A stretch of DNA of 64,000 nt from Candidatus Dormiibacterota bacterium (lineage in GTDB: Bacteria; Acidobacteriota; Polarisedimenticolia; Gp22-AA2). The notes below the pieces were generated by a model. The model ran no database searches. It saw only the letters and a program-made list of their open reading frames with translations, and was not told the origin of the DNA. The stretch spans positions 1-64,000 of the forward strand of contig DASQAT010000055.1 in NCBI GenBank assembly GCA_035635555.1. Direction: 5' to 3'. The position numbers and the translations under genes are program-made. This document shows, piece by piece, positions 1 to 64,000 of the stretch (within the stretch, counting starts at the first letter, position 1; every line of letters begins with the position of its first letter).

Positions 1-680
1 GGGGTCGAGCCATCGACAGAGCCGTCACTGACCGTCTCTCGACGATCATCGAGACGAGAATGCTGGAGATCCAGGGTCTCCGCGGGTCTCACGTCTCCAA
101 GCTGGAGCACGACAGCAGCCGATCGGTGCTCGCAGTCGTCCGGCACGGACCCGGCCGTTGCGAAGAGCAAGAGGGGCTCGTCCCCGGCCCGAGTCGTCCG
201 ACAAAGAGGCGGGCGCCTCCTATCCGATTGGTGAAGGATCAATGATTGCGGATGCTGATACCGCAAGGATAGCAGCAGATTCGCAGCGTCGGGGAAAACT
301 GATTCGCTTGACTAAGGATGTGAATCGAGAGTACTAGACAGGCAACTGTCCTTACTTTTGAGCTCCCCTTCTCCAGGGCACGGACCACACCCAGGTCTAG
401 GGACCCGCAGAGAGTCGCTGCGGGACCGACCGTAACGTAAGTTACGCCTGCTAGGCAGGCTGCGGGTGGACCGCGTCCAGCGAGAAGTGTGCTCCTAAGC
501 TCCTGGGATCCGCCGGTGAGATCCGGAAGACACTGGCGGGTTTCCCTGTCGCCCACAGCCCTGGAACATCCCGCGCCTATTTCCCGTTAGTTATCGACCT
601 CAAATCCTCTCGACTAACCCGAACTCGGTTGTCCTGCGGCAAGGAGTCTCCTGCCCACCTGGACCTCGAAAGGGGATCTC
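1..680. other. Upstream region of the RHS gene, no gene seen
   Basis: No convincing coding sequence is present: the short open frames lack ribosome binding sites and family resemblance. The region is less GC-rich than most of the window, consistent with accessory DNA carrying the RHS gene. The only clear structure is a pair of abutting inverted repeats at 431-460, described separately. The RHS ribosome binding site (AAAGGGG, about 669-675) lies at its right end. Confidence 0.5.
431..460. promoter_or_regulatory. Two adjacent inverted repeats upstream of the RHS gene
   Basis: Two perfect inverted repeats touch each other. The first is CGTAAC-GTAA-GTTACG (431-446) and the second is GCCTGC-TAG-GCAGGC (446-460). 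They lie about 220 bases before the RHS start codon. They could be operator half-sites or a small hairpin in the leader. No T-tract follows, so a terminator is unlikely. Function is not known. Confidence 0.35.
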
Positions 681-3600
681 ATGAATAAGCGAAGCGCACG
701 CGCCGCGGCGCGACTTGTCCCGATCATCTGGTGCCTGACCGTGCCCCTTGGCGCCCTCTGGGCGCAGAACGAAAACGAGAATGTCGGATTCCGCCCCAAC
801 CATGTCTTCGAGAGCGGCAATTTCGGAGAGGACGTCGACATACTGAATGGCGGGCTGAACATGTCGGTGTCCATCGGGCAGCAATTCCTGATCAACTCCC
901 GCCTGGGGCACGGGCTGAAGCTCTCCTACAGCTCGAAGGTCTGGGACACCACATATTACAAGACTGATTTCATCAGCACTGACCAGCGGATCGTGCCGAG
1001 TACGAAGAGCCCGTTCGGGATCGGCTTTAGCATGACGATGGGCCGGATTTATGAGGACTTCCAGTTCAACCAGAACTGCGGATCGACTCCGCACAACACC
1101 TGCTTCTCGAGGACGTGGACCTGGATCTCGCCGGACGGCGTGCACCACACGTTCTTCTTTGACAGCGACGACCACGTCAACCCGCCACAGACCCGCGAGG
1201 AGGACGGGGTATTCTTCGATCCCGCTGGTGTATTCCTATCCTTTACGGGGCGAATGACCACTGACCTCAGTTACGCGAAGGTCAGAGGCCCTGGGAATGA
1301 ATATTGCGTGGGAACCAAGGACGATGGCACAGCCGAGACCAACTGCATGCGAGTCGAATCCCCGGATGGCCTTGTCTATACTCTGGCGAAGAGGGTCGAT
1401 TGCATCCAGCCTTCCCTTGACGGCACCGGCCAGCCGACGTCAGCCTATCAGCAGATACGGACGGACAATCAGAACTTCTGCGGGTGGTACACGAAGTACA
1501 TTGAGGATCCGAGCCTGTACTCGCGTGTGACCAACAACGGAGTGACGTCTCCGTACCCAAACAATGTCAAGGTCGTCTACGACACGCGGCCCAATTTCCA
1601 GCATGCGATAGCGAGCATCACCGACAGCGCGACGCGGACCATCTCATTCCACAACTGCGAGTGGTGGTCGGGGGGGCACTGCAGCACCACCACCCAGGCG
1701 TGCAACGGCGACAGCCAGTGTCCGTCCCCACAGATATGCTACACAGGCGTCTGCTCGAATAATTCTACGCAGAACTGTAGCACGGACGCACAGTGTCCAG
1801 GCGGACAGTGCGCGCCGATCCAGACTACGACCATTGACGACATGTGCATGACGGGTTCGAAAGACCCCGCTACGTGGACTGCCTCCGATCGATCGGCGGT
1901 CGCGACCTATGCCGTCGACGTCCCGTCGTTGGCCAACTGTACAGATCGAGGTTGCTATGGCAGCACGACATTCACCCCGTCGGCGAAGGCGACGTTCGGA
2001 TTCATGTACGAGTACACGCGGATCCGTCGGGCCGATCTCGATCTCGAGGGGCCCACCCAGGTGTACACTCCGACGCCGATCTTGAAGCTCCTGCGTCTGG
2101 ACTACCCTGGCTATATAGGTCCGGGCCAAAGCAATCCGGATCTGTACAGCCTCTACTATGGCTATTACAACGACGCGCCGCCCCCCGGGCTCGCGTCTGG
2201 AGGCAACGGCGATTACGGTGAGGTGACCTGCCGCACGCTTCCGCTCCTGAGGAAGGCAGGATCCGATCCAGTCGGAATCACTGCCAACGCCTGCAGTCAG
2301 GTCAGCTCCTGGCCGCCGGACAAGCGAGGTGCCACGTTCAAGTATTCATACGGGTACTACGTCTACGTGGGCAAGTTCATGCAGGCCTCGAAGCACGGCG
2401 TCTCGGTCAGCATCACGGGATTGAGCCGGCAGATGGTCACGAAGGAGCTGCAATTGCCCTCGGGGGCCTCGTCGGGTCAGACGTGGCAGTATAAGCGCAA
2501 CACGACGGCATTCACGAACCCCACCCAGGTGACCGTCAGCGACCCGCTCGGAAACGACACGGTCTATTACTACCACGCCTCCCAATCGACCGATAATCCC
2601 AACGTCGGGCCGGATCCGAGCGACGGCTATGCTCCGGAGTGGAGCGACGGGTCCAATTTCGAGATCGATTACTACCGTGGCAACGCTGCGACCGGAAGAC
2701 TGCTCCAGTCGGAGCTCCAGGAACACGACTCAGACCTCGATCCGCAGACTCACGCTCATTCGAAGTCGAACGTTCGTGTCAAGCGCGCGACGAAGCGGTT
2801 CGTCGACGCCGGCGGCGCCGAATCAATCGTCTCCCGCGATCAGTGGGATGGATACGGCCACTGGCAGACCGAGGTAGAGTCGGGCTTCAACATCGACGTG
2901 CCGAGGCGCACGACGACCACCTATCAGAATGGGGCTCAATACGTGTATATCACGGGCCTTCCCCGCTCGAAGGAAGTGTCGGACGGCCAGCGCGTCCTGT
3001 CCCGAACCGAGAATGAGTACGACGCGTACGGAAGGCTGACGACGAGCATCGCGCGTGCGAACCTGCCGGCCAGCATTGGAACACCGGTTCCTGCAAATCT
3101 GAGCACCACCTCCACCCCGGGGGACGTGCTGACGCAGTTCACCTCAAGTACCGCGTCCGGGAACATCATCTCCAAGACCATGTCGACAGGGCGGTTCGAT
3201 GATCCGATTTACTACATCAAGTACACCTACGCTCCGTCAGCCGGAAACTGCACCACCGCCGGCGAATGCGGCGGCTACCTGGCGAGCAAGGCGTTCACCA
3301 CGAGCCTGTACAGCTTGCCCCTGTTCAAATCGATTGACAGGGACCGGGACGCGAACACCGGACTGATTCTGGCAACGCGGGACACGGCAGGGGTCCAGAC
3401 GAATTACACCTACGACGCCCTAGGACGCGTGACGCAGGTTCTGCCGGCAGGGGAAGAGCCGACGCAGATCGCCTACGAGTCACTCACCAGGACGGCGGTG
3501 ACGCAGGGAACACCGGGCACGTCGGATCTCGACCCCGCGGCCAATTTCGTCTTCACCCGGTACATCTATGACGGACTGGGGAGGCAGGTCGTGACGCAAA

Positions 3601-6600
3601 AACGGCCGGCCGACATTTCTCCTACGGATCCACGGTTCGCCTGCCAGAAGACCCAGTATGACGTGGCAGGGCACGTCGTGTACAAGACCGAGTGGACCTA
3701 TCAGACCCTGACCGCGTGTGACGCCCTGCCGGTTCCGGGCCAAAACCTTTGCACGGCCTCCGGAATCAACCGGACCACCGATCCTGGGACCGAGTTCGAT
3801 TACAGTGAACCGGGCACGGTGCCGCCGGGAGTCGGCACCTGCGATCCATTCGGGCGCGTGCGGCTAAACATCCCGGCGGACGGCGATCGCGCCACCAATA
3901 CGAACGTCACCCGAACGGACTATTACGGCACAAGCCAAGACGTCACCGAGAACTCGATTCACGACGCCGGCGGCACGGCGACGTACTCGGCCAAGACATC
4001 CTTCATCAGGGACGCCTTCGAGCGCCTCGTCACCGTGGATTCCCCGGCGGAGCGCCGCTGCACCTCGAACAACGTGGCGTGCACGACCAACGCAGACTGC
4101 GGCGGTGCCACCTGCGCGGTGACCGGCGGTGCCGACGCCTACTACGATTACGACCCACTTGACCGACTCGTTCAGGTGAAGCTCAGCAACAACCTGGTGC
4201 AGACCCAGATCCGTCGCATGGATTACGACGGTCTGGGGAATCCGATCTGGGCGGATAACCCGGAGAGTGGCACGACGGTCTATGAGGGATACGACGCTCT
4301 TGGGAACCTGCTACGTGAGCAACATCCCAATGGCAACGGAGCCAAATTCAGATACGATTTCGCCGGACGAGTCTCGGAGCAGGATTTCTGGTTCGCCGGT
4401 GGTGACGGTAGTGTGGTGTCGGGGATCGTGGGTTATGGCTACGACAACACGGGCGCGGGGAGTCCCTACGGACTTGGAAAGCTCTCATCCATCAGCCGAT
4501 ACAAGGGGGCCCCTAACCTTTATCAGTTCTTCCAGGAGAATCGCTATTACAATGGTATCGGCGGTCGTCTCTCGTCGACGACCCATTCGTTCACTGACTT
4601 TCTCAACTTCCCAATCGAGACGACGAGCTACACGTACGACACGCGCGGTGAGCTCACCTCGATTCAGTATCCGGTAGCGACACCACCGAATCGGAGTATT
4701 CTGAAGGTCAACTACGGCTACTCGAACGGGATGGTGGTGATGGCCACCGAAGACGGGCAGGGTACGGCCCTGGGCCGACTGAGCTACAACGCCGCGGGGG
4801 CGGTCGCGAGCGTCAATATGCCGAACGGCCGTACCGAGACCACATTCGACTCGAGAAACCGGCCCAAGACAATCAAGGGTGGCGCGTGGAACGGCACCAC
4901 TTGGTCACGGGACCCGGAGTATCAAAGCGGCGATTATAACTACGATGGGGTAGGAAACATCTTTCAAATCGGATCCAACTGGTATGGGTACGACGCCGTC
5001 AACAGGCTGATTACCGCCCACACAGAGTTCCAGGGGAGCATTTTCAACGAGACCTTCTTCTACGATCCGTTTGGGAACATGGATCAGCGGATCTTGGATC
5101 AACAGATCCCGCCACTGCCTGATGTTGTGGAGACCGAGGCCTTCACCTACAGCAACCCCCGCAGCAACCGCATCATGACGCGGCAGACGACCATCGGCTC
5201 GAGCACGCCGAGCGCTGTCAATTTCGTCTACGACGCCGCCGGCAACCTGCTCCAAGGAGGAAGGCGCTGGATACCGGATCCCACCCAGCCAGCGGTCGAT
5301 GACGTCAAGAAGTACCAGTACGATCCCATCAACCACCTGGTGCGCATCCAGCAGATCGGCAATACTTCGAATGGCGGCGGCCTGGCGGAAGTGGACAGCT
5401 TCGAGTACGACGCGTCCGGGAACAGGCTCTGGAAGATAGAGAAGGAAACAGGCATCAAGACGTACTACCTGCGCGATCCGTCGGGTCAAGTGCTTTCCGA
5501 GTTCAGAACGCCGGCCCTGGATGGCAGCGGTCCGGAATGGTCCAGCGACTATGTCTATCTGGCGGGCCGGCTCCTCGCGCTGAAGGAGAATCTGAAGCCG
5601 AGACCGCCGCTCAACCTCCGCGCGACCCTGGCGGGCCAGGGACCGGGCACGTGGCGCGTCACGCTGACCTGGGACGAGAACAGCGAGCCCGACAAGAGCT
5701 ACTACAAGGTATACCGCAAGGTGGACGGAACCGACGCGACCTTCATTGTGGTCGCTCCGCCCAACCCGCCGGCGACGGCTACCTACGCCGATCCGACCAA
5801 TTTCGTTGGCACAAAGACCGTACACTACAAGGTCAGTGCAGTGGATTCCAGCGGCTACGAGAGCAACCTCTCGCTGGAGCTGAAGGTCGTTACGGGGGAC
5901 ACGTCTGGACCACCGGCTCCCACACTCACCCTCGCCGAGTTCGGGGACGGTTACATCAAGTTCACCTGGACCGTTCCGACGGACGCCTCCGACATCGTGG
6001 GATACGAAGTGGATCGCCGTCTCTCGACAGCTAACAATGTGCCGTCATTGCCGATCACGGGACAACTCGTCAAGTCGTCGACCTTCACCGATTACAACCT
6101 GAACAACGGCCAGTACTATTACTACAGGGTCAGGGCCCAGGATGCAGCCGGGAACTGGGGGCCGATGAGCTGCCAGCCCGGAAGCATCTGTGACCTCGCG
6201 GCAAGTCCTTCGGACCACACCCCGCCCCCTCCTCCCAAGGGGTTGAAGGTGTCGTCGACTTGCGGCACGCTAGGCACGTCCGAGAAGATGAACCTGTCCT
6301 GGGAGGCGAACCCACCGTCTGGCAGCTACACGGTGATGTACGAAGTTTACAGGGACACCGCGCCCATCTATGACTATCGATTCCCTCCCCTGACCTCGAT
6401 CGCGGGCGTTTCGACAGCGTACTACCAGGACCCCACAGCTCTCACGCCGGGGACGACCTATTACTATGCGGTCAAAGCCTACTTTCTCAACAACGGCAGC
6501 CAGTTCATAAGCAAATCGCCCTTCTCGAAGTGTGTGGCGGGCAAGATACGCGATTCGAGCATCATCCCGAAGCTCCAGATCTTCGCCAGGCCGAAGGACG

Positions 6601-9600
6601 GCTCGGTCGACATCTCATGGCAGATCCCCGATCCGGCCAACCCCCCCCCGCCGTCGCAATACTTGATCTACAGGAAGCTGAACACGATCGACTCGTGCGT
6701 CAACTATGTGCAAATCCAGAGCGTGACGTCGGCGTCGGGAAGCTTCACTGACAGCGGAGTGCCCAACAACGTCGCCTACGACTACGCAATGACAGCGATA
6801 GTTGGCGGAGTCGAGTCGTCTTTCAGCAGGCCGACGCTGGCGATCCCGCTGGCCCGGCCCTTCGGCCAGTACCAGTGCCGCGTGCCCGATCCATGGGGGG
6901 TCCCTGCAGATTCAAACTCCGTGCAGTGGATGCCGCCAGCGTCCAGTTTCTACCAGCCGCTGCTGGCGTCAACGGCCGACGGAACTTCCTCTTATCTCAA
7001 GGGCTATCATCTCTATCACTACAAGCTCTGTGGTCGCATGTCCGGGCCCCCAGTGGATTATCAAGACGACAGCCCCACGCGGGAGATCGTAACGGACGTT
7101 GCCAGGACGATTGATCCCTACCTTATTTATAAGAGCCCGACCGGCTCAAACAGCGGGTACGTCTACCAGGATCCGCGTTACGCAATCAACAGTACCCAGA
7201 TCCTCTCCCCTCAATTCAACCGGTCCGACACAGATAATAGAGGCCGATTCCTGTACGGCGACTGCGCCGGCACTCCGAACTTCGAGCCGAATTGCGTCAT
7301 GCCCAAGGCCGTGTACAAGGTCTTTGCGGAGGGCACCTGGCTGACGGCGGAATCCGACTGGCCGGACTACTTCGACACGCTCAATACGGATCCATCCTTG
7401 CGCTGCAAGACATTCCTTCATGAACCGACTCCCAACTTCCCGCGCTGTGGAGACAACAGGCCGACCCTGGGTGATCCGAACTTTGTCCCGCCACCGAGCA
7501 AGGTAACCGCGGTCCCCGCAGGTCCTGGTTCCATCCGCCTCGACTGGGTCAAGCCTGCTGTTAGCACCGGGAGACCACCGATCGCGGGTTATTATCTCTA
7601 CGCCCGTCGCAACAATGACACCACGACGTTCAAACATCCGCTTCCTTTCGCCACCGTTGGGCCGAATGAGACGACGGTGACACTCTCCGGCCTGCGGCCG
7701 TCGTCGTATGAATTCAGCGTCTCCTCGTTCGACACGGCAGGGCATGTGTCCGGCCAGGACTACACGTGCCGCGAGAGCGGCAGCCAGTGCGAACCCTACG
7801 CCGGGTGCACGACCGGAGGAGTGGGTATTTGCGACAATACGAGCAAGCCCTGCGCGACCCAGGCGGATTGCTCCTACGGTGTTTGCACCGTCTCGCTCGC
7901 GTCCTGCGATTCAACCGGCACATGCCCGGCTGGAGTTTGCAGCAACAATCACGCGGTCGCTTGTACGCCAATTAGGTTCATCCGGGCTATTCGCGGAGCA
8001 AACAGTGGACAGAACTGGATTACCCCCGTATTCCCGACTCCTCCCGCGAAGGGCAATGCACTGATCGCGGTGATCGGCACGCGCGGCGCCAGCGACTCGC
8101 GAGTCTCGTCAGTGACCCAGCCTGGCGTATCCTGGAATTCAACTCGTGCGGTTCAGAAGACGAACCCGAACGGTGTGACCATCGAGATCTGGTACGCCTT
8201 GACCGTCAACGAAAACGCGGGAACACAGGTGACCATCAATCTGGCAGCGCAGCTCAATGCTAACGTGGTGATCGCGGAATATAGTGGCATCCTCAGCTCA
8301 AGTGCTCTCGACCAATTTTGGAGCAATTCCAACACCACAAAGAGCAACAACCCCAGCACTGGCCAAACCTCTACGACGTCCCAGGGGAATGAAATCTGGG
8401 TCGGAGGCATGGCCAACATCGACACCAGCACTTACAGCGGCCAGACGAATGGCTTCACGGAGCGTCTTGAAGCGCAGATTCAAACCAATCCCGACAGCAC
8501 CCTCAACAATACGGTTCTCGAAGATCTGATTCAGAGCACAACCGGCGGTGCGAGTGTCGGCGCCACCCTGAGTGCCAAGCAGTTCTGGGCCGGAGCAATT
8601 GCCACGTTCAAGACTGTCCCGCTCGAGTCCGCCCAGTGCGGTGCGGGAAACACGTGCATCCAGCAGACCTGTGACAAGGACGTGTGCGTCGGGGAAAGCT
8701 GCGAAGAGTCCATCGGTCGGTGGTGTACCGTGCACACAGACTTCTCGTGCACTCAATCCAGTCAGTGCCCGGGGTACTACCCTGGCCAGTGCAACATCTC
8801 CGGGACGACCTGCAACGCTGTCACGCCCTGTCCAACCGGCGAAGTGTGCGTCCCGGGTGAGTTGTGCCGTAACGTCATCGATTTGGCGACGGCCTCGCCT
8901 GGTGCGCAGACAGCGAGCCCCGCGCCCCCGACGTCACTCAAGACGGTGCTCTGGACACTCAACGACGCGGTCCTCTCACTCAAACGGCGCAACGGCGTGA
9001 AACTCGCCTGGGTTGGCGTAAGCGGTGCCACGGGGTACCGAGTGTACCGCAGCGCTACCCCCGAAGGACCGTTCTGCGCCCTCCTCGATTCTGGGGTCAA
9101 CCCGTCCCCGCCACTCCCTTCCGAGGCCCCGACCCGGTGCACCAGCGATATCCCCGCTGTTTGGAGCGTGGATTACGACGCCGCTTCGGTCAGTCTCAGC
9201 ACGACCGCCACGAACTACTGGGACCAGACGGTGATGAGCGACACGGTCTACTACTACAGGGTGACGACGGTGGCCGGCAGCAGCGAGACGCCCTTCTCTT
9301 CGGCCTATCAGGTCCGAGGCAGGGAGCTGCCGTATGACAAGACCACGCTACCCCCGCCACAAGGCTTCAGGGCATGGGCCTCCCAGACCGGAGGCCTCGT
9401 AGACAAAGAGAGCGTCATGCTGAAGTGGTGCGCCATCCCGACCCCGAGCGGCAACTCCCCCGACGTCCTGCCAACTGTCGATGAGTACAGGGTGTACCGC
9501 ACCAAGCTGGCCAACGGGGAGGGTGTACCCGGAACCTATCGTCTTCTGGCGCGCCTCTCACCTGCCTGCTTGACAGCGGGCCGCTGCGAGATCCGCCCCG

Positions 9601-11012
9601 CGACCGACCCGAACCCAAACGTCTGCGTCGACAGTAGCTATAATCCCAAATGGGACGCATCGGGCAACCCGAGCTGTCCAATCATCGCACCTACGACGCC
9701 CTGTGACGACACGAACGGGCCTCGCTGCGGCATCGCCGACCGGTCGTTCACGTGCTGGCCAAGGCTCACCGATCCCGTCGGCCAGCAGTATCCCTACAAT
9801 TACCGGTACTTCGTGACAGCCGTGGGCACCCTGCAGGGCGGCTACCCGCAGGCCGAATCGATGCCGTCGGCTGAGAACGCCGCCTGGCTGAACTACTGCT
9901 ATGTCGCGACCTGTCCCGCCACTCCGACGTCCTGCTCCGAGCGACGCGACCCCGATGGCAACGGTGAGTACCTGGTCTGCGGCGGCGAAGACGCTCTCCT
10001 GATGGACCCTGACGGCTCCGGCCGGGTTACAATGACCGATGCCATGACATGCGAAGGGCCGTCGGACGATTCGGGCCTTGACACAGCGATGGCCCCCCGG
10101 CGCGTCATCGGCCAGAGCAACCCTTACAACCCACCTGCTCGATGGATTTTCTACCACCTGGACCACCTTGGGAGCGCCCGCCTCGAGCTCGACGTCAACG
10201 GTGTCTTCGTGGCGCAGCACCACTACCTCCCCTTCGGAGAGGAACGTCCGCCCCAGGTTGACCCGTCCCTTAACACGCACAATTTCACTGGCCACGAGCG
10301 CGACAGGGAGAGTGGGCTGGATTACATGATGGCGAGGTACTACTCCTCCTCTCTCGGCAGGTTCATGGTGGTGGATCCAGGAGATGACACCGATCTCGGG
10401 GATCCTCAGAGCTGGAACAAGTATGCGTACGTCAGGGACAATCCGATCAATCGGTTTGACCCAAATGGTGAGGATGGCTGGGAAGTAGAACGGAAACTGA
10501 AATCAGAGGATGGACCGCCTGTGAGTAGTTCCAAGTTTCTAGCCCATGATTTCGTAGCGGTCACTGGCCCGCCGACTTCGGAGCACCCAAACGGTGTGGT
10601 AACCGACACCGCCAGTTGGAATAATGGGAAGACAAGGATAAGAGATACACATGACATGGGTGTGGCCCAAGAGGCGATCGACCAGGGCCTGGCGAGACAT
10701 GCAACAGGGCCTGAACTTGATGATCAACTCAGAATCGAAATTAATTCCACGACGAACCCAAAGCACCCCTCACACCATATATGGGGGCTTTTCAAGACGT
10801 GCAAAGGTGAAGCGCGCAGACTGCTGAAGGATGCGAAGAAGCATAGTCAACAAGAATCGTCACACGATCCTGAGCAATCAGAAAAGAAGCAGAGCAGGTT
10901 GTTCGACGGCCCCTTCTTCGGGGCAGGCGGACAGCCGAGTCACAGTAACGGGGGATATGTCGATGTCGATGGTACCCATAAGTCGGGCGCGTGCTCAGTC
11001 GAAGCCTTCTAA
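681..11012 (+). CDS. Giant secreted RHS/YD-repeat protein with FN3/Cys-rich insert and C-terminal polymorphic tip
   Basis: The 3443-residue protein starts with a clear signal peptide (cut after about residue 29, ...GALWAQ). Residues about 30-780 form a surface-protein-like N-terminal region with a Cys-rich stretch at about 340-378. RHS/YD repeats (YDALGRVTQV, YDGLGNPI, YDALGNLL) run to about 1625. From about 1630 to 3145 come several fibronectin-III-like modules and further Cys-rich clusters (about 2374-2430 and 2650-2730). The RHS core then resumes with DHLGSARLELD (about 3157), ARYYSSSLGRF and YVRDNPINRFDPNG (about 3250-3264). The last about 178 residues are unrelated and less GC-rich, as expected of a polymorphic toxin tip; I do not recognise that domain. 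In known RHS proteins the repeats form a cage around the tip. Start chosen for its ribosome binding site (AAAGGGG) and signal peptide. Toxicity is inferred from architecture only. Confidence 0.88.
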   Translation: MNKRSARAAARLVPIIWCLTVPLGALWAQNENENVGFRPNHVFESGNFGEDVDILNGGLNMSVSIGQQFLINSRLGHGLKLSYSSKVWDTTYYKTDFISTDQRIVPSTKSPFGIGFSMTMGRIYEDFQFNQNCGSTPHNTCFSRTWTWISPDGVHHTFFFDSDDHVNPPQTREEDGVFFDPAGVFLSFTGRMTTDLSYAKVRGPGNEYCVGTKDDGTAETNCMRVESPDGLVYTLAKRVDCIQPSLDGTGQPTSAYQQIRTDNQNFCGWYTKYIEDPSLYSRVTNNGVTSPYPNNVKVVYDTRPNFQHAIASITDSATRTISFHNCEWWSGGHCSTTTQACNGDSQCPSPQICYTGVCSNNSTQNCSTDAQCPGGQCAPIQTTTIDDMCMTGSKDPATWTASDRSAVATYAVDVPSLANCTDRGCYGSTTFTPSAKATFGFMYEYTRIRRADLDLEGPTQVYTPTPILKLLRLDYPGYIGPGQSNPDLYSLYYGYYNDAPPPGLASGGNGDYGEVTCRTLPLLRKAGSDPVGITANACSQVSSWPPDKRGATFKYSYGYYVYVGKFMQASKHGVSVSITGLSRQMVTKELQLPSGASSGQTWQYKRNTTAFTNPTQVTVSDPLGNDTVYYYHASQSTDNPNVGPDPSDGYAPEWSDGSNFEIDYYRGNAATGRLLQSELQEHDSDLDPQTHAHSKSNVRVKRATKRFVDAGGAESIVSRDQWDGYGHWQTEVESGFNIDVPRRTTTTYQNGAQYVYITGLPRSKEVSDGQRVLSRTENEYDAYGRLTTSIARANLPASIGTPVPANLSTTSTPGDVLTQFTSSTASGNIISKTMSTGRFDDPIYYIKYTYAPSAGNCTTAGECGGYLASKAFTTSLYSLPLFKSIDRDRDANTGLILATRDTAGVQTNYTYDALGRVTQVLPAGEEPTQIAYESLTRTAVTQGTPGTSDLDPAANFVFTRYIYDGLGRQVVTQKRPADISPTDPRFACQKTQYDVAGHVVYKTEWTYQTLTACDALPVPGQNLCTASGINRTTDPGTEFDYSEPGTVPPGVGTCDPFGRVRLNIPADGDRATNTNVTRTDYYGTSQDVTENSIHDAGGTATYSAKTSFIRDAFERLVTVDSPAERRCTSNNVACTTNADCGGATCAVTGGADAYYDYDPLDRLVQVKLSNNLVQTQIRRMDYDGLGNPIWADNPESGTTVYEGYDALGNLLREQHPNGNGAKFRYDFAGRVSEQDFWFAGGDGSVVSGIVGYGYDNTGAGSPYGLGKLSSISRYKGAPNLYQFFQENRYYNGIGGRLSSTTHSFTDFLNFPIETTSYTYDTRGELTSIQYPVATPPNRSILKVNYGYSNGMVVMATEDGQGTALGRLSYNAAGAVASVNMPNGRTETTFDSRNRPKTIKGGAWNGTTWSRDPEYQSGDYNYDGVGNIFQIGSNWYGYDAVNRLITAHTEFQGSIFNETFFYDPFGNMDQRILDQQIPPLPDVVETEAFTYSNPRSNRIMTRQTTIGSSTPSAVNFVYDAAGNLLQGGRRWIPDPTQPAVDDVKKYQYDPINHLVRIQQIGNTSNGGGLAEVDSFEYDASGNRLWKIEKETGIKTYYLRDPSGQVLSEFRTPALDGSGPEWSSDYVYLAGRLLALKENLKPRPPLNLRATLAGQGPGTWRVTLTWDENSEPDKSYYKVYRKVDGTDATFIVVAPPNPPATATYADPTNFVGTKTVHYKVSAVDSSGYESNLSLELKVVTGDTSGPPAPTLTLAEFGDGYIKFTWTVPTDASDIVGYEVDRRLSTANNVPSLPITGQLVKSSTFTDYNLNNGQYYYYRVRAQDAAGNWGPMSCQPGSICDLAASPSDHTPPPPPKGLKVSSTCGTLGTSEKMNLSWEANPPSGSYTVMYEVYRDTAPIYDYRFPPLTSIAGVSTAYYQDPTALTPGTTYYYAVKAYFLNNGSQFISKSPFSKCVAGKIRDSSIIPKLQIFARPKDGSVDISWQIPDPANPPPPSQYLIYRKLNTIDSCVNYVQIQSVTSASGSFTDSGVPNNVAYDYAMTAIVGGVESSFSRPTLAIPLARPFGQYQCRVPDPWGVPADSNSVQWMPPASSFYQPLLASTADGTSSYLKGYHLYHYKLCGRMSGPPVDYQDDSPTREIVTDVARTIDPYLIYKSPTGSNSGYVYQDPRYAINSTQILSPQFNRSDTDNRGRFLYGDCAGTPNFEPNCVMPKAVYKVFAEGTWLTAESDWPDYFDTLNTDPSLRCKTFLHEPTPNFPRCGDNRPTLGDPNFVPPPSKVTAVPAGPGSIRLDWVKPAVSTGRPPIAGYYLYARRNNDTTTFKHPLPFATVGPNETTVTLSGLRPSSYEFSVSSFDTAGHVSGQDYTCRESGSQCEPYAGCTTGGVGICDNTSKPCATQADCSYGVCTVSLASCDSTGTCPAGVCSNNHAVACTPIRFIRAIRGANSGQNWITPVFPTPPAKGNALIAVIGTRGASDSRVSSVTQPGVSWNSTRAVQKTNPNGVTIEIWYALTVNENAGTQVTINLAAQLNANVVIAEYSGILSSSALDQFWSNSNTTKSNNPSTGQTSTTSQGNEIWVGGMANIDTSTYSGQTNGFTERLEAQIQTNPDSTLNNTVLEDLIQSTTGGASVGATLSAKQFWAGAIATFKTVPLESAQCGAGNTCIQQTCDKDVCVGESCEESIGRWCTVHTDFSCTQSSQCPGYYPGQCNISGTTCNAVTPCPTGEVCVPGELCRNVIDLATASPGAQTASPAPPTSLKTVLWTLNDAVLSLKRRNGVKLAWVGVSGATGYRVYRSATPEGPFCALLDSGVNPSPPLPSEAPTRCTSDIPAVWSVDYDAASVSLSTTATNYWDQTVMSDTVYYYRVTTVAGSSETPFSSAYQVRGRELPYDKTTLPPPQGFRAWASQTGGLVDKESVMLKWCAIPTPSGNSPDVLPTVDEYRVYRTKLANGEGVPGTYRLLARLSPACLTAGRCEIRPATDPNPNVCVDSSYNPKWDASGNPSCPIIAPTTPCDDTNGPRCGIADRSFTCWPRLTDPVGQQYPYNYRYFVTAVGTLQGGYPQAESMPSAENAAWLNYCYVATCPATPTSCSERRDPDGNGEYLVCGGEDALLMDPDGSGRVTMTDAMTCEGPSDDSGLDTAMAPRRVIGQSNPYNPPARWIFYHLDHLGSARLELDVNGVFVAQHHYLPFGEERPPQVDPSLNTHNFTGHERDRESGLDYMMARYYSSSLGRFMVVDPGDDTDLGDPQSWNKYAYVRDNPINRFDPNGEDGWEVERKLKSEDGPPVSSSKFLAHDFVAVTGPPTSEHPNGVVTDTASWNNGKTRIRDTHDMGVAQEAIDQGLARHATGPELDDQLRIEINSTTNPKHPSHHIWGLFKTCKGEARRLLKDAKKHSQQESSHDPEQSEKKQSRLFDGPFFGAGGQPSHSNGGYVDVDGTHKSGACSVEAF

Positions 11013-11254
11013 CGTCCTAGCGAATGCGCTAAGGGTTGATCGCGTTGAACGGGGAAGGTTTGCACCGAGCACAGCAGCCGACAGAGTGGGAAAAGATAGG
11101 TTCGAAAAAAACGATTGATCGCGGCACGAAATTCGAGAGTCTCTCGAAATGGAACGTAGAGCAAGAGTTGATGCGGCAGAGTTAGAGGTATCGATCCGCT
11201 CGATCAAATACGTAGGGCAATAGCTAGTGGGATGCGAACTTCTTTTGCTAGGCT

Positions 11255-11878
11255 GTGAAGATGATCTTAGCGTGTACGATGGGAGCCAATATGGGCGCTA
11301 CGCGGGTCGTGCGTGTCGATTTGCGGTGCACAGTACTCCGGGGCATTGCCGTTTGTGCCCTTACGTTGGGATGTGTATCAATTTCCTCGTACCGGGGGGA
11401 CGGAAAAATATCCAGAATCCGATTCCTGCCGAACCCGGGCGTTCGAGTGGATTTTGAAGGATTTTCCTTGACGAGTGCCTATAGCGCCAAGTATCGCCTT
11501 GATGGCCTCCCATCGCATCGCTCTGCGTTCTACGTAGGGCTAAGTGTCAACGTACAGCAGGAAGACTTTGATCAGAATCCGAAAGAAGTGACTAGGGTGC
11601 CGGGCGGCGTCCTTTCTCTCCGACTTCTTAGCAAAGATGGCAAGATGTTGTTTGATTGCAGCCGAACGATCGATAAGCTTGACTGGACTTGGGCCGCTGG
11701 TTCGAGGATGGGGCTATGTGAAGGGAGGCGGGCGCCACGAGGAACGGAATCCTTCATCTATCCAGAGTGGATCGATTCAGATGATCCACCTGCGTTCCTT
11801 GAAGTCCACTATGAACCGGCCGCGAACGCGCCGAATATTACGGGGTGGATTCGGCTCAGTGCTGGCGGAGAGACCTAA
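11255..11878 (+). CDS. Small putative lipoprotein downstream of RHS tip, possible immunity protein
   Basis: The 207-residue product has a basic, hydrophobic N-terminus ending in a lipobox-like LTLGC (Cys about residue 40), so it is probably a lipoprotein. The rest is soluble and beta-rich looking, with no family I recognise. In-frame starts also exist at residues 9 and 13 (ATG at about 11279 and 11291); an internal start would give a signal peptide of more normal length. It lies about 240 bases after the RHS stop, in the same less GC-rich stretch. Polymorphic toxin genes are commonly followed by their immunity gene, so this is a candidate by position only. It could equally be an unrelated cargo gene. 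Confidence 0.6.
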   Translation: MKMILACTMGANMGATRVVRVDLRCTVLRGIAVCALTLGCVSISSYRGDGKISRIRFLPNPGVRVDFEGFSLTSAYSAKYRLDGLPSHRSAFYVGLSVNVQQEDFDQNPKEVTRVPGGVLSLRLLSKDGKMLFDCSRTIDKLDWTWAAGSRMGLCEGRRAPRGTESFIYPEWIDSDDPPAFLEVHYEPAANAPNITGWIRLSAGGET

Positions 11879-12152
11879 GCAATACCCACCTTGCCGAACT
11901 ACCTGTTCGCCCAGTAAAATGCTGCTGTAATAGTCGACCGAAATGTTATGCTGGCACGGACCTCTTTCAGGTGTAGTGGTCCATCGAGACTTCGCAGGGC
12001 TTCTCGGTGTGTTTCCAAGCGGAGAAGATGGGCTTCAGCATCACGATCTTGGTGGAAAGGTTCCAGCAGGCGTCAAGAGGGGGCCGGAACTAAGGAAGGA
12101 CGAACAGACGATTTCATGGGCGACACTCGGCGAGATGACGAGTGACGATCTG
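11879..12152. other. Non-coding stretch before transposase remnant
   Basis: No supported gene is seen here. Short open frames on both strands lack ribosome binding sites and recognisable motifs. The stretch separates the lipoprotein gene from a decayed transposase and probably contains further eroded mobile-element sequence, but I cannot identify it. Confidence 0.4.
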
Positions 12153-12480
12153 CTACGCAGCACGCTTGAGGGTGACGATGGGCAAATACGAGCGCCCGGC
12201 GTGGTAGCGGACGGTGAGATCGAGCGCGGCTCCGGGCTGGCCTCGAGAGTCCGAGGCGAGGCGCAGGGAGAACGTCGTGGCCATCGCCTGCGGGGTTCGA
12301 GGCGCGGCGCGCGAGCTGCAGGACGCCGAGGCCGGTGGCCGTTGTACCAGGCAACGTAAAAGGCCAATTCCTGCTTCATAGCGGCGAGACGATGTGCGTC
12401 GCATGTGGCAGTGAGCAGGAGGAAGTTTGGATCGACGCCGGCAAGCTTGGCGGACTCGAGCAGGCTCCAGAACGGCGCGA
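12153..12480 (-). pseudogene. Remnant of an integrase-core (DDE) transposase
   Basis: On the minus strand one frame carries AFYVAWYNGHRP, the hallmark of the C-terminal end of DDE integrase-core transposases (usually WYNxHRPH). The continuation is in another frame and ends LPIVTLKRAA at 12153, a tail also seen on such transposases. The two pieces are out of frame with each other, and no catalytic aspartates or N-terminal helix-turn-helix are left. It is therefore a frameshifted, 5'-truncated copy. No flanking inverted repeats could be assigned. It marks past mobile-element activity beside the RHS locus. Confidence 0.6.
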
Positions 12481-12700
12481 CCACCCGGTCCCGCACGTCT
12501 AACTTGTAGACGAGTCGTGGGATGGTCTGTAATGTGGGTTTCAAGCGGCTATCCTCCACGCATCCTGGGGCAGCCCGAACCTGTCCAGATTTCTGGACGC
12601 TATCATCTTTGATAGTTGGACCCGGGCCCCCGAGTCGAACCCACATAATTGATCGTGCGGGGGGGGGCGTGAACGAGTCACTGTTATCGAGGCGGCGCGC

Positions 12701-14977
12701 CTATTTAGCCGGAATGTCCACGATCGTCTTACCCGAGCCGGTGTTCCCGGCGGCGTCGGTCGAGCGCACGACGATGCTGTGCTCGCCCGGGCCGGGGTGC
12801 TTCAGGGTCAGGTCGTACGTCTCGACGGGCGAGTCGTTCAGACCATCGGCCGGCTGGACGGCGACCCAGTCACCGGCGTCGACGGCGTAGGCGGTGTCGC
12901 GGATGAGGCTGAACGAATCGGTGGCTGTGAACGTCAGGCGGATGCCCGACGGCTGGACCTGCGCCTTGATCGACTCGACGCGCGGCGGCGTGTTGTCGAC
13001 GTCGAACGGTTCCGAGATCTTCTCCGCCGCGAGCGCCCGGCCCGCCGCGTTCGAGGGGGCGTCGCTGGCGACCACGCGGAACACGTAGGTGCCGTCCGGC
13101 ATCGCGGTGCTGTCCCAGGTCACGAAGTCTTCGTCGATCTTGCTGCGCACTTGTTTCCATGATTTCTCGTCGACCGCGCGGTAGTAGACGTCGTACACGA
13201 GATCGTCGTCGTTTGGATCGACCGCCTGCCAGGTGACGCTGCGCGCTCCGGCCTCGAAGCCGCGGCGCGACTGCGGACGCGCGCGCTTCCGCACGCCTCC
13301 CTCGACGTCGCTCCCCGCGCTACCCGCGGTCTTGGCTTCCTGGGGCCCCGAAGTCGGTGTGCCCGGGATCTTCTGGAACGAAACCCCCGGCGCCTGCGCT
13401 TCCACCTTTCGGATCTCGGGCGGCAGGTTCGCCTGCAGGTAGGTGATCGCCACCTCGCGCAGGGAGGGGGAGACGCGGGCGTCATCCGTCTTCATCTCGG
13501 TCCGCCACTGCAGGAAGCGCGATGCCGGGCAGTTGAGAAGGGCCCCGTCCGTCGTGAACGGCGCGCCGCGCCAGTCCGACCAGGTGCGATCCGGCTCCTC
13601 GGTGTTGCCGCAGCGCACGCTCAGGAGGATCGAGGTCCCCTTCGGGGCCTCGTTCCGCCAGGAGGCCCGGCCCCAGGTGGCGAACGATCGGGCGTCGAGC
13701 ACGCGCGACTCGTAGGTTCCCGAGCGCGCGAAGCCGGGGCGCAGGAGCGACAGGCTTCCCGAATTGCTGCCGGCGACGGCGACGTCCCCCTGCCGCGGCG
13801 GCCCCGCCGGCTTCTCCTGGCCCTTCAGCGCCGCTCCGTCCGCTCCCAGCCGCAGCAGGGCCGTCACCTGTCCCGACGCGAGGCGCACCATCTCGTCGAC
13901 GTTCCCGGCGGCGTCGAGCGCATAGATCTTCCCCTGCGTGCTCGAGCCCATCAGGAGATCGTCGCTCGCGGCGACCGCGAGGCACAGGATCGCCTCCTGG
14001 CTGCCCGACCAGACCTCGCGCGCGTACCCCTCCGGGGAGATCGCCAGGACCTTCCCTTCCATGCCGATCGGGACGCGCTGCTCCGGCGTAGGCTGCTGCT
14101 CCTGCGACGGTGTCGGTGACGGCTGCGGCGCCGCACCCTCGGTGCCGGAGGACGGAGCCGGCGCGGGGGGGGTCGGCGGCGGCGGAGCCGCGGCCGGCCG
14201 CGCCCCGCGCCCCGACTCGCCGGCGACGGCGGCGTAGATCGTCCCATCCTTCCCGAGCGCCAGCGCGACGACTTCCGCCAGGGGGGCGTCGTACAGCACG
14301 AACCCCTCGCCCGCGGAGGAGATCCGGAACACCAGCCCATGCCCTTCGGAGCCGGCGATCAGATCCCCCTTGGCATCCGTGATGAGAGAGCGGATGTGCG
14401 TCTCGGCCGAGTCGAAGAACACGCGGCCGTGACCGTCGGGATCGACCCGCAGGATCCGGCCGTCGATCCCGGTGGCGGCGTACAGGATCCCCTGGCGGTC
14501 GAACGCCAGGGCCCAGATGTACTTCTCGCCGCTGTCGTACGTCCAGACGGCCTTGCCGCCCGGCGCGATCTTGTAGATCTTGCCGCCCGGCGATCCGCCG
14601 GCCAGCACGTTTCCGGACTTGTCGATCGCCAGGGCGTGGATCTCGGGCTCCCCCGCCTTGAAGAACACCTCGGCCCCCGCGGCGCCGAGACGGTAGATCG
14701 TCCCGTCGTTCCCGCCGGAAGCGTACAGGTTCCCGCCGGCGTCCTGGGCGAGGGCCCAGAGGTAAGGCTGCTTCGCCTCGTGGACGAGATCGAGACGCGG
14801 CGACAGGCGCAGCACGCCGTCGGAGAGAAGGGAGACCCCCTTCGTCTCCCCCCGGGCGAAGTCGTCCCTCTCCCTCTGGCGCCAGGTCTGGGAGGTGACG
14901 GCCCGCAAGGAAGCGGCCTGGAACAGGAGCACGACGAGAGCGGACAGAACGGCGGCGATCGCGGCGGCGCGCTTCAT
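12701..14977 (-). CDS. Secreted beta-propeller protein with C-terminal FN3-like domain
   Basis: The 758-residue protein begins with a signal peptide or anchor (AAAIAAVLSALVVLLFQ). Repeated blocks such as ALAIDKSGNVLAGGSPGGKIYKI and ALAFDRQGILYAATGIDGRILRV show an NHL/SMP-30/PQQ-like beta-propeller over residues about 60-380, interrupted by a Pro/Ala-rich loop. A beta-sandwich region follows, then an FN3-like module (VYDVYYRAVDEKSWKQV) at about 600-680 and a final beta-rich domain ending DIPAK. Such propellers usually bind ligands or partner proteins in the envelope. Its ATG overlaps the stop of the S55 protease gene (ATGA), so the two are translationally coupled and probably act together. The open frame extends far upstream, but that part is a shadow of the protease gene. 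Confidence 0.8.
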   Translation of the reverse strand: MKRAAAIAAVLSALVVLLFQAASLRAVTSQTWRQRERDDFARGETKGVSLLSDGVLRLSPRLDLVHEAKQPYLWALAQDAGGNLYASGGNDGTIYRLGAAGAEVFFKAGEPEIHALAIDKSGNVLAGGSPGGKIYKIAPGGKAVWTYDSGEKYIWALAFDRQGILYAATGIDGRILRVDPDGHGRVFFDSAETHIRSLITDAKGDLIAGSEGHGLVFRISSAGEGFVLYDAPLAEVVALALGKDGTIYAAVAGESGRGARPAAAPPPPTPPAPAPSSGTEGAAPQPSPTPSQEQQPTPEQRVPIGMEGKVLAISPEGYAREVWSGSQEAILCLAVAASDDLLMGSSTQGKIYALDAAGNVDEMVRLASGQVTALLRLGADGAALKGQEKPAGPPRQGDVAVAGSNSGSLSLLRPGFARSGTYESRVLDARSFATWGRASWRNEAPKGTSILLSVRCGNTEEPDRTWSDWRGAPFTTDGALLNCPASRFLQWRTEMKTDDARVSPSLREVAITYLQANLPPEIRKVEAQAPGVSFQKIPGTPTSGPQEAKTAGSAGSDVEGGVRKRARPQSRRGFEAGARSVTWQAVDPNDDDLVYDVYYRAVDEKSWKQVRSKIDEDFVTWDSTAMPDGTYVFRVVASDAPSNAAGRALAAEKISEPFDVDNTPPRVESIKAQVQPSGIRLTFTATDSFSLIRDTAYAVDAGDWVAVQPADGLNDSPVETYDLTLKHPGPGEHSIVVRSTDAAGNTGSGKTIVDIPAK

Positions 14978-16896
14978 TTCACCCTTATGGAGATGCGGCG
15001 GCCGCCCACGACCACGACGTCGAGATCCTTCGGCATCTCCAGGATCGAGGTCTCGCCTATCAGGGTGGTGTCGGCGCTCAGCCGCGGAGTGTTGAACACG
15101 GTGAAGATCGACAGGGGGAGATCCGGAAGAACTTCGCTGCGCACGATGGCGGCCGGCGCCCGGCGCGTCATTCGGAGATAGAGCGTCCGGCTGCGTCTCT
15201 GCCTCGTGGCCAGGCGCACGAGATCGCCGAGGCTCGACGCCTGGGCGACCTGGCGCTCGATGACTCTCCGATCCAGGCTGTCGAGGGCGGGGCCGCTGCC
15301 GACGACGATCTCGGCGTCGCCCGGGGACGTGTCCTCGGGGATCGTCAGGGTCCACGACTCCTCCCACTCGCGCCCGCGGTAGAGATCGAGGACCGCGGTC
15401 ACGGTGACGCTCTCCCCCGGCCGCACCTCGGTGCGCGAGGCGCGCAACGAGGCCATCGTCGCCACCTGCGAGCCCTGCAGCACGTCGACGTCGATCTCGG
15501 CCTTCCGGACGCGCGGCTCCTCGAATCGATTGTTGACCAGGAAGCCGAACACGCCGGCGGTGTCGTTCGCCAGGGACAGGTGCACCGGCTGACCCGGGTT
15601 GGTGCCGGAGTAGAGGTCCTCGAACGTCACCGGCGGATATCCCTCGATGTCGAGGCGACAGCGCAGCGCCAGCGACGCCGTGGCGTCGAACTCGACGCTC
15701 CGCACCAGGCTGTTGGCGGTCGTGACCGCGAGCAGGACCGGCGACCAGGCCCGGTTGCGCATGATGGCGTAGTTGAAGTCGCGCAGGCCGGCGGCGGATT
15801 TGATCCGGACGGAGACCGGGATGGTCGGAGCCACGCGCCCCACCTCGCCGACGATCGCAGTCAGACCGTCCTGGAAGATCGTGCCGACCGGCGGGGTGGA
15901 ATTGGCGATCTTGAAGGACGCGGCGCTCGACGCGAAGGTCAGGATGACCTGGGCCTGCGTCATCGGCATCTCCAGAGGCCCGGTCCCGAGCATCGGGTGA
16001 CCGAAGGCGAACACGCGCTTCCCGTCGACGTGCGTCAGGGTGCCGATGCCGACGATGTTCATGTCGCCCGTGGCGAGCGCGGCCCCGATGGCGCTGCCCG
16101 GCAGGAGGGGCAGCGAGGACGGCGACGTCGTGGCGCCGCCGCCGGCGGTCGGCTCCAGTCCGTACGATTCGAAGATCGGCGCGTAGTATCGCAGGACGCC
16201 CGGGTCGCATCCCGAGCAGACGAGCGGGATGCCGATCGGCTGAAGCCCGCCCGGAAAGCCCCCGCCGGCCGCCAGGGACGGGGCCTCCGGACCGGGCCGC
16301 GGCGCAGCGCCGGCGGCACCGGCGATCGGACTGTCCCCGCCCGAGCGGGACGCGACGAATCGACCGAGCAGGTCGGGAGCCTGGGAGCCGGCGTCGGCGG
16401 CGCGCGCCGGCCCCGCGACTTTGATCATGTCGGCGATCGGCGTGATGCCGGCGATCGGCTCCTTGGCGAAGTTTCCGAGCCGGTACGACACGGCCCCGAT
16501 GAGCTTCCCGTCGATGTACACCGGACTGCCGCTCATCCCCGACACGACACCGGTGTACTCGACCTTGTCGCCGCGCAGGCGGGCGACGATGAGGTCCTGC
16601 TGCGGGCCGATGGCCCCCTGCAGCACGCCGAGGATCTCGACCTTGAACTCCTCCAGGTTGCTCCCCTCGAACACCGTGCGGGCGATCCCCAGCATCCCCG
16701 GCCGGATCTGGTCCAGCGGCATGAGGACGACCGGTGAGGCCGGCGTCTCGGGGGCGGCCGCGGCGGCGAAGACCGGGACACCGGCGCCGAAAAGGAGCAG
16801 CCCCAGTGTTCCGCCCGCCCACGCGAGACGCGGGCGCACGCGATCATCGCTGCGGCCCCGGCCCGGGGCCGCGGAACCGGCCATGGAGCGGCTCAT
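14974..16896 (-). CDS. SpoIVB-type S55 family serine protease
   Basis: The 640-residue protein has an N-terminal hydrophobic segment (about residues 25-48). Next come the S55 hallmark block MPLDQIRPGMLGIARTVFEG and the signature GMSGSPVYIDGKLIGAVSYR (about 115-138), which contains the serine nucleophile of the SpoIVB family. In Bacillus SpoIVB activates a sporulation protease, but S55-domain proteins also occur in Acidobacteria with no sporulation role. The C-terminal about 250 residues look like a beta-rich accessory region. The start was chosen at 16896 because a good Shine-Dalgarno (AAGGAAGAG) precedes it and the ATG overlaps the upstream TGA. An upstream open extension is a shadow of the neighbouring gene. 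It is coupled to the propeller gene downstream, which may be a substrate or adaptor. The substrate is unknown. Confidence 0.82.
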   Translation of the reverse strand: MSRSMAGSAAPGRGRSDDRVRPRLAWAGGTLGLLLFGAGVPVFAAAAAPETPASPVVLMPLDQIRPGMLGIARTVFEGSNLEEFKVEILGVLQGAIGPQQDLIVARLRGDKVEYTGVVSGMSGSPVYIDGKLIGAVSYRLGNFAKEPIAGITPIADMIKVAGPARAADAGSQAPDLLGRFVASRSGGDSPIAGAAGAAPRPGPEAPSLAAGGGFPGGLQPIGIPLVCSGCDPGVLRYYAPIFESYGLEPTAGGGATTSPSSLPLLPGSAIGAALATGDMNIVGIGTLTHVDGKRVFAFGHPMLGTGPLEMPMTQAQVILTFASSAASFKIANSTPPVGTIFQDGLTAIVGEVGRVAPTIPVSVRIKSAAGLRDFNYAIMRNRAWSPVLLAVTTANSLVRSVEFDATASLALRCRLDIEGYPPVTFEDLYSGTNPGQPVHLSLANDTAGVFGFLVNNRFEEPRVRKAEIDVDVLQGSQVATMASLRASRTEVRPGESVTVTAVLDLYRGREWEESWTLTIPEDTSPGDAEIVVGSGPALDSLDRRVIERQVAQASSLGDLVRLATRQRRSRTLYLRMTRRAPAAIVRSEVLPDLPLSIFTVFNTPRLSADTTLIGETSILEMPKDLDVVVVGGRRISIRVK

Positions 16897-17438
16897 GCCT
16901 CTTCCTTGTCCTTGTGGTTCGGGCTCTTGAGCGCCGCCTTCACCGCTTCGACGATGTAGTTCTGCATCGACGGCTTCTGATGCTTGACCGATTCGTACAC
17001 CAGGCAGGGGAGTTTGAGCGAGATCTGCACTCCATCTTCGTCCAGCGAATCGAGCCAGCGGCAAAATCTGTCCCACGTATCCCACGTCGTCTTCGTGATC
17101 GCCCCCTTGCTGTAGAGCTCGATGAGGGCGATGTCGTCCTTCAGCTTGAACAGGACCGAGCGTTCATCGTAGTCCTTGAAGTCGCTGTAGGCGAAAAATT
17201 TCACCTCGCCGGCGATCTGGTCCTTCCCTTTGATGCTGATCTCCGGCGTCTTGTTGCAGCGCATCAGGATGTAATCGTCCTTCCCCTTGAAGTGGAAGGC
17301 GAGGATCGGATCGGTGGTCCGGTCGGTGTCGCTGGGGGTCTTCAGGGCGCGATAAGCCCTCCGGGCGATCTGCTCGTTCGTCGTATATGCCCCGCTCTCT
17401 CTCGCTACTCGTTTCATCGGCCGGTCAATATAGCACAT
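16893..17438 (-). CDS. Conserved-looking cytoplasmic protein of unknown function
   Basis: The 181-residue product has no signal peptide or membrane segment and is rich in Lys, Asp and aromatic residues (for example FHFKGKDDYILMRCNK and TTWDTWDRFCRWLDSLDEDG). I do not recognise a family. The phrases about levels of a compound-like substrate cannot be read from sequence, so no function is proposed. The first ATG (17438) or the second (17417) could be used; neither has a strong Shine-Dalgarno. Its TGA overlaps the start of the S55 protease gene, making it the first gene of a three-gene, tightly overlapping operon, so a role linked to the protease is likely. Confidence 0.65.
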   Translation of the reverse strand: MCYIDRPMKRVARESGAYTTNEQIARRAYRALKTPSDTDRTTDPILAFHFKGKDDYILMRCNKTPEISIKGKDQIAGEVKFFAYSDFKDYDERSVLFKLKDDIALIELYSKGAITKTTWDTWDRFCRWLDSLDEDGVQISLKLPCLVYESVKHQKPSMQNYIVEAVKAALKSPNHKDKEEA

Positions 17439-17528
17439 TACAACTTTGTAAATGGACCGTCGCGGCCGGCCTTCTTCCTCTTTTTAGACCTTGAAGAGAG
17501 GCCTCCGTCGCCGTACATGGAAGGACCC

Positions 17529-18263
17529 ATGCCGAATCAAGGAAAGCGGCGCCGCACAAGGATTCCAACGGACCTGCTCGCGGCCGCGGGAGCGCTCTGC
17601 CTCTCCGCGGGCGTGGTCCTGGCGGCGCCGGCGGACCCGGGGCCGCGACTGGATCAACAGGCCCTCGTCCGCACCCTGTCGCTGCTGCGGCCGGACTACC
17701 CGCTCTACATCTCCTCGGTGAGGCCTCTTACGCCCGGCGTCGCCCGTCGCCTCTACATGGCCCTGGTCCGCCCCGGCGCGACCGACCCGGCGGGCAGGGG
17801 GAGCGCCCCCAACGCGGGTCCGGGAGCGCGGAACGACATCGTCTACGACGAGGCCTCGATCGCGACGGGGCACAGCGTCGCCTGGAGGTCGCTGCTCCTG
17901 GAGCATGAGTACTTCCACGCACGACACATGGCGGGGGCCACGCTTCTGCCCGTGGTGCGCGACGGCGTTCCCGAGATCGAAAGGCACTACAACGAGGCGG
18001 CGGCGTGGGGGTTCAACGTCGCCGAGGCCCGCGCCGGCCGCTACCCGGGTCTGAGCCCCGACGAGTTCCGCGAGGCCCTCGACCGGCTGGGGGAGCACTA
18101 CGCGGCGCTGCGGGCGATCCTCAAGGACTCCGACCCTGCGCGCTGGAGCCGGATCTCCGAGCTGCTGCTCCGGCCGGAGACCCTCCTCACCCCCGCCGGC
18201 GCGACGCCGTCGGAGGGCGTCCGTCTCTCCGCCGCTTCGCACCGCGAGCGATCGACTCCCTAG
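17529..18263 (+). CDS. Secreted protein with HExxH-type motif
   Basis: The 244-residue protein has a signal peptide (LLAAAGALCLSAGVVLA, cut before APADPG). A central LLLEHEYFHARHM gives a HEYFH metal-binding motif like that of zincin metalloproteases, near residue 134. No third ligand can be assigned with confidence. A conserved-looking NEAAAWGFNVAEARAGRYPGL follows. The start was placed at 17529 because GGAAGG precedes it; an ATG at 17517 is also in frame. It is transcribed convergently with the SPFH-phosphodiesterase gene and overlaps it by 4 bases. It may be an envelope peptidase or a DUF-type metal-binding protein. Confidence 0.7.
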   Translation: MPNQGKRRRTRIPTDLLAAAGALCLSAGVVLAAPADPGPRLDQQALVRTLSLLRPDYPLYISSVRPLTPGVARRLYMALVRPGATDPAGRGSAPNAGPGARNDIVYDEASIATGHSVAWRSLLLEHEYFHARHMAGATLLPVVRDGVPEIERHYNEAAAWGFNVAEARAGRYPGLSPDEFREALDRLGEHYAALRAILKDSDPARWSRISELLLRPETLLTPAGATPSEGVRLSAASHRERSTP

Positions 18264-21235
18264 CGGGACGACCTGACCTTCTGAAGGAGATCGACCGCGT
18301 CTTTCTGCCCTGGATCGAGCTTGAGCGATTCCTGCAGGTACTGGACCGCCTTCTCCTGCTGGTGGTCCTGCAGGTAGGAGAGGGCCAGGGCGTTGTACAG
18401 CGTCGGTGATTTCGCTCCCTTGGCGCGCGCGGTCTCCAGCGCCTGGATCGCCTCGCGCGACCGGCCGAGACGTCCCTGGGCAGCCCCGAGGTTGACCCAC
18501 GACTCGAGGTTGTCGGGCTCCTTGACGACGGCGCGGCTCAGCACGTCCACGGCATCCTGCAGGCGGCCGTGGCGACCGTACAGGGCGCCGAGGTTCGCCA
18601 TCGTCGCCGCATAGTCCGGGTCGATCACAAGCGCCCGCTTGAAGGTCTCCTCGGCGTGCGGGAAATCCTGCTTCCATTCGTAGATGAGACCCAGCCAGTT
18701 CAGATGGACCAGCGACTTGTCGTTGAGCTCCAGCCCCTTGCGCACGATCGGCTCGATGGTGAGCATCCGGGGCGTGTCCTTGTAGAGCGTGTGCAGGTCG
18801 CTGAGCGGCTCGGACAGCGCCGGGTCGAGCCTCAGGGCCTCGAGGAGCTCCTTCTCGGCCTCGTCCGCCCTCCCCTCCTTCAGAAGAAGCGAGCCGAGGG
18901 CGGCCCGGATCTCCGGCACGTCCGGGTGCTCCGCGCGCTTCTTCTCGAAGTAGCCGATCCCGTCGCGCGCCCGGCCTCCCTCGCGATAGGCGTCCCCGAG
19001 CTGGATGTAGAGCCCGTTGTGATCCGCGGGATTCTTGTCGAGGATCCCCCGCGCGACCTCGATGGCGCGATCGTGGTCCTGGCGCCCCTCCGCGACCTCC
19101 ACCTGCACGAGCAGCGCCTGGATGTACCCCGGTTGCACCTTGAGCGCCTCGTCCACCGCCGCCTGCGCCCGCGCGTAGTCCTTATTCTTCAGGAAGAGGC
19201 CGGCCTCGTTGAGATGCGCCGAGACCAGCGCCTGCCCCTGCCCCTCGTCGGCGACGGCGGAGGGAGACTTATCCGACCCGCCGGCGATGTAACCGAGGTT
19301 GCGGAGGTTCTCGACCAGCTCCTGGTCGGTGCCGCTCGAGGCGACCATCGGCCGGTTCTCCTCGAGCGATCGGCCGACCCCCTCGTAGGACGGCAGGGTG
19401 CGCACGGGAAAACTGCCGAGGAAATCGTCGCGGATCGCCTCCTTGATCACCCGTCCCGGCATGTCCTCGGCGACCGGAAGACCGGCCAGGTACAGCACCG
19501 TCGGCGCGACGTCGAGCAGGCTCGTGGTGTCGAGCTGTCCCGGCTTGATGACCGGCCCGGCGACGATCAGGATCCCGTAGCGCCGGTGCCAGAGACCCGG
19601 CTTTCCTTCGATGTAAGGCGGGTCGTCCTTCGGACGGCTGAGGCCGCTCTGGAATCCGTGGTCCGAGAGGACGAACACCACGGTGTCGGGAGACAGCTTC
19701 GCGAGGATCTCCCCCAGAAGCTGATCCTGGTAGCGGTAGTACCTCTCCACGACTTCATGGTAGCGGGCGAATTCCTCCGCCGTGACCATGTCCATCTTGG
19801 GGGGCATATAATGGGCGAAGCGGTGGCAGACCTCGTCGATCCCCTGGTAATAGATCGAGAAGAGGTCCGGCTGGCCCCGATTCAGGATGTCGAGCGCTAT
19901 CGCCTGGTACGTCCTCTGGCTGGCGAGGATCTTCGTGAGGTGGTTGACCGGCTCGCGATAGGCGCTCTTGGGGTCGTCCTCCACGCGCCGGCGCAGCCCG
20001 GCGAACTCGGCCGGCGTGACCTCGGCGAAGCGCCTGACCTCATCGAGCGTGATCGACCGATCGGACACGATGCGCGGCCGGATCTCCTTGAAATAGCCGT
20101 CCGGCCAGGTGGCGCCGTTCGCCTCCGGCTCGCTCTTGACGAACCCGAACAGGCTGTAGGCGACCCGGTCCGAGACCATGAATCCCTGCACCGGCTCCGA
20201 GGGCCAGGTGGCCCACCAGGCGATGAAGGCGGACGGCCGGCCCGCGTCCGTGAACATGTTCCAGAGCGCCTTCACCCTTCGCCAGCGACTCGAGACCGGC
20301 ACGGCCTTCCCGGTCTTGCGGTCCTCGACCAGGAAATCGACGATGCCGTGCTCCTCGGGCGGCTTCCCCGTCGCCACGCTCGTCCACAGGAGGGGGGACA
20401 GCCACGGCATCATCGTCTTCATGTTCCCCCAGGCGCCGCGCCCCCTCAGCCGCGCCAGGTTCGGCAGCAGCCCCTTCGCGATCAGCGGGTCGATAATTTC
20501 CCAGTCCGCCCCGTCCAGCCCCAGGATGGCGACCTTCACCTTCGTGTCGGACATCCGATCGTGCAGCGCGCGCGCCGTGATCGCCGCCACCGCCGCATCC
20601 GAGCCGCGCGGCCGCTGCAGGCGGAGCGTCACAGACGCGAACCCCTGCCCTTCCAGGCTTTCCTTCAGCTTCGTCTCGACGCCGGCTCCGCCCTGGCCCA
20701 GCACGAGTGACTCGGTCGTGCCGCCGGCGCCCCACTTTGAGACCAGATCCGAGGCGGCGAGGCGCGCCACGTCCTGCGGCGTCCCGCGCCCGCCGCGCGG
20801 ACCCAGGAATGCCGCCAGCGCCTGATCGTCCATCTGGAACGTGACTTCGAAGGGGATTTCGAGGTCGACCCCTTCCCTGCTCCGCACCCGCACCGACGAC
20901 TCAGCGCGGACCGCTCCCTCGGGAACCCTCACCAGACGCTGCAGCAGCGGCACGACGACGTGGCGCCCCGGCGTCAGCCGAGTCGCCGTTCCCGCCAGGG
21001 CGGTGCGCCGGAAGACCCGTTCGCCCGCGTCCACGCGAACGATCGAGGCCCACGCGAGCCATGCGCCCAGCGCGGCGACGAGCAGGGACAGGATGAGCCG
21101 CAGACGGGGTCCGCGGCCGGAAGGCGCGCCCGCTCCGCCGTGCGGAAGACCGACATTCGGCTTCCCGCCCGGAGGGGCGCCGCCGGCGCGCTTTCCGCCC
21201 GAGCGCGAGCTCATCGCGCGCACCGCGCCCGGCAT
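18260..21235 (-). CDS. SPFH/band-7-like, type I phosphodiesterase and TPR fusion protein
   Basis: The 991-residue protein has three parts. Residues about 40-62 are a transmembrane segment, followed by a prohibitin/SPFH-like domain (VDAGERVFRRTALAG, GRHVVVPLLQRLVRV, VDLEIPFEVTFQMDD) to about 225. Residues about 228-620 are an alkaline phosphatase-superfamily/type I phosphodiesterase domain, with the metal-site ILGLDGADW, the TSVATGKPPEEHGI nucleophile-region motif, VFVLSDHGFQSG and a KPGLWHRRYGIL block. Residues about 650-991 are tetratricopeptide repeats. The family hydrolyses phosphate or nucleotide diesters; the substrate here is unknown. The start at 21235 has GGAAGG 9 bases upstream; 21214 is an alternative. 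The longer open frame upstream runs into the divergent gene's promoter region and is not used. The SPFH fusion is unusual. Confidence 0.82.
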   Translation of the reverse strand: MPGAVRAMSSRSGGKRAGGAPPGGKPNVGLPHGGAGAPSGRGPRLRLILSLLVAALGAWLAWASIVRVDAGERVFRRTALAGTATRLTPGRHVVVPLLQRLVRVPEGAVRAESSVRVRSREGVDLEIPFEVTFQMDDQALAAFLGPRGGRGTPQDVARLAASDLVSKWGAGGTTESLVLGQGGAGVETKLKESLEGQGFASVTLRLQRPRGSDAAVAAITARALHDRMSDTKVKVAILGLDGADWEIIDPLIAKGLLPNLARLRGRGAWGNMKTMMPWLSPLLWTSVATGKPPEEHGIVDFLVEDRKTGKAVPVSSRWRRVKALWNMFTDAGRPSAFIAWWATWPSEPVQGFMVSDRVAYSLFGFVKSEPEANGATWPDGYFKEIRPRIVSDRSITLDEVRRFAEVTPAEFAGLRRRVEDDPKSAYREPVNHLTKILASQRTYQAIALDILNRGQPDLFSIYYQGIDEVCHRFAHYMPPKMDMVTAEEFARYHEVVERYYRYQDQLLGEILAKLSPDTVVFVLSDHGFQSGLSRPKDDPPYIEGKPGLWHRRYGILIVAGPVIKPGQLDTTSLLDVAPTVLYLAGLPVAEDMPGRVIKEAIRDDFLGSFPVRTLPSYEGVGRSLEENRPMVASSGTDQELVENLRNLGYIAGGSDKSPSAVADEGQGQALVSAHLNEAGLFLKNKDYARAQAAVDEALKVQPGYIQALLVQVEVAEGRQDHDRAIEVARGILDKNPADHNGLYIQLGDAYREGGRARDGIGYFEKKRAEHPDVPEIRAALGSLLLKEGRADEAEKELLEALRLDPALSEPLSDLHTLYKDTPRMLTIEPIVRKGLELNDKSLVHLNWLGLIYEWKQDFPHAEETFKRALVIDPDYAATMANLGALYGRHGRLQDAVDVLSRAVVKEPDNLESWVNLGAAQGRLGRSREAIQALETARAKGAKSPTLYNALALSYLQDHQQEKAVQYLQESLKLDPGQKDAVDLLQKVRSSR

Positions 21236-21332
21236 CGCAAACGGCCTTCCGGCAACATGTTTCGAGTATAGCACCCGCTCCCGGCCGCCCCCGTCGGCGG
21301 CAGGCACCCCACTTCCCGATATCCAAAAAGTA

Positions 21333-23840
21333 ATGGAATCCCCCCCGGGAGGACGCAATCTTTGTGGCGTGGCGAGCCTGAAGGCGTACGTGCGGCTGTA
21401 CATCTTTTGTGTCTGCGCGGCGGGGGTCGCGGCCCTCGCGGCGTCGTTCGTCCTGGGAGACCGGCCCGCCCTCCTGCCGCTCCTGGTCGCGATCGCGGCG
21501 GCCGTCGTGTCGTCGCCGTTCCGGATACCGCTGCCGGTCCTCGGCAACGTCTCGATCGCCTTCACGTTCGTATTCGCGACCCTGCTCCTGCTCGGCACAC
21601 CGGCCGCCGTCGTGACCGCGGCCATCTCGGGGGTGGCGGCGTCGATCCTGCGGCGCGGCGGGCGCCCTCCGGTCGTGCGCGTCCTGTTCAACGCGGCGGA
21701 GCTGTCCGTCTCGTCGGCCATCGCCGGTCTCATTTTCCACCTGGCTGGCGGCACACCGGGCCCTCTCGACCTTGGACAGGAATGGCCTGCGATCCTCCTG
21801 TCGTCCGCCGCGTTTTTCGTGGCGAACTCGTTCATCGTCGCCGGTGTCGTCAGCCTGACCGACGAGATTCCCCTGCTCGACAACTGGCGGACCAACTTCC
21901 TGTGGACCGGCCCCGGCTACGTGGCGGGGGCCCTCCTGGGGGCGACGCTGACGCTGGGAGTGCAGGGCTTCGGCCTGATGGCCCTGGGCCTGTCGCTGCC
22001 GCTCCTGTACATCCTCTATTTCTCATTGAACCTCTACGCCGAGAGGGTCGCCCAGGACCGCCGGCACGGCCGCCAGATGGCCGACCTCTATCTTTCGGTC
22101 ATCGAGGCGATGGCCCTCGCCATCGACGCGAAGGACCGCACCACCCAGCGGCACATCCGGCGCGTGCAGGCCTATGCGGTCGAGCTGGGCCGGTCGATGG
22201 GGATCTCCGAGGCGGAGCTCGAGGCGCTGAAGGCCGGGTCGCTCTTGCACGACATCGGCAAGCTCGCCGTCCCCGAGCACATCCTGTGCAAGCCCGGCCC
22301 TCTGACCCCCGAGGAGACGGAGAAGATGCGCATCCATCCGCGCATCGGCGTCGAGATCCTCGAGACCATCAACTTCCCCTTCCCTCTCACCGAGGTCGTC
22401 CGGTCGCATCATGAGAAGTGGGACGGCACCGGGTATCCCGACCGTCTCAAAGCAGAGGAGATCCCGATCACCGCCCGCATCCTGTCGGTCGTCGATTGCT
22501 TCGACGCCCTGACGTCCGACCGGCCCTACCGCAAGCCGCTCTCACAGGAGGAGGCGCTGAAGTACGTCGAGAGCGAGGCCGGCACGTCGTTCGATCCCGC
22601 GGTCGTCAAGGCGCTGGTGGGAAACCTCCCCCGGCTCCGCCTCATCGCCGAGGAGATCAACCGCTCGCACGAGACCTCTGCGGCGCCCGACAAGCGGCTC
22701 CTGACCAAGGGAACCGACCGGCTGACGCGGGACACCAACCTGCTGCGGACGTCGATCGTGGACTCGATCCACTCGGCGCAGCGCGAGCTGTTCGCCCTGT
22801 ACGAGGTCGCGCAGAGCACCGCCCGCAGCCTCAATCTCGACGAGGCGATGGGGTTCATCGCCGGCAAGATCGCGCACCTCGTCCATTACCGTTGCATCGT
22901 CCTGTACCTGTACGACGCGGATCGACGGGTCCTGGCTGCCCGCTACGTCCACGGACTGCATTCGCAGCGCCTCGGGCACCACACCATCCCCATGGGGGAG
23001 AGGATGAGCGGCTGGGCGGCGGTGCACCGGATGCCGATCCACGGCGTGGCTCACCAGGACACAGTGCTGCGGGAGGGCGGCCGGTCCGACATCGAAGAGC
23101 TTTTGCCGGACAAGACGCTGGACAGACTGGAGAGCTCGATCGTCGCGCCGCTCCTCGACGGCGACACGCTTCTGGGCGTTCTCGCCCTCTACGATCTCCG
23201 CAGCCGCCCGTACGAGGACGACAACCTGCGCGTCATCTCGATCGTCGCCAAGCACGTCGCCACCGCCGTGCGCAACGCCCTGCAGTACGGAGCCGGCCAG
23301 GGCGCCCTGATCGACCCGCTCACGCGCCTGCCGAACGCCCGGTACCTGTTCGTCTCCTTCGAGGAGGAGATCAGCCGCGCGCTTCGCCAGCAGGTGCCGC
23401 TCAGCATCATCGAGCTCGACGTCGACACCTTCAACGACGTGAACGACAAGCACGGCCACGCCGCCGGCGACCGCATCCTGCGCGAGCTGGCGCGCGTGGT
23501 GCGGGCGCAGCTTCGGGGCTGCGACACCTGCGTGCGCTACGCGGCCGACGAGTTCATCGTCATCGTCCCCGGCGTCGGCCGCCAGGAGGTGACCCGCCTG
23601 CAGAGACGCATCCAGGAGGCGATCGAGGGGCACGACTTCGCGGTCCACGGCGGCCGGCCCGCGCGCCTCTCGGTCAGCATGGGGTCGGCCTCGTTCCCCG
23701 AGGACGGAAAGTCGTTCGAAGCCCTCATCGCCGTCGCCGACGCCCGGATGTACGGGGTCAAATCATCCCGCCGCAAGGGGGATCCGGACGGATCGGGCTA
23801 CCAGCGCTTCACCGGCCGGCGCTCGGTGCCGGTGAACTGA
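21333..23840 (+). CDS. Membrane HD-GYP phosphodiesterase with GAF and degenerate GGDEF domains
   Basis: The 835-residue protein has about six to eight transmembrane helices (residues about 15-220). The HD-GYP domain follows, with SLLHDIGK (about 303) and HHEKWDGTGYP (about 358), all the hallmark residues of an active c-di-GMP phosphodiesterase. A GAF domain covers about 480-650 and a GGDEF domain about 656-810. The GGDEF signature reads AADEF (about 736), so both glycines of the active loop are replaced. The inhibitory-site RxxD (RGCD) lies the expected five residues before it. It therefore probably degrades c-di-GMP and may bind it at the I-site. The ATG at 21333 lacks a clear Shine-Dalgarno; a GTG at 21369 is in frame. 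It is divergent from the SPFH fusion gene. Confidence 0.88.
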   Translation: MESPPGGRNLCGVASLKAYVRLYIFCVCAAGVAALAASFVLGDRPALLPLLVAIAAAVVSSPFRIPLPVLGNVSIAFTFVFATLLLLGTPAAVVTAAISGVAASILRRGGRPPVVRVLFNAAELSVSSAIAGLIFHLAGGTPGPLDLGQEWPAILLSSAAFFVANSFIVAGVVSLTDEIPLLDNWRTNFLWTGPGYVAGALLGATLTLGVQGFGLMALGLSLPLLYILYFSLNLYAERVAQDRRHGRQMADLYLSVIEAMALAIDAKDRTTQRHIRRVQAYAVELGRSMGISEAELEALKAGSLLHDIGKLAVPEHILCKPGPLTPEETEKMRIHPRIGVEILETINFPFPLTEVVRSHHEKWDGTGYPDRLKAEEIPITARILSVVDCFDALTSDRPYRKPLSQEEALKYVESEAGTSFDPAVVKALVGNLPRLRLIAEEINRSHETSAAPDKRLLTKGTDRLTRDTNLLRTSIVDSIHSAQRELFALYEVAQSTARSLNLDEAMGFIAGKIAHLVHYRCIVLYLYDADRRVLAARYVHGLHSQRLGHHTIPMGERMSGWAAVHRMPIHGVAHQDTVLREGGRSDIEELLPDKTLDRLESSIVAPLLDGDTLLGVLALYDLRSRPYEDDNLRVISIVAKHVATAVRNALQYGAGQGALIDPLTRLPNARYLFVSFEEEISRALRQQVPLSIIELDVDTFNDVNDKHGHAAGDRILRELARVVRAQLRGCDTCVRYAADEFIVIVPGVGRQEVTRLQRRIQEAIEGHDFAVHGGRPARLSVSMGSASFPEDGKSFEALIAVADARMYGVKSSRRKGDPDGSGYQRFTGRRSVPVN

Positions 23841-23980
23841 GCGCGCCCGGCGCTTTTCTGACACCCGCCCCGCGAAGAAAAACCTTTGCGTCCTCAATGA
23901 ATTAGTAGTATTTTCCCGCCATTGCCTCGGGGGGAACGCCCCCGATCCAAGACACGTATGCGTCTGCGCTTCTGCCCCCG

Positions 23981-29140
<5,160 letters not shown>

Positions 29141-29224
29141 GCGACCTGGGGCAAGACCTCCCCGGATCTCAGGCTGAGTCGCTACCATCGGACTACCAGG
29201 TAAATTACCTAGACGAAGGCGATA

Positions 29225-29415
29225 TTTGAGACTTTTGCATAATCCATGAGACTAGCGTGTATCAACATCATTGTTTTTCAGTCACTTGCTTGTCGTCTCA
29301 ATTGTCAGCGACTTGAAATTAAGACTGAGACTGGCCGTAACTGACTGGTTATAATGGCCGTTGTAAGCACAGGTTCAGATCGATCGAACTGATTTCGTCT
29401 CAAGACTGTTGAGAC
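29225..29415. promoter_or_regulatory. Cluster of TGAGAC/GTCTCA sites, likely activator binding sites
   Basis: Six copies of TGAGAC or its complement lie in this less GC-rich intergenic stretch: TGAGACT at 29227 and 29247 (exactly 20 bases apart), GTCTCA at 29295, TGAGACT at 29326, and the perfect 19-base inverted repeat GTCTCAAGACTGTTGAGAC at 29397-29415. They lie about 100-300 bases upstream of the -24/-12 promoter at 29507, the usual range for sigma-54 enhancer sites. The likely binders are the Fis-type HTHs of the adjacent kinase-activators; this is inferred from position. A TATAAT at 29350-29355 within the cluster could be an alternative sigma-70 element. Confidence 0.6.
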
Positions 29416-29506
29416 TCACTTGTCGTCATGATTTCCGTTGAAGCTGTCGGCAAGTGTATTTATTTTCAATAACTTGATCCGATATGTCCAAGTACTCTTA
29501 CAAGAT

Positions 29507-29522
29507 TGGCATCACCGTTGCT
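29507..29522 (+). promoter_or_regulatory. Sigma-54 (RpoN) -24/-12 promoter of the GAIWG peptide gene
   Basis: TGGCATCACCGTTGCT matches the RpoN consensus TGGCAYRN4TTGCW at all but the seventh base (C for the purine). The GG (29508-29509) and GC (29520-29521) elements have the exact spacing. The transcription start would be near 29533, giving a 5' leader of about 52 bases before the ATG at 29585. No comparable site was noticed in the other intergenic regions I checked. Sigma-54 promoters need an AAA+ activator, and two are encoded on either side. Confidence 0.8.
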
Positions 29523-29584
29523 CTAAGGATTGGCCGAGGGTATGGGGTAGTGAACAGGCAGTCAACGGAGCGGGGAGGATGGCT

Positions 29585-29827
29585 ATGAAGAGGATGGCGA
29601 AGGTTCTCGTGGTTCTCGTGCTGGCACTGGCGCTCTGCCAGTCGGCGATGGCGGCCCCGACCCAGGGTGCCGCAATGGCGACGGCCAATTCGAACAATTC
29701 TGGCATGTTCGCGCACTTCCTCGGACTTCTCGGCGCGATCTGGGGCGAGCGTGGCGCCATCTGGGGCGACCACGGAGCCATCTGGGGCGGCCACGGGGCC
29801 ATCTGGAGCAATGACGGGGGACACTGA
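29585..29827 (+). CDS. Small secreted peptide with four GAIWGxx heptad repeats
   Basis: The 80-residue product has a classic signal peptide (MKRMAKVLVVLVLALALC, cut after ...QSAMA or nearby). A Gly/Ala/Asn-rich linker follows, then four tandem heptads, GAIWGER, GAIWGDH, GAIWGGH and GAIWSND (residues 50-77), ending GGH. The start at 29585 has GGAGG six bases upstream; an ATG at 29579 is too close to it. It forms its own transcription unit, with a -24/-12 promoter at 29507 and a strong terminator at 29865. I know of no named family. Trp-Gly repeats of the AIWG kind are, from memory, present at the C-termini of some subtilases. A self-assembling, metal-binding or signalling peptide is possible, but function is unknown. 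Confidence 0.8.
   Translation: MKRMAKVLVVLVLALALCQSAMAAPTQGAAMATANSNNSGMFAHFLGLLGAIWGERGAIWGDHGAIWGGHGAIWSNDGGH
29732..29815 (+). repeat. Four 21-base tandem repeats encoding GAIWGxx
   Basis: Four units of 21 bases sit at 29732, 29753, 29774 and 29795. Each begins GGN-GCN-ATC-TGG. The Gly-Ala-Ile-Trp codons are kept in all four while the last two codons of each unit vary (Glu-Arg, Asp-His, Gly-His, Asn-Asp), which suggests selection on the protein repeat. Synonymous differences between units show the array is not a fresh duplication. Confidence 0.85.
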
Positions 29828-29864
29828 CGACACCCTCACCCCGACGGGTCCACACACTCAAATT

Positions 29865-29896
29865 AGGGAGACCCTGACCGGGTCTCCCTTTTTTTT
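29865..29896 (+). terminator. Rho-independent terminator after the GAIWG peptide gene
   Basis: A perfect 10-base-pair stem (AGGGAGACCC at 29865-29874 with GGGTCTCCCT at 29880-29889) encloses a five-base loop and runs into eight T residues (29889-29896). It closes the peptide transcript 37 bases after its stop and insulates the next gene. Confidence 0.9.
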
Positions 29897-29944
29897 GGCT
29901 TCTGCGTAGTCGCGGTTGACAAATAGTTTTCTGAAATACTACGT

Positions 29945-32900
29945 TTGCCACCCGTGGATTCCTACCCTCGCTTACTCACCTACACGATTCTTGCGAAGCT
30001 GAATGTCGGGTCTCACGCAACCGTCTACCGAGCAAAAGCCTCGTCCGGTGAAGTCTGCGCTTTGAAGGTGTACAGGTCTTCCAGGACGCCGGGGGATCGC
30101 TCGAACGTCGAGCCATCGTCACACTTCCTCCGGGAGTTGGAGGTGCTAGCGACAACATCACACCCCAACCTTGTCAAGCTCACAGACTTCGGCAAGACCC
30201 TGGACGATCGCTCCGACTTCCTCGCAACCGAGTGGGCTGACGGGGAGGACTTTGTCACCGCCTCAAAAAAGGTATCGAGACATCATTTCTATACAATGAT
30301 CAATCAAGTCTGCGCCGGTCTCGATCATATTCATCGCAGGGGCTACGTTCATGGAGACCTGAATCCGAGTAACCTGCAAGTTACAACAAGTTCAGGGTCA
30401 ACGGCATCTGACCTTACGATCACAATCATTGATTTTGGATATGCAATGAGGAACCACACGTCCGCACCTGATGGTGTTCTCGGCAGTCCCCATTACATTG
30501 CCCCCGAAATCATCGAAGGGAGGATATGCAGCTTTGCCGCGGACTTATATTCTTTCGGCGTGATTCTCTATCAATGCATAGCAGGCGTTTTGCCCTTCAC
30601 AGGGACGGACATCGGATCTACTCTCAGGCAGCACGTTCAGCAACCCATTCCGCCTCTCACCGGCCACTCCTTACCAGAGCTACACCAGACTGTCTATCAC
30701 CTATTGTCGAAGGACCCGTCTAGGCGACCTCAATCTGCGATGGACATCTTACGTCTGATGTCGACATCCTCTCCAGACATCCCCTATCGAATTCATACGA
30801 CTCATAGTTGGCTTGGCTTGACAACGTCGGGGCCAACAATCGGCCGTGGTGAAGCCTACGAGAAAGCAATAACCTTCCTTGACAAAGCTCTTCAACCGCA
30901 CTCAACGCCGCAGCAGCATTTAATAGTCGTGGCAGGCTGTCGCGGTATCGGAAAGACGCGTTGCCTTCGGGATATCGCAATTCTCGGACTCAAAGCCGGG
31001 TACAACATTTGCAGACTCAGGCAAGACCCCTCATCAAGAGACGACGTTCGTTTGGTGAATGTGATCAAGCGCGAAGACACACCTCAAGGCGACGCACCAA
31101 CCTTGATAGTCAAGGACGACATCGACTTGGATCTTCTTTCCGCGCTGAGGCGCGAGAGTCCTCCACCCTACCCTCGCACAAGGCCTTCTCACGTTTACGT
31201 CCTAGCCGTAGACAGCTCCACGTATTCCCTTCGTGACATCCTCGCGACCGTCGCTCAACTTGGAGGTCTGTTGCTACAGCTAACCCCCCTCGGCTTGAGA
31301 GACACTGAGCTCCTAATTCAACAGACGCTGGGACTCACAACGGTTGCGCCGGATGTCCTTGACCTGTGCGGCAAGGAAACCGGAGGCAATCCTTGGCTCT
31401 TGTCCAGACTGTTAACGACACTTCTTGACAGCCAGAACCTCGTCATAAAGGGCGGCTCGCTATGTCTGGGAGAAGACTTCACTCAAGCCACCAACACAGA
31501 TGTCATGTCAGAGTATTTGCAACCCGTATGTAGTTCCCTCATCGGCAGCAAGGGCGACCTTGCCTCGCTTCTCGCCGCGTCCGAGTGTCAACTGTCCTTG
31601 GAAGATCTAGCACAGCTCACTGATACCAACCCCTCGGAGATCCGCGAATCCTTCGAAGACCTCGTAGAGCAGGGTGTCTTGATTACCGATCCGGATGACG
31701 TATCGTTGGTACGTTTGGCAAACGGTGTTCTGGCAAAGGCTGTCCTTAGGTCACTTCCCCACTGTGAGAAGCGGGACCTCCACGGTCGCCTCGGCCGCTG
31801 GTACGTTGCTCATCCACAACTAGAAAGAAGTATGGAGCGGGCCGCTCAACATTTCTATGCGGCCGAAATGAAGGAGGAGGCCACGCAATACTCCCTCCTT
31901 GCTGCGCGGGCAGCGGAAGAGCACTGCGATCATCGAGTAGCGGGGATCCTTTATACGCGAGTGTTATCAATGGAGCCCGAGAACCGGGATATACGGACGC
32001 TGGCAACGCTCGGGCTAGCTCGCGTTGAGCACGCGCTCGGGGCTTCCCGAGAGGCCCTTGACCGCTTGAATGGTTTTTCGTTGGTAACCATCTTACCTAC
32101 TGCCACCCTAATCGAGTTGGAGCTTCAGAGATGCAAGGCGGCGGATTTCCTCGGTGACTACTCACAGATGGAGAAGGCAGCGCAGTCTGCTTTCGATCTG
32201 TCTAATGTAGCCTCACTTCATCGAGAGTCAATTGAAGCAACCATCGCTCTCGGCCTTGCCCAATGCCGACTAGGGGATAGGCACAATGGGCTTTCCCGTC
32301 TCATTAGGGCCACCGTCAAGGCTCGCAGACATAACATGACCGACACGCTATCCACAACCCTTGGAGAAATCGCGGCCTGTCATTGGAAGAATGGAGAGTA
32401 TCTGCGCGCGTTGAAATACCAGCGACGATCCGTTGCTCTTCGAGGTGGCCAGCGCCAGGACGTCAAAAGCGCTTTCGCTTCAAGTAGAGTCGGGATTATC
32501 TTGTCTGACCTTGGCATGTATTCCAAGGCAAGAAGCGTTCATACACATGGACGAGGAATTGCAGCCCAACTGGAGGACAGGATATTGGCTGGGATGACGT
32601 GGAATAACATCGGTGAGACCTACAGAGCACAGGGTCGGTGGAAGGCTGCCCTCAAATGTTACAGATCCGCGCTTGAGGTCATGTCAGAGTTGAGAGCTAG
32701 TAGCTGGTCTTTGCCTGTTAACTGCAACATTGCCGATGTCCTCATCAGATCCGGATACTACGCCGGGTCGCACGCGGAGCTGAGAAATCACCTTGCTTTA
32801 TCTCGCCATCAATCTTCTGTTGATTTGACGTGTGATACCTTGAACGCTTGGGCGCTATTGCTATTAATGACTGGCCGTTCGGATCTCTCAGCTCGGATAT

Positions 32901-35053
32901 CCCGTCGAGCATATGGCCTTGGTGAAAATGAACATTTGGATGCCCAAGCGTTTGAATCACAACTGCTGCATTCGCTATCTGTGAGCGCACTCGGGGACCA
33001 CGACCGAGCGCGTGGATCATTGGCTGCGAGTGTAGCACGATTCCATGGACGCACCCCGTTCAGTGGGCAAATTGCCGCTCAACTGGCCGCCATTCAAATC
33101 GACATGGCACTCGGCTTTTCCCCCGAGGCGCTTGAGTACCGCATTGAGCCTGTCCTCAAGACTAGTCGCAAGAAAGGAATGGCGTGGCACACTACGTGGG
33201 CGCTGGTATTGCGAGCGCAGGGTCGGCTCGCTGCCGGACGCACTGAAGAAGCTGAGGCTGACCTGACGGAGGCCATCAAGATTTCGCAGCGAAACGCGGA
33301 TCGGCCGAATGTGTGGAAGGCAAGCTACTGGCTCGGACGGGTGTTCGAGCAGCGGCTGCAATACGAGAGGGCGCTCGGGAGTTACCGGGTGGCCGCGTTA
33401 ACAGTGAACGAGCTTGCTATGGATATCGAGGATGAGCGGTACCGCGAGCCGTTCCTCGGGCAGCCTGAGATCCGTGAGGTCCTCGCCAGGCACGAACGCC
33501 TGCGTAGCCAAGTTGGCAAGAGAGCGCGGCATGACATTGCCGCGATGAGTCGTAGCGAAAAGATCTCGCGCAGGATGCTGAATGCGCTCAACATCATAGG
33601 TCAGAAGCTAACCTCGATTCTCGATCTGAACGACTTGTTGGCGAGTCTGCTGGATCTCTCGATTGAGAACGTCCGGGCGGAAAGGGGCATGGTCTTCCTT
33701 CAGGACGAGGCGAGTGGAGAGCTGCAGCTGGCCTGCGCTCGCGGCATGGATCGGGAGAGTCTGGACGGTGTTGCTTCGTTCAGTCGCTCGGTCATCAAAC
33801 AAGTCGCTGAAGGGCACACCCTCCTCAAGGTCGATGTCGGAACCGACCCAGCCCTGTCCGCATTCAAGAGTCTCGTGATTCACGAGATCAAGTCGATCTT
33901 GTGTGTTCCTATGCGAAACCTTGGCAAGACAGTGGGCGTCATCTATCTCGATACGCGCAAGGCGGCGCAAATGTTCACGGACAAGGAGAGGACCTTCGTG
34001 GAATCATTCGCGAGCCAGGCTGCGATCGCGATTGAGAACGCGCGACAGTTCGGAAACATGCGCGCCGAGAACGACAGACTCAGAAGAGATGTGAAGGGGA
34101 GAAATCGATTCGACAATCTGATCGGTGCTGCACCCGCAATGCACAAGCTCTGTGAGTCGATCTCCGGCGTGCTTTCCAGCGACTGCAATGTGCTCATCGT
34201 CGGAGAGAGCGGCACTGGGAAGGAGCTGGTCGCGAAGGCCATCCACTACAACGGCCCACGTCAAAAGGGGAAGTTCGTCGCGATTGATTGTGGAGCTCTC
34301 CCGGAACATCTACTCGAAGCCGAGCTGTTTGGATTTGTTCGGGGCGCATTTACGGGTGCCGAGAAGACCCGGGTGGGTCTAATTGAGGAGGCGAGCGGCG
34401 GTACGCTCTTCCTCGACGAGATCACGAACACCAGCTTGGCGCTACAGGCGAGACTCCTGCGGGTCTTGCAGGAACACGAGATTCGGCGAGTTGGGGAAAA
34501 CACGCCACGGCAGGTCGATATCCGGGTGCTGGGTGCGACGAACGCCGATATTGGCGCCTTGATGAAGGACGGGAAGTTTCGGACCGACCTGTACTACCGA
34601 CTGAACGTTGTTACCCTTGAAGTTCCGCCACTCCGCGAGCGCCGTGAAGACATACCGCTGCTGGTCGACAACTTCCTCAGGAAGCACGTTCGCGATTCTG
34701 GTAAACCGAGAAGTCTAAGGCCGGGGGTTGTGGAGGCGCTTTGTCGTTATGACTGGCCGGGAAACGTTCGTGAGCTGGAGAACGTCCTGGAGCGCCTCTT
34801 GGTCCTTACGCCAGGCGATGTCATTGTCGTGGACGATCTCCCTGGGATGATCCGCTCTGCGGCAGGGCTCACACCCACGAATGGCAATGGCGACGGTCAC
34901 AAGACCGGGGAGCAAATCATGATCGAGGAGGCCCTGCGGCGCTTCGCGGGCGACAAGGCTAAGGCTGCGCGCTTCATCGGTTGGAACCGCCAGAAGCTCT
35001 ACAGGAAGATGAAAGCGTTCGACATCCCCACCGATTACGGGCAGACCGTGTGA
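29945..35053 (+). CDS. Ser/Thr kinase-AAA-TPR-GAF-sigma-54 activator fusion regulator 2
   Basis: The 1702-residue protein has the same module order as regulator 1. The kinase (about 10-265) has CALKVY, HGDLNPSN (HGD for HRD), IIDFGYA and APE. The AAA domain has Walker A GCRGIGKT near 332. TPRs span about 620-1190 and GAF about 1215-1375. The sigma-54 AAA+ domain has GESGTGKE near 1419, GAFTGA near 1467 and GGTLFLDEI. The HTH ends FIGWNRQKLYRKMKAF. The start is a TTG (29945), with a GTG at 29954 as alternative; neither has a clear Shine-Dalgarno, and a TTGACA at 29916 lies just upstream. Codon use up to about 33.4 kb is much richer in A/T third positions than regulator 1, while the AAA+ end is more GC-rich. 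This suggests separate origins or transfer. It may co-regulate the peptide gene. Confidence 0.92.
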   Translation: MPPVDSYPRLLTYTILAKLNVGSHATVYRAKASSGEVCALKVYRSSRTPGDRSNVEPSSHFLRELEVLATTSHPNLVKLTDFGKTLDDRSDFLATEWADGEDFVTASKKVSRHHFYTMINQVCAGLDHIHRRGYVHGDLNPSNLQVTTSSGSTASDLTITIIDFGYAMRNHTSAPDGVLGSPHYIAPEIIEGRICSFAADLYSFGVILYQCIAGVLPFTGTDIGSTLRQHVQQPIPPLTGHSLPELHQTVYHLLSKDPSRRPQSAMDILRLMSTSSPDIPYRIHTTHSWLGLTTSGPTIGRGEAYEKAITFLDKALQPHSTPQQHLIVVAGCRGIGKTRCLRDIAILGLKAGYNICRLRQDPSSRDDVRLVNVIKREDTPQGDAPTLIVKDDIDLDLLSALRRESPPPYPRTRPSHVYVLAVDSSTYSLRDILATVAQLGGLLLQLTPLGLRDTELLIQQTLGLTTVAPDVLDLCGKETGGNPWLLSRLLTTLLDSQNLVIKGGSLCLGEDFTQATNTDVMSEYLQPVCSSLIGSKGDLASLLAASECQLSLEDLAQLTDTNPSEIRESFEDLVEQGVLITDPDDVSLVRLANGVLAKAVLRSLPHCEKRDLHGRLGRWYVAHPQLERSMERAAQHFYAAEMKEEATQYSLLAARAAEEHCDHRVAGILYTRVLSMEPENRDIRTLATLGLARVEHALGASREALDRLNGFSLVTILPTATLIELELQRCKAADFLGDYSQMEKAAQSAFDLSNVASLHRESIEATIALGLAQCRLGDRHNGLSRLIRATVKARRHNMTDTLSTTLGEIAACHWKNGEYLRALKYQRRSVALRGGQRQDVKSAFASSRVGIILSDLGMYSKARSVHTHGRGIAAQLEDRILAGMTWNNIGETYRAQGRWKAALKCYRSALEVMSELRASSWSLPVNCNIADVLIRSGYYAGSHAELRNHLALSRHQSSVDLTCDTLNAWALLLLMTGRSDLSARISRRAYGLGENEHLDAQAFESQLLHSLSVSALGDHDRARGSLAASVARFHGRTPFSGQIAAQLAAIQIDMALGFSPEALEYRIEPVLKTSRKKGMAWHTTWALVLRAQGRLAAGRTEEAEADLTEAIKISQRNADRPNVWKASYWLGRVFEQRLQYERALGSYRVAALTVNELAMDIEDERYREPFLGQPEIREVLARHERLRSQVGKRARHDIAAMSRSEKISRRMLNALNIIGQKLTSILDLNDLLASLLDLSIENVRAERGMVFLQDEASGELQLACARGMDRESLDGVASFSRSVIKQVAEGHTLLKVDVGTDPALSAFKSLVIHEIKSILCVPMRNLGKTVGVIYLDTRKAAQMFTDKERTFVESFASQAAIAIENARQFGNMRAENDRLRRDVKGRNRFDNLIGAAPAMHKLCESISGVLSSDCNVLIVGESGTGKELVAKAIHYNGPRQKGKFVAIDCGALPEHLLEAELFGFVRGAFTGAEKTRVGLIEEASGGTLFLDEITNTSLALQARLLRVLQEHEIRRVGENTPRQVDIRVLGATNADIGALMKDGKFRTDLYYRLNVVTLEVPPLRERREDIPLLVDNFLRKHVRDSGKPRSLRPGVVEALCRYDWPGNVRELENVLERLLVLTPGDVIVVDDLPGMIRSAAGLTPTNGNGDGHKTGEQIMIEEALRRFAGDKAKAARFIGWNRQKLYRKMKAFDIPTDYGQTV

Positions 35054-35132
35054 TACTGTGTGACACTGCAGGCGGCCGATTTCCACAATGGGACACATCG
35101 ACCGTCGCTGATTGAGTGACACTTGGTGTCAC
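35048..35132. promoter_or_regulatory. GTGACAC palindrome and 10-base tandem repeat, likely regulator sites
   Basis: GTGTGATACT (35048) and GTGTGACACT (35058) are near-identical 10-mers in direct tandem, overlapping the stop of regulator 2. Fifty bases on, GTGACAC-TTG-GTGTCAC (35116-35132) is a perfect 17-base inverted repeat. Shared TGAYAC cores suggest one DNA-binding protein recognises all three. Candidates are the very similar Fis-type HTHs of regulator 2 and of the next activator gene. No -24/-12 element is seen nearby. Confidence 0.5.
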
Positions 35133-35349
35133 CCCGCCGATCCCTCGGCGCATCCGCAAGCAAGTAAAGGCCCTGCTCCCACTCAAGATAGTCATCGCAC
35201 TCTCTGTCTTCACTGGTACCACAATTGCTTTGTTCAGCCCCACCACCGGCCGGGAAGCAAATTCATTTGGGCGCACAGGCACCGAATTGAGAGCCGTGTC
35301 CATGGCCGGGGAAATGAAGCAGAAGGAGAAAACGCTGGATGACAACTGA
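35116..35349 (+). CDS. Possible small membrane or secreted peptide between two activator genes
   Basis: This 77-residue frame starts with GTG inside the GTGACAC palindrome, immediately after an in-frame stop. It encodes a basic N-terminus (RRIRKQVK), a hydrophobic stretch (IVIALSVFTGTTIALF) and a polar tail. Its stop overlaps the start of the next activator gene by 11 bases, which would allow coupling. There is no Shine-Dalgarno before the GTG and no recognised family, so it may be non-coding. Its position echoes that of the GAIWG peptide between regulators 1 and 2. Confidence 0.35.
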   Translation: MTLGVTPPIPRRIRKQVKALLPLKIVIALSVFTGTTIALFSPTTGREANSFGRTGTELRAVSMAGEMKQKEKTLDDN

Positions 35350-36682
35350 TCCGCACAAGAGGTTGGACCTAGATGCCTGGCTTCAGGATCTTCGAAGGCT
35401 GGGTGGACAGGCGCGAACACTGAGTGAGCGGCACGAGTCACTGAAAAGCCTCATGGATCTCGCCGACCTGCGGATGCTCGAGGAAGCGACTAAGCGCATC
35501 ATCGTCACGCTGAGCAGGAAGGCTCTTTATGGGCTTCCTCAGGCACGTGGCCCCGAGGGCGCAAGTCGCGCGGGCAGTCCCCGCCCGGTTGGGAGTCTCG
35601 AGTCGATCCTTACGCTGCCGAACAGCGGCACCACGATTGCTGATTACGGTTTGGCCTCCCATGAGGAAGAGGGGGGATCAAGGGGCCCAATCGTGGCGAC
35701 GATCCTTGGTCAGGATGGCTCCGACGGCATCATCGGGTCGACCGAAAGCATGCGACGCGTTCATCATCTCATCACGAAGGCAGCTGCTTGCACTCTGCCA
35801 GTGCTGATCCAGGGAGAAAGTGGGACGGGAAAGGAGTTGGTGGCACGGGCCATCCACCAGAAATCGGGGCGCCAGACTCAACGATTCTTCTCAGAGAACT
35901 GTTCCGCGATCTCCGAGAGCCTGCTGGAGTCGGAGCTGTTCGGTCATGTCCGCGGAGCGTTCACGGGTGCCGATCGCGACCGCAAGGGGATCCTCGAGCT
36001 GGCGCACGGCGGCACTCTTTTCCTCGACGAAATCGGCGACATGAGTGTGAGAATGCAAAGCAAGCTTCTGCGCGCCTTGCAAGAACGGGAGGTCCGTCCG
36101 GTAGGTGGGAAGGAGACCATCCGCGTCGATGTCAGGATCGTTTCCGCGACTAACCGCAGTCTCCACGGTTTGATCAAAGAAGGGACGTTTCGCGAAGATC
36201 TTTTTTATCGCATCAACGTCATCACCGTCGACCTGTCACCTCTGCGCGATCGCAAAGAGGATATCCCGGCCCTGGTCGATCATTTTCTGGACCGCATTGC
36301 AGCGGAGACCGCCCTAGCACGTCGAGCGTTCTCCTGCGGCGCCCTCGAACTGTTGGGGGAGTACGATTGGCCCGGCAATATTCGGGAATTGGAAAACGTC
36401 GTGCAGCGGGCGGTTGCATTGAGCGAGAGCGACCGGATTGATGCTACCGAGCTCCCGGACCGCATCCGCCACGTGATGATCACCGAGGAATCGCGAGAGT
36501 ACTCGGGCGCGGGCAAGGGCGGCGAGCAGCTCATGATCGAGAAAGCCCTCCACAATTCCGAGGGCGACAAGACGCAGGCAGCTCGCTTTATCGGCTGGTC
36601 ACGTCCCAAACTCTATCGTCGCATGCGCCACTTCGGAATTCCGATCCAGTTTGGACGCCGGTCCCTGAAATCTCGGAGCTGA
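35339..36682 (+). CDS. Stand-alone sigma-54-dependent transcriptional activator
   Basis: The 447-residue protein has an N-terminal about 130-residue region without a recognised sensory domain. The sigma-54 AAA+ domain follows, with GESGTGKE (about 160), GAFTGA (about 208), the Walker B block GGTLFLDEIGD and an arginine-finger region. The C-terminal Fis-type HTH is ARFIGWSRPKLYRRMRHFGIP. This HTH closely matches the end of regulator 2 (ARFIGWNRQKLYRKMKAFDIP), so both probably bind the same DNA sites. The gene follows regulator 2 with AAGGAG before the ATG. It lacks kinase, TPR and GAF parts, so it may be controlled by protein contacts or may heteromerise with regulator 2. Confidence 0.93.
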   Translation: MTTDPHKRLDLDAWLQDLRRLGGQARTLSERHESLKSLMDLADLRMLEEATKRIIVTLSRKALYGLPQARGPEGASRAGSPRPVGSLESILTLPNSGTTIADYGLASHEEEGGSRGPIVATILGQDGSDGIIGSTESMRRVHHLITKAAACTLPVLIQGESGTGKELVARAIHQKSGRQTQRFFSENCSAISESLLESELFGHVRGAFTGADRDRKGILELAHGGTLFLDEIGDMSVRMQSKLLRALQEREVRPVGGKETIRVDVRIVSATNRSLHGLIKEGTFREDLFYRINVITVDLSPLRDRKEDIPALVDHFLDRIAAETALARRAFSCGALELLGEYDWPGNIRELENVVQRAVALSESDRIDATELPDRIRHVMITEESREYSGAGKGGEQLMIEKALHNSEGDKTQAARFIGWSRPKLYRRMRHFGIPIQFGRRSLKSRS

Positions 36683-36740
36683 GAAGGGATGTGATTCCCG
36701 CGACGAAGGCGCCCATCCAGCGGACGGACGCCGCGGATCG

Positions 36741-39455
36741 TCAGTGCCCCCGCGGCAGCGGCAGCATCACCTTGACCTCGGTGCCGCGCCCGCTCGAGTC
36801 GATCGCGATCTCCCCGCCCAGCTGGCGGACGCGCTCGCGCATGCCGGCGATGCCGACACCCATCAGCGCCGGGTCGCGGGTGTTGCGGCCGACCGCCTTG
36901 CGCAGGCCCCGCCCTTCATCGCGGACCAGGAGCGTGACGCGTGACCGGCTCTTGGCGATGCGGATGCGGGCCCGGCGGCTGCCGGAATGACGGTGGATGT
37001 TGGCCAGGCTCTCCTGCACGATCCGGAACAACGTCGTCTCGACCACCTCGGGCAGCCGGCCGGCGCTCTGCGCCTTGGGCAGGGTGAGATCGACGCGGAT
37101 GCCGCTGCGGTTGGCGAACCCCTCCGTGTACCAGCGCACGGCCGACCACAGGTCCCCTTCCTCGAGGGCGGGCGGGTGCAGCAGGTACGACAGGGTCCGC
37201 ACCTCACGGCAGCACTGCTGCGTCAGCTCGATGCTGTCGCGCAGTTTCTTGCGGGCCACGGCGCTCAGGCTGCCCGCCGCCTTGCCGACCATGCTGAGGT
37301 TCATGCCCAGGGCCGCCAGGCTCTGCGCCGTGCTGTCGTGCAGCTCGCGGGCGATGCGGCGGCGCTCGACGTTCTGCGACTGCAGGAGCAGCCCTGAAAC
37401 CTCGCGCAGCGCCTCTTCGGTCTTCTTGCGGGCGGTGATGTCCTGGGCGACGCCGTCGTAGTGCATCAGGCGTCCCTGCTCGTCCCGTACGGCGCGCAGG
37501 TTCATCAACAGCCAGATGGGCGTGCCGTCCTTGCGGCGCACCTGCGCTTCGACCCCCTGGATCGCCTCCTCCTTCTCCATCATGCGCTGCATCTCGGCGC
37601 GCAGTCCCTTGTCCACGTAGACCCGGCCGATGTCGGAGATGTGGGCGATCAGATCTTCGGGCGAGTCGTACCCCAGCATGCGGGCAAAGGCCGGGTTGGC
37701 GGCGAGGATGAGACCCTCCGGCGTGGTCCGCCCGATCCCCTCGACGGCGTTCTCGAAGATGCCTCGGTACTTCTCCTCGGCGAGGCGCAGCGCCTCGGCG
37801 GTCTGCTGGAGCTTGTGGTAGGCGAGGGCGTTCTGCACCGCGACCGAGGCGGCGCGCGACACGGCCGTCAGCTTCACTTCGTCCGAGTGGTCGAACTCCG
37901 ACCCGTCCTTCTTGTTGTGGATCTGGATGAAGCCGAGGACCACCGAATGCGCGTCCAGGAGGGGCGTGCAGAGGGCCGTTCGGATCCCGAAGCGACGCTG
38001 CAGGTCGCGATCCATCTGCGCGTCGGTGACGGCGTCGTTGGTGACGTACGGCGCCTTGTGCTCCGCGACCCACCCGGGCAGGCCGCGCCCGGATGGCCAC
38101 CGATACGGGAACGGGATGACGTCGGCCCGGGTGAAATATTTCAGACAGGTCATCCCCTCGGGTGTCATCAGGCCCGCGAAGCCCCCCTCTGCGTCGAGAA
38201 GCAGCAGCGTCTCTTGGACCAGCGCCTCCATCAAGGCGTCGACGTCGAGGGTCGAGTTGAGCTGCCTCGTGATCGCCAGGAGCGAGCGCACCGTGTCCTC
38301 GGTGCGCTTGCGCTCGGTGACGTCCCTCTCGACACCGGCGAACCTCACGATCTCCCCCGCGGCGTCGCGGATCGGGAAGGATCGGACCCAGATCCAGCGC
38401 ACGGCGCCGTCGGGCCGGATGATCCGGAACTCCTCGTTCCACTCCGGGGCGTCCCCGCGGGGCCGCCAGTCGGTCAGCGAGCGGACGACGCGCTCGCGGT
38501 CGTCGGGGTGCACGTTGTCCAGCCACGAGCGCGGGCGGCCCTGGACCGCGTCCACCTTGACCCCCCAGATCCGCTCGAACGCCGCGTTCATGTAGATGAT
38601 GTCGTTGGTCTCGGCGTCGCTGACGTAGAAGACGTCCTGGATCGCCTGGTTCATCTGCTGCATCAGCTCCTGGCTCTCGCGCAGGGCCTTCTCGGCCTCG
38701 CGGTGGGAGGTGATGTCCGTCATCGCGCCGAGCATGCGCACCGCCCTGCCGTCCGCGTCGTGCAGGACGTAGCCGCGGTCGCGCACGAGGGCGTAGGAGC
38801 CGTCGGCCCGCCGGAAGCGGTACTCCTCGTCGCAGAATTCCTCTCCGGTATCGATCGACCGCTGGGTCGCCGCGAGGATCGCGTCCCGCTCGTCGGGATG
38901 GATGCGCTCCTTCCACCAGTCGCCGCCGGGGCCGACGTCTTCGGGCGCGTAGCCGAACACCGTCGTGACCCCCTCGCTCCACCAGACCCTGTCGGCGACC
39001 AGATTCCAGTCCCACACCACGTCGTTGGTCGCGCGGCTGACGAGGTTGAAGCGCTCTTCGCTCTCCCGCAGGGCTCTCTCGGCCTTCGCCTGCGGGCTCA
39101 AGTCCCGGACCGCGGCGAGGCGGGCCGGACGGCCGTCCCATTCGATCCGGCTGGCGCTGACCTCCACCTCGATGACGCTGCCGTTCTTGCGCCGGTGGCG
39201 CCAGGTGCCGCTGCTGAGACGGCGCGGGGCGTCGTCCGGCGGGTGGATGTTCTCGAGGGTCAGCGCAAGGAATTCGTCACGCGAGTATCCGTACAGCGCG
39301 CTGGCCGCGGCGTTGATCTCCAGGAAGGCGGACGATTTCGAGTCGCAGATCCACATCGGGCAGGCGTTCTCTTCGAACAGGAGCCTGGAGGATTCCGCGG
39401 AGGAGCTCATCGGTTTCCGGCGCTGCGCAGTCACTGAGCCTCGCCCGGTCATCAT
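36741..39455 (-). CDS. Multi-PAS/GAF sensor histidine kinase of the NarL-partner (HisKA_3) type
   Basis: The 904-residue protein carries about three PAS domains in tandem (about 30-420), one GAF (about 425-570) and a further PAS (about 580-690). The HisKA_3 dimerisation domain has the phospho-acceptor motif RRRIARELHDSTAQSL (about 705-720), and an HATPase_c domain ends the protein (DEGRGLRKAVG, GVGIAGMRERV). There is no transmembrane segment, so it is probably a cytoplasmic sensor. The usual partner, a NarL-type response regulator, is not in the window. The ATG at 39455 was kept; 39410 is an in-frame alternative that begins right before the first PAS. It lies about 100 bases after the GAF-GAF-PAS gene on the same strand. 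Confidence 0.9.
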   Translation of the reverse strand: MMTGRGSVTAQRRKPMSSSAESSRLLFEENACPMWICDSKSSAFLEINAAASALYGYSRDEFLALTLENIHPPDDAPRRLSSGTWRHRRKNGSVIEVEVSASRIEWDGRPARLAAVRDLSPQAKAERALRESEERFNLVSRATNDVVWDWNLVADRVWWSEGVTTVFGYAPEDVGPGGDWWKERIHPDERDAILAATQRSIDTGEEFCDEEYRFRRADGSYALVRDRGYVLHDADGRAVRMLGAMTDITSHREAEKALRESQELMQQMNQAIQDVFYVSDAETNDIIYMNAAFERIWGVKVDAVQGRPRSWLDNVHPDDRERVVRSLTDWRPRGDAPEWNEEFRIIRPDGAVRWIWVRSFPIRDAAGEIVRFAGVERDVTERKRTEDTVRSLLAITRQLNSTLDVDALMEALVQETLLLLDAEGGFAGLMTPEGMTCLKYFTRADVIPFPYRWPSGRGLPGWVAEHKAPYVTNDAVTDAQMDRDLQRRFGIRTALCTPLLDAHSVVLGFIQIHNKKDGSEFDHSDEVKLTAVSRAASVAVQNALAYHKLQQTAEALRLAEEKYRGIFENAVEGIGRTTPEGLILAANPAFARMLGYDSPEDLIAHISDIGRVYVDKGLRAEMQRMMEKEEAIQGVEAQVRRKDGTPIWLLMNLRAVRDEQGRLMHYDGVAQDITARKKTEEALREVSGLLLQSQNVERRRIARELHDSTAQSLAALGMNLSMVGKAAGSLSAVARKKLRDSIELTQQCCREVRTLSYLLHPPALEEGDLWSAVRWYTEGFANRSGIRVDLTLPKAQSAGRLPEVVETTLFRIVQESLANIHRHSGSRRARIRIAKSRSRVTLLVRDEGRGLRKAVGRNTRDPALMGVGIAGMRERVRQLGGEIAIDSSGRGTEVKVMLPLPRGH

Positions 39456-39555
39456 GCATCCGCCCCGCCGACGGAGTCAATGCGAACGCGTGCGCCGCGG
39501 CCTCTCCGCGGGGGGCGGTCGGGTCGTTGCAGGGATGGACGCGCAGGACGCCGTG

Positions 39556-41040
39556 TCAGTGGACGCGTTCTTTGGAGGGCCGGCGCCCGGAGCCGCCGCG
39601 GAGGCCGTGCGCGTGCCCTCCTCCGCGTGATCTCCGAGACACGGCGCCGATGCGGCGCATCTCCTCGTGCAGGTCCAGGAACAGGGTCAGCTCGAAGGCG
39701 TGGGCGAATACCGAGTCGTTCTTCACGATCGGGATGAACGACCAGATGACCGTCCGATTGTCCCCGGGCGTGCCCACGACGAGCCCGTTCTTCCCCGTGT
39801 CCAGGCATTTCCTGACGATCCCGGCCGTGTCCGCGGGAAGGATGTGGATCGGGTCGTCCTTTCCCAGCGAGCGCGCCAGCACGTGCGCCGCGGCGTTGCA
39901 GAATCGAAGCGTGCCGTCGCCGGAGAACTCAAGAACCGGGTGGGGGTTGGCGCGCGGCACCTCGGCGAGCTTCTCCGCCGTCTCCTCCGCGCGTTTGCGC
40001 TCCAGCTCGGCCGCGGCGCGCACGGCGAAGATCTGGATCATCGAGTTGGCGACCTGCATGTTGGCGGGGGGCCGGCACCAGAGCGCGACGAGGAGCCCGA
40101 GGACCCGGCCGTGCGAATCGAACAGCGGTGTCCCGACGTAGCTCTGGACCTTCATGTCGACCAGCATGCGGTCCCGTGGAAACTTCTCCTGCACGTCTCG
40201 CGGGTGCGAGCAGAAGGTCCGGCCGATCACGGCTTCGCACGGAGTGCCCGCCAGGTCGTACTCGAAGTTCGGGGCGATCTCTCCCTGCGCGCTGACGGCC
40301 AGCGTCCGGATCGCGTCTTTCCCCTCCTTCAGCTCGCCGACCAGGGCATAGTCGGCCTTCACGCTCTTTGCCAGGTGAAGGACGAGGGAACGGAACAAGT
40401 CCTCCCCCTGCTTCGGCGAGATCCCCTGCGCCAGGCTGATCAGCGTCTGCTCGGCGCGCCGGCGCTCGACCACCCTTCCCAGCTGCACCCCGACCTGCTT
40501 CATGATCATCAGGATCGCCTCGTCCGGCTCGACCTTCTCAGTGTGGAAGAATTCCAGCACGCCCGCGACTTCGCGGCCGACCAGGATCGGGAAGGCGAAG
40601 GCGGTCTTCAGCCCCAGGTCATGCACCATCCGGTTGCGCGGGAAGTTCGTGTCCATCGTCACGTCCGAGACCCAGATCGGGGCACCGCCCGCCAGGACCC
40701 GGCCCGGGAGACCGACTCCGCCGCCGAACGTGAGGGCCTCGCTGATCTTGCGGAACGACTCGAAGCGCTCCGGTCCGTCGAGGTGCCACAGACGCGCCGA
40801 GGCGAGCTCGTCCTTCTCGTCGATCCTCAGGAGGGCGTGGCCGACCGGCCAGCCGGTGAGGCCGCAGACGGCGTCGAGAGTCGTCTGCAGCGCCTCCTCG
40901 ATCGTGCTGGATTCGTTGGAGGCCGACGTGACCACACGCAGAAGGTGAACGAAGGCGTTCTCTTTACGCAGCTGCCGGCGGATCCGCCTCAAGAGCAGCC
41001 TGTCTGCCTTGACTTCGACTTCCTGGTTGGGCACTCCCAT
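39556..41040 (-). CDS. GAF-GAF-PAS sensory protein without output domain
   Basis: The 494-residue protein has a short coiled N-terminus, a first GAF (about 35-195), a second GAF (about 200-360, with TPLFDSHGRVLGLLVAL) and a PAS-like domain (about 375-470). No kinase, GGDEF, HTH or phosphatase part follows. The last about 30 residues are Arg/Gly-rich and read like a run-through tail. A frameshift before a lost kinase domain is possible but not visible. It precedes the histidine kinase gene in the same direction and may supply it with extra input or be a truncated paralogue. Confidence 0.8.
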   Translation of the reverse strand: MGVPNQEVEVKADRLLLRRIRRQLRKENAFVHLLRVVTSASNESSTIEEALQTTLDAVCGLTGWPVGHALLRIDEKDELASARLWHLDGPERFESFRKISEALTFGGGVGLPGRVLAGGAPIWVSDVTMDTNFPRNRMVHDLGLKTAFAFPILVGREVAGVLEFFHTEKVEPDEAILMIMKQVGVQLGRVVERRRAEQTLISLAQGISPKQGEDLFRSLVLHLAKSVKADYALVGELKEGKDAIRTLAVSAQGEIAPNFEYDLAGTPCEAVIGRTFCSHPRDVQEKFPRDRMLVDMKVQSYVGTPLFDSHGRVLGLLVALWCRPPANMQVANSMIQIFAVRAAAELERKRAEETAEKLAEVPRANPHPVLEFSGDGTLRFCNAAAHVLARSLGKDDPIHILPADTAGIVRKCLDTGKNGLVVGTPGDNRTVIWSFIPIVKNDSVFAHAFELTLFLDLHEEMRRIGAVSRRSRGGGHAHGLRGGSGRRPSKERVH

Positions 41041-41397
41041 CGGACACCCCCTCGCTCCCGGACGAACGGTCCCCCAACCTTGTCCTGGTGATGCGTATCA
41101 GTGTATATGACTTATGCGCCCCCGGAAAAGATTCTCCGTCCGCCATCTCGCTTGACTTCGCGAGCGCCGCTCGCTTACGATGGCACCCGACCGAAGCTCT
41201 TGTCGGTCAATTGGATAGACCGCGCGGCGGACGGTCGGATCGATCCCTCAGAGCGAAAACTTTACGCAGGCCCCGCGCGGGACCAGCAGACTGGCGGCAC
41301 GCTTCCAAAGACGTGAGCGTCCACAGCGTCGCCAGGTGACCGGCCCGGCCGTGTCCGGGCCGCCATCGCAGGCGCTTCCCGCGCTTCGAGGCGTGCG
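41041..41397. other. Divergent intergenic region, no gene seen
   Basis: This region separates the minus-strand GAF-GAF-PAS gene from the plus-strand ParA/MinD operon. Short open frames exist on both strands but have no supporting features. The section at about 41090-41150 is richer in A/T and is the most likely place for promoters. No -24/-12 sigma-54 element was found. Confidence 0.4.
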
Positions 41398-42240
41398 TTG
41401 CCATCGCGCGTCCCCACCGGCTCCAGCAGCACCCCGGAGTCGATCCGCGCCCTGATCCGGTCCGACCCCTCCGTCATCCAGCGGGACCTTAGCCTTTTCG
41501 ACTTCGACATCAGGACGGGACCGACGGCAAGCCTCGATGCGATCGGGGTCGACCGTTCGGGGAGTCTGGCCCTCGTCGTGATCGCCACCGGGGACCCGGA
41601 GGCGGCGCTGGCGCGGCTCCTCGATGGTCATCTCTGGGCCGCCGACCAGCGCGATCTTCTCGGACGGCTGTTCGCCGAGCGAGGCGTCGACGCCGAACGT
41701 CCGGCAATCGGATTTCTCCTCTCCCCCTCGTTCAGCCATCACTTCCTTCGCCGATTGTCCCTGCTGTCGGTCCGGGTCACGCCCTGCCTGGCGCGCGAAA
41801 TTGACGCAGGCGACGGGGACCGCCGGGCGATCGTCGAGCCCGCGGCGACTCTGTTCGGTCTCGACAGCGTCGAGCCGCGAGACCAGGCCGAAGCGGGACG
41901 GGAAACCCGGCAGCCGTTCTGGCCCGAAGGTGTGCTTCCGTCGGGCGAGACCGAGACCGTGTCCCGCGGCATTCGTCCGGTCCTGGCCGACGCGGAGGAT
42001 GCGTCCGGGACACCGGCTCCGACGATGGCACCCGAGCAGGCGGCGGACATGCCGTGGCCGGACGGGCCGGAGGAGCGGTTCCCCTGGGAGATGGACGAGG
42101 CGGGAGCGCCGCCCGCTCCGATCCCTTCGGACGCTGAGCCGGCGCTCCCCGGCTCGTTCGAGACGCTGACGATGGAAGAGCTGGAGGAATTCGAGCGATT
42201 CGAGCGCCAGAGGCTCGATCGCGGCAGGAGATCGTCGTGA
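41398..42240 (+). CDS. Unknown protein, possibly an inactive nuclease-like fold, first gene of ATPase operon
   Basis: The 280-residue product has two parts. Residues about 15-140 read RDLSLFDFDIRTG...LDAIGVDRSGSLALVVIATG...LLGRLFAERGVD, a pattern recalling NucS/DUF91-like PD-(D/E)XK domains, but without the expected ExK catalytic pair. The rest is acidic, Pro-rich and probably disordered, ending in a charged helix (LTMEELEEFERFERQRL). The start is a TTG with GAGG upstream. It ends 10 bases before the MinD-like gene. The nuclease-fold link is a weak inference by eye; no function is proposed. Confidence 0.6.
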   Translation: MPSRVPTGSSSTPESIRALIRSDPSVIQRDLSLFDFDIRTGPTASLDAIGVDRSGSLALVVIATGDPEAALARLLDGHLWAADQRDLLGRLFAERGVDAERPAIGFLLSPSFSHHFLRRLSLLSVRVTPCLAREIDAGDGDRRAIVEPAATLFGLDSVEPRDQAEAGRETRQPFWPEGVLPSGETETVSRGIRPVLADAEDASGTPAPTMAPEQAADMPWPDGPEERFPWEMDEAGAPPAPIPSDAEPALPGSFETLTMEELEEFERFERQRLDRGRRSS

Positions 42241-42250
42241 GGAGGAACGG

Positions 42251-43162
42251 TTGACCAGGCGCCGGCTGGGCCGCGGCCTGTACGATCTCGGCGTCTCGCC
42301 ATTCGCTGCTCCCGAGACAAGACCCCTGGAGCTGACCCTCGTCAAGGAGGCGTCCCCGGCGGCCCGTCCGCGTCCGATCGTCGTCTGCGTCACCAGCGGC
42401 AAGGGCGGGACGGGGAAATCGATCCTCACCAGCAATCTGGCCGTCCACCTGGCCGCGTCCGGGATGAGGGTCGTCGCGGTCGACGCCGACATGGGGCTCG
42501 CGAACCTGCACCTGCTCCTCGGCATGCAGCCGCGCCGCACGGTGATGGACGTCATCGAAGCGGGCGCGACGATCGACGACATCGCCGAGGACGGTCCGCT
42601 CGGGGTGCGGCTGGCCGGCGGCGGGTCGGGCCGGCCGGAGATGGCCGACCTGCACGCGAGCCGCCTGCGGCGCCTGGTGGCCGCCCTGGACGCGACGGGC
42701 GACAGGGCCGACGTGGTGCTGGTGGACACCGGGGCCGGCATCGGACGGGCCACGACCTCGTTCCTGTACGCCTTCGAAGCGATCCTGGTCGTCACGAGCC
42801 CGGACCTGACCGCCATGACCGACGGCTACGCGGTCATCAAGAACGTGTCCCGCAACAATCGTTCGGCGCGCATCTTCGTCGTGGTGAACCGCGCGCACAG
42901 CGCCGTCGAGGGGCTGGAGGTCTTCTCCCGGATCGAGCGCGTCAGTCAGCGCTTCCTCGAACGCGGCCTGACGTATCTCGGTCATGTGCTCAACGACGCG
43001 CGCGTCAGCACCTCGGTGGCCGCCCGCATCCCGATCCTTCTCAACCAGCCGGCCGCGCCTGCCTCCGCCTGTCTGCGCGGAGTGGGCCGGGCGCTTCTCC
43101 TGGAAATCGAGAGCCGGCGTTCTGCAGCCGGAGAGTCGGATCGGGGACCCGAATGCGCGTGA
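42251..43162 (+). CDS. MinD/FlhG-like P-loop ATPase
   Basis: The 303-residue protein has a basic N-terminal extension of about 45 residues, then the deviant Walker A VTSGKGGTGKS (about 51-61) and the block VVAVDADMGLANLHLLLG, typical of FlhG/MinD ATPases. Walker B (VVLVDTGAGIG) and the family's later motifs are present. Members dimerise on ATP and place flagella, division sites or other machines at membranes. No obvious C-terminal amphipathic helix is seen. TTG start with GGAGG six bases upstream. It overlaps the ParA gene by 10 bases. No flagellar genes are in the window, so the cargo is unknown. Confidence 0.88.
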   Translation: MTRRRLGRGLYDLGVSPFAAPETRPLELTLVKEASPAARPRPIVVCVTSGKGGTGKSILTSNLAVHLAASGMRVVAVDADMGLANLHLLLGMQPRRTVMDVIEAGATIDDIAEDGPLGVRLAGGGSGRPEMADLHASRLRRLVAALDATGDRADVVLVDTGAGIGRATTSFLYAFEAILVVTSPDLTAMTDGYAVIKNVSRNNRSARIFVVVNRAHSAVEGLEVFSRIERVSQRFLERGLTYLGHVLNDARVSTSVAARIPILLNQPAAPASACLRGVGRALLLEIESRRSAAGESDRGPECA

Positions 43163-43899
43163 TCGCCATCGCCAACCAGAAGGGGGGCTGCGGCAAGACG
43201 ACGACAGCCATCAACCTGGGGGCCTGCCTCGCCCGGCTCGGACGCAGGACCCTCCTCGTCGATCTCGACCCCCAGGCCCACGCCTCCCTCGGCCTGAGCC
43301 GCGGGCGGCCGGACCTCGAGGGCGCGACGGTCTACGACGCCCTTTTGGACGGCGGCGGCTTCGAGGGAGTCGTCAGGAAGGTGTCCGACAATCTCGATCT
43401 GGCCCCCTCGAACCCGCGGCTGCTCCTCGCCGAGCAGCGGCTTCAGCTGCTGCCGCACGGGGAGGAGACGCTGAAGCGGGCGCTCGGCACTCTGGACGGA
43501 CGCTACGAGTTCGTCCTGATCGACTGCCCGCCCACCGGCGGTCTCCTGACCGCGAATGCCGTGCGCGCTGCCGACGAGATGATCATCACGGTCGACACCG
43601 GGTTCTTCGCCCTGTACGGCGTCAGCCAGCTTCTGGAGTTCATCGAAGGGGCCGCGAGCGGAGCGCCGCGCATCCGGGCGCTGGCCACTCTGTACGATCG
43701 CCGGACGGCCTTCGGCCGCGAGATCCTCAAGGACCTGAGCGGCTATTTCGGCGAGGCGATGTTCGGGACCGTCATCCACTCCAACGTCAAGCTGAAGGAG
43801 GCTTCCAGCTTCGGCGTGCCGATCGTCGACTACGACCCGAACGCCCGCGGCTGCCGCGACTACATGGCGCTGGCCGCGGAGGTCGTGGCGGAATGCTGA
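43153..43899 (+). CDS. ParA/Soj-family ATPase
   Basis: The 248-residue protein has Walker A IANQKGGCGKTTTAINL (about 6-22), LLVDLDPQAHAS, and FVLIDCPPTGG as Walker B. These are the complete ParA set, including the signature lysine. ParA proteins bind DNA or membrane with ATP and segregate plasmids, chromosomes or protein assemblies. No parB or parS-like repeat was seen close by. Because it sits in one operon with a MinD-type ATPase and small unknown proteins, positioning of a protein cargo is more likely than DNA partition. Starts within the previous gene, so translation is coupled. Confidence 0.9.
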   Translation: MRVIAIANQKGGCGKTTTAINLGACLARLGRRTLLVDLDPQAHASLGLSRGRPDLEGATVYDALLDGGGFEGVVRKVSDNLDLAPSNPRLLLAEQRLQLLPHGEETLKRALGTLDGRYEFVLIDCPPTGGLLTANAVRAADEMIITVDTGFFALYGVSQLLEFIEGAASGAPRIRALATLYDRRTAFGREILKDLSGYFGEAMFGTVIHSNVKLKEASSFGVPIVDYDPNARGCRDYMALAAEVVAEC

Positions 43900-43924
43900 C
43901 CCTCACGGAAGAAAGAAGAAGACG

Positions 43925-44581
43925 ATGAGCGCGAGCGACAGTCGCGACCGGCCCGGCCTGACCCTGCTCGTCCAGCTCTTCGGTCGCGAGGTCCTGGACC
44001 GGCTGGCGCGCGCGGGGTACGGCGACGAGTCGGCCATCGCCACCGCGGGTCCGGATCTCCTGGCGTCCACGAGCGGCGTCTCCCTGCCCCTGGCCCGGCG
44101 GATCGTGGCGGTCGTGCAGGAGGCCCGCGGACCCGCGACGAAGCCCCCGCCCACGCCGCGCGCGGCGCGGCGCAGGAAGGGACCTTCGGCGCCGGCGGCG
44201 CCGAAGGGACCGGAGCGCCGGGTCGACGATATGGACCCCTTCGTGGACGACGTGGCGCTGGTGACCTGGATGGGATTCACGTCCAGGACTCCTTCAGGGC
44301 GGCTGTCGTTTTCGGTGGCCGATCGGATCCTCGATCCGGTCCGTCCCGATCCGTTCGCGACGGAGGATCCGCCTTGGCCGGCCGCGACGCCGGCGACCGA
44401 GCCCCGGCCCTCTCTCCCGGCGCAGGACACAGCACCTCGCCGCACGCTGCCGGGATCGTTCTGGTCCTTCGGGGCTCCCGCCAAAACCGGAAGCACCGCC
44501 GACGAAGAGGCCACTCCAACGCCCGAGATCAGGACGCCCGGGGGCGACCCGGCCCCCAGGAGGGTCCGTGATGACCACTGA
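43925..44581 (+). CDS. Helix-hairpin-helix protein with Pro-rich tail, operon partner of ParA
   Basis: The 218-residue product has an N-terminal about 60-residue region resembling a helix-hairpin-helix (VLDRLARAGYGDESAIATAGPDLLASTSGVSLPLARRIV), which often binds DNA or mediates protein contacts. A Lys/Ala/Pro linker follows, then a conserved-looking island (about 100-135, DPFVDDVALVTWMGFTSR) and a Pro-rich tail with LPGSFWSFG. It could play the role of a ParB/McdB-like adaptor for the adjacent ATPases; that is inference. GA-rich Shine-Dalgarno-like sequence precedes the ATG. Its end overlaps the next gene. Confidence 0.7.
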   Translation: MSASDSRDRPGLTLLVQLFGREVLDRLARAGYGDESAIATAGPDLLASTSGVSLPLARRIVAVVQEARGPATKPPPTPRAARRRKGPSAPAAPKGPERRVDDMDPFVDDVALVTWMGFTSRTPSGRLSFSVADRILDPVRPDPFATEDPPWPAATPATEPRPSLPAQDTAPRRTLPGSFWSFGAPAKTGSTADEEATPTPEIRTPGGDPAPRRVRDDH

Positions 44582-45035
44582 ACGCCGGCCGCGCCCGAGG
44601 ACGTCGCCGGGCATTCCAGCGACGACCGACCTGAAAAGGATCCCTCTGCCCGCTCTCCCCCACTTCAGAAGAGCCGGGACGAAACCGGCGGTCGCGCCCG
44701 CGGCACTTTCGATACCGGTCGTCGTCGCTCCCGCGGCTCCGTCCGGTCCGGTGTCCCCTCTGGAGATGGCCGAGCTCCTGGGGCCCAATCATGAGGGAGG
44801 GATCGCTCCCGTCATCGAGCCGATCATGCCGCAGCGCACCGGCACGACCGGCGCGACCATCCTGAACGACCTCGTGGATGAGATCGAGAAGGGGCTGGAA
44901 AAGGATCTCGCGCGGGCGCCGCTCGACATGATCTCCAGGGGCTACCGGCGGGTGGTCGCCTGTACCGGCGGCCCCGCATCGTCGCGTCCCGCCCCGCCGA
45001 CCGCGGGACGGATTGAAAGGAGGATAGACGAATGA
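44571..45035 (+). CDS. Unknown Pro/Ala-rich protein in ATPase operon
   Basis: The 154-residue product is mostly low-complexity (Pro, Ala, Arg) in its first half. Its second half holds a likely helical segment (ATILNDLVDEIEKGLEKDLARAPLDMI), the only part that looks folded. It starts with ATG behind AGGAGGG; a GTG one codon earlier is possible. It overlaps both neighbours, which supports translation. The helix may bind one of the small partner proteins encoded next. I do not recognise a family. Confidence 0.62.
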   Translation: MTTERRPRPRTSPGIPATTDLKRIPLPALPHFRRAGTKPAVAPAALSIPVVVAPAAPSGPVSPLEMAELLGPNHEGGIAPVIEPIMPQRTGTTGATILNDLVDEIEKGLEKDLARAPLDMISRGYRRVVACTGGPASSRPAPPTAGRIERRIDE

Positions 45036-45238
45036 CCCGGTTCCGTCTGGACGATTTTTCGCTTCTCGAGACCGCGCCGACCTCGGCCGCGGGGCTGCGC
45101 GCGAAGCTGGGCGAGATGCTCATCAGCTCGACGTCGGCGCGAGTGCGCATCGAGTCCGTGAATCCGCAGACCGGCGAGTACAGGATCGTGCTGCAGGGCA
45201 CGCTCGACACCGAGAAGACGCCGTTCGACAAGACCTGA
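45032..45238 (+). CDS. Small protein A of a paralogous pair
   Basis: The 68-residue product begins MTRFRLDDFSLLETAPTS and ends in a beta-rich half (SGEYRIVLQG-like). By hand alignment about 34 of the first 61 positions are identical to the next gene's product. There is no signal peptide or membrane segment. The ATG overlaps the upstream TGA and AGGAGG precedes it, so it is strongly coupled and probably well translated. It could be a structural subunit or a small adaptor. Family unknown. Confidence 0.72.
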   Translation: MTRFRLDDFSLLETAPTSAAGLRAKLGEMLISSTSARVRIESVNPQTGEYRIVLQGTLDTEKTPFDKT

Positions 45239-45257
45239 ACCCAGGAGGCTCCACCCG

Positions 45258-45461
45258 ATGCAGCGATTCCGTCTGTCGGATCTCCCCACGCTCGAAGCCT
45301 CGCCCACGTCGCCCGCCACGCTGCGCACCAAGATCGGCGAGTTGATCATCCATTCGGTGAGCGCCGCCGCCCAGGTCGAGATGGTCGACCGCGAGAGCGG
45401 CGAGTACCGCGTCGTGCTGCAGGGCATGCTCGATCTGGAGGATCCGAACTCCGGACGCTGA
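45258..45461 (+). CDS. Small protein B of a paralogous pair
   Basis: The 67-residue product is a clear tandem paralogue of the preceding one: the shared pattern is RFRLxD...LE..PTS..LR.K.GE...I.S.SA....E.V....GEYR.VLQG.LD.E. CAGGAGG lies 8-12 bases before the ATG. Duplication with retention of both copies suggests a hetero-oligomer or two subunits with distinct partners. No annotated family is recognised. Confidence 0.72.
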   Translation: MQRFRLSDLPTLEASPTSPATLRTKIGELIIHSVSAAAQVEMVDRESGEYRVVLQGMLDLEDPNSGR

Positions 45462-45487
45462 CCCTGCGCGCCGCCGAGGAGAAACCC

Positions 45488-46348
45488 GTGAGCGACGAGC
45501 TGCTTCGACCGTTCCGTGACAAGCTGCGCGGCCGTCCGCCCGGCCCCCGGCCGGGCGAACCGCCGGCGGCCCCGCCCGGCGACGAGGCGCCCGCGGACTC
45601 GATTCACATCCGCGAGGTGCGCGTGGGCCTGTTTCCGGAGGTCTCGCCGCTGCATCCCGGATTCGTGCCGGGTCTGCCGCGCGTGAGGATGACGATCGAC
45701 CTGGGGGCCGATCTGCGCGGAACCTCGTTCCCCCTCTCCCCGGAGGGACGCGAAGCCCTCCTCGGCCTCTGCCCGCGTCTTCTGGAGCACGACTGCGGCG
45801 ACGGCGACGGGATCCGGCGTCTTCTCGAGGACGGGGCGCGGGCCGCCCCGGAGACCGCGGTCGCCCCGGAGGAGACCGACCCTCGGGACGGTCTCGCCGC
45901 CGCTCACTTGATCGAGCACGTGGCGATCGAGATCCTCGTGGGCATTCTGGGTCTCCGCCGCTGCAGCGGCCTCACCTGCGCGGTCCGGGAACGGCTCGAT
46001 CGTTTCGACATCTTTCTCGAGAGCCCCGATCCTTTGGCCGGGCGCGCCGCCGTGATCCTGGCGGCCGCGGTCGTGCGCGATCTCCGCCTGCGCCGCGACG
46101 CTCGCATGACGCTGCACCGCCGCTGCCGCGATCTCCTGGCTCTCCTCGCGTCGTCGCGTGCCGCCAGTCTGGTGGCCGAGGACACGGCCTCGAGGCTCGG
46201 GTGCGGTCCGGACGAGGCCCTGCAGGTCCTCGAAGAGCTCGTGCGCCTGGGCTATCTCGCGGCCGTGCCGTCCCTGCTGCTGTTCAGCTCGGCGACCGGC
46301 GTCCTGTTCCGGCGGGCGGAGATCCCCGCGACATCAAGGGGCCTCTGA
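45488..46348 (+). CDS. Stand-alone cyanophycin-synthetase N-terminal-domain-like protein
   Basis: Residues about 35-220 match the layout of the N-terminal domain of cyanophycin synthetase (CphA). Three blocks line up: PRLLEHDCGDGDG (with CphA's LVEHFC...GG), AHLIEHVAIEIL (with GHIVEHIALELQ), and FDIFLESPDPLAGRAAVILAAAVV (with the EEAGRYAGRVAVRL segment). The HxxEH set, HLIEH here, is kept. The ATP-grasp and Mur-ligase domains of CphA are absent. The last about 70 residues look like a winged helix (ASRLGCGPDEALQVLEELVRLGYL). The GTG start has GAGGAG before it. It is the last gene of the ATPase operon. Possibly a peptide- or polymer-binding or -cleaving protein. Similarity was judged from memory of the family. 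Confidence 0.65.
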   Translation: MSDELLRPFRDKLRGRPPGPRPGEPPAAPPGDEAPADSIHIREVRVGLFPEVSPLHPGFVPGLPRVRMTIDLGADLRGTSFPLSPEGREALLGLCPRLLEHDCGDGDGIRRLLEDGARAAPETAVAPEETDPRDGLAAAHLIEHVAIEILVGILGLRRCSGLTCAVRERLDRFDIFLESPDPLAGRAAVILAAAVVRDLRLRRDARMTLHRRCRDLLALLASSRAASLVAEDTASRLGCGPDEALQVLEELVRLGYLAAVPSLLLFSSATGVLFRRAEIPATSRGL

Positions 46349-48088
46349 CCCGCCATCCCCGGGCGACGGCTGCGGGGTCGACCCTTCCTGCAGGGCGGGC
46401 CGCACGCGCTCGGTGAGATCGAGGTAGGTCTTCAGGGCACTGCCGCTCTCGCGGAAGGAATCCCGGAACAGGCGGGCGATGTCGCGACGGTCGATGACAC
46501 CGGCGCGATAGGCGTCGTGCAGCTGCTGCCCGAGGAAATATCCGAGCTCGTGGATGAGGATGTTGGCGCGGCGCGGTTCGGATCGGATGCCGGCCAGAAT
46601 TTCGGGGGGCACGTCTTCGTACGTCCCGTAGTTCTGCTCGAATTTCTTGTGCAGCAGGATGAAGTGGATGATCGCGTTGAAGTCCTCGTAGGTGTACGCG
46701 GTCTCCCGCTCGATGGTCTCCCTGTCCTTGCGGTAGTACTGGTAGAACGCCGTTTCGAAGAAGTGGTTGCGTCCCGGGTCGATGAGCTTCGAGCCGAAGA
46801 ACCCGAGCGCCTCCTCCAGGACGCCGTTGTAGAACAGGTCGTGCTGCGGCATCTCGCGCGGCGCGTCGTCGTAGACCTCCCCTTTCAGGGCCAGGTTCAC
46901 GAAGTGCGCCGCCTCCTCGCCGGCGTGCACCAGGTTGAGCCGTCCGATGAAGATGGCGTTCATGCGCGGCACGTAGCACGAGCCCCGGTTGGCGACGTGA
47001 TCGGCGATCTCCTCGACCTCCTCCGCGGAGAATTCGTGGGCCTGCAGGAGGTGTCTCAGCTCCTTGTCGTCGAGCCCGGAATAGACCTCCGGGTAGATGT
47101 CGATCAGGAAGTCCCCGGGGCGACCGCTGCGCTTCACGACGTGCGTGTACTTGTCGACCCGGAGAAACCTCAGGATCGTGTCGATCATGCTGTAGACGGT
47201 CGAGGACAGGTCCACGTCCCCCTGGTCCTCGGGGTCCCCCTGCCACGCTTCGAGCGTCTGGCGGTAGGCCTCGTACTTGGCGATCGGGCTGGTGTTGAAC
47301 ACGCAGAAGCGATCCGGACCGAGCGTCACCACGTCAGCCTGCTGCTGACCGCGCTCCGCCAGCTGCCAGTAGATCTCCTCCAGGTTCTGGAGCACGATGA
47401 CACCGCGGCGCTCCAGGGCTCTGCGCTTGAGGTTGTCGGTCACCTTGCGGGGCAGATGGTTGCGCGCCAGGTGTGACTCGCCGATCAGAACCACGATCTT
47501 GGCGCGCGGACGCTGCTGCACGATTTCGGCGATTCGGGCCGCGGCGTGCATGTCGCGCTTTCCGATGTAGCGCAGGCCGCTGCGCGGCTCGCAATCGACC
47601 CCGAAGACAGCGATCCCGCGCTCGCGGGCGACGTCGAACAGCCGCCGGAAGGACTTCCAGTCGTAGCCCCAGTCCAGGTCGTAGCGGATCCCCTTCAGGA
47701 ACTCCTCCTCGCCGATCTCCCCTGTCATGAACCGATCGAGGACTTTCTGGCTGCGCGTGTAGACCATCTCCAGGCACAGAACCACTTCGCTGGCGCGATC
47801 GGCGATCTCGCGCAGGAGGCGGGCGGCGAACTCCTGCGAGGAGGGCAGGGCGTGGTAATCACCGATGTAGACGAGATCCGCCTTGAAGCAGGCGACGACC
47901 AGATCGTCGAAGGACGAGGGTCCCTCGAGGTGCGAGAACTCCTCGTGGAACTCGCGGATGTAGCGCCTGCGGGCGTTGCGGTCGATCCCGAGGATGTCCT
48001 TCTTGAGCCGGGCGACCGTCGCCCTCTGGAGGGCGATCTCCTCCCGGATCGGAGGGGTCGGAGTGGGGAGAGGAGGGCTGCTCGACAT
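46334..48088 (-). CDS. ChaN/Tiki-superfamily-like protein with long C-terminal extension
   Basis: The 584-residue protein shows the ChaN/EreA-like (Tiki) pattern over residues about 60-290: VYIGDYHALPSSQEFAARLL, LCLEMVY, GVDCEPR and VVLIGESHLARNHLP. ChaN proteins bind haem and are usually lipoproteins, but this one has no signal peptide and would be cytoplasmic. Residues about 300-560 are a further conserved-looking domain (CYVPRMNAIFIGRLNLVHAGEEAAHFVNLALKG) that I cannot name. It is about twice the usual ChaN length. It is convergent with, and overlaps by 15 bases, the last gene of the ATPase operon. Confidence 0.75.
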   Translation of the reverse strand: MSSSPPLPTPTPPIREEIALQRATVARLKKDILGIDRNARRRYIREFHEEFSHLEGPSSFDDLVVACFKADLVYIGDYHALPSSQEFAARLLREIADRASEVVLCLEMVYTRSQKVLDRFMTGEIGEEEFLKGIRYDLDWGYDWKSFRRLFDVARERGIAVFGVDCEPRSGLRYIGKRDMHAAARIAEIVQQRPRAKIVVLIGESHLARNHLPRKVTDNLKRRALERRGVIVLQNLEEIYWQLAERGQQQADVVTLGPDRFCVFNTSPIAKYEAYRQTLEAWQGDPEDQGDVDLSSTVYSMIDTILRFLRVDKYTHVVKRSGRPGDFLIDIYPEVYSGLDDKELRHLLQAHEFSAEEVEEIADHVANRGSCYVPRMNAIFIGRLNLVHAGEEAAHFVNLALKGEVYDDAPREMPQHDLFYNGVLEEALGFFGSKLIDPGRNHFFETAFYQYYRKDRETIERETAYTYEDFNAIIHFILLHKKFEQNYGTYEDVPPEILAGIRSEPRRANILIHELGYFLGQQLHDAYRAGVIDRRDIARLFRDSFRESGSALKTYLDLTERVRPALQEGSTPQPSPGDGGSEAP

Positions 48089-48162
48089 GGCGGGGTGGGG
48101 GGACCGGGCAACTCTCTACGCCCGCTCCCGCCTCGAACCGAAGCTGGGGCGGTGATCGGCCT

Positions 48163-48342
48163 TCAGTTGTCCTTGGTATCTTTTGATTTCTGGTCTCCGC
48201 GCTCCCCCTCGTGCATGGCGTCCTTGAAGTTTCGAATGCCGCTGCCCAGACCTCGGGCGAGCTCGGGGATCTTCTTGCCTCCAAAAATGAGAAGCAGAAT
48301 GATCAAGATGAGTATCAGCTCGGGAAAGCCAATCGGACCCAT
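48163..48342 (-). CDS. tatA: Sec-independent protein translocase subunit TatA
   Basis: The 59-residue protein has the canonical TatA layout: [21 protein letters not shown] as the single transmembrane helix, then the hinge [20 protein letters not shown] and a charged tail. This FGxxKlPEl pattern defines TatA/E. TatA forms the pore for folded proteins exported with twin-arginine signals. The start was set at the ATG directly before GPIGFPEL, with a GGGGG-like ribosome binding site; an upstream 17-residue extension is unlikely. tatB and tatC are not nearby. Confidence 0.93.
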
Positions 48343-48415
48343 TGGTAGCACCCCCAGACGGTTGATCTTAGACCCCGTGCGAGCGGGAGTCAATCAGCCG
48401 GCCTCCCAGACGCTC

Positions 48416-50350
48416 CTAGGGTGCGTCCGCGGGCGGCGGGAGGATGAGACGCTTGTTTCCCTCGCGTCGCGTGACGCGCGTCTGGTCGAAATGCTCCAGG
48501 AGGGGGATGGCGTTCTTGCGGCTGGTGCCGCTCAGCTCCTTGAACTCCGAGATGTCGATGACGGGTGCGCGCGCGCGCTGCTCCCAGAGGCGGCGCTTGA
48601 GATCGTCGAGAGCCCGCGCGTGGAACACCTTGCCGTCCGGGATGCGCACCAGCCGCCCGCGCAGCAGGAGCAGGTGGAACAGCCGCCGGGCCTGGGTCGG
48701 GTCGGCGTGCAGCGACGCGACCACCTCGTCGAGCTCGGGCGGATTGGTCCCCGACGAGGAGTAATGGGCCTCGATCTGCTCCAAAAGAGCCTCCTCCTTC
48801 GGCGTCAGCGCGACGCGATGGGTGGCGAGCGCGACCCGGTCCTTCTCGACTCGCACGGCCTCCTTCTGCGAGAGACCCGTCAGGATGAACTTGAAGACGT
48901 CGGGATGGAGCCGGGCGAACAGCCGTGTCCGCAGCTCCTCGCGGGGGAACCCCTCCTTGAGCGGCTCCTTCCTGTGGAACTCCGCGAGCGTCGCCTTCAC
49001 CTGGTCCTCGAGATCGCTCCAGGCTTCCGCGGCCACGTAGCGCGTCGCGGCGGCGGGGAGGGACACGATCTCCCCGGCGCGCACGACCGGCTCCAGGAGA
49101 TGCGCGGTCTCCACCGGCTCCAGGCCGGTGAGCGATCTCAGGTCCTGCGCGTCGACACCGGACGCCCCCGCCTCGTCGACGAGGGCGCGCAGCCGGACGA
49201 CGGGCGAGGGATCGCTCAGGCGCGCGAAGCGCTCACGGGCCCCGGGCGCCGAGCGCCTCAGCTTGGGGGGGCGTGTGTGCAGGATCGTGCCGCCGCCGAT
49301 GGTAATCGGCGGAGAGTAGCGGCGCAGGATGAAGCGATCACCCGGCAGCGCGGCCAGCGGCGTTTCCAGGCGGAGCTGCGCGAAACCACGGCCACCGGGA
49401 GGGAGCGTCCCGCCCTCGAACAGCTTGACGCGCGCCATCGCCTCGAGCGTGCCATGGTGGAAGCGCACCCGCGCGAGATCGCGCAGGGCGGCCTCATCCG
49501 CCACGAGCGTCTCCAGCTCGACGTCGAGCATGTACGACGGCTCGAGGACTCCCGGAACGGTCAGGAGGTTTCCTCGCTGGATCGCCCCCGCCTCGACACC
49601 TTGCAGGTTGACCGCCGTCCGCTGACCGGGATGCGCGATCGCGGTCGGCTGGTTGAAGACCTCGAGGCCGCGGACGCGCGCCTTCGTCCCCTGCGGCAGG
49701 ACCGCCACCTCGTCTCCCTCGCGGATCGTGCCGGCGATCAGCGTCCCCGTCACGACGCTGCCGAATCCCTTGATGCTGAAGGAGCGGTCCACCGGCAGAC
49801 GCATGAGACCGTGCGGAGCCCGCCCGGCGGCCCGTCCCGCCAGATCGCGCAGCACCGTCGTCAGCTCCTCGAGCCCGGTCCCGGTCCGGCTGCTGACCGC
49901 GACCATGGGCGCCGCCTGCAGAAACGAGCCTGCCACGAACTCGCGCGCCTCCAGGCGCACCAAGTCGAGGATGTCCGGCTCGACCAGGTCGCTCTTGGTC
50001 AGGACGACGACGCCGTCCGGGATGCGCAGCAGGCGGCAGATGTCGAAATGCTCGCGCGTCTGCGGCTTGATCGACTCGTCCGCGGCGATGACCAGCAGGA
50101 CGAGGTCGATCCCTCCCACTCCCGCGAGCATGTTCTTGACGAAGCGCTCGTGACCCGGCACGTCCACGAACCCGACCCGTGTGCCGTCGTCCAGGACGAG
50201 GTTCGCGAAGCCGATGTCGATGGTGATGCCACGCTCTTTCTCTTCCTTCAGGCGGTCGGGATTCGTGCCGGTCAGGGCCTCCACCAGCAGGCTCTTGCCG
50301 TGATCGATGTGTCCGGCGGTGCCGACGACGACCTGGCGCGGGGCGATCAT
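48416..50350 (-). CDS. selB: Selenocysteine-specific elongation factor SelB
   Basis: The 644-residue protein has GTPase motifs [17 protein letters not shown] and TKSD, followed by EF-Tu-like barrels and the C-terminal winged-helix domains that bind the SECIS hairpin (about 430-640). The sequence [19 protein letters not shown] is diagnostic of SelB. It delivers Sec-tRNA(Sec) to UGA codons. selA, selD and the tRNA(Sec) gene are not visible in this window, and no SECIS or in-frame UGA gene was identified, so they must lie elsewhere. ATG start adjoins the DUF507 pair in the same direction. Confidence 0.93.
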
Positions 50351-50372
50351 GGAGGCGGGGCGCGGATGCGTC

Positions 50373-50657
50373 CTACTCGCGGACCCGTTTCACCTTCTTC
50401 ATCTCCTCGTCGTAGTACTTGCGGAAGAGGAGATCCCACTCGGCGCTGCCTTCCGGCACGTCGCGCTTGTGCAGGGCGATCTTGCGCCGGATGGCCTCCT
50501 CCATCTCGTCTTCCTTCACCAGCTCCGCCTCGAGGATCTGCAGGATCCTCTGGCGGATGTCGTTCGGGTCGAGCAGGAACTCGACGCTCTCCTCGTCCTC
50601 GAGGGCGTTGACGAAGAGGTGCGACAGGTGCACGCAGCGCTCGTGGCTGAGTCTCAC
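50373..50657 (-). CDS. DUF507 family protein, second copy
   Basis: The 94-residue protein starts MRLSHERCVHLSHLFVNAL and ends KVKRVRE. It is alike in length and layout to the upstream neighbour and to DUF507 proteins. Its GTG start overlaps the TGA of the first copy (GTGA), so the two are coupled. DUF507 is found in Deltaproteobacteria, Acidobacteria and Aquificae; its function is unknown. The product is helical and charged, suggesting a small cytoplasmic dimer. Next gene is selB. Confidence 0.82.
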   Translation of the reverse strand: MRLSHERCVHLSHLFVNALEDEESVEFLLDPNDIRQRILQILEAELVKEDEMEEAIRRKIALHKRDVPEGSAEWDLLFRKYYDEEMKKVKRVRE

Positions 50658-50935
50658 GAGATCACCATTTTGCGATCCCGGGCCATCTTCGACTTCACCT
50701 TGCGGAACAGCTCCTGGTAGTTCACCATGCCGCGGCTGATCTCTTCGGAGTAGTTCTTGAGGAGCTCGTGGACCTCGTCGTTGAGCCGGTCCTCGGCCGC
50801 GAGATCGGCCAGGAACACGCCCGCCAGGAGGTCGATGGCCGCCTCCGGACGGTCCGCGGCGATGATCTCGTCCTTGATGAGTCCGCGGACGATCCGCTGG
50901 GAGATCGCCTCGACCTGATCGCGCGTCAGACGCAT
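50654..50935 (-). CDS. DUF507 family protein, first copy
   Basis: The 93-residue protein begins MRLTRDQVEAISQRIVRGL and contains VHELLKNYSEEISRGMVNYQELFRKVKSKMA, a typical DUF507 layout. It is followed with a 4-base overlap by a second DUF507 gene. The two probably form a heterodimer; that is inferred from coupling and paralogy. It starts just after a terminator that closes the sigma-factor gene upstream. Confidence 0.84.
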   Translation of the reverse strand: MRLTRDQVEAISQRIVRGLIKDEIIAADRPEAAIDLLAGVFLADLAAEDRLNDEVHELLKNYSEEISRGMVNYQELFRKVKSKMARDRKMVIS

Positions 50936-50970
50936 GAACCGCAGAATAGCACAGCGATCGAAGGCATTTC

Positions 50971-51007
50971 AAAAAGGAATCCCCGCGGCGTTCGGCCCGC
51001 CGCGGGG
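50971..51007 (-). terminator. Rho-independent terminator after the sigma-factor gene
   Basis: Reading on the minus strand, a 10-base-pair stem (arms at 50998-51007 and 50981-50990, CCCCGCGGCG with its complement) with a seven-base loop is followed after five bases by five T residues (50975-50971). It sits 53 bases beyond the sigma-factor stop codon and separates it from the DUF507 pair. Confidence 0.8.
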
Positions 51008-51059
51008 ATCCTGGAAAAACCCGCCTTCGGTCCGCCCGGGGAGGGCGGCGCCGTGACCC

Positions 51060-51989
51060 TCAGTGCGACATCGACTCCTTCGATCGGATCCGGACCGCGG
51101 GCGCGGGGTCGGAGCCCGACGAGCGCAGCCTGGCCCCCCGGGCGGCGAGATTCTCGGGGTGCTGCTGGCGCGCGATCAGCTTGCGCAGACGCTTCTTCGC
51201 CTGGTTTTCGATCTGGCGGACACGTTCGCGCGAGACGCCGAGCTTCTCGCCGATCTCCTTCAGCGTGAACACGCGCCCCCCTTCCAGCCCGAAGCGATTG
51301 ATGATGACCGTCTGCTCCTGGTCGCTCAGGCTGCGCAGCGCCATGCGGATGACCCCCTGGCTCTCGTTCTTGATCAGCTCGTCCTCGGGGTTGATCGATC
51401 GTCCGTCCACCAGGTAATCCGAGATCGGGGTGTCCTTGTCCTTCCCCACCTTCTCGTCCAGGGACAGCTCCCGCATCTTCATCTGCAGGATTTCGTCGAT
51501 CTTGGCGATGGTGACGCGCAGTTCCTTGGAGATCTCCTCGCGGTCGGCTTCCCGTCCCAGCTCCCGGGCCAGCATGCGCTCGGTGTTGCGCACGTTGCGG
51601 ACCTTCTTGAGCTGGTAGTTGGGGATGCGGACCATGGCGGAGTGCTGCGACAGCGCTTTCAGGATCGACTTGCGGATCCACCAGATGGCGTAGGTGATGA
51701 ACTTGGTGCCGCGCGACGAGTCGAAATGGTGGGCGGCCTCGATCAGACCGATGTTCCCCTCGTTCAGCAGGTCCTCGAAGGGAAGGCCCATGTTCTTGTA
51801 TTCACTGGCGATCTTCACGACGAAGCTGAGGTTGGACTTGACCAGGTCGTGGTACGAGCCGTCCTTGCCGGCCTCTTCCATCTTGACGGCTATGTCGTGT
51901 TCCTCCTCCTTTGTCAGGAGGGGGAACTCGCTGATTTCCTGTAGGTACTTGGAGACGCAGGAACTTCTTTCAAAAGAGCGATTTGCCAT
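51060..51989 (-). CDS. Sigma-70 family RNA polymerase sigma factor (RpoD/RpoS type)
   Basis: The 309-residue protein has regions 1.2 (YLQEISEFPLLTKEEE), 2 (DLLNEGNIGLIEAAHHFDSSRGTKFITYAIWWIRKSI), 3 and 4 (FTLKEIGEKLGVSRERVRQIENQAKKRLRKL). This is the full set of a primary-like or group 2 sigma factor; the long N-terminal region 1.1 of a housekeeping RpoD is absent, so RpoS-like or an alternative housekeeping sigma is likely. The last about 40 residues are disordered. A strong sigma-70 promoter lies about 270 bases upstream (52269-52297). It is closed by a terminator. Confidence 0.9.
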   Translation of the reverse strand: MANRSFERSSCVSKYLQEISEFPLLTKEEEHDIAVKMEEAGKDGSYHDLVKSNLSFVVKIASEYKNMGLPFEDLLNEGNIGLIEAAHHFDSSRGTKFITYAIWWIRKSILKALSQHSAMVRIPNYQLKKVRNVRNTERMLARELGREADREEISKELRVTIAKIDEILQMKMRELSLDEKVGKDKDTPISDYLVDGRSINPEDELIKNESQGVIRMALRSLSDQEQTVIINRFGLEGGRVFTLKEIGEKLGVSRERVRQIENQAKKRLRKLIARQQHPENLAARGARLRSSGSDPAPAVRIRSKESMSH

Positions 51990-52048
51990 CAGGCTCGTCC
52001 TTCTCCTTGATCGCCCGCCTGGCAGCGCCGGGTGACCTCTTTTTCCCT

Positions 52049-52077
52049 TGACTTCGATTTTGTAACACCATACATTT
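52049..52077 (+). promoter_or_regulatory. Sigma-70-like promoter on the plus strand
   Basis: TTGACT (52049-52054), a 17-base spacer and TACATT (52072-52077) give a fair -35/-10 pair. A transcript from about 52084 would run to the XRE gene at 52377 with a leader of about 290 bases. It would also be antisense to the sigma-factor leader. The shift to A/T-richer DNA here supports a regulatory region. Confidence 0.5.
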
Positions 52078-52268
52078 AGGTCACTCTCGTGGGCTCAGGC
52101 CAGAAGACACGGGTCCCCTTCGATGACACAAGCGTCGATAGACACCTGCACCCCGGGTCGATTGGCGCTGGGGAATGTTGAATGGCAATCGGCTGCGCGC
52201 TTCGTCTCGACGGTTTCATCAAGATATTGACGCGGCGAATGGCTGTGGCTGTGTGAGCTGACGACGCA

Positions 52269-52297
52269 AGTATATGTTTGCGCGACAAGCGTGTCAA
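52269..52297 (-). promoter_or_regulatory. Strong sigma-70 promoter of the sigma-factor gene
   Basis: On the minus strand, TTGACA (52297-52292), a 17-base spacer and TATACT (52274-52269) form an almost ideal -35/-10 pair. The start would be near 52262, giving a leader of about 270 bases before the ATG at 51989. Such a long leader may hold a regulatory structure. No riboswitch was recognised. The region 51990-52376 between the two genes contains no supported coding sequence. Confidence 0.7.
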
Positions 52298-52376
52298 GAA
52301 CTTTTTGGGTTACCAACATCGGCTTCAAGTACCTTGTTTTTCTAGTGTTTCAGCGAAAGAATCGCGGATAGACCGC

Positions 52377-52754
52377 ATGATTACGTCAAAATTCAAGAGA
52401 CAGTCCCTCCTGGTGGGGTCCAGGATCCGGTCACTGCGCAAGGATCGTGCGCTCACGCAGGCCGATCTGGCGCACCGCATCGGCATCCAGCAATCCGATC
52501 TGTGCCGCATGGAGAACGGCGAGTACAAGGTCAGCCTCGAGACTCTCTTCAAGATCCTCTCGATCTTCGAGATGAACATCTCCGATTTCTTCAACGAGGG
52601 AGCGGCGGGCGCGACACGGGAGCGCGAGTACGAATTTCTGCGCCAGTACCAGAGACTCTCCCCGCGGGCGCAGGAAGAGGTGCAGGCCTTCATTCTGTTC
52701 AAGATGCAGACCGAAGAGAAGGTCCGGGACGAAAAGATCAAGAAGGACAATTGA
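52377..52754 (+). CDS. XRE-family HTH transcriptional regulator
   Basis: The 125-residue protein has a Cro/C1-type HTH over residues about 14-68 (IRSLRKDRALTQADLAHRIGIQQSDLCRMENGEYKVSLETLFKIL). A helical tail (about 75-125) suggests dimerisation. The start was placed at the ATG at 52377 rather than the upstream in-frame extension. It is followed 10 bases later by a TPR protein gene. XRE regulators paired with TPR domains are the basis of peptide-sensing RRNPP regulators, but here the two parts are separate proteins. The binding site is unknown. Confidence 0.85.
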   Translation: MITSKFKRQSLLVGSRIRSLRKDRALTQADLAHRIGIQQSDLCRMENGEYKVSLETLFKILSIFEMNISDFFNEGAAGATREREYEFLRQYQRLSPRAQEEVQAFILFKMQTEEKVRDEKIKKDN

Positions 52755-52764
52755 GGAGCCTCCC

Positions 52765-53676
52765 ATGCCCACGGATCGCGTGGCGCATTACTCGGAGCTG
52801 ACCGCCGAAGGCACGCTGCAGGTGCGGCGCGGCGAGTTCCGCCAGGCGGAGGAGCAGTTCGAGGCGGCCCTGCAGATCGCCCGTGAGCTGAACGATCAGC
52901 ACCTCATCCACAGGGCGTTGTGCAACCTCTCGACGGCACGCCTCTCCCAGGGGCAGATCCAGGAGGCCGAGAAGGGCCTGCGCGAGATCCTGCTCAAGAG
53001 CTCCGACCCGAACATCATCTTCATCGCCTCGTCGAACCTGGCCAGCGCCCTGCGCCGCCAAGGGCGCCTCCACAAGGCGCTCATGTATGCCAAGCGCGCT
53101 CTCCGGGCGAGCGAGACCATCGACGACTACACCTGGAAGGCGACCTGCCACAACCTCATCGCCAACATCTACATGAACATGAGCTACCTGGACGACGCGA
53201 TGGCGGAGTACCGCTTCGCCTTGACGCTCGGCCAGAAGGGAAACCTCGGCACCGCGTACCCTGTCGACTACATCAAGGAAAACCTGGGGTACTGCAGCCT
53301 GCTCAAGAAGCGCTATCGCCAGGGAATCGCCATCATCCTCGAGGCGCTCCAGATCTCGCTCGCCAACGGCAACACCCGGTGCCTGGTCGAGTGCTACCAG
53401 GACCTGTGCTTCGCCTACATGCAGCTCAAGGAGCTGAAACAGGCCGACGAGCACGGCGAGAAGGCTCTGAAGATCGCGACCGAGAAGGACTACAAGGACA
53501 TCGTCAAGAATTGCTACTACCTGCTGGGCGAGGTGAACCTCCTGATGGGCAACGAAGAGCGCAGCGATCATTACTTCGACAGGCTCCAGGAGTTCTACCC
53601 GCACCTGCCGGTGCTGAAGCAGTTCCTGAGGACGTTCGACGTGAGCAACATCATCAATCTCAAGAACCCCTTCTAG
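52765..53676 (+). CDS. TPR protein, operon partner of XRE regulator
   Basis: The 303-residue protein is made of about six to seven tetratricopeptide repeats (for example EEQFEAALQIARELNDQHLIHRALCNLS, and IKENLGYCSLLKKRYRQGIAIILEALQISL). No signal peptide or enzyme domain is seen. TPR arrays bind short peptides or proteins, so it may tune the XRE regulator. Shine-Dalgarno GAGGAG lies seven bases before the ATG. It ends 10 bases before a secreted-protein gene, and the three form one operon. Confidence 0.85.
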   Translation: MPTDRVAHYSELTAEGTLQVRRGEFRQAEEQFEAALQIARELNDQHLIHRALCNLSTARLSQGQIQEAEKGLREILLKSSDPNIIFIASSNLASALRRQGRLHKALMYAKRALRASETIDDYTWKATCHNLIANIYMNMSYLDDAMAEYRFALTLGQKGNLGTAYPVDYIKENLGYCSLLKKRYRQGIAIILEALQISLANGNTRCLVECYQDLCFAYMQLKELKQADEHGEKALKIATEKDYKDIVKNCYYLLGEVNLLMGNEERSDHYFDRLQEFYPHLPVLKQFLRTFDVSNIINLKNPF

Positions 53677-53686
53677 GAGCGGACGC

Positions 53687-54592
53687 GTGCGTGGCATCGG
53701 CCGGGTGAAAGCGATCGGGATGGTGGGAGCGGCTCTCGCTTTGTGTGCCGCCACCAGCCTGTCCGCGTTCGCTTCCACGACCTCCGTCACGATCGCCGGC
53801 GGCGCGTCCCTCACCGTCTGGGAGCAGCGCGGCTGCGCCCGTCCGGGCGGGGGCCGGGAATCGTCCTCCCTGGGCTACTCGCTGATGGACGCCGCCGGGA
53901 CCCATCTGGGTCTCGTGCCGACCACGGCGGACGCGGCGCGCGACGCGGAGCCCACCCTCACGCTCGACGAAAGCGGTTCGGCCGTCCTGGTCTGGAGCCG
54001 CTTCGACGGGTCCTTCCGCAAGATCGCCTACGCCCGCTTCGCGGGGGGCGCCTGGACCAATGTCCATTACCTCACGTTCGGGCCCGGGAACAACTACGAG
54101 CCGCGGATCGGCACCTCCCTGGCCGGGTCGTTCCTGTTCTATTACGGACAACCCGACACCTACCAGTATGCCCCGCTCGATCTCGTGACGGGGCGGCTGT
54201 TCGCGGCGCCGAAGACGCTCGACCTCGGAAGCGCGGGTCGCGACGTCGCGCCTCAGCGTACGCGCGGCGGGTTCTCGATCCAGGGCGCCACGGACGTGCC
54301 CGTCACGGGGGTCAAAGGGGGCGGAGGCGGGTCTCGACCGATCATCCTGGGAGCCGTGGACGTGCCGGTCACGGGGAACCGCACGCATGCGGTCATCTGG
54401 GCCGTCGGCTCGGGCGGGGATTGCCGGGGGATCGTCCTGGTGATACCGGCGCGTGGTCTCGAGAGCGCGCTGGTGTTCCGCTTCGCGAACGGCCGGACCA
54501 GCCTGCTGCAGCGGGTCGACCTCCCCGCGCGGGTCGCGGAGAGATTCGGCACGGACCTGGCCGCATCCTACCTTCCGATCGCCTGCTTCTGA
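53687..54592 (+). CDS. Secreted protein of unknown function
   Basis: The 301-residue product has a signal peptide (IGMVGAALALCAATSLSAFA, cut near SAFA-STTS). The mature part is beta-rich (SGSAVLVWSRFDGSFRKIAYARFAGGAWTNVHYL), reminiscent of propeller or sialidase-like blades, with a Gly-rich loop. It contains a near-duplicate VPVTGVKGG/VPVTGNRT motif. GTG start with AGGAGCG before it. Last gene of the XRE-TPR operon, so it may be the effector that this pair controls. Family not recognised. Confidence 0.72.
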   Translation: MRGIGRVKAIGMVGAALALCAATSLSAFASTTSVTIAGGASLTVWEQRGCARPGGGRESSSLGYSLMDAAGTHLGLVPTTADAARDAEPTLTLDESGSAVLVWSRFDGSFRKIAYARFAGGAWTNVHYLTFGPGNNYEPRIGTSLAGSFLFYYGQPDTYQYAPLDLVTGRLFAAPKTLDLGSAGRDVAPQRTRGGFSIQGATDVPVTGVKGGGGGSRPIILGAVDVPVTGNRTHAVIWAVGSGGDCRGIVLVIPARGLESALVFRFANGRTSLLQRVDLPARVAERFGTDLAASYLPIACF

Positions 54593-54614
54593 CGGAGAGA
54601 GCGCTCCCCCGCCC

Positions 54615-55325
54615 TCAGTGGTAGGGGTAGTGATCGTCCTCGCCGCGCATCACACGGAAGCGGCGCCGGCGCAGGCGCCAGCGCAGCTCGTTCCAGACTT
54701 CCTTCAGCCGCCAGGCGCGCTTCAGGTACAGGTACCCGAACAGCATCCCGCCGAGGTGGGCGAAATGCGCCACGTTGTCCGGCAGGCCCAGGAGGGAGAA
54801 CAGCTCGATCCCCGTGCACAGAAGGACGAAGCTGATCGCCCGCATGGGGAAGATGAACCAGAAGAAGATCTGTCGATTGGGGTACATCAGACCGTAGGCC
54901 AGCATCACCCCGAAGATGGCGCCCGAAGCGCCGATCGTGTTGCTGTCCCTGAACACGAAGCAGGTCGTGATGGCCGCTCCGATGCCGCACAGGAAGTAAT
55001 ATTTCACGAACTCGCGCGTCCCCCAGACGCGCTCGACCTCCGTCCCGAACATCCAGAGCATGAGCATGTTCAGGAGCAGGTGGCTGAGCCAGCTCGTGGA
55101 GTGCAGGAACATATAGGTGACCAGGCGCCAGAGCTGCAAATTGTGCAGAACCATGTTCGGCAGCAGACCGAAGATCTGCTCGACGTCGTCCGTCCGGGCA
55201 ATCTGCTGCGCCAGCACCTGGAGCGCGAACACGCTGACGTTCGCGATCAGGAGCGCCTTCACACCCGGGGTGATGCGACCACCGAGACCGATCTGAGGGC
55301 TGTATTGCGGGCGGTGGGAGGACAT
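54615..55325 (-). CDS. Rhomboid family intramembrane serine protease
   Basis: The 236-residue protein has about six transmembrane helices. The active serine lies in IGASGAIFGVM, the WR motif in LQLWRLVTYMFLHS and the catalytic His in AHLGGMLFGYL. All are standard for rhomboids. The C-terminal tail is Arg-rich and cytoplasmic. It cleaves membrane proteins within the bilayer; the substrate is unknown. It is the last gene in a run of seven minus-strand genes and ends 23 bases from the convergent secreted-protein gene. Confidence 0.9.
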   Translation of the reverse strand: MSSHRPQYSPQIGLGGRITPGVKALLIANVSVFALQVLAQQIARTDDVEQIFGLLPNMVLHNLQLWRLVTYMFLHSTSWLSHLLLNMLMLWMFGTEVERVWGTREFVKYYFLCGIGAAITTCFVFRDSNTIGASGAIFGVMLAYGLMYPNRQIFFWFIFPMRAISFVLLCTGIELFSLLGLPDNVAHFAHLGGMLFGYLYLKRAWRLKEVWNELRWRLRRRRFRVMRGEDDHYPYH

Positions 55326-55387
55326 GTCCGGACGTTAACACACGATCCAGGGCATTGCAAGGAAACGGCCGTGGATGGAGCGCGGCT

Positions 55388-55978
55388 CTAGGTCTCGCGC
55401 AGGTCGGTGTTCCAGTAGGCGATGTCGAGGAAGTTCTTCCAGACCTCGTACTGCCCGGTGGTGAACGAGATCTTGACGAGCGGATGCCAGCGCGGCTTCA
55501 CCGGCGGACGGATGATGTGCATGCCGGCCTCCTCCGGGAGGAGGCCTCCCTTCCTGGAATTGCAGGCGATGCAGCAGCACACGACGTTCTCCCAGGTCGA
55601 CTTTCCCCCGCGCGACAGCGGCACGACGTGGTCGAGGTTGAGATCGCGCGTCTGGAACTTCTCGCCGCAGTACTGGCAGCGGTTGCGGTCGCGATAGAAG
55701 ATGTTCTTCCGGGTGAAGCGGACCTCGTGCCGGGGCAGCCGATCGAAATCCACCAGCAGGACGACGCGCGGAATGCGGATGCGCAGCGTCGGCGTGATGA
55801 TGGAATCCTCGTGGGGCTGGGGCGGGACGTCCACCCAGTCCTCCCAGTCGTATGTCGTGTAATCGGAGGCCACGGCGCGCACATGCCCCTTGTAGAGGAG
55901 ACAGAATGCCTTGCGGACCGTGGTGACCTGGATGGCCTGAAACAGTCTGTTGAGAACGAGAACGTTGGTGTCCAGCAT
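55388..55978 (-). CDS. HNH endonuclease family protein
   Basis: The 196-residue protein has a HNH domain: zinc pair CQYCGEKF, the DHVVPLSRGGKSTWENVV core and a second pair CIACNSRKGG. The N-terminal about 80 residues (LFQAIQVTTVRKAFCLLYKGHVRAV) are the conserved extension of the bacterial chromosomal HNH family. Members cut DNA non-specifically or act in repair and restriction. No partner methylase is nearby. ATG start follows the cell-wall gene ddl. Confidence 0.87.
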   Translation of the reverse strand: MLDTNVLVLNRLFQAIQVTTVRKAFCLLYKGHVRAVASDYTTYDWEDWVDVPPQPHEDSIITPTLRIRIPRVVLLVDFDRLPRHEVRFTRKNIFYRDRNRCQYCGEKFQTRDLNLDHVVPLSRGGKSTWENVVCCCIACNSRKGGLLPEEAGMHIIRPPVKPRWHPLVKISFTTGQYEVWKNFLDIAYWNTDLRET

Positions 55979-56042
55979 CGTTGGCGACGGCGCCCCGCGG
56001 CCGGCAGCCTCCCCGGGGTACCCTGGAAAAAATAGAACGGCG

Positions 56043-57242
56043 TCAGCCTTTTGTCAAGGAGCGGCGACCGTTCCGCGCGGGCCGGTAGGAGGTGATCAGG
56101 CTCTTTTTTTCCCTGTGCCGCTCGACGGCCAGACGGATCAGCCGATCGACCAGGGCCGGGAACGGCACGCCGCTCGCCTCCCACAGCTTCGGATACATGC
56201 TGATCGGCGTGAACCCGGGGATCGTGTTCACTTCGTTGATGAAGAGGGCATCGCTCGTCCGGTCGAGGAAAAAATCGGCGCGGGCCATGCCGCAGAGGTC
56301 CAGGGCCCGGAACGCGCGCAGCGCCAGGTCGCGGACGCGTTGTGTCTGCTCCGGGCTCAAGGGGGCCGGAATCAGCAGGCGCGAGTTCTCGTCGATGTAC
56401 TTGGCCCGGTAATCGTAGAACTCGTTTCCCGGCACGATCTCCCCCGGCACCGAGGCCTCCGGCTCGTCGTTCCCGAGGACGCTGCACTCGATCTCGCGCG
56501 CGTCGACGCCTCGCTCCACGATGATCTTGCGGTCGTAGCGCGCCGCCAGATCGATGGCCTCGAGGAGATCGGCGCGCCGCTTCGCCTTGCTGACCCCGAC
56601 GCTCGAGCCGCCGTTCGCGGGCTTCACGAAGCAGGGATAGCCGAAGGCCTCCTCGACCGCCTGGACGAAGCGGTCGCGCCCGGCTTCGAGGTCGCTTCGC
56701 CGCAGGACACGGTGATCGACGATCGGGAGACCGGCCTCGCGGAACACGACCTTCATCATCGCCTTGTCCATCCCCAGCGCCGAGCCCAGGACACCCGCGC
56801 CGACGTAGGGGATGTCCGCCAGCTCGAGGAGCCCCTGTAGCGTGCCCTCCTCTCCGCCCATGCCATGGACGACGGGGAAGATGACATCGAGTCGCCCCAG
56901 CGGCCCCGGGTCGCGGCCCGGCCCGGCGGCGGACTTGAGGGCCGCCCTGGGCAGGGAGGCGAGCGCCGTTCCCGCCCGCCCGCCGTTCCTCAGACGCACG
57001 AGCCCCCGCACCGAGGGATCGGGGGGCAGGGTCCAATGCGCTCCAGCCAGCACCCAGCGTCCCTGCCGCGTGATGCCGATCGGGACGACCTCGTACCGGC
57101 GCGGGTCGAGCGCCTGCATGATGGCCCGCGCCGAGACCAGAGAGACCTCGTGCTCGACCGACCGGCCGCCGTAGATCACGCCGACGCGAAGGCGGGCGTG
57201 ACCGTGGCCGGCGCCGCGGGTCTCCTTCTTCCGTGTCCTCAC
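56043..57242 (-). CDS. ddl: D-alanine--D-alanine ligase
   Basis: The 399-residue protein has the N-terminal substrate domain ([18 protein letters not shown]) and the ATP-grasp core ([37 protein letters not shown]). The metal and dipeptide site ends in [20 protein letters not shown], as in Ddl. It makes D-Ala-D-Ala for peptidoglycan. The N-terminus has about 18 extra basic residues, and the protein is longer than the usual 310-360. GTG start overlaps the hflX stop (GTGA). Confidence 0.93.
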
Positions 57243-58393
57243 GAGTCACCCCCCCGGCCGAGGACCCAGACCGGCGCGAGCGACCTCGCGACGGAGGCCG
57301 GCGGCCCGGCGGCCCTGGAGGCGCGCAGGGCCGCCCGGACGCGCGTTTCGATCCGATCCGCCTGCGAGGGGTCCAGGGCCGACAGGAACACCGCCTCGGG
57401 ATACTCGCGCCTGAGCCTGTCGAGCGCGTCCGCGGGGGCCAGATCCATCTTGTTGAACACCACGAGACGCGGGTCGTCGGCGAGCCCCAGGCCCTCCAGG
57501 GTGTCGCGTGTGCTCCTCATCTGGTCCTGCAGCGAAGAGGAGGAGGAGTCGACGACGTGCACGAGGAGGTCGGTGCCGGCCGCCTCTTCGAGCGTGCTGC
57601 GGAACGAGGCGACGAGGTGGTGCGGCAGCTTGCGGATGAACCCGACCGTGTCGACGACCAGGAAGGACGGACGCCCGCCGCGCTCGCAGCGCCGCACCAG
57701 CGGATCGAGCGTGGAGAAGAGGCGGTTCTCGACTCGCGCACGGGCACCGGTCAACAGGTTCATGAGGGTCGATTTGCCGGCGTTCGTGTAGCCGACGAGC
57801 GCCACGCGCGGCACGGCCGAGCGCTTCTTGCGCCGTTCATCGCGCTCGGTCTCGATGCTGCTCAGGTCCGACGCCAGGCGCGCGATCCGCCTGCGGATCA
57901 GGCGGCGGTCGATCTCGAGCTGCGTCTCGCCCACGCCCCTCTGCCCGATGCCGCCGTCCTGCCGCGACAGGTGGGTCCACTGACGCGTCAGGCGCGGCAG
58001 GAGATAGCGCAGCTGCGCCAGCTCGACCTGGGTGCGCGCCTCGCGCGTGCGGGCGCGGCGCGCGAAGATGTCGAGGATGAGGCCGGAGCGGTCCAGGATC
58101 TTCACGCCGGCCTCCTTCTCGAGGTTCTTGACCTGGGCCGGTGACAGGTCCTCGTCGAAGATGGCCAGATCGGCCCGGCGCGCGCGGGCCATCAGCGCCA
58201 GCTCCTCCACCTTGCCGCGTCTCACCAGCGTCGCCGCGTGCAGGGGGCCCCGATCCTGGACCACCGTGCCGACGACCAGGGCTCCCGCCGTCTCCGCGAG
58301 AAGACCCAGCTCCAGAAGGTGCTCGTCGACCTCGGCGCGGTCACAGCGATTGCGGCAGAGCCCTACGAGAATGGCCTGTTCCGGACGGTTCAC
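57239..58393 (-). CDS. hflX: GTPase HflX
   Basis: The 384-residue protein has the HflX N-domain ([43 protein letters not shown]), the family linker [14 protein letters not shown] and the GTPase motifs [15 protein letters not shown] and NKMD. HflX binds the 50S ribosome and splits stalled or heat-inactivated ribosomes. Length is typical. Coupled to ddl by overlap. Confidence 0.95.
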
Positions 58394-58461
58394 CCGAAGA
58401 TCTTAATCTCCGGCGGGGGCAGCGTCAATGCGGCGGCGGGATCAGGTGCCGGGGACCCGGT

Positions 58462-59040
58462 CTACCGGTGGGCGGTCCGGGCGGCGGCATCGTCCTTCAA
58501 CAACGCCTCGAGGAGCGCCTCGTAATTGGAGGGCAGCAAGGTGCCGGCGTAGCGAATCACGCCGTCTTTTCCGATGAGAAAATTCTGCGGAATGTACTCG
58601 ACCTTGTAACGATCCTGGACTTCGCCGCCGTCGTCCCAAAGGATGGGGTAGTTGATCTTCATGTCGCGGGCCGCGGCCCGCACGCCGTCCTTCGTCTGAT
58701 CCCTTTCGACGACAATCCCGAGAATCTGAACGCCCCGATCGCGGTACTTCTCCTGGATCGTGCGCAGCGCCGGGATCTCCTCCAGGCACGGGACGCACCA
58801 GGTCGCCCAGAAGACGACGTGGACCACCTGCTTCCCCCGCAGCTCTTTCAGCGTGTGCTTCTGGTTGTTCAGATCCTTGAGCGTGAAATCGTGCGCGAGG
58901 TCGCCGACACGATTTCCGGCGAGCGGCCCGAGGGTCGGCATCTTCTGTGCCCGCAGAGGCGCCGCGGGCAGAAGGAGGATCGCCAGAGCACCTCCCGCCA
59001 GGACACTCAGGAGCCGGGGCCGACGCAGGATGGCGCTCAG
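58462..59040 (-). CDS. TlpA/ResA-like exported thiol-disulfide oxidoreductase, probable CTG start
   Basis: The thioredoxin fold with WCVPC (VVFWATWCVPCLEEIPAL) and the conserved cis-Pro segment VEYIPQNFLIG mark a TlpA/ResA-type protein. Such proteins act outside the cytoplasm. The only in-frame ATG is at 58941 and gives no signal peptide. Reading upstream gives a perfect signal peptide (LLSVLAGGALAILLLPAAPLRAQ), but its frame holds no ATG, GTG or TTG. A CTG at 59040, 11 bases after the trxA stop with GAGAG before it, is the likely start (192 residues). The alternative is a 159-residue cytoplasmic protein from 58941. Confidence 0.8.
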   Translation of the reverse strand: MSAILRRPRLLSVLAGGALAILLLPAAPLRAQKMPTLGPLAGNRVGDLAHDFTLKDLNNQKHTLKELRGKQVVHVVFWATWCVPCLEEIPALRTIQEKYRDRGVQILGIVVERDQTKDGVRAAARDMKINYPILWDDGGEVQDRYKVEYIPQNFLIGKDGVIRYAGTLLPSNYEALLEALLKDDAAARTAHR

Positions 59041-59050
59041 AGGGAATCTC

Positions 59051-59374
59051 TCACAGGATCGGATTGATCTTCTCGATCAGCTTGTCTTTCGGCACGTACC
59101 CCAGCAATTGGTCCTGAACCTTCCCTCCCTTGAAGAGCAGGACGGTCGGGACCGACATGATGCCGTACCGGACGGCGGTGGACTGCGCCTTGTCGATGTC
59201 CAGGTGCGCCACCTTCAGGCGGCCGTCGTACTCCTGCGCGATCGCCTCGACGATCGGCTGCAGCCTCTTGCAGGGCGCGCACCACTCCGCGGAAAAATCC
59301 AGGAGAACCGGGACGGTCGAGCGCAGGACCTCGCTCTCGAAATTGCCGTCGTCCACCTCGACCACGCCCCGCAA
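59051..59374 (-). CDS. trxA: Thioredoxin
   Basis: The 107-residue protein has the thioredoxin core PVLLDFSAEWCAPCKRLQPIVEAIA and the cis-Pro block YGIMSVPTVLLFKGGK. The active site reads CAPC rather than CGPC, a common variant. The TTG start at 59374 was chosen because GAGGAG precedes it and it gives a normal length; the open frame upstream is non-thioredoxin. It reduces protein disulfides in the cytoplasm. Same-strand neighbour of the exported TlpA-like protein. Confidence 0.9.
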   Translation of the reverse strand: MRGVVEVDDGNFESEVLRSTVPVLLDFSAEWCAPCKRLQPIVEAIAQEYDGRLKVAHLDIDKAQSTAVRYGIMSVPTVLLFKGGKVQDQLLGYVPKDKLIEKINPIL

Positions 59375-59420
59375 GGTGTTTCTCCTCAGCCTGTCACGCG
59401 AACGTTGATTATACCATCCC

Positions 59421-60467
59421 TCAGGCCAGCCGAAAGGTGGTGCGGATGCTGCCGACGACCAGGTCGCGGTGGTTGCGGATCTCGTCCACGAACCGTGCGC
59501 GCAGGCTCGAGGCCTCCTCCGCCGGGAGGACCTCGAGCTGACGCAGCGCCTCGAGAGCCACGCTGTGCCTCGATCGCTGCCCTTCCCCGTCCGAGATCTT
59601 GAGAGCCAGGCCGTACCCCGTCCCGCCCCGTTCCCAGGCGAGGGCATACATCCCCTCGGCGCCGATCTTGGCGATGAGACCGGAGCGGCCGGTCCGCATG
59701 AGCGCGGTGCACAACCGGTCGGTGCCGGCGATCATCTCGGGGTGGCCGCGCATGGCCGCGACCGCACGCCGCACGGAGGAGTCCGCGTCCGCCGCGGGTC
59801 CGGCAGGCGCCGCGAGCCGCGCGTACAGCAGCGCCAGACCGGCCAGCGGCATGGCGAAGGTGGGCGCCGAGCAGCCGTCGATCAGGCTGGGCGCGGGGCC
59901 CGGCGCGAGACCGGCGAGGGACTCGAGGCGCGCGCGGATGCGCTCCTGCACCGGGTGTCCCGGCTCCAGATAACGATCGATCGGGGCCCCCAGGTGGACC
60001 GCCAGCGCCAGCATGCCGGCGTGCTTCCCGGAGCAGTTGTTGTGCAGGGGCGTGGGCTCCTGGCCGCTCTGCCGGAGGGCGCGGGCGGAGGGCCGGTGGT
60101 AGGGATCGTGCGCGCCGCACTGCAGCGCCCTCTCGTCGAGACCGATCGTCTCGAGAATCGAGCGGACGGCGCCGACGTGGAACGGCTCGCCGCCGTGTGA
60201 TCCGATCATCACGGCGATCTGCTCGTCGCTGAAGCGGAAGCGCTCCGCGCCCCCCGAGTCGATCAGCGGCAGAACCTGCGCCGGCTTCGCGGTGGAGCGC
60301 AGCACGACCGGTTGCGTCGGTTCGCCGACGGCCGCGACGCGTCTGCCCAGCGCGTCGACCACCGCGATCGCCCCGAAATGGACGGACTCGACGATCTCGC
60401 CGCGGCGGACCTCGACCAATGGGACATAGCCTCTGGACACGCGATCCACCTCCCGATTCTCCGTCAT
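59421..60467 (-). CDS. L-asparaginase II (thermolabile/Rhizobium etli-type)
   Basis: The 348-residue protein has RSTAKPAQVLPLIDSG, MIGSHGGEPFHV and the signature LHNNCSGKHAGMLALA of the asparaginase family PF06089. It hydrolyses asparagine to aspartate and ammonia and is unrelated to the E. coli ansB fold. The start at 60467 (MTENREVDR) is better than the ORF's longer basic extension. It heads the minus-strand operon that continues to trxA. Confidence 0.9.
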   Translation of the reverse strand: MTENREVDRVSRGYVPLVEVRRGEIVESVHFGAIAVVDALGRRVAAVGEPTQPVVLRSTAKPAQVLPLIDSGGAERFRFSDEQIAVMIGSHGGEPFHVGAVRSILETIGLDERALQCGAHDPYHRPSARALRQSGQEPTPLHNNCSGKHAGMLALAVHLGAPIDRYLEPGHPVQERIRARLESLAGLAPGPAPSLIDGCSAPTFAMPLAGLALLYARLAAPAGPAADADSSVRRAVAAMRGHPEMIAGTDRLCTALMRTGRSGLIAKIGAEGMYALAWERGGTGYGLALKISDGEGQRSRHSVALEALRQLEVLPAEEASSLRARFVDEIRNHRDLVVGSIRTTFRLA

Positions 60468-60581
60468 TCTAATCCGAACCCGCGAACTCCCCGGTTGCCG
60501 CGCGCTGTCGGCGTGTATTACCATGCGCGGACCCCGCGCGACTCGGGCCAGGTGTCCCGGCCCCCCGTACCGAGGAGCCCC

Positions 60582-60650
60582 TTGAGAGAGATTTATCAGG
60601 TCGAGCCCAGCGGAGCCCGGAGCCTGCTCTCGCGCGAGGCGCGGGCATGA
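60582..60650 (+). CDS. Possible 22-residue leader peptide before the M16 genes
   Basis: A TTG-started frame (LREIYQVEPSGARSLLSREARA) has GAGGAG four bases upstream and ends in a TGA overlapping the ATG of the first M16 gene. It could couple translation of the peptidase to the leader. No regulatory codon runs are seen, so it may be only a ribosome-loading element or chance. Confidence 0.3.
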   Translation: MREIYQVEPSGARSLLSREARA

Positions 60651-61993
60651 CCGCAGCGGCCCGCGGCGGCGGAGTGCGCGCGGTCCGTCTTCCGAACGGG
60701 CTCGTCGTCCTGCTGCGCGAGATGCGCCAGGCCCCGGTCGTCTCCGTCTGGTGCTGGTACCGCGTCGGTTCGCGCGACGAGCGCCCCGGCATCACCGGTC
60801 TGTCGCACTGGGTGGAGCACATGAACTTCAAGGGGACGCGCCGCATCCCCAAGGACGACGTGATCCGCCGGGTCGAGCTGGCGGGCGGCACCTGGAACGG
60901 CTACACCTGGCTCGACGTCACCACCTATTACGAGACGGTGCAGAGCGACGCGTTCGAGGAGATGCTCCGCCTCGAGTCGTCCCGGATGACGGAGTGCCTC
61001 TACTCGACAACCGAGGTCGAGCACGAGCGGAACGTCGTGATCTCGGAGCTGCAGGGGGGCGAGAACGACCCGCGCTCGTTCCTCGAGAAGGAGGTGACCG
61101 GCACGGCGCTCCAGGCCCATCCCTATCGCTGGCCGACCATCGGTTACCTGTCGGATCTGAAGGCGATCACGCGCGATGATCTCTACGGGCATTACCGCCG
61201 CTATTACGTGCCGAACAACGCGATCCTGGTCGCCGCCGGAGACTTCGAAGCGGCCGCGGCGCTCCGTCTGGTGCGCCGCCACTTCGGAGGGGTCCGCCGC
61301 GGGCAGGAACCGCCGCCCGTGCGGACGGTCGAGCCGCCGCAATCGGGCGAGCGGCGCCTCCTGGTGCGGCGCCCTTCCGGGGCGGTCTACGTCGATGTCG
61401 CCTTTCACGCCCCCGCGGCGGCGGAGCCCGACTTCGCCGCTCTTCTCGTCACCGACGGGATCCTTGCCGGCGGCCCGACGGTCAACGTCTGGTCCGGCCA
61501 CGACGGGCGCGGCCCGAGCAAGTCGTCGCGCCTGTACCGGACCCTGATCGAAGGGAACCTTGCCGGCCAGGTCTCGACCCTCGTCCTGCCGTCCCGTCAC
61601 CCCTACCTGTACCGCATCGCCATGACGGCGAACGAGGGGGTCGACCCGGCGCGCCTCGAGGACGTCCTGACCACCGAGATCGATCGCCTGGCGCGCGGCG
61701 ACATCGAGGCGCGGGACCTGGAGCGGGCCAAGAACCAGTTCCTGGCGCGGCACGCTCTCGAGTCGGAGAGCACGACCGACTTCGGCCACCAGCTCGGCTT
61801 CTTCGAGACGATCGCCAGCCACCGTCTGTTCTTCGACCTGCCGCGACGCGTGCTGGCCGTCAAGGCCGCCGACGTGACGGCCTTCGCGCGCGCGCGGCTC
61901 GGCCGCGATCGCAGGACGGTGGGCGTTCTCCTGCCGTCGGCGCCGCCCCCCGCCCCGGCTGCGGCCGCCCTCCCGGGCGCCGCCGTCCCATGA
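60647..61993 (+). CDS. M16 family zinc peptidase, catalytic subunit
   Basis: The 448-residue protein has the inverted zinc motif HxxEH as GLSHWVEHMNFKGT (about 50), the downstream glutamate in VVISELQGGEND, and the second M16 domain. It is an insulinase/processing-peptidase-like protease. No signal peptide is seen. It overlaps the next gene (ATGA), which encodes a partner lacking the zinc ligands. Such active/inactive pairs form a heterodimer with a closed chamber that degrades peptides. Confidence 0.92.
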   Translation: MTAAARGGGVRAVRLPNGLVVLLREMRQAPVVSVWCWYRVGSRDERPGITGLSHWVEHMNFKGTRRIPKDDVIRRVELAGGTWNGYTWLDVTTYYETVQSDAFEEMLRLESSRMTECLYSTTEVEHERNVVISELQGGENDPRSFLEKEVTGTALQAHPYRWPTIGYLSDLKAITRDDLYGHYRRYYVPNNAILVAAGDFEAAAALRLVRRHFGGVRRGQEPPPVRTVEPPQSGERRLLVRRPSGAVYVDVAFHAPAAAEPDFAALLVTDGILAGGPTVNVWSGHDGRGPSKSSRLYRTLIEGNLAGQVSTLVLPSRHPYLYRIAMTANEGVDPARLEDVLTTEIDRLARGDIEARDLERAKNQFLARHALESESTTDFGHQLGFFETIASHRLFFDLPRRVLAVKAADVTAFARARLGRDRRTVGVLLPSAPPPAPAAAALPGAAVP

Positions 61994-63279
61994 GCTCGGC
62001 GCGCCAGATCCGCCTGGACAACGACCTCGTGGTGATCGCGCGGCCGAACCGCGCGGCGCGCTCGGTGGCCGTGCGACTGGTCCTCGAGGCGGGGGCGGCC
62101 TTCGATCCTCCCGGAAGGGAAGGGACCGCGGCGCTGGTCGCGGACCTGCTGGACCGCGGAGCCGGCTCCCTGCCGGGCGAGGCGATCGCGTCGTTCTTCG
62201 ACGACCTCGGCGTGGCGTACGCCGCCTCCGCGCGTCGCGACACGACCGAGATCGAGCTGCGACTCCTGTCGCGGCACCTGAGCGGTGTTCTCGAGCGGGT
62301 GCGCCTCATCGCGGCGGAGCCGACGTTTCCGGAGACCGAGATCCGCCGCGAGAAGGACCAGGCCCTGACCGCCATCGCCGAGCGCGATCAGGATACCGCC
62401 GCAGTGGCCGAGATGGAGCTGCACGCGGCCCTCTTCCCTCCCGGCCACCCCTACCACCACCCGCGACTGGGAACACGCGACAGCGTGACCCGCATCGATC
62501 GCCCGGATCTCGCCGCCTTCCACCGCGCGCGGTACCGCCCCGGCGGGACGATCCTGTCGCTGGCCGGAGATTTCGATCCGGCGCGCGTCTTCGACCTCGC
62601 GGCGAGGGTCTTCGGGTCCTGGGCCACGCCCGCTGCCCGCGGCGGAACGACCGCGCCGCCGGCGCGCGTCTCGATCCCGGATCCTCCCGCGCCCGAGAAG
62701 GCCGTCGTCGTGGGCCGGTCAATCGCGGGGAAGACCCAGGCCGATATCGCGCTCGGCTTCAGGGGGCTCAGGCGCCTGGCCCCCGATCTCCCCTCGGTCC
62801 TGGTCCTCAACAGCATCCTGGGGGAGTTCGGTCTGGGGGGGCGTCTCGGTAAGGCGATCCGCGATCGGGCCGGCCTGGCCTATTACGCCTACTCCCATTT
62901 CACCGCGGGTCTTGGGGCGGGGCCGTTCGCGGTCCGGGCCGGGGTCGCGCCGGACGGCGTGCGGCGTGCCATCGATCTGATGCGGCGGACGATCACGCAG
63001 ATCGTGCGCCGCGGCGTCACCCCTTCCGAGCTGCGCGATTCCAGGCAGGCGCTCGCCTCCTCCATTCCCCGGCGGATGGAGACCAATCCCGAAGCGGCGG
63101 CCGTCCTCGCGGACGCCGAGTTCCACGGCCTGGGGATCGACTACCCTGAGAGACTGCCCGGTCTGATCGGGAAGGTCACGCGGAACGACGTCGAGGATTC
63201 GGCCCGGACGTACCTGACTCCGGATCGCTCGGTGCTGGTCGTGGCCGGCCCCGCGATGGAGAAGGAGGCCCTTTCATGA
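61990..63279 (+). CDS. M16 family peptidase-like protein, non-catalytic subunit
   Basis: The 429-residue protein has the M16 fold (FDPPGREGTAALVADLLDRGAGSL, IRREKDQALTAIAERDQD, GLRRLAPDLPSVLVLNSILG) but the HxxEH site reads ALVADLL, so zinc binding is lost. In paired M16 proteins this subunit holds substrate for the active partner encoded just before it. The ATG overlaps the upstream TGA. It is followed directly, again by ATGA overlap, by the amidohydrolase gene. Confidence 0.9.
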   Translation: MSSARQIRLDNDLVVIARPNRAARSVAVRLVLEAGAAFDPPGREGTAALVADLLDRGAGSLPGEAIASFFDDLGVAYAASARRDTTEIELRLLSRHLSGVLERVRLIAAEPTFPETEIRREKDQALTAIAERDQDTAAVAEMELHAALFPPGHPYHHPRLGTRDSVTRIDRPDLAAFHRARYRPGGTILSLAGDFDPARVFDLAARVFGSWATPAARGGTTAPPARVSIPDPPAPEKAVVVGRSIAGKTQADIALGFRGLRRLAPDLPSVLVLNSILGEFGLGGRLGKAIRDRAGLAYYAYSHFTAGLGAGPFAVRAGVAPDGVRRAIDLMRRTITQIVRRGVTPSELRDSRQALASSIPRRMETNPEAAAVLADAEFHGLGIDYPERLPGLIGKVTRNDVEDSARTYLTPDRSVLVVAGPAMEKEALS

Positions 63280-64000
63280 CAGGTCGGAATGTCCCGCGCG
63301 CGCTCGCCCCTTGGGCCGTCCTTTTCACAGCACTCGCCGCCGCGGGCGCCGCCCCGGCTCCCGCGCCGGTCACGAAGCCGGGCGCGCCGTCTGTCGCTGC
63401 AAAGGAAACCTACGATGTCCTGCTGCGCGGAGGGCGGATCGTGGACGGCAGCGGCAATCCGTGGTTCGCCGGAGATGTCGCGATCCGCGGCGACCGCATC
63501 GCCGCCATCGGCAATCTGAAGGACGCCGGCGCCCACCGGACGATCGACGCCCGCGGCCTGGTGATCGCCCCGGGGTTCATCGACATGCTCGGGCAGTCGG
63601 AGCTGACGGTGCTCGTCGACCCCCGGGTGCAGAGCAAGATCACGCAGGGGATCACGACCGAGCTGACCGGCGAGGGGGGTTCGGTCGCGCCGCAGACGTC
63701 CTTCACGATCGAGGACCTCCTGCCGGGTATCGCCGAGTACAAGCTCACCGTCGACTGGCGCGACTACGAGGGCTACTTCCGGCGAATCAAGGCGAAGGGA
63801 TCGGCGATCAACTTCGCCCACCTCGTCGGGGCGACCCAGGTGCGCCAGGCGGTCCTGAAGAGCGACAACCGGCTGCCGGAACCGGCCGAGCTCGAGGCGA
63901 TGAAGCGCCATGTGGCGCGCGCCATGGAGGCCGGGGCGTTCGGCCTGTCCTCGTCCCTCATCTATCCGCCGGCGAGCTTCTCGGACACGCACGAGCTCGT
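63276..64000 (+). CDS. N-acyl-D-amino-acid deacylase-like amidohydrolase, truncated by window end
   Basis: The first 241 residues of an exported amidohydrolase are seen. A signal peptide (ALAPWAVLFTALAAAGAA) is followed by the family opening YDVLLRGGRIVDGSGNPWFAGDVAIRGDRIAAIG and IDARGLVIAPGFIDML. At the usual HxH metal site the sequence reads DMLGQSE, so these two ligands are missing. The later QGITTELTGEGGS block matches D-aminoacylase-like proteins. It may be a variant with changed metal binding. The gene continues past 64000. Overlaps the M16 gene by ATGA. Confidence 0.85.
   Translation, partial: MTGRNVPRALAPWAVLFTALAAAGAAPAPAPVTKPGAPSVAAKETYDVLLRGGRIVDGSGNPWFAGDVAIRGDRIAAIGNLKDAGAHRTIDARGLVIAPGFIDMLGQSELTVLVDPRVQSKITQGITTELTGEGGSVAPQTSFTIEDLLPGIAEYKLTVDWRDYEGYFRRIKAKGSAINFAHLVGATQVRQAVLKSDNRLPEPAELEAMKRHVARAMEAGAFGLSSSLIYPPASFSDTHEL

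Follow-up and report, generated by a model that had tools for sequence, protein, structure and literature searches.

A small gene in the 64-kb stretch of acidobacterial DNA analysed here (the window) appears to encode a kinase-controlled, exported peptide that is built from several copies of a short motif and would have an extracellular role, most likely that of a peptide signal or ligand; this reading is given a probability of about 0.4. The anatomy of the gene and its control signature are well supported by the sequence, and it is from these that we infer the function. As proposed, two large activators, EBP1 and EBP2, either singly or together, would sense a cue through their kinase, TPR and GAF parts, bind the TGAGAC boxes upstream of the gene and fire its promoter with sigma-54 RNA polymerase. 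The pre-peptide would then be exported by the Sec route and cleaved after AMA, leaving a repeated extracellular motif (GAIWG here), in several copies, as the functional unit, most likely a signal or ligand whose sequence is lineage-specific. On this view the cassette, which links kinases to sigma-54 control, would be devoted to producing the peptide. Should the cassette work as proposed, the Acidobacteriota, a major and poorly studied soil phylum, would gain an exported-peptide system that can be recognised from sequence and that comes with its own set of candidate signals. A sequence-only reading of the locus preceded this analysis; the activator genes with their kinase domains, the sigma-54 promoter with its boxes and the lineage-specific exchange of motifs are all new relative to it.

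The peptide gene and its control region

Translation of 29585-29827 on the plus strand gives MKRMAKVLVVLVLALALCQSAMAAPTQGAAMATANSNNSGMFAHFLGLLGAIWGERGAIWGDHGAIWGGHGAIWSNDGGH*, in which a signal peptide is followed by a linker, a short hydrophobic stretch (GMFAHFLGLL), four heptads and, after the last of these, GGH (Table 1); an in-frame ATG at 29579 offers an alternative start. The sequence-only reading had described four Trp-containing heptads behind a signal peptide and these were confirmed, with G-A-I-W invariant and Ser in place of the following Gly in the fourth unit; the His residues that it had noted in the second and third repeats and as the final residue are likewise present in the translation. 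The heptads are visible in the DNA as 21-nt units that vary at synonymous positions (GGC/GGA/GGG, GCG/GCC), which, together with the AIWG homologues and the bracketing of the ORF by promoter and terminator, argues that the repeat is more than chance. Terminator-like stem-loops were also seen by inspection 3' of the peptide gene in three relatives (G005, G006 and G008). In sum, 29585-29827 looks like a real gene for a Sec-type exported repeat peptide. Pfam gave no match for the window peptide, including no PF00082 domain, and NCBIfam gave none for it or for the three exchanged peptides described below. A single-sequence AlphaFold model consists of one long helix across residues 36-76, albeit at low confidence (pLDDT 70, pTM 0.34). 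A second match in the same genome (L002) was rejected as a chance match in an unrelated operon.

Table 1. Features of the peptide locus and its neighbours in the window
Feature	Position	Strand	Basis or remark
HD-GYP/GAF/GGDEF protein, c-di-GMP turnover enzyme type	20841..23840	+	Pfam HD_5, GGDEF, GAF; start codon uncertain
EBP1, 1719 aa, Ser/Thr kinase - AAA_16 - TPR - GAF - Sigma54_activat - HTH_8	23981..29140	+	Pfam
Six GTCTCA/TGAGAC boxes, proposed upstream activator sites	29227..29415	+	
Sigma-54 -24/-12 promoter TTGGCATCACCGTTGCT	29506..29522	+	sole strict match in the 64-kb window
Shine-Dalgarno GGGGAGG	29572..29578	+	sequence
Pre-peptide with GAIWG heptads, 80 aa	29585..29827	+	translation, homologues
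Signal peptide, residues 1-23, proposed cut between AMA and AP	29585..29653	+	inspection; A23, A24, P25 invariant in homologues
Four heptads GAIWGER GAIWGDH GAIWGGH GAIWSND, residues 50-77	29732..29815	+	
Intrinsic terminator AGGGAGACCCTGACCGGGTCTCCCT + T tract (stem 29865-29889)	29865..29897	+	called strong
EBP2, 1702 aa, kinase - AAA - TPR - GAF - Sigma54_activat - HTH_8	29945..35053	+	TTG start uncertain
Sigma-54-like site CTGGTACCACAATTGCT upstream of EBP3	35213..35229	+	same position in G003, G001
EBP3, 447 aa, stand-alone Sigma54_activat - HTH_8	35339..36682	+	Pfam

The promoter lies directly upstream of the pre-peptide ORF, and the six boxes (at 29227, 29247, 29295, 29326, 29397 and 29410, all within 190 bp) stand between it and the upstream gene, about 100-280 bp upstream. 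Among all hexamers of five such upstream regions GTCTCA ranked first with 17 copies, while in 60 shuffled sets the top count of any hexamer averaged 6.7 and reached 13 at most. Six loci outside the discovery set carry two to three boxes each, 15 in total against 0.92 expected (mean of 3,000 shuffles, maximum 5). In 10 of the 11 loci a distance of 96-137 bp separates the box nearest the promoter from the -24 element downstream of it, a usual spacing for sigma-54 activator sites. Meanwhile, 22 of the 24 sigma-54-like sites of the window genome have no box, and the full signature is found at the peptide's site only. A search with a three-box pattern returned no match, the pattern having required one strand and closer spacing than the window boxes have. 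Locus L074 (C35:359702) was rejected as a regulon member, as its three boxes adjoin neither a convincing exported gene nor an activator. Three features of sigma-54/EBP-controlled genes are present at the peptide, i.e. a -24/-12 element, repeated sites 80-300 bp upstream and an activator with a Sigma54_activat domain and GAFTGA loop. The TGAGAC boxes are well supported by sequence as the regulatory signature of the cassette and are its putative activator sites.

Elsewhere in the window genome, at locus L090 (contig C35, 8929-11081), two short ORFs for exported products with Cys residues have three GTCTCA/TGAGAC boxes in their vicinity, as well as a sigma-54-like site GTGGCATTCCTATTGCT; no activator gene lies nearby.

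Exchange of products under one control signature

The cassette arrangement recurs in several families of one Acidobacteriota class. Many of the genomes are fragmented, and in G001, G003 and G004 the contig is interrupted at EBP1 or at the peptide gene. GAIWG peptides were found in four genomes, plus one (G001) in which the same leader is present and the contig ends before the repeats. Within the family of the window genome, G005 has about one and a half motifs (GAVWNGSIWG) and G006 has eight SAIWGGKD octads; in G005, G006 and G001 alike an activator gene precedes the peptide gene, which has boxes and its own -24/-12 site (CTGGCATCTCAGTTGCT, a weaker TTGGCATCGACGCTGCA and CTGGCATTGCCGTTGCT, respectively). 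In another family of the order, G008 encodes an exported peptide of 99 aa, in which GAIWG(G) occurs three times, behind the site TTGGCACTCGCATTGCC and before EBP2 and EBP3, and further cassettes hold equivalent sites. Repetition and export, both claimed from the first sequence alone, have held up in these comparisons, as AIWG-bearing homologues with conserved repeats exist in related genomes and a signal peptide was recognised in the window genome (G000), G001, G005, G006 and G008. The same cannot be said of metal binding, which the sequence-only reading had proposed from the His residues of the window copy (repeats 2 and 3, C-terminal end), or of metal-nucleated self-assembly: the SAIWGGKD repeats of G006 and the GAIWGG motifs of G008 have no His and G005 has one (SIWGHC), so that the residues are not conserved and this function appears highly improbable. 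Signalling, also among the proposals of that reading, is the interpretation preferred here.

In other lineages the motif itself is different. In G022 boxes and a -24/-12-like site come after an activator gene and before the gene for an exported peptide of 130 aa, in which NIGGAGP occurs five times, and G018 has two such loci, encoding exported peptides with five copies of GLGIGS and two of GLGGCxFGC. In two further genomes the slot holds an enzyme gene, a subtilase with an ALWGD-type tail interrupted by a contig end in G016 and a subtilase with around 15 TAVWGD repeats, spread over two reading frames in the assembly, in G012. Judged by the predicted products, it is the exported product that changes across lineages, under a constant control signature. 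That lineages differ in motif, in export route and in the enzyme attached but share a constant promoter signature amounts to a natural experiment and suggests that selection keeps the exported motif itself. Furthermore, the short motifs are kept and the spacers vary in length and sequence in G022, G018 and G008, which we take to be more in keeping with a ligand in multiple copies than with a structural repeat of regular build, and this, along with the swapping of motifs between lineages, favours an extracellular multi-copy signal or ligand. In locus L145 (4644-5075), the exported peptide has GLGGCVFGC near its mature start and GLGGCFFGC at its end, and these motifs could form disulfide-linked hairpins.

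An extracellular matrix or surface protein, in which Trp-Gly repeats bind polysaccharide or each other as a component of biofilm or floc under sigma-54 and c-di-GMP control, is the main rival and not far behind, if itself on the unlikely side. The precedent is PepA of Aquincola, an RpoN-dependent small exported PEP-CTERM protein with a role in aggregation, regulated by PrsK/PrsR (PMC9850573). The HD-GYP/GGDEF protein encoded upstream is a fitting neighbour for such a role, and the repeats are expandable, reaching eight SAIWGGKD units in G006 and about 22 hexads on the subtilase of G024. However, repeat length (6, 7 or 8 residues) and motif identity differ completely among lineages, the spacers lack regularity, the 28-aa product of G003 contains AIW just once, and none of the cassette genes seen is an exopolysaccharide gene. 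The signal or ligand reading in turn has to contend with TPR being a general protein-binding fold, with the need of a cytoplasmic receptor for peptide import, with regulators that may answer to something unrelated to the peptide, and with a structural or adhesive role that would account about equally for the repeats, the export and the c-di-GMP neighbours.

The sister species G003 presents a further variation. Boxes and a near-consensus sigma-54 site CTGGCATCCGTCTTGT precede a 28-codon ORF MKVETDVKAGGAIWVGDGRGNHNETIVG, whose product reads MKVETDVKAGG-AIWVGDGRGNHNETIVG, and the genes that follow encode a TPR protein, HlyD and a Peptidase_C39-ABC transporter (PF03412, E 2.4e-20, and PF00005), then EBP2 and EBP3. 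Against the double-Gly leader consensus of L-12, E-8, L-7 and GG (PMC6363468), the leader has GG and E(-8) and lacks L(-12) and L(-7), a match in part only that counts against the signal reading. In G003 the Sec-signal AIW peptide is thus replaced by one that looks fit for a peptide-processing ABC exporter. The C39-ABC and HlyD genes, along with amphipathic stretches seen by inspection (e.g. GMFAHFLGLL), also fit a microcin- or bacteriocin-like antimicrobial peptide, with an amphipathic helix and Trp-rich repeats exported via Sec or a C39 ABC transporter, but such a role is distinctly unlikely, as the examined cassettes show neither an immunity gene nor a modification enzyme next to the peptide, a set of several regulators would be unusual for a single peptide and there is no family match.

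Relationship to AIWG-tailed subtilases

Of the 41 class genomes, 8 have AIWG codon pairs, as do 2 of the 355 others in the phylum, and the class matches examined, besides the peptides, are tails of S8 subtilases (PF00082). The statement in the sequence-only reading that AIWG-like repeats occur at the ends of some subtilases is therefore borne out within the same class. In G024 and G028, which belong to two other families, an AIWG-tailed subtilase occupies the syntenic slot of the peptide. The order in G028 is HD-GYP/GGDEF, AIWG subtilase, ChaN-like gene, SelB and sigma factor, and that in G024 is similar, while the window has HD-GYP/GGDEF, EBP1, peptide, EBP2, EBP3, other genes and then the same ChaN-like gene, SelB and sigma factor. 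Upstream of the subtilases there are three boxes in G028 and five in G024, and with these counts the view that subtilases away from EBPs lack the signature was dropped for both genomes; no box cluster was found upstream of the subtilases of G015 and G017.

On the shared gene order and the boxes, the peptide is the positional counterpart of the AIWG subtilase; it is probably a tail-only counterpart of the enzyme in the same slot and may even descend from it by retention of the tail alone. Membership of the same regulon would offer an explanation for the AIWG tails of the subtilases of the class. The common repeat, boxes and slot would also suit a partner or decoy of an AIWG-tailed subtilase, in which case the peptide, as a stand-alone tail, would compete for the site at which such proteases are anchored, exported or matured, or would itself be a protease substrate. 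This is unlikely, since with a strict two-motif pattern the window genome and G006 have AIWG pairs in the peptide only, so that no cognate subtilase is evident in either, albeit looser tails such as TAVWGD would escape the pattern, and since NIGGAGP and GLGIGS of other lineages are unrelated repeats. The subtilases resemble the peptide in the repeated motif, in boxes and slot (G024, G028) and in the cassette (G012, G016), whereas they differ in having a full PF00082 protease domain and 6-residue repeats, about 22 of them in G024.

Regulators and comparison with known systems

The peptide gene sits between EBP1 and EBP2, with EBP3 next, and PF00158 is found in all three, the GAFTGA loop being found in the regulator translations. 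Relatives of EBP1 are present in 26 of 41 class genomes (E<=1e-60), relatives of EBP2 occur in the same place in G003, G005 (partial), G006 and G008, and those of EBP3 in G003, G006 and G008 and, by position and sequence, in G001. The HD-GYP/GAF/GGDEF gene lies directly upstream of EBP1; relatives of its product are encoded upstream of the activator in G001, G003, G005 and G016, GGDEF proteins precede the activator in G006 and G012, and one adjoins the AIWG subtilase in G028.

Several described systems share parts of this arrangement. PepA is likewise small and exported, its gene has a sigma-54 promoter and its context is TPR- and aggregation-related, but the window regulators are Ser/Thr kinase-AAA-TPR-GAF-EBP fusions and not a PrsK/PrsR pair; EBP1 scores 314 bits with the PEP-CTERM response-regulator model against 503 required. 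PEP-CTERM identity was rejected for the peptide, whose C-terminus (GAIWSNDGGH) has no PEP motif, TM helix or Arg-rich end. As in an RRNPP pair (PMC10075063), a small exported peptide gene adjoins a TPR-bearing regulator, but the candidate receptor here is a sigma-54 activator of ~1,700 aa as opposed to 250-500 aa, and the host is not Gram-positive. Double-Gly C39-exported peptides (PMC6363468) resemble the short GG-AIW peptide of G003 with its Peptidase_C39-ABC and HlyD, whereas in the window the peptide carries a Sec signal and its cassette has no ABC exporter. The kinase/cyclase fusion of TOMM systems, TOMM_kin_cyc (TIGR03903), has a kinase-AAA-type N-terminus beside a small peptide gene, yet the match stands at 179.5 bits against a cut-off of 705.75, a sigma-54 activator output replaces the cyclase and there are no TOMM enzymes. 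A RiPP precursor with neighbouring maturases was also rejected, as no maturation-enzyme domain was found among the cassette genes scanned and the neighbours are regulators.

The literature search found no paper with the AIWGD motif, AIWG appeared only as a medical abbreviation among the matches listed, and no paper linking Acidobacteria, sigma-54, enhancer binding protein and regulon was found. The evidence points to the window peptide and the exchanged peptides being an undescribed family of secreted repeat peptides. More tentatively, and with the odds against it, they may belong to an undescribed peptide-signalling system of the Acidobacteriota, in which Ser/Thr-kinase-TPR-sigma54 activators are paired with Sec- or C39-exported precursors with multiple copies of a short, lineage-specific motif (AIWG, NIGGAGP, GLGIGS, GLGGCxFGC); these would have arisen from the repeat tail of a secreted subtilase or be exchangeable with it.

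The activator genes may be under similar control themselves. A sigma-54-like site precedes EBP3, and CTGGTA(C/T)CRC..TTGC is conserved at an equal distance before the gene in three genomes (the window, L158 of G003 and L159 of G001); EBP3 itself may be driven by sigma-54, and this conservation suggests a regulatory cascade. The small ORF at 35116-35349 that overlaps the site is not conserved. In the other family of the order, GTCTCA pairs exactly 55 bp apart sit upstream of the EBP1 gene itself (L123, 2124 and 2179; L125, 2022 and 2077; L126, 1805 and 1860), which suggests EBP1 autoregulation there.

EBP2 and EBP3 have a low third-position GC (0.62 and 0.69, against 0.92 for EBP1), and the contrast is repeated for EBP2 in G006 and, with both genes, in G008. 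A second subfamily of kinase-EBPs (L133, L139, L140, L141 and L149) mostly has no TGAGAC boxes nearby; a sigma-54-like site such as CTGGCACGGGGGTTGCT follows the EBP gene and, in most cases, an exported-looking protein of ~150 aa and a protein of ~1,150-1,400 aa come next, so this is perhaps another conserved cassette. Further upstream in the window, 681-11012 encodes a 3,443-aa ORF with an fn3 domain and RHS repeats.
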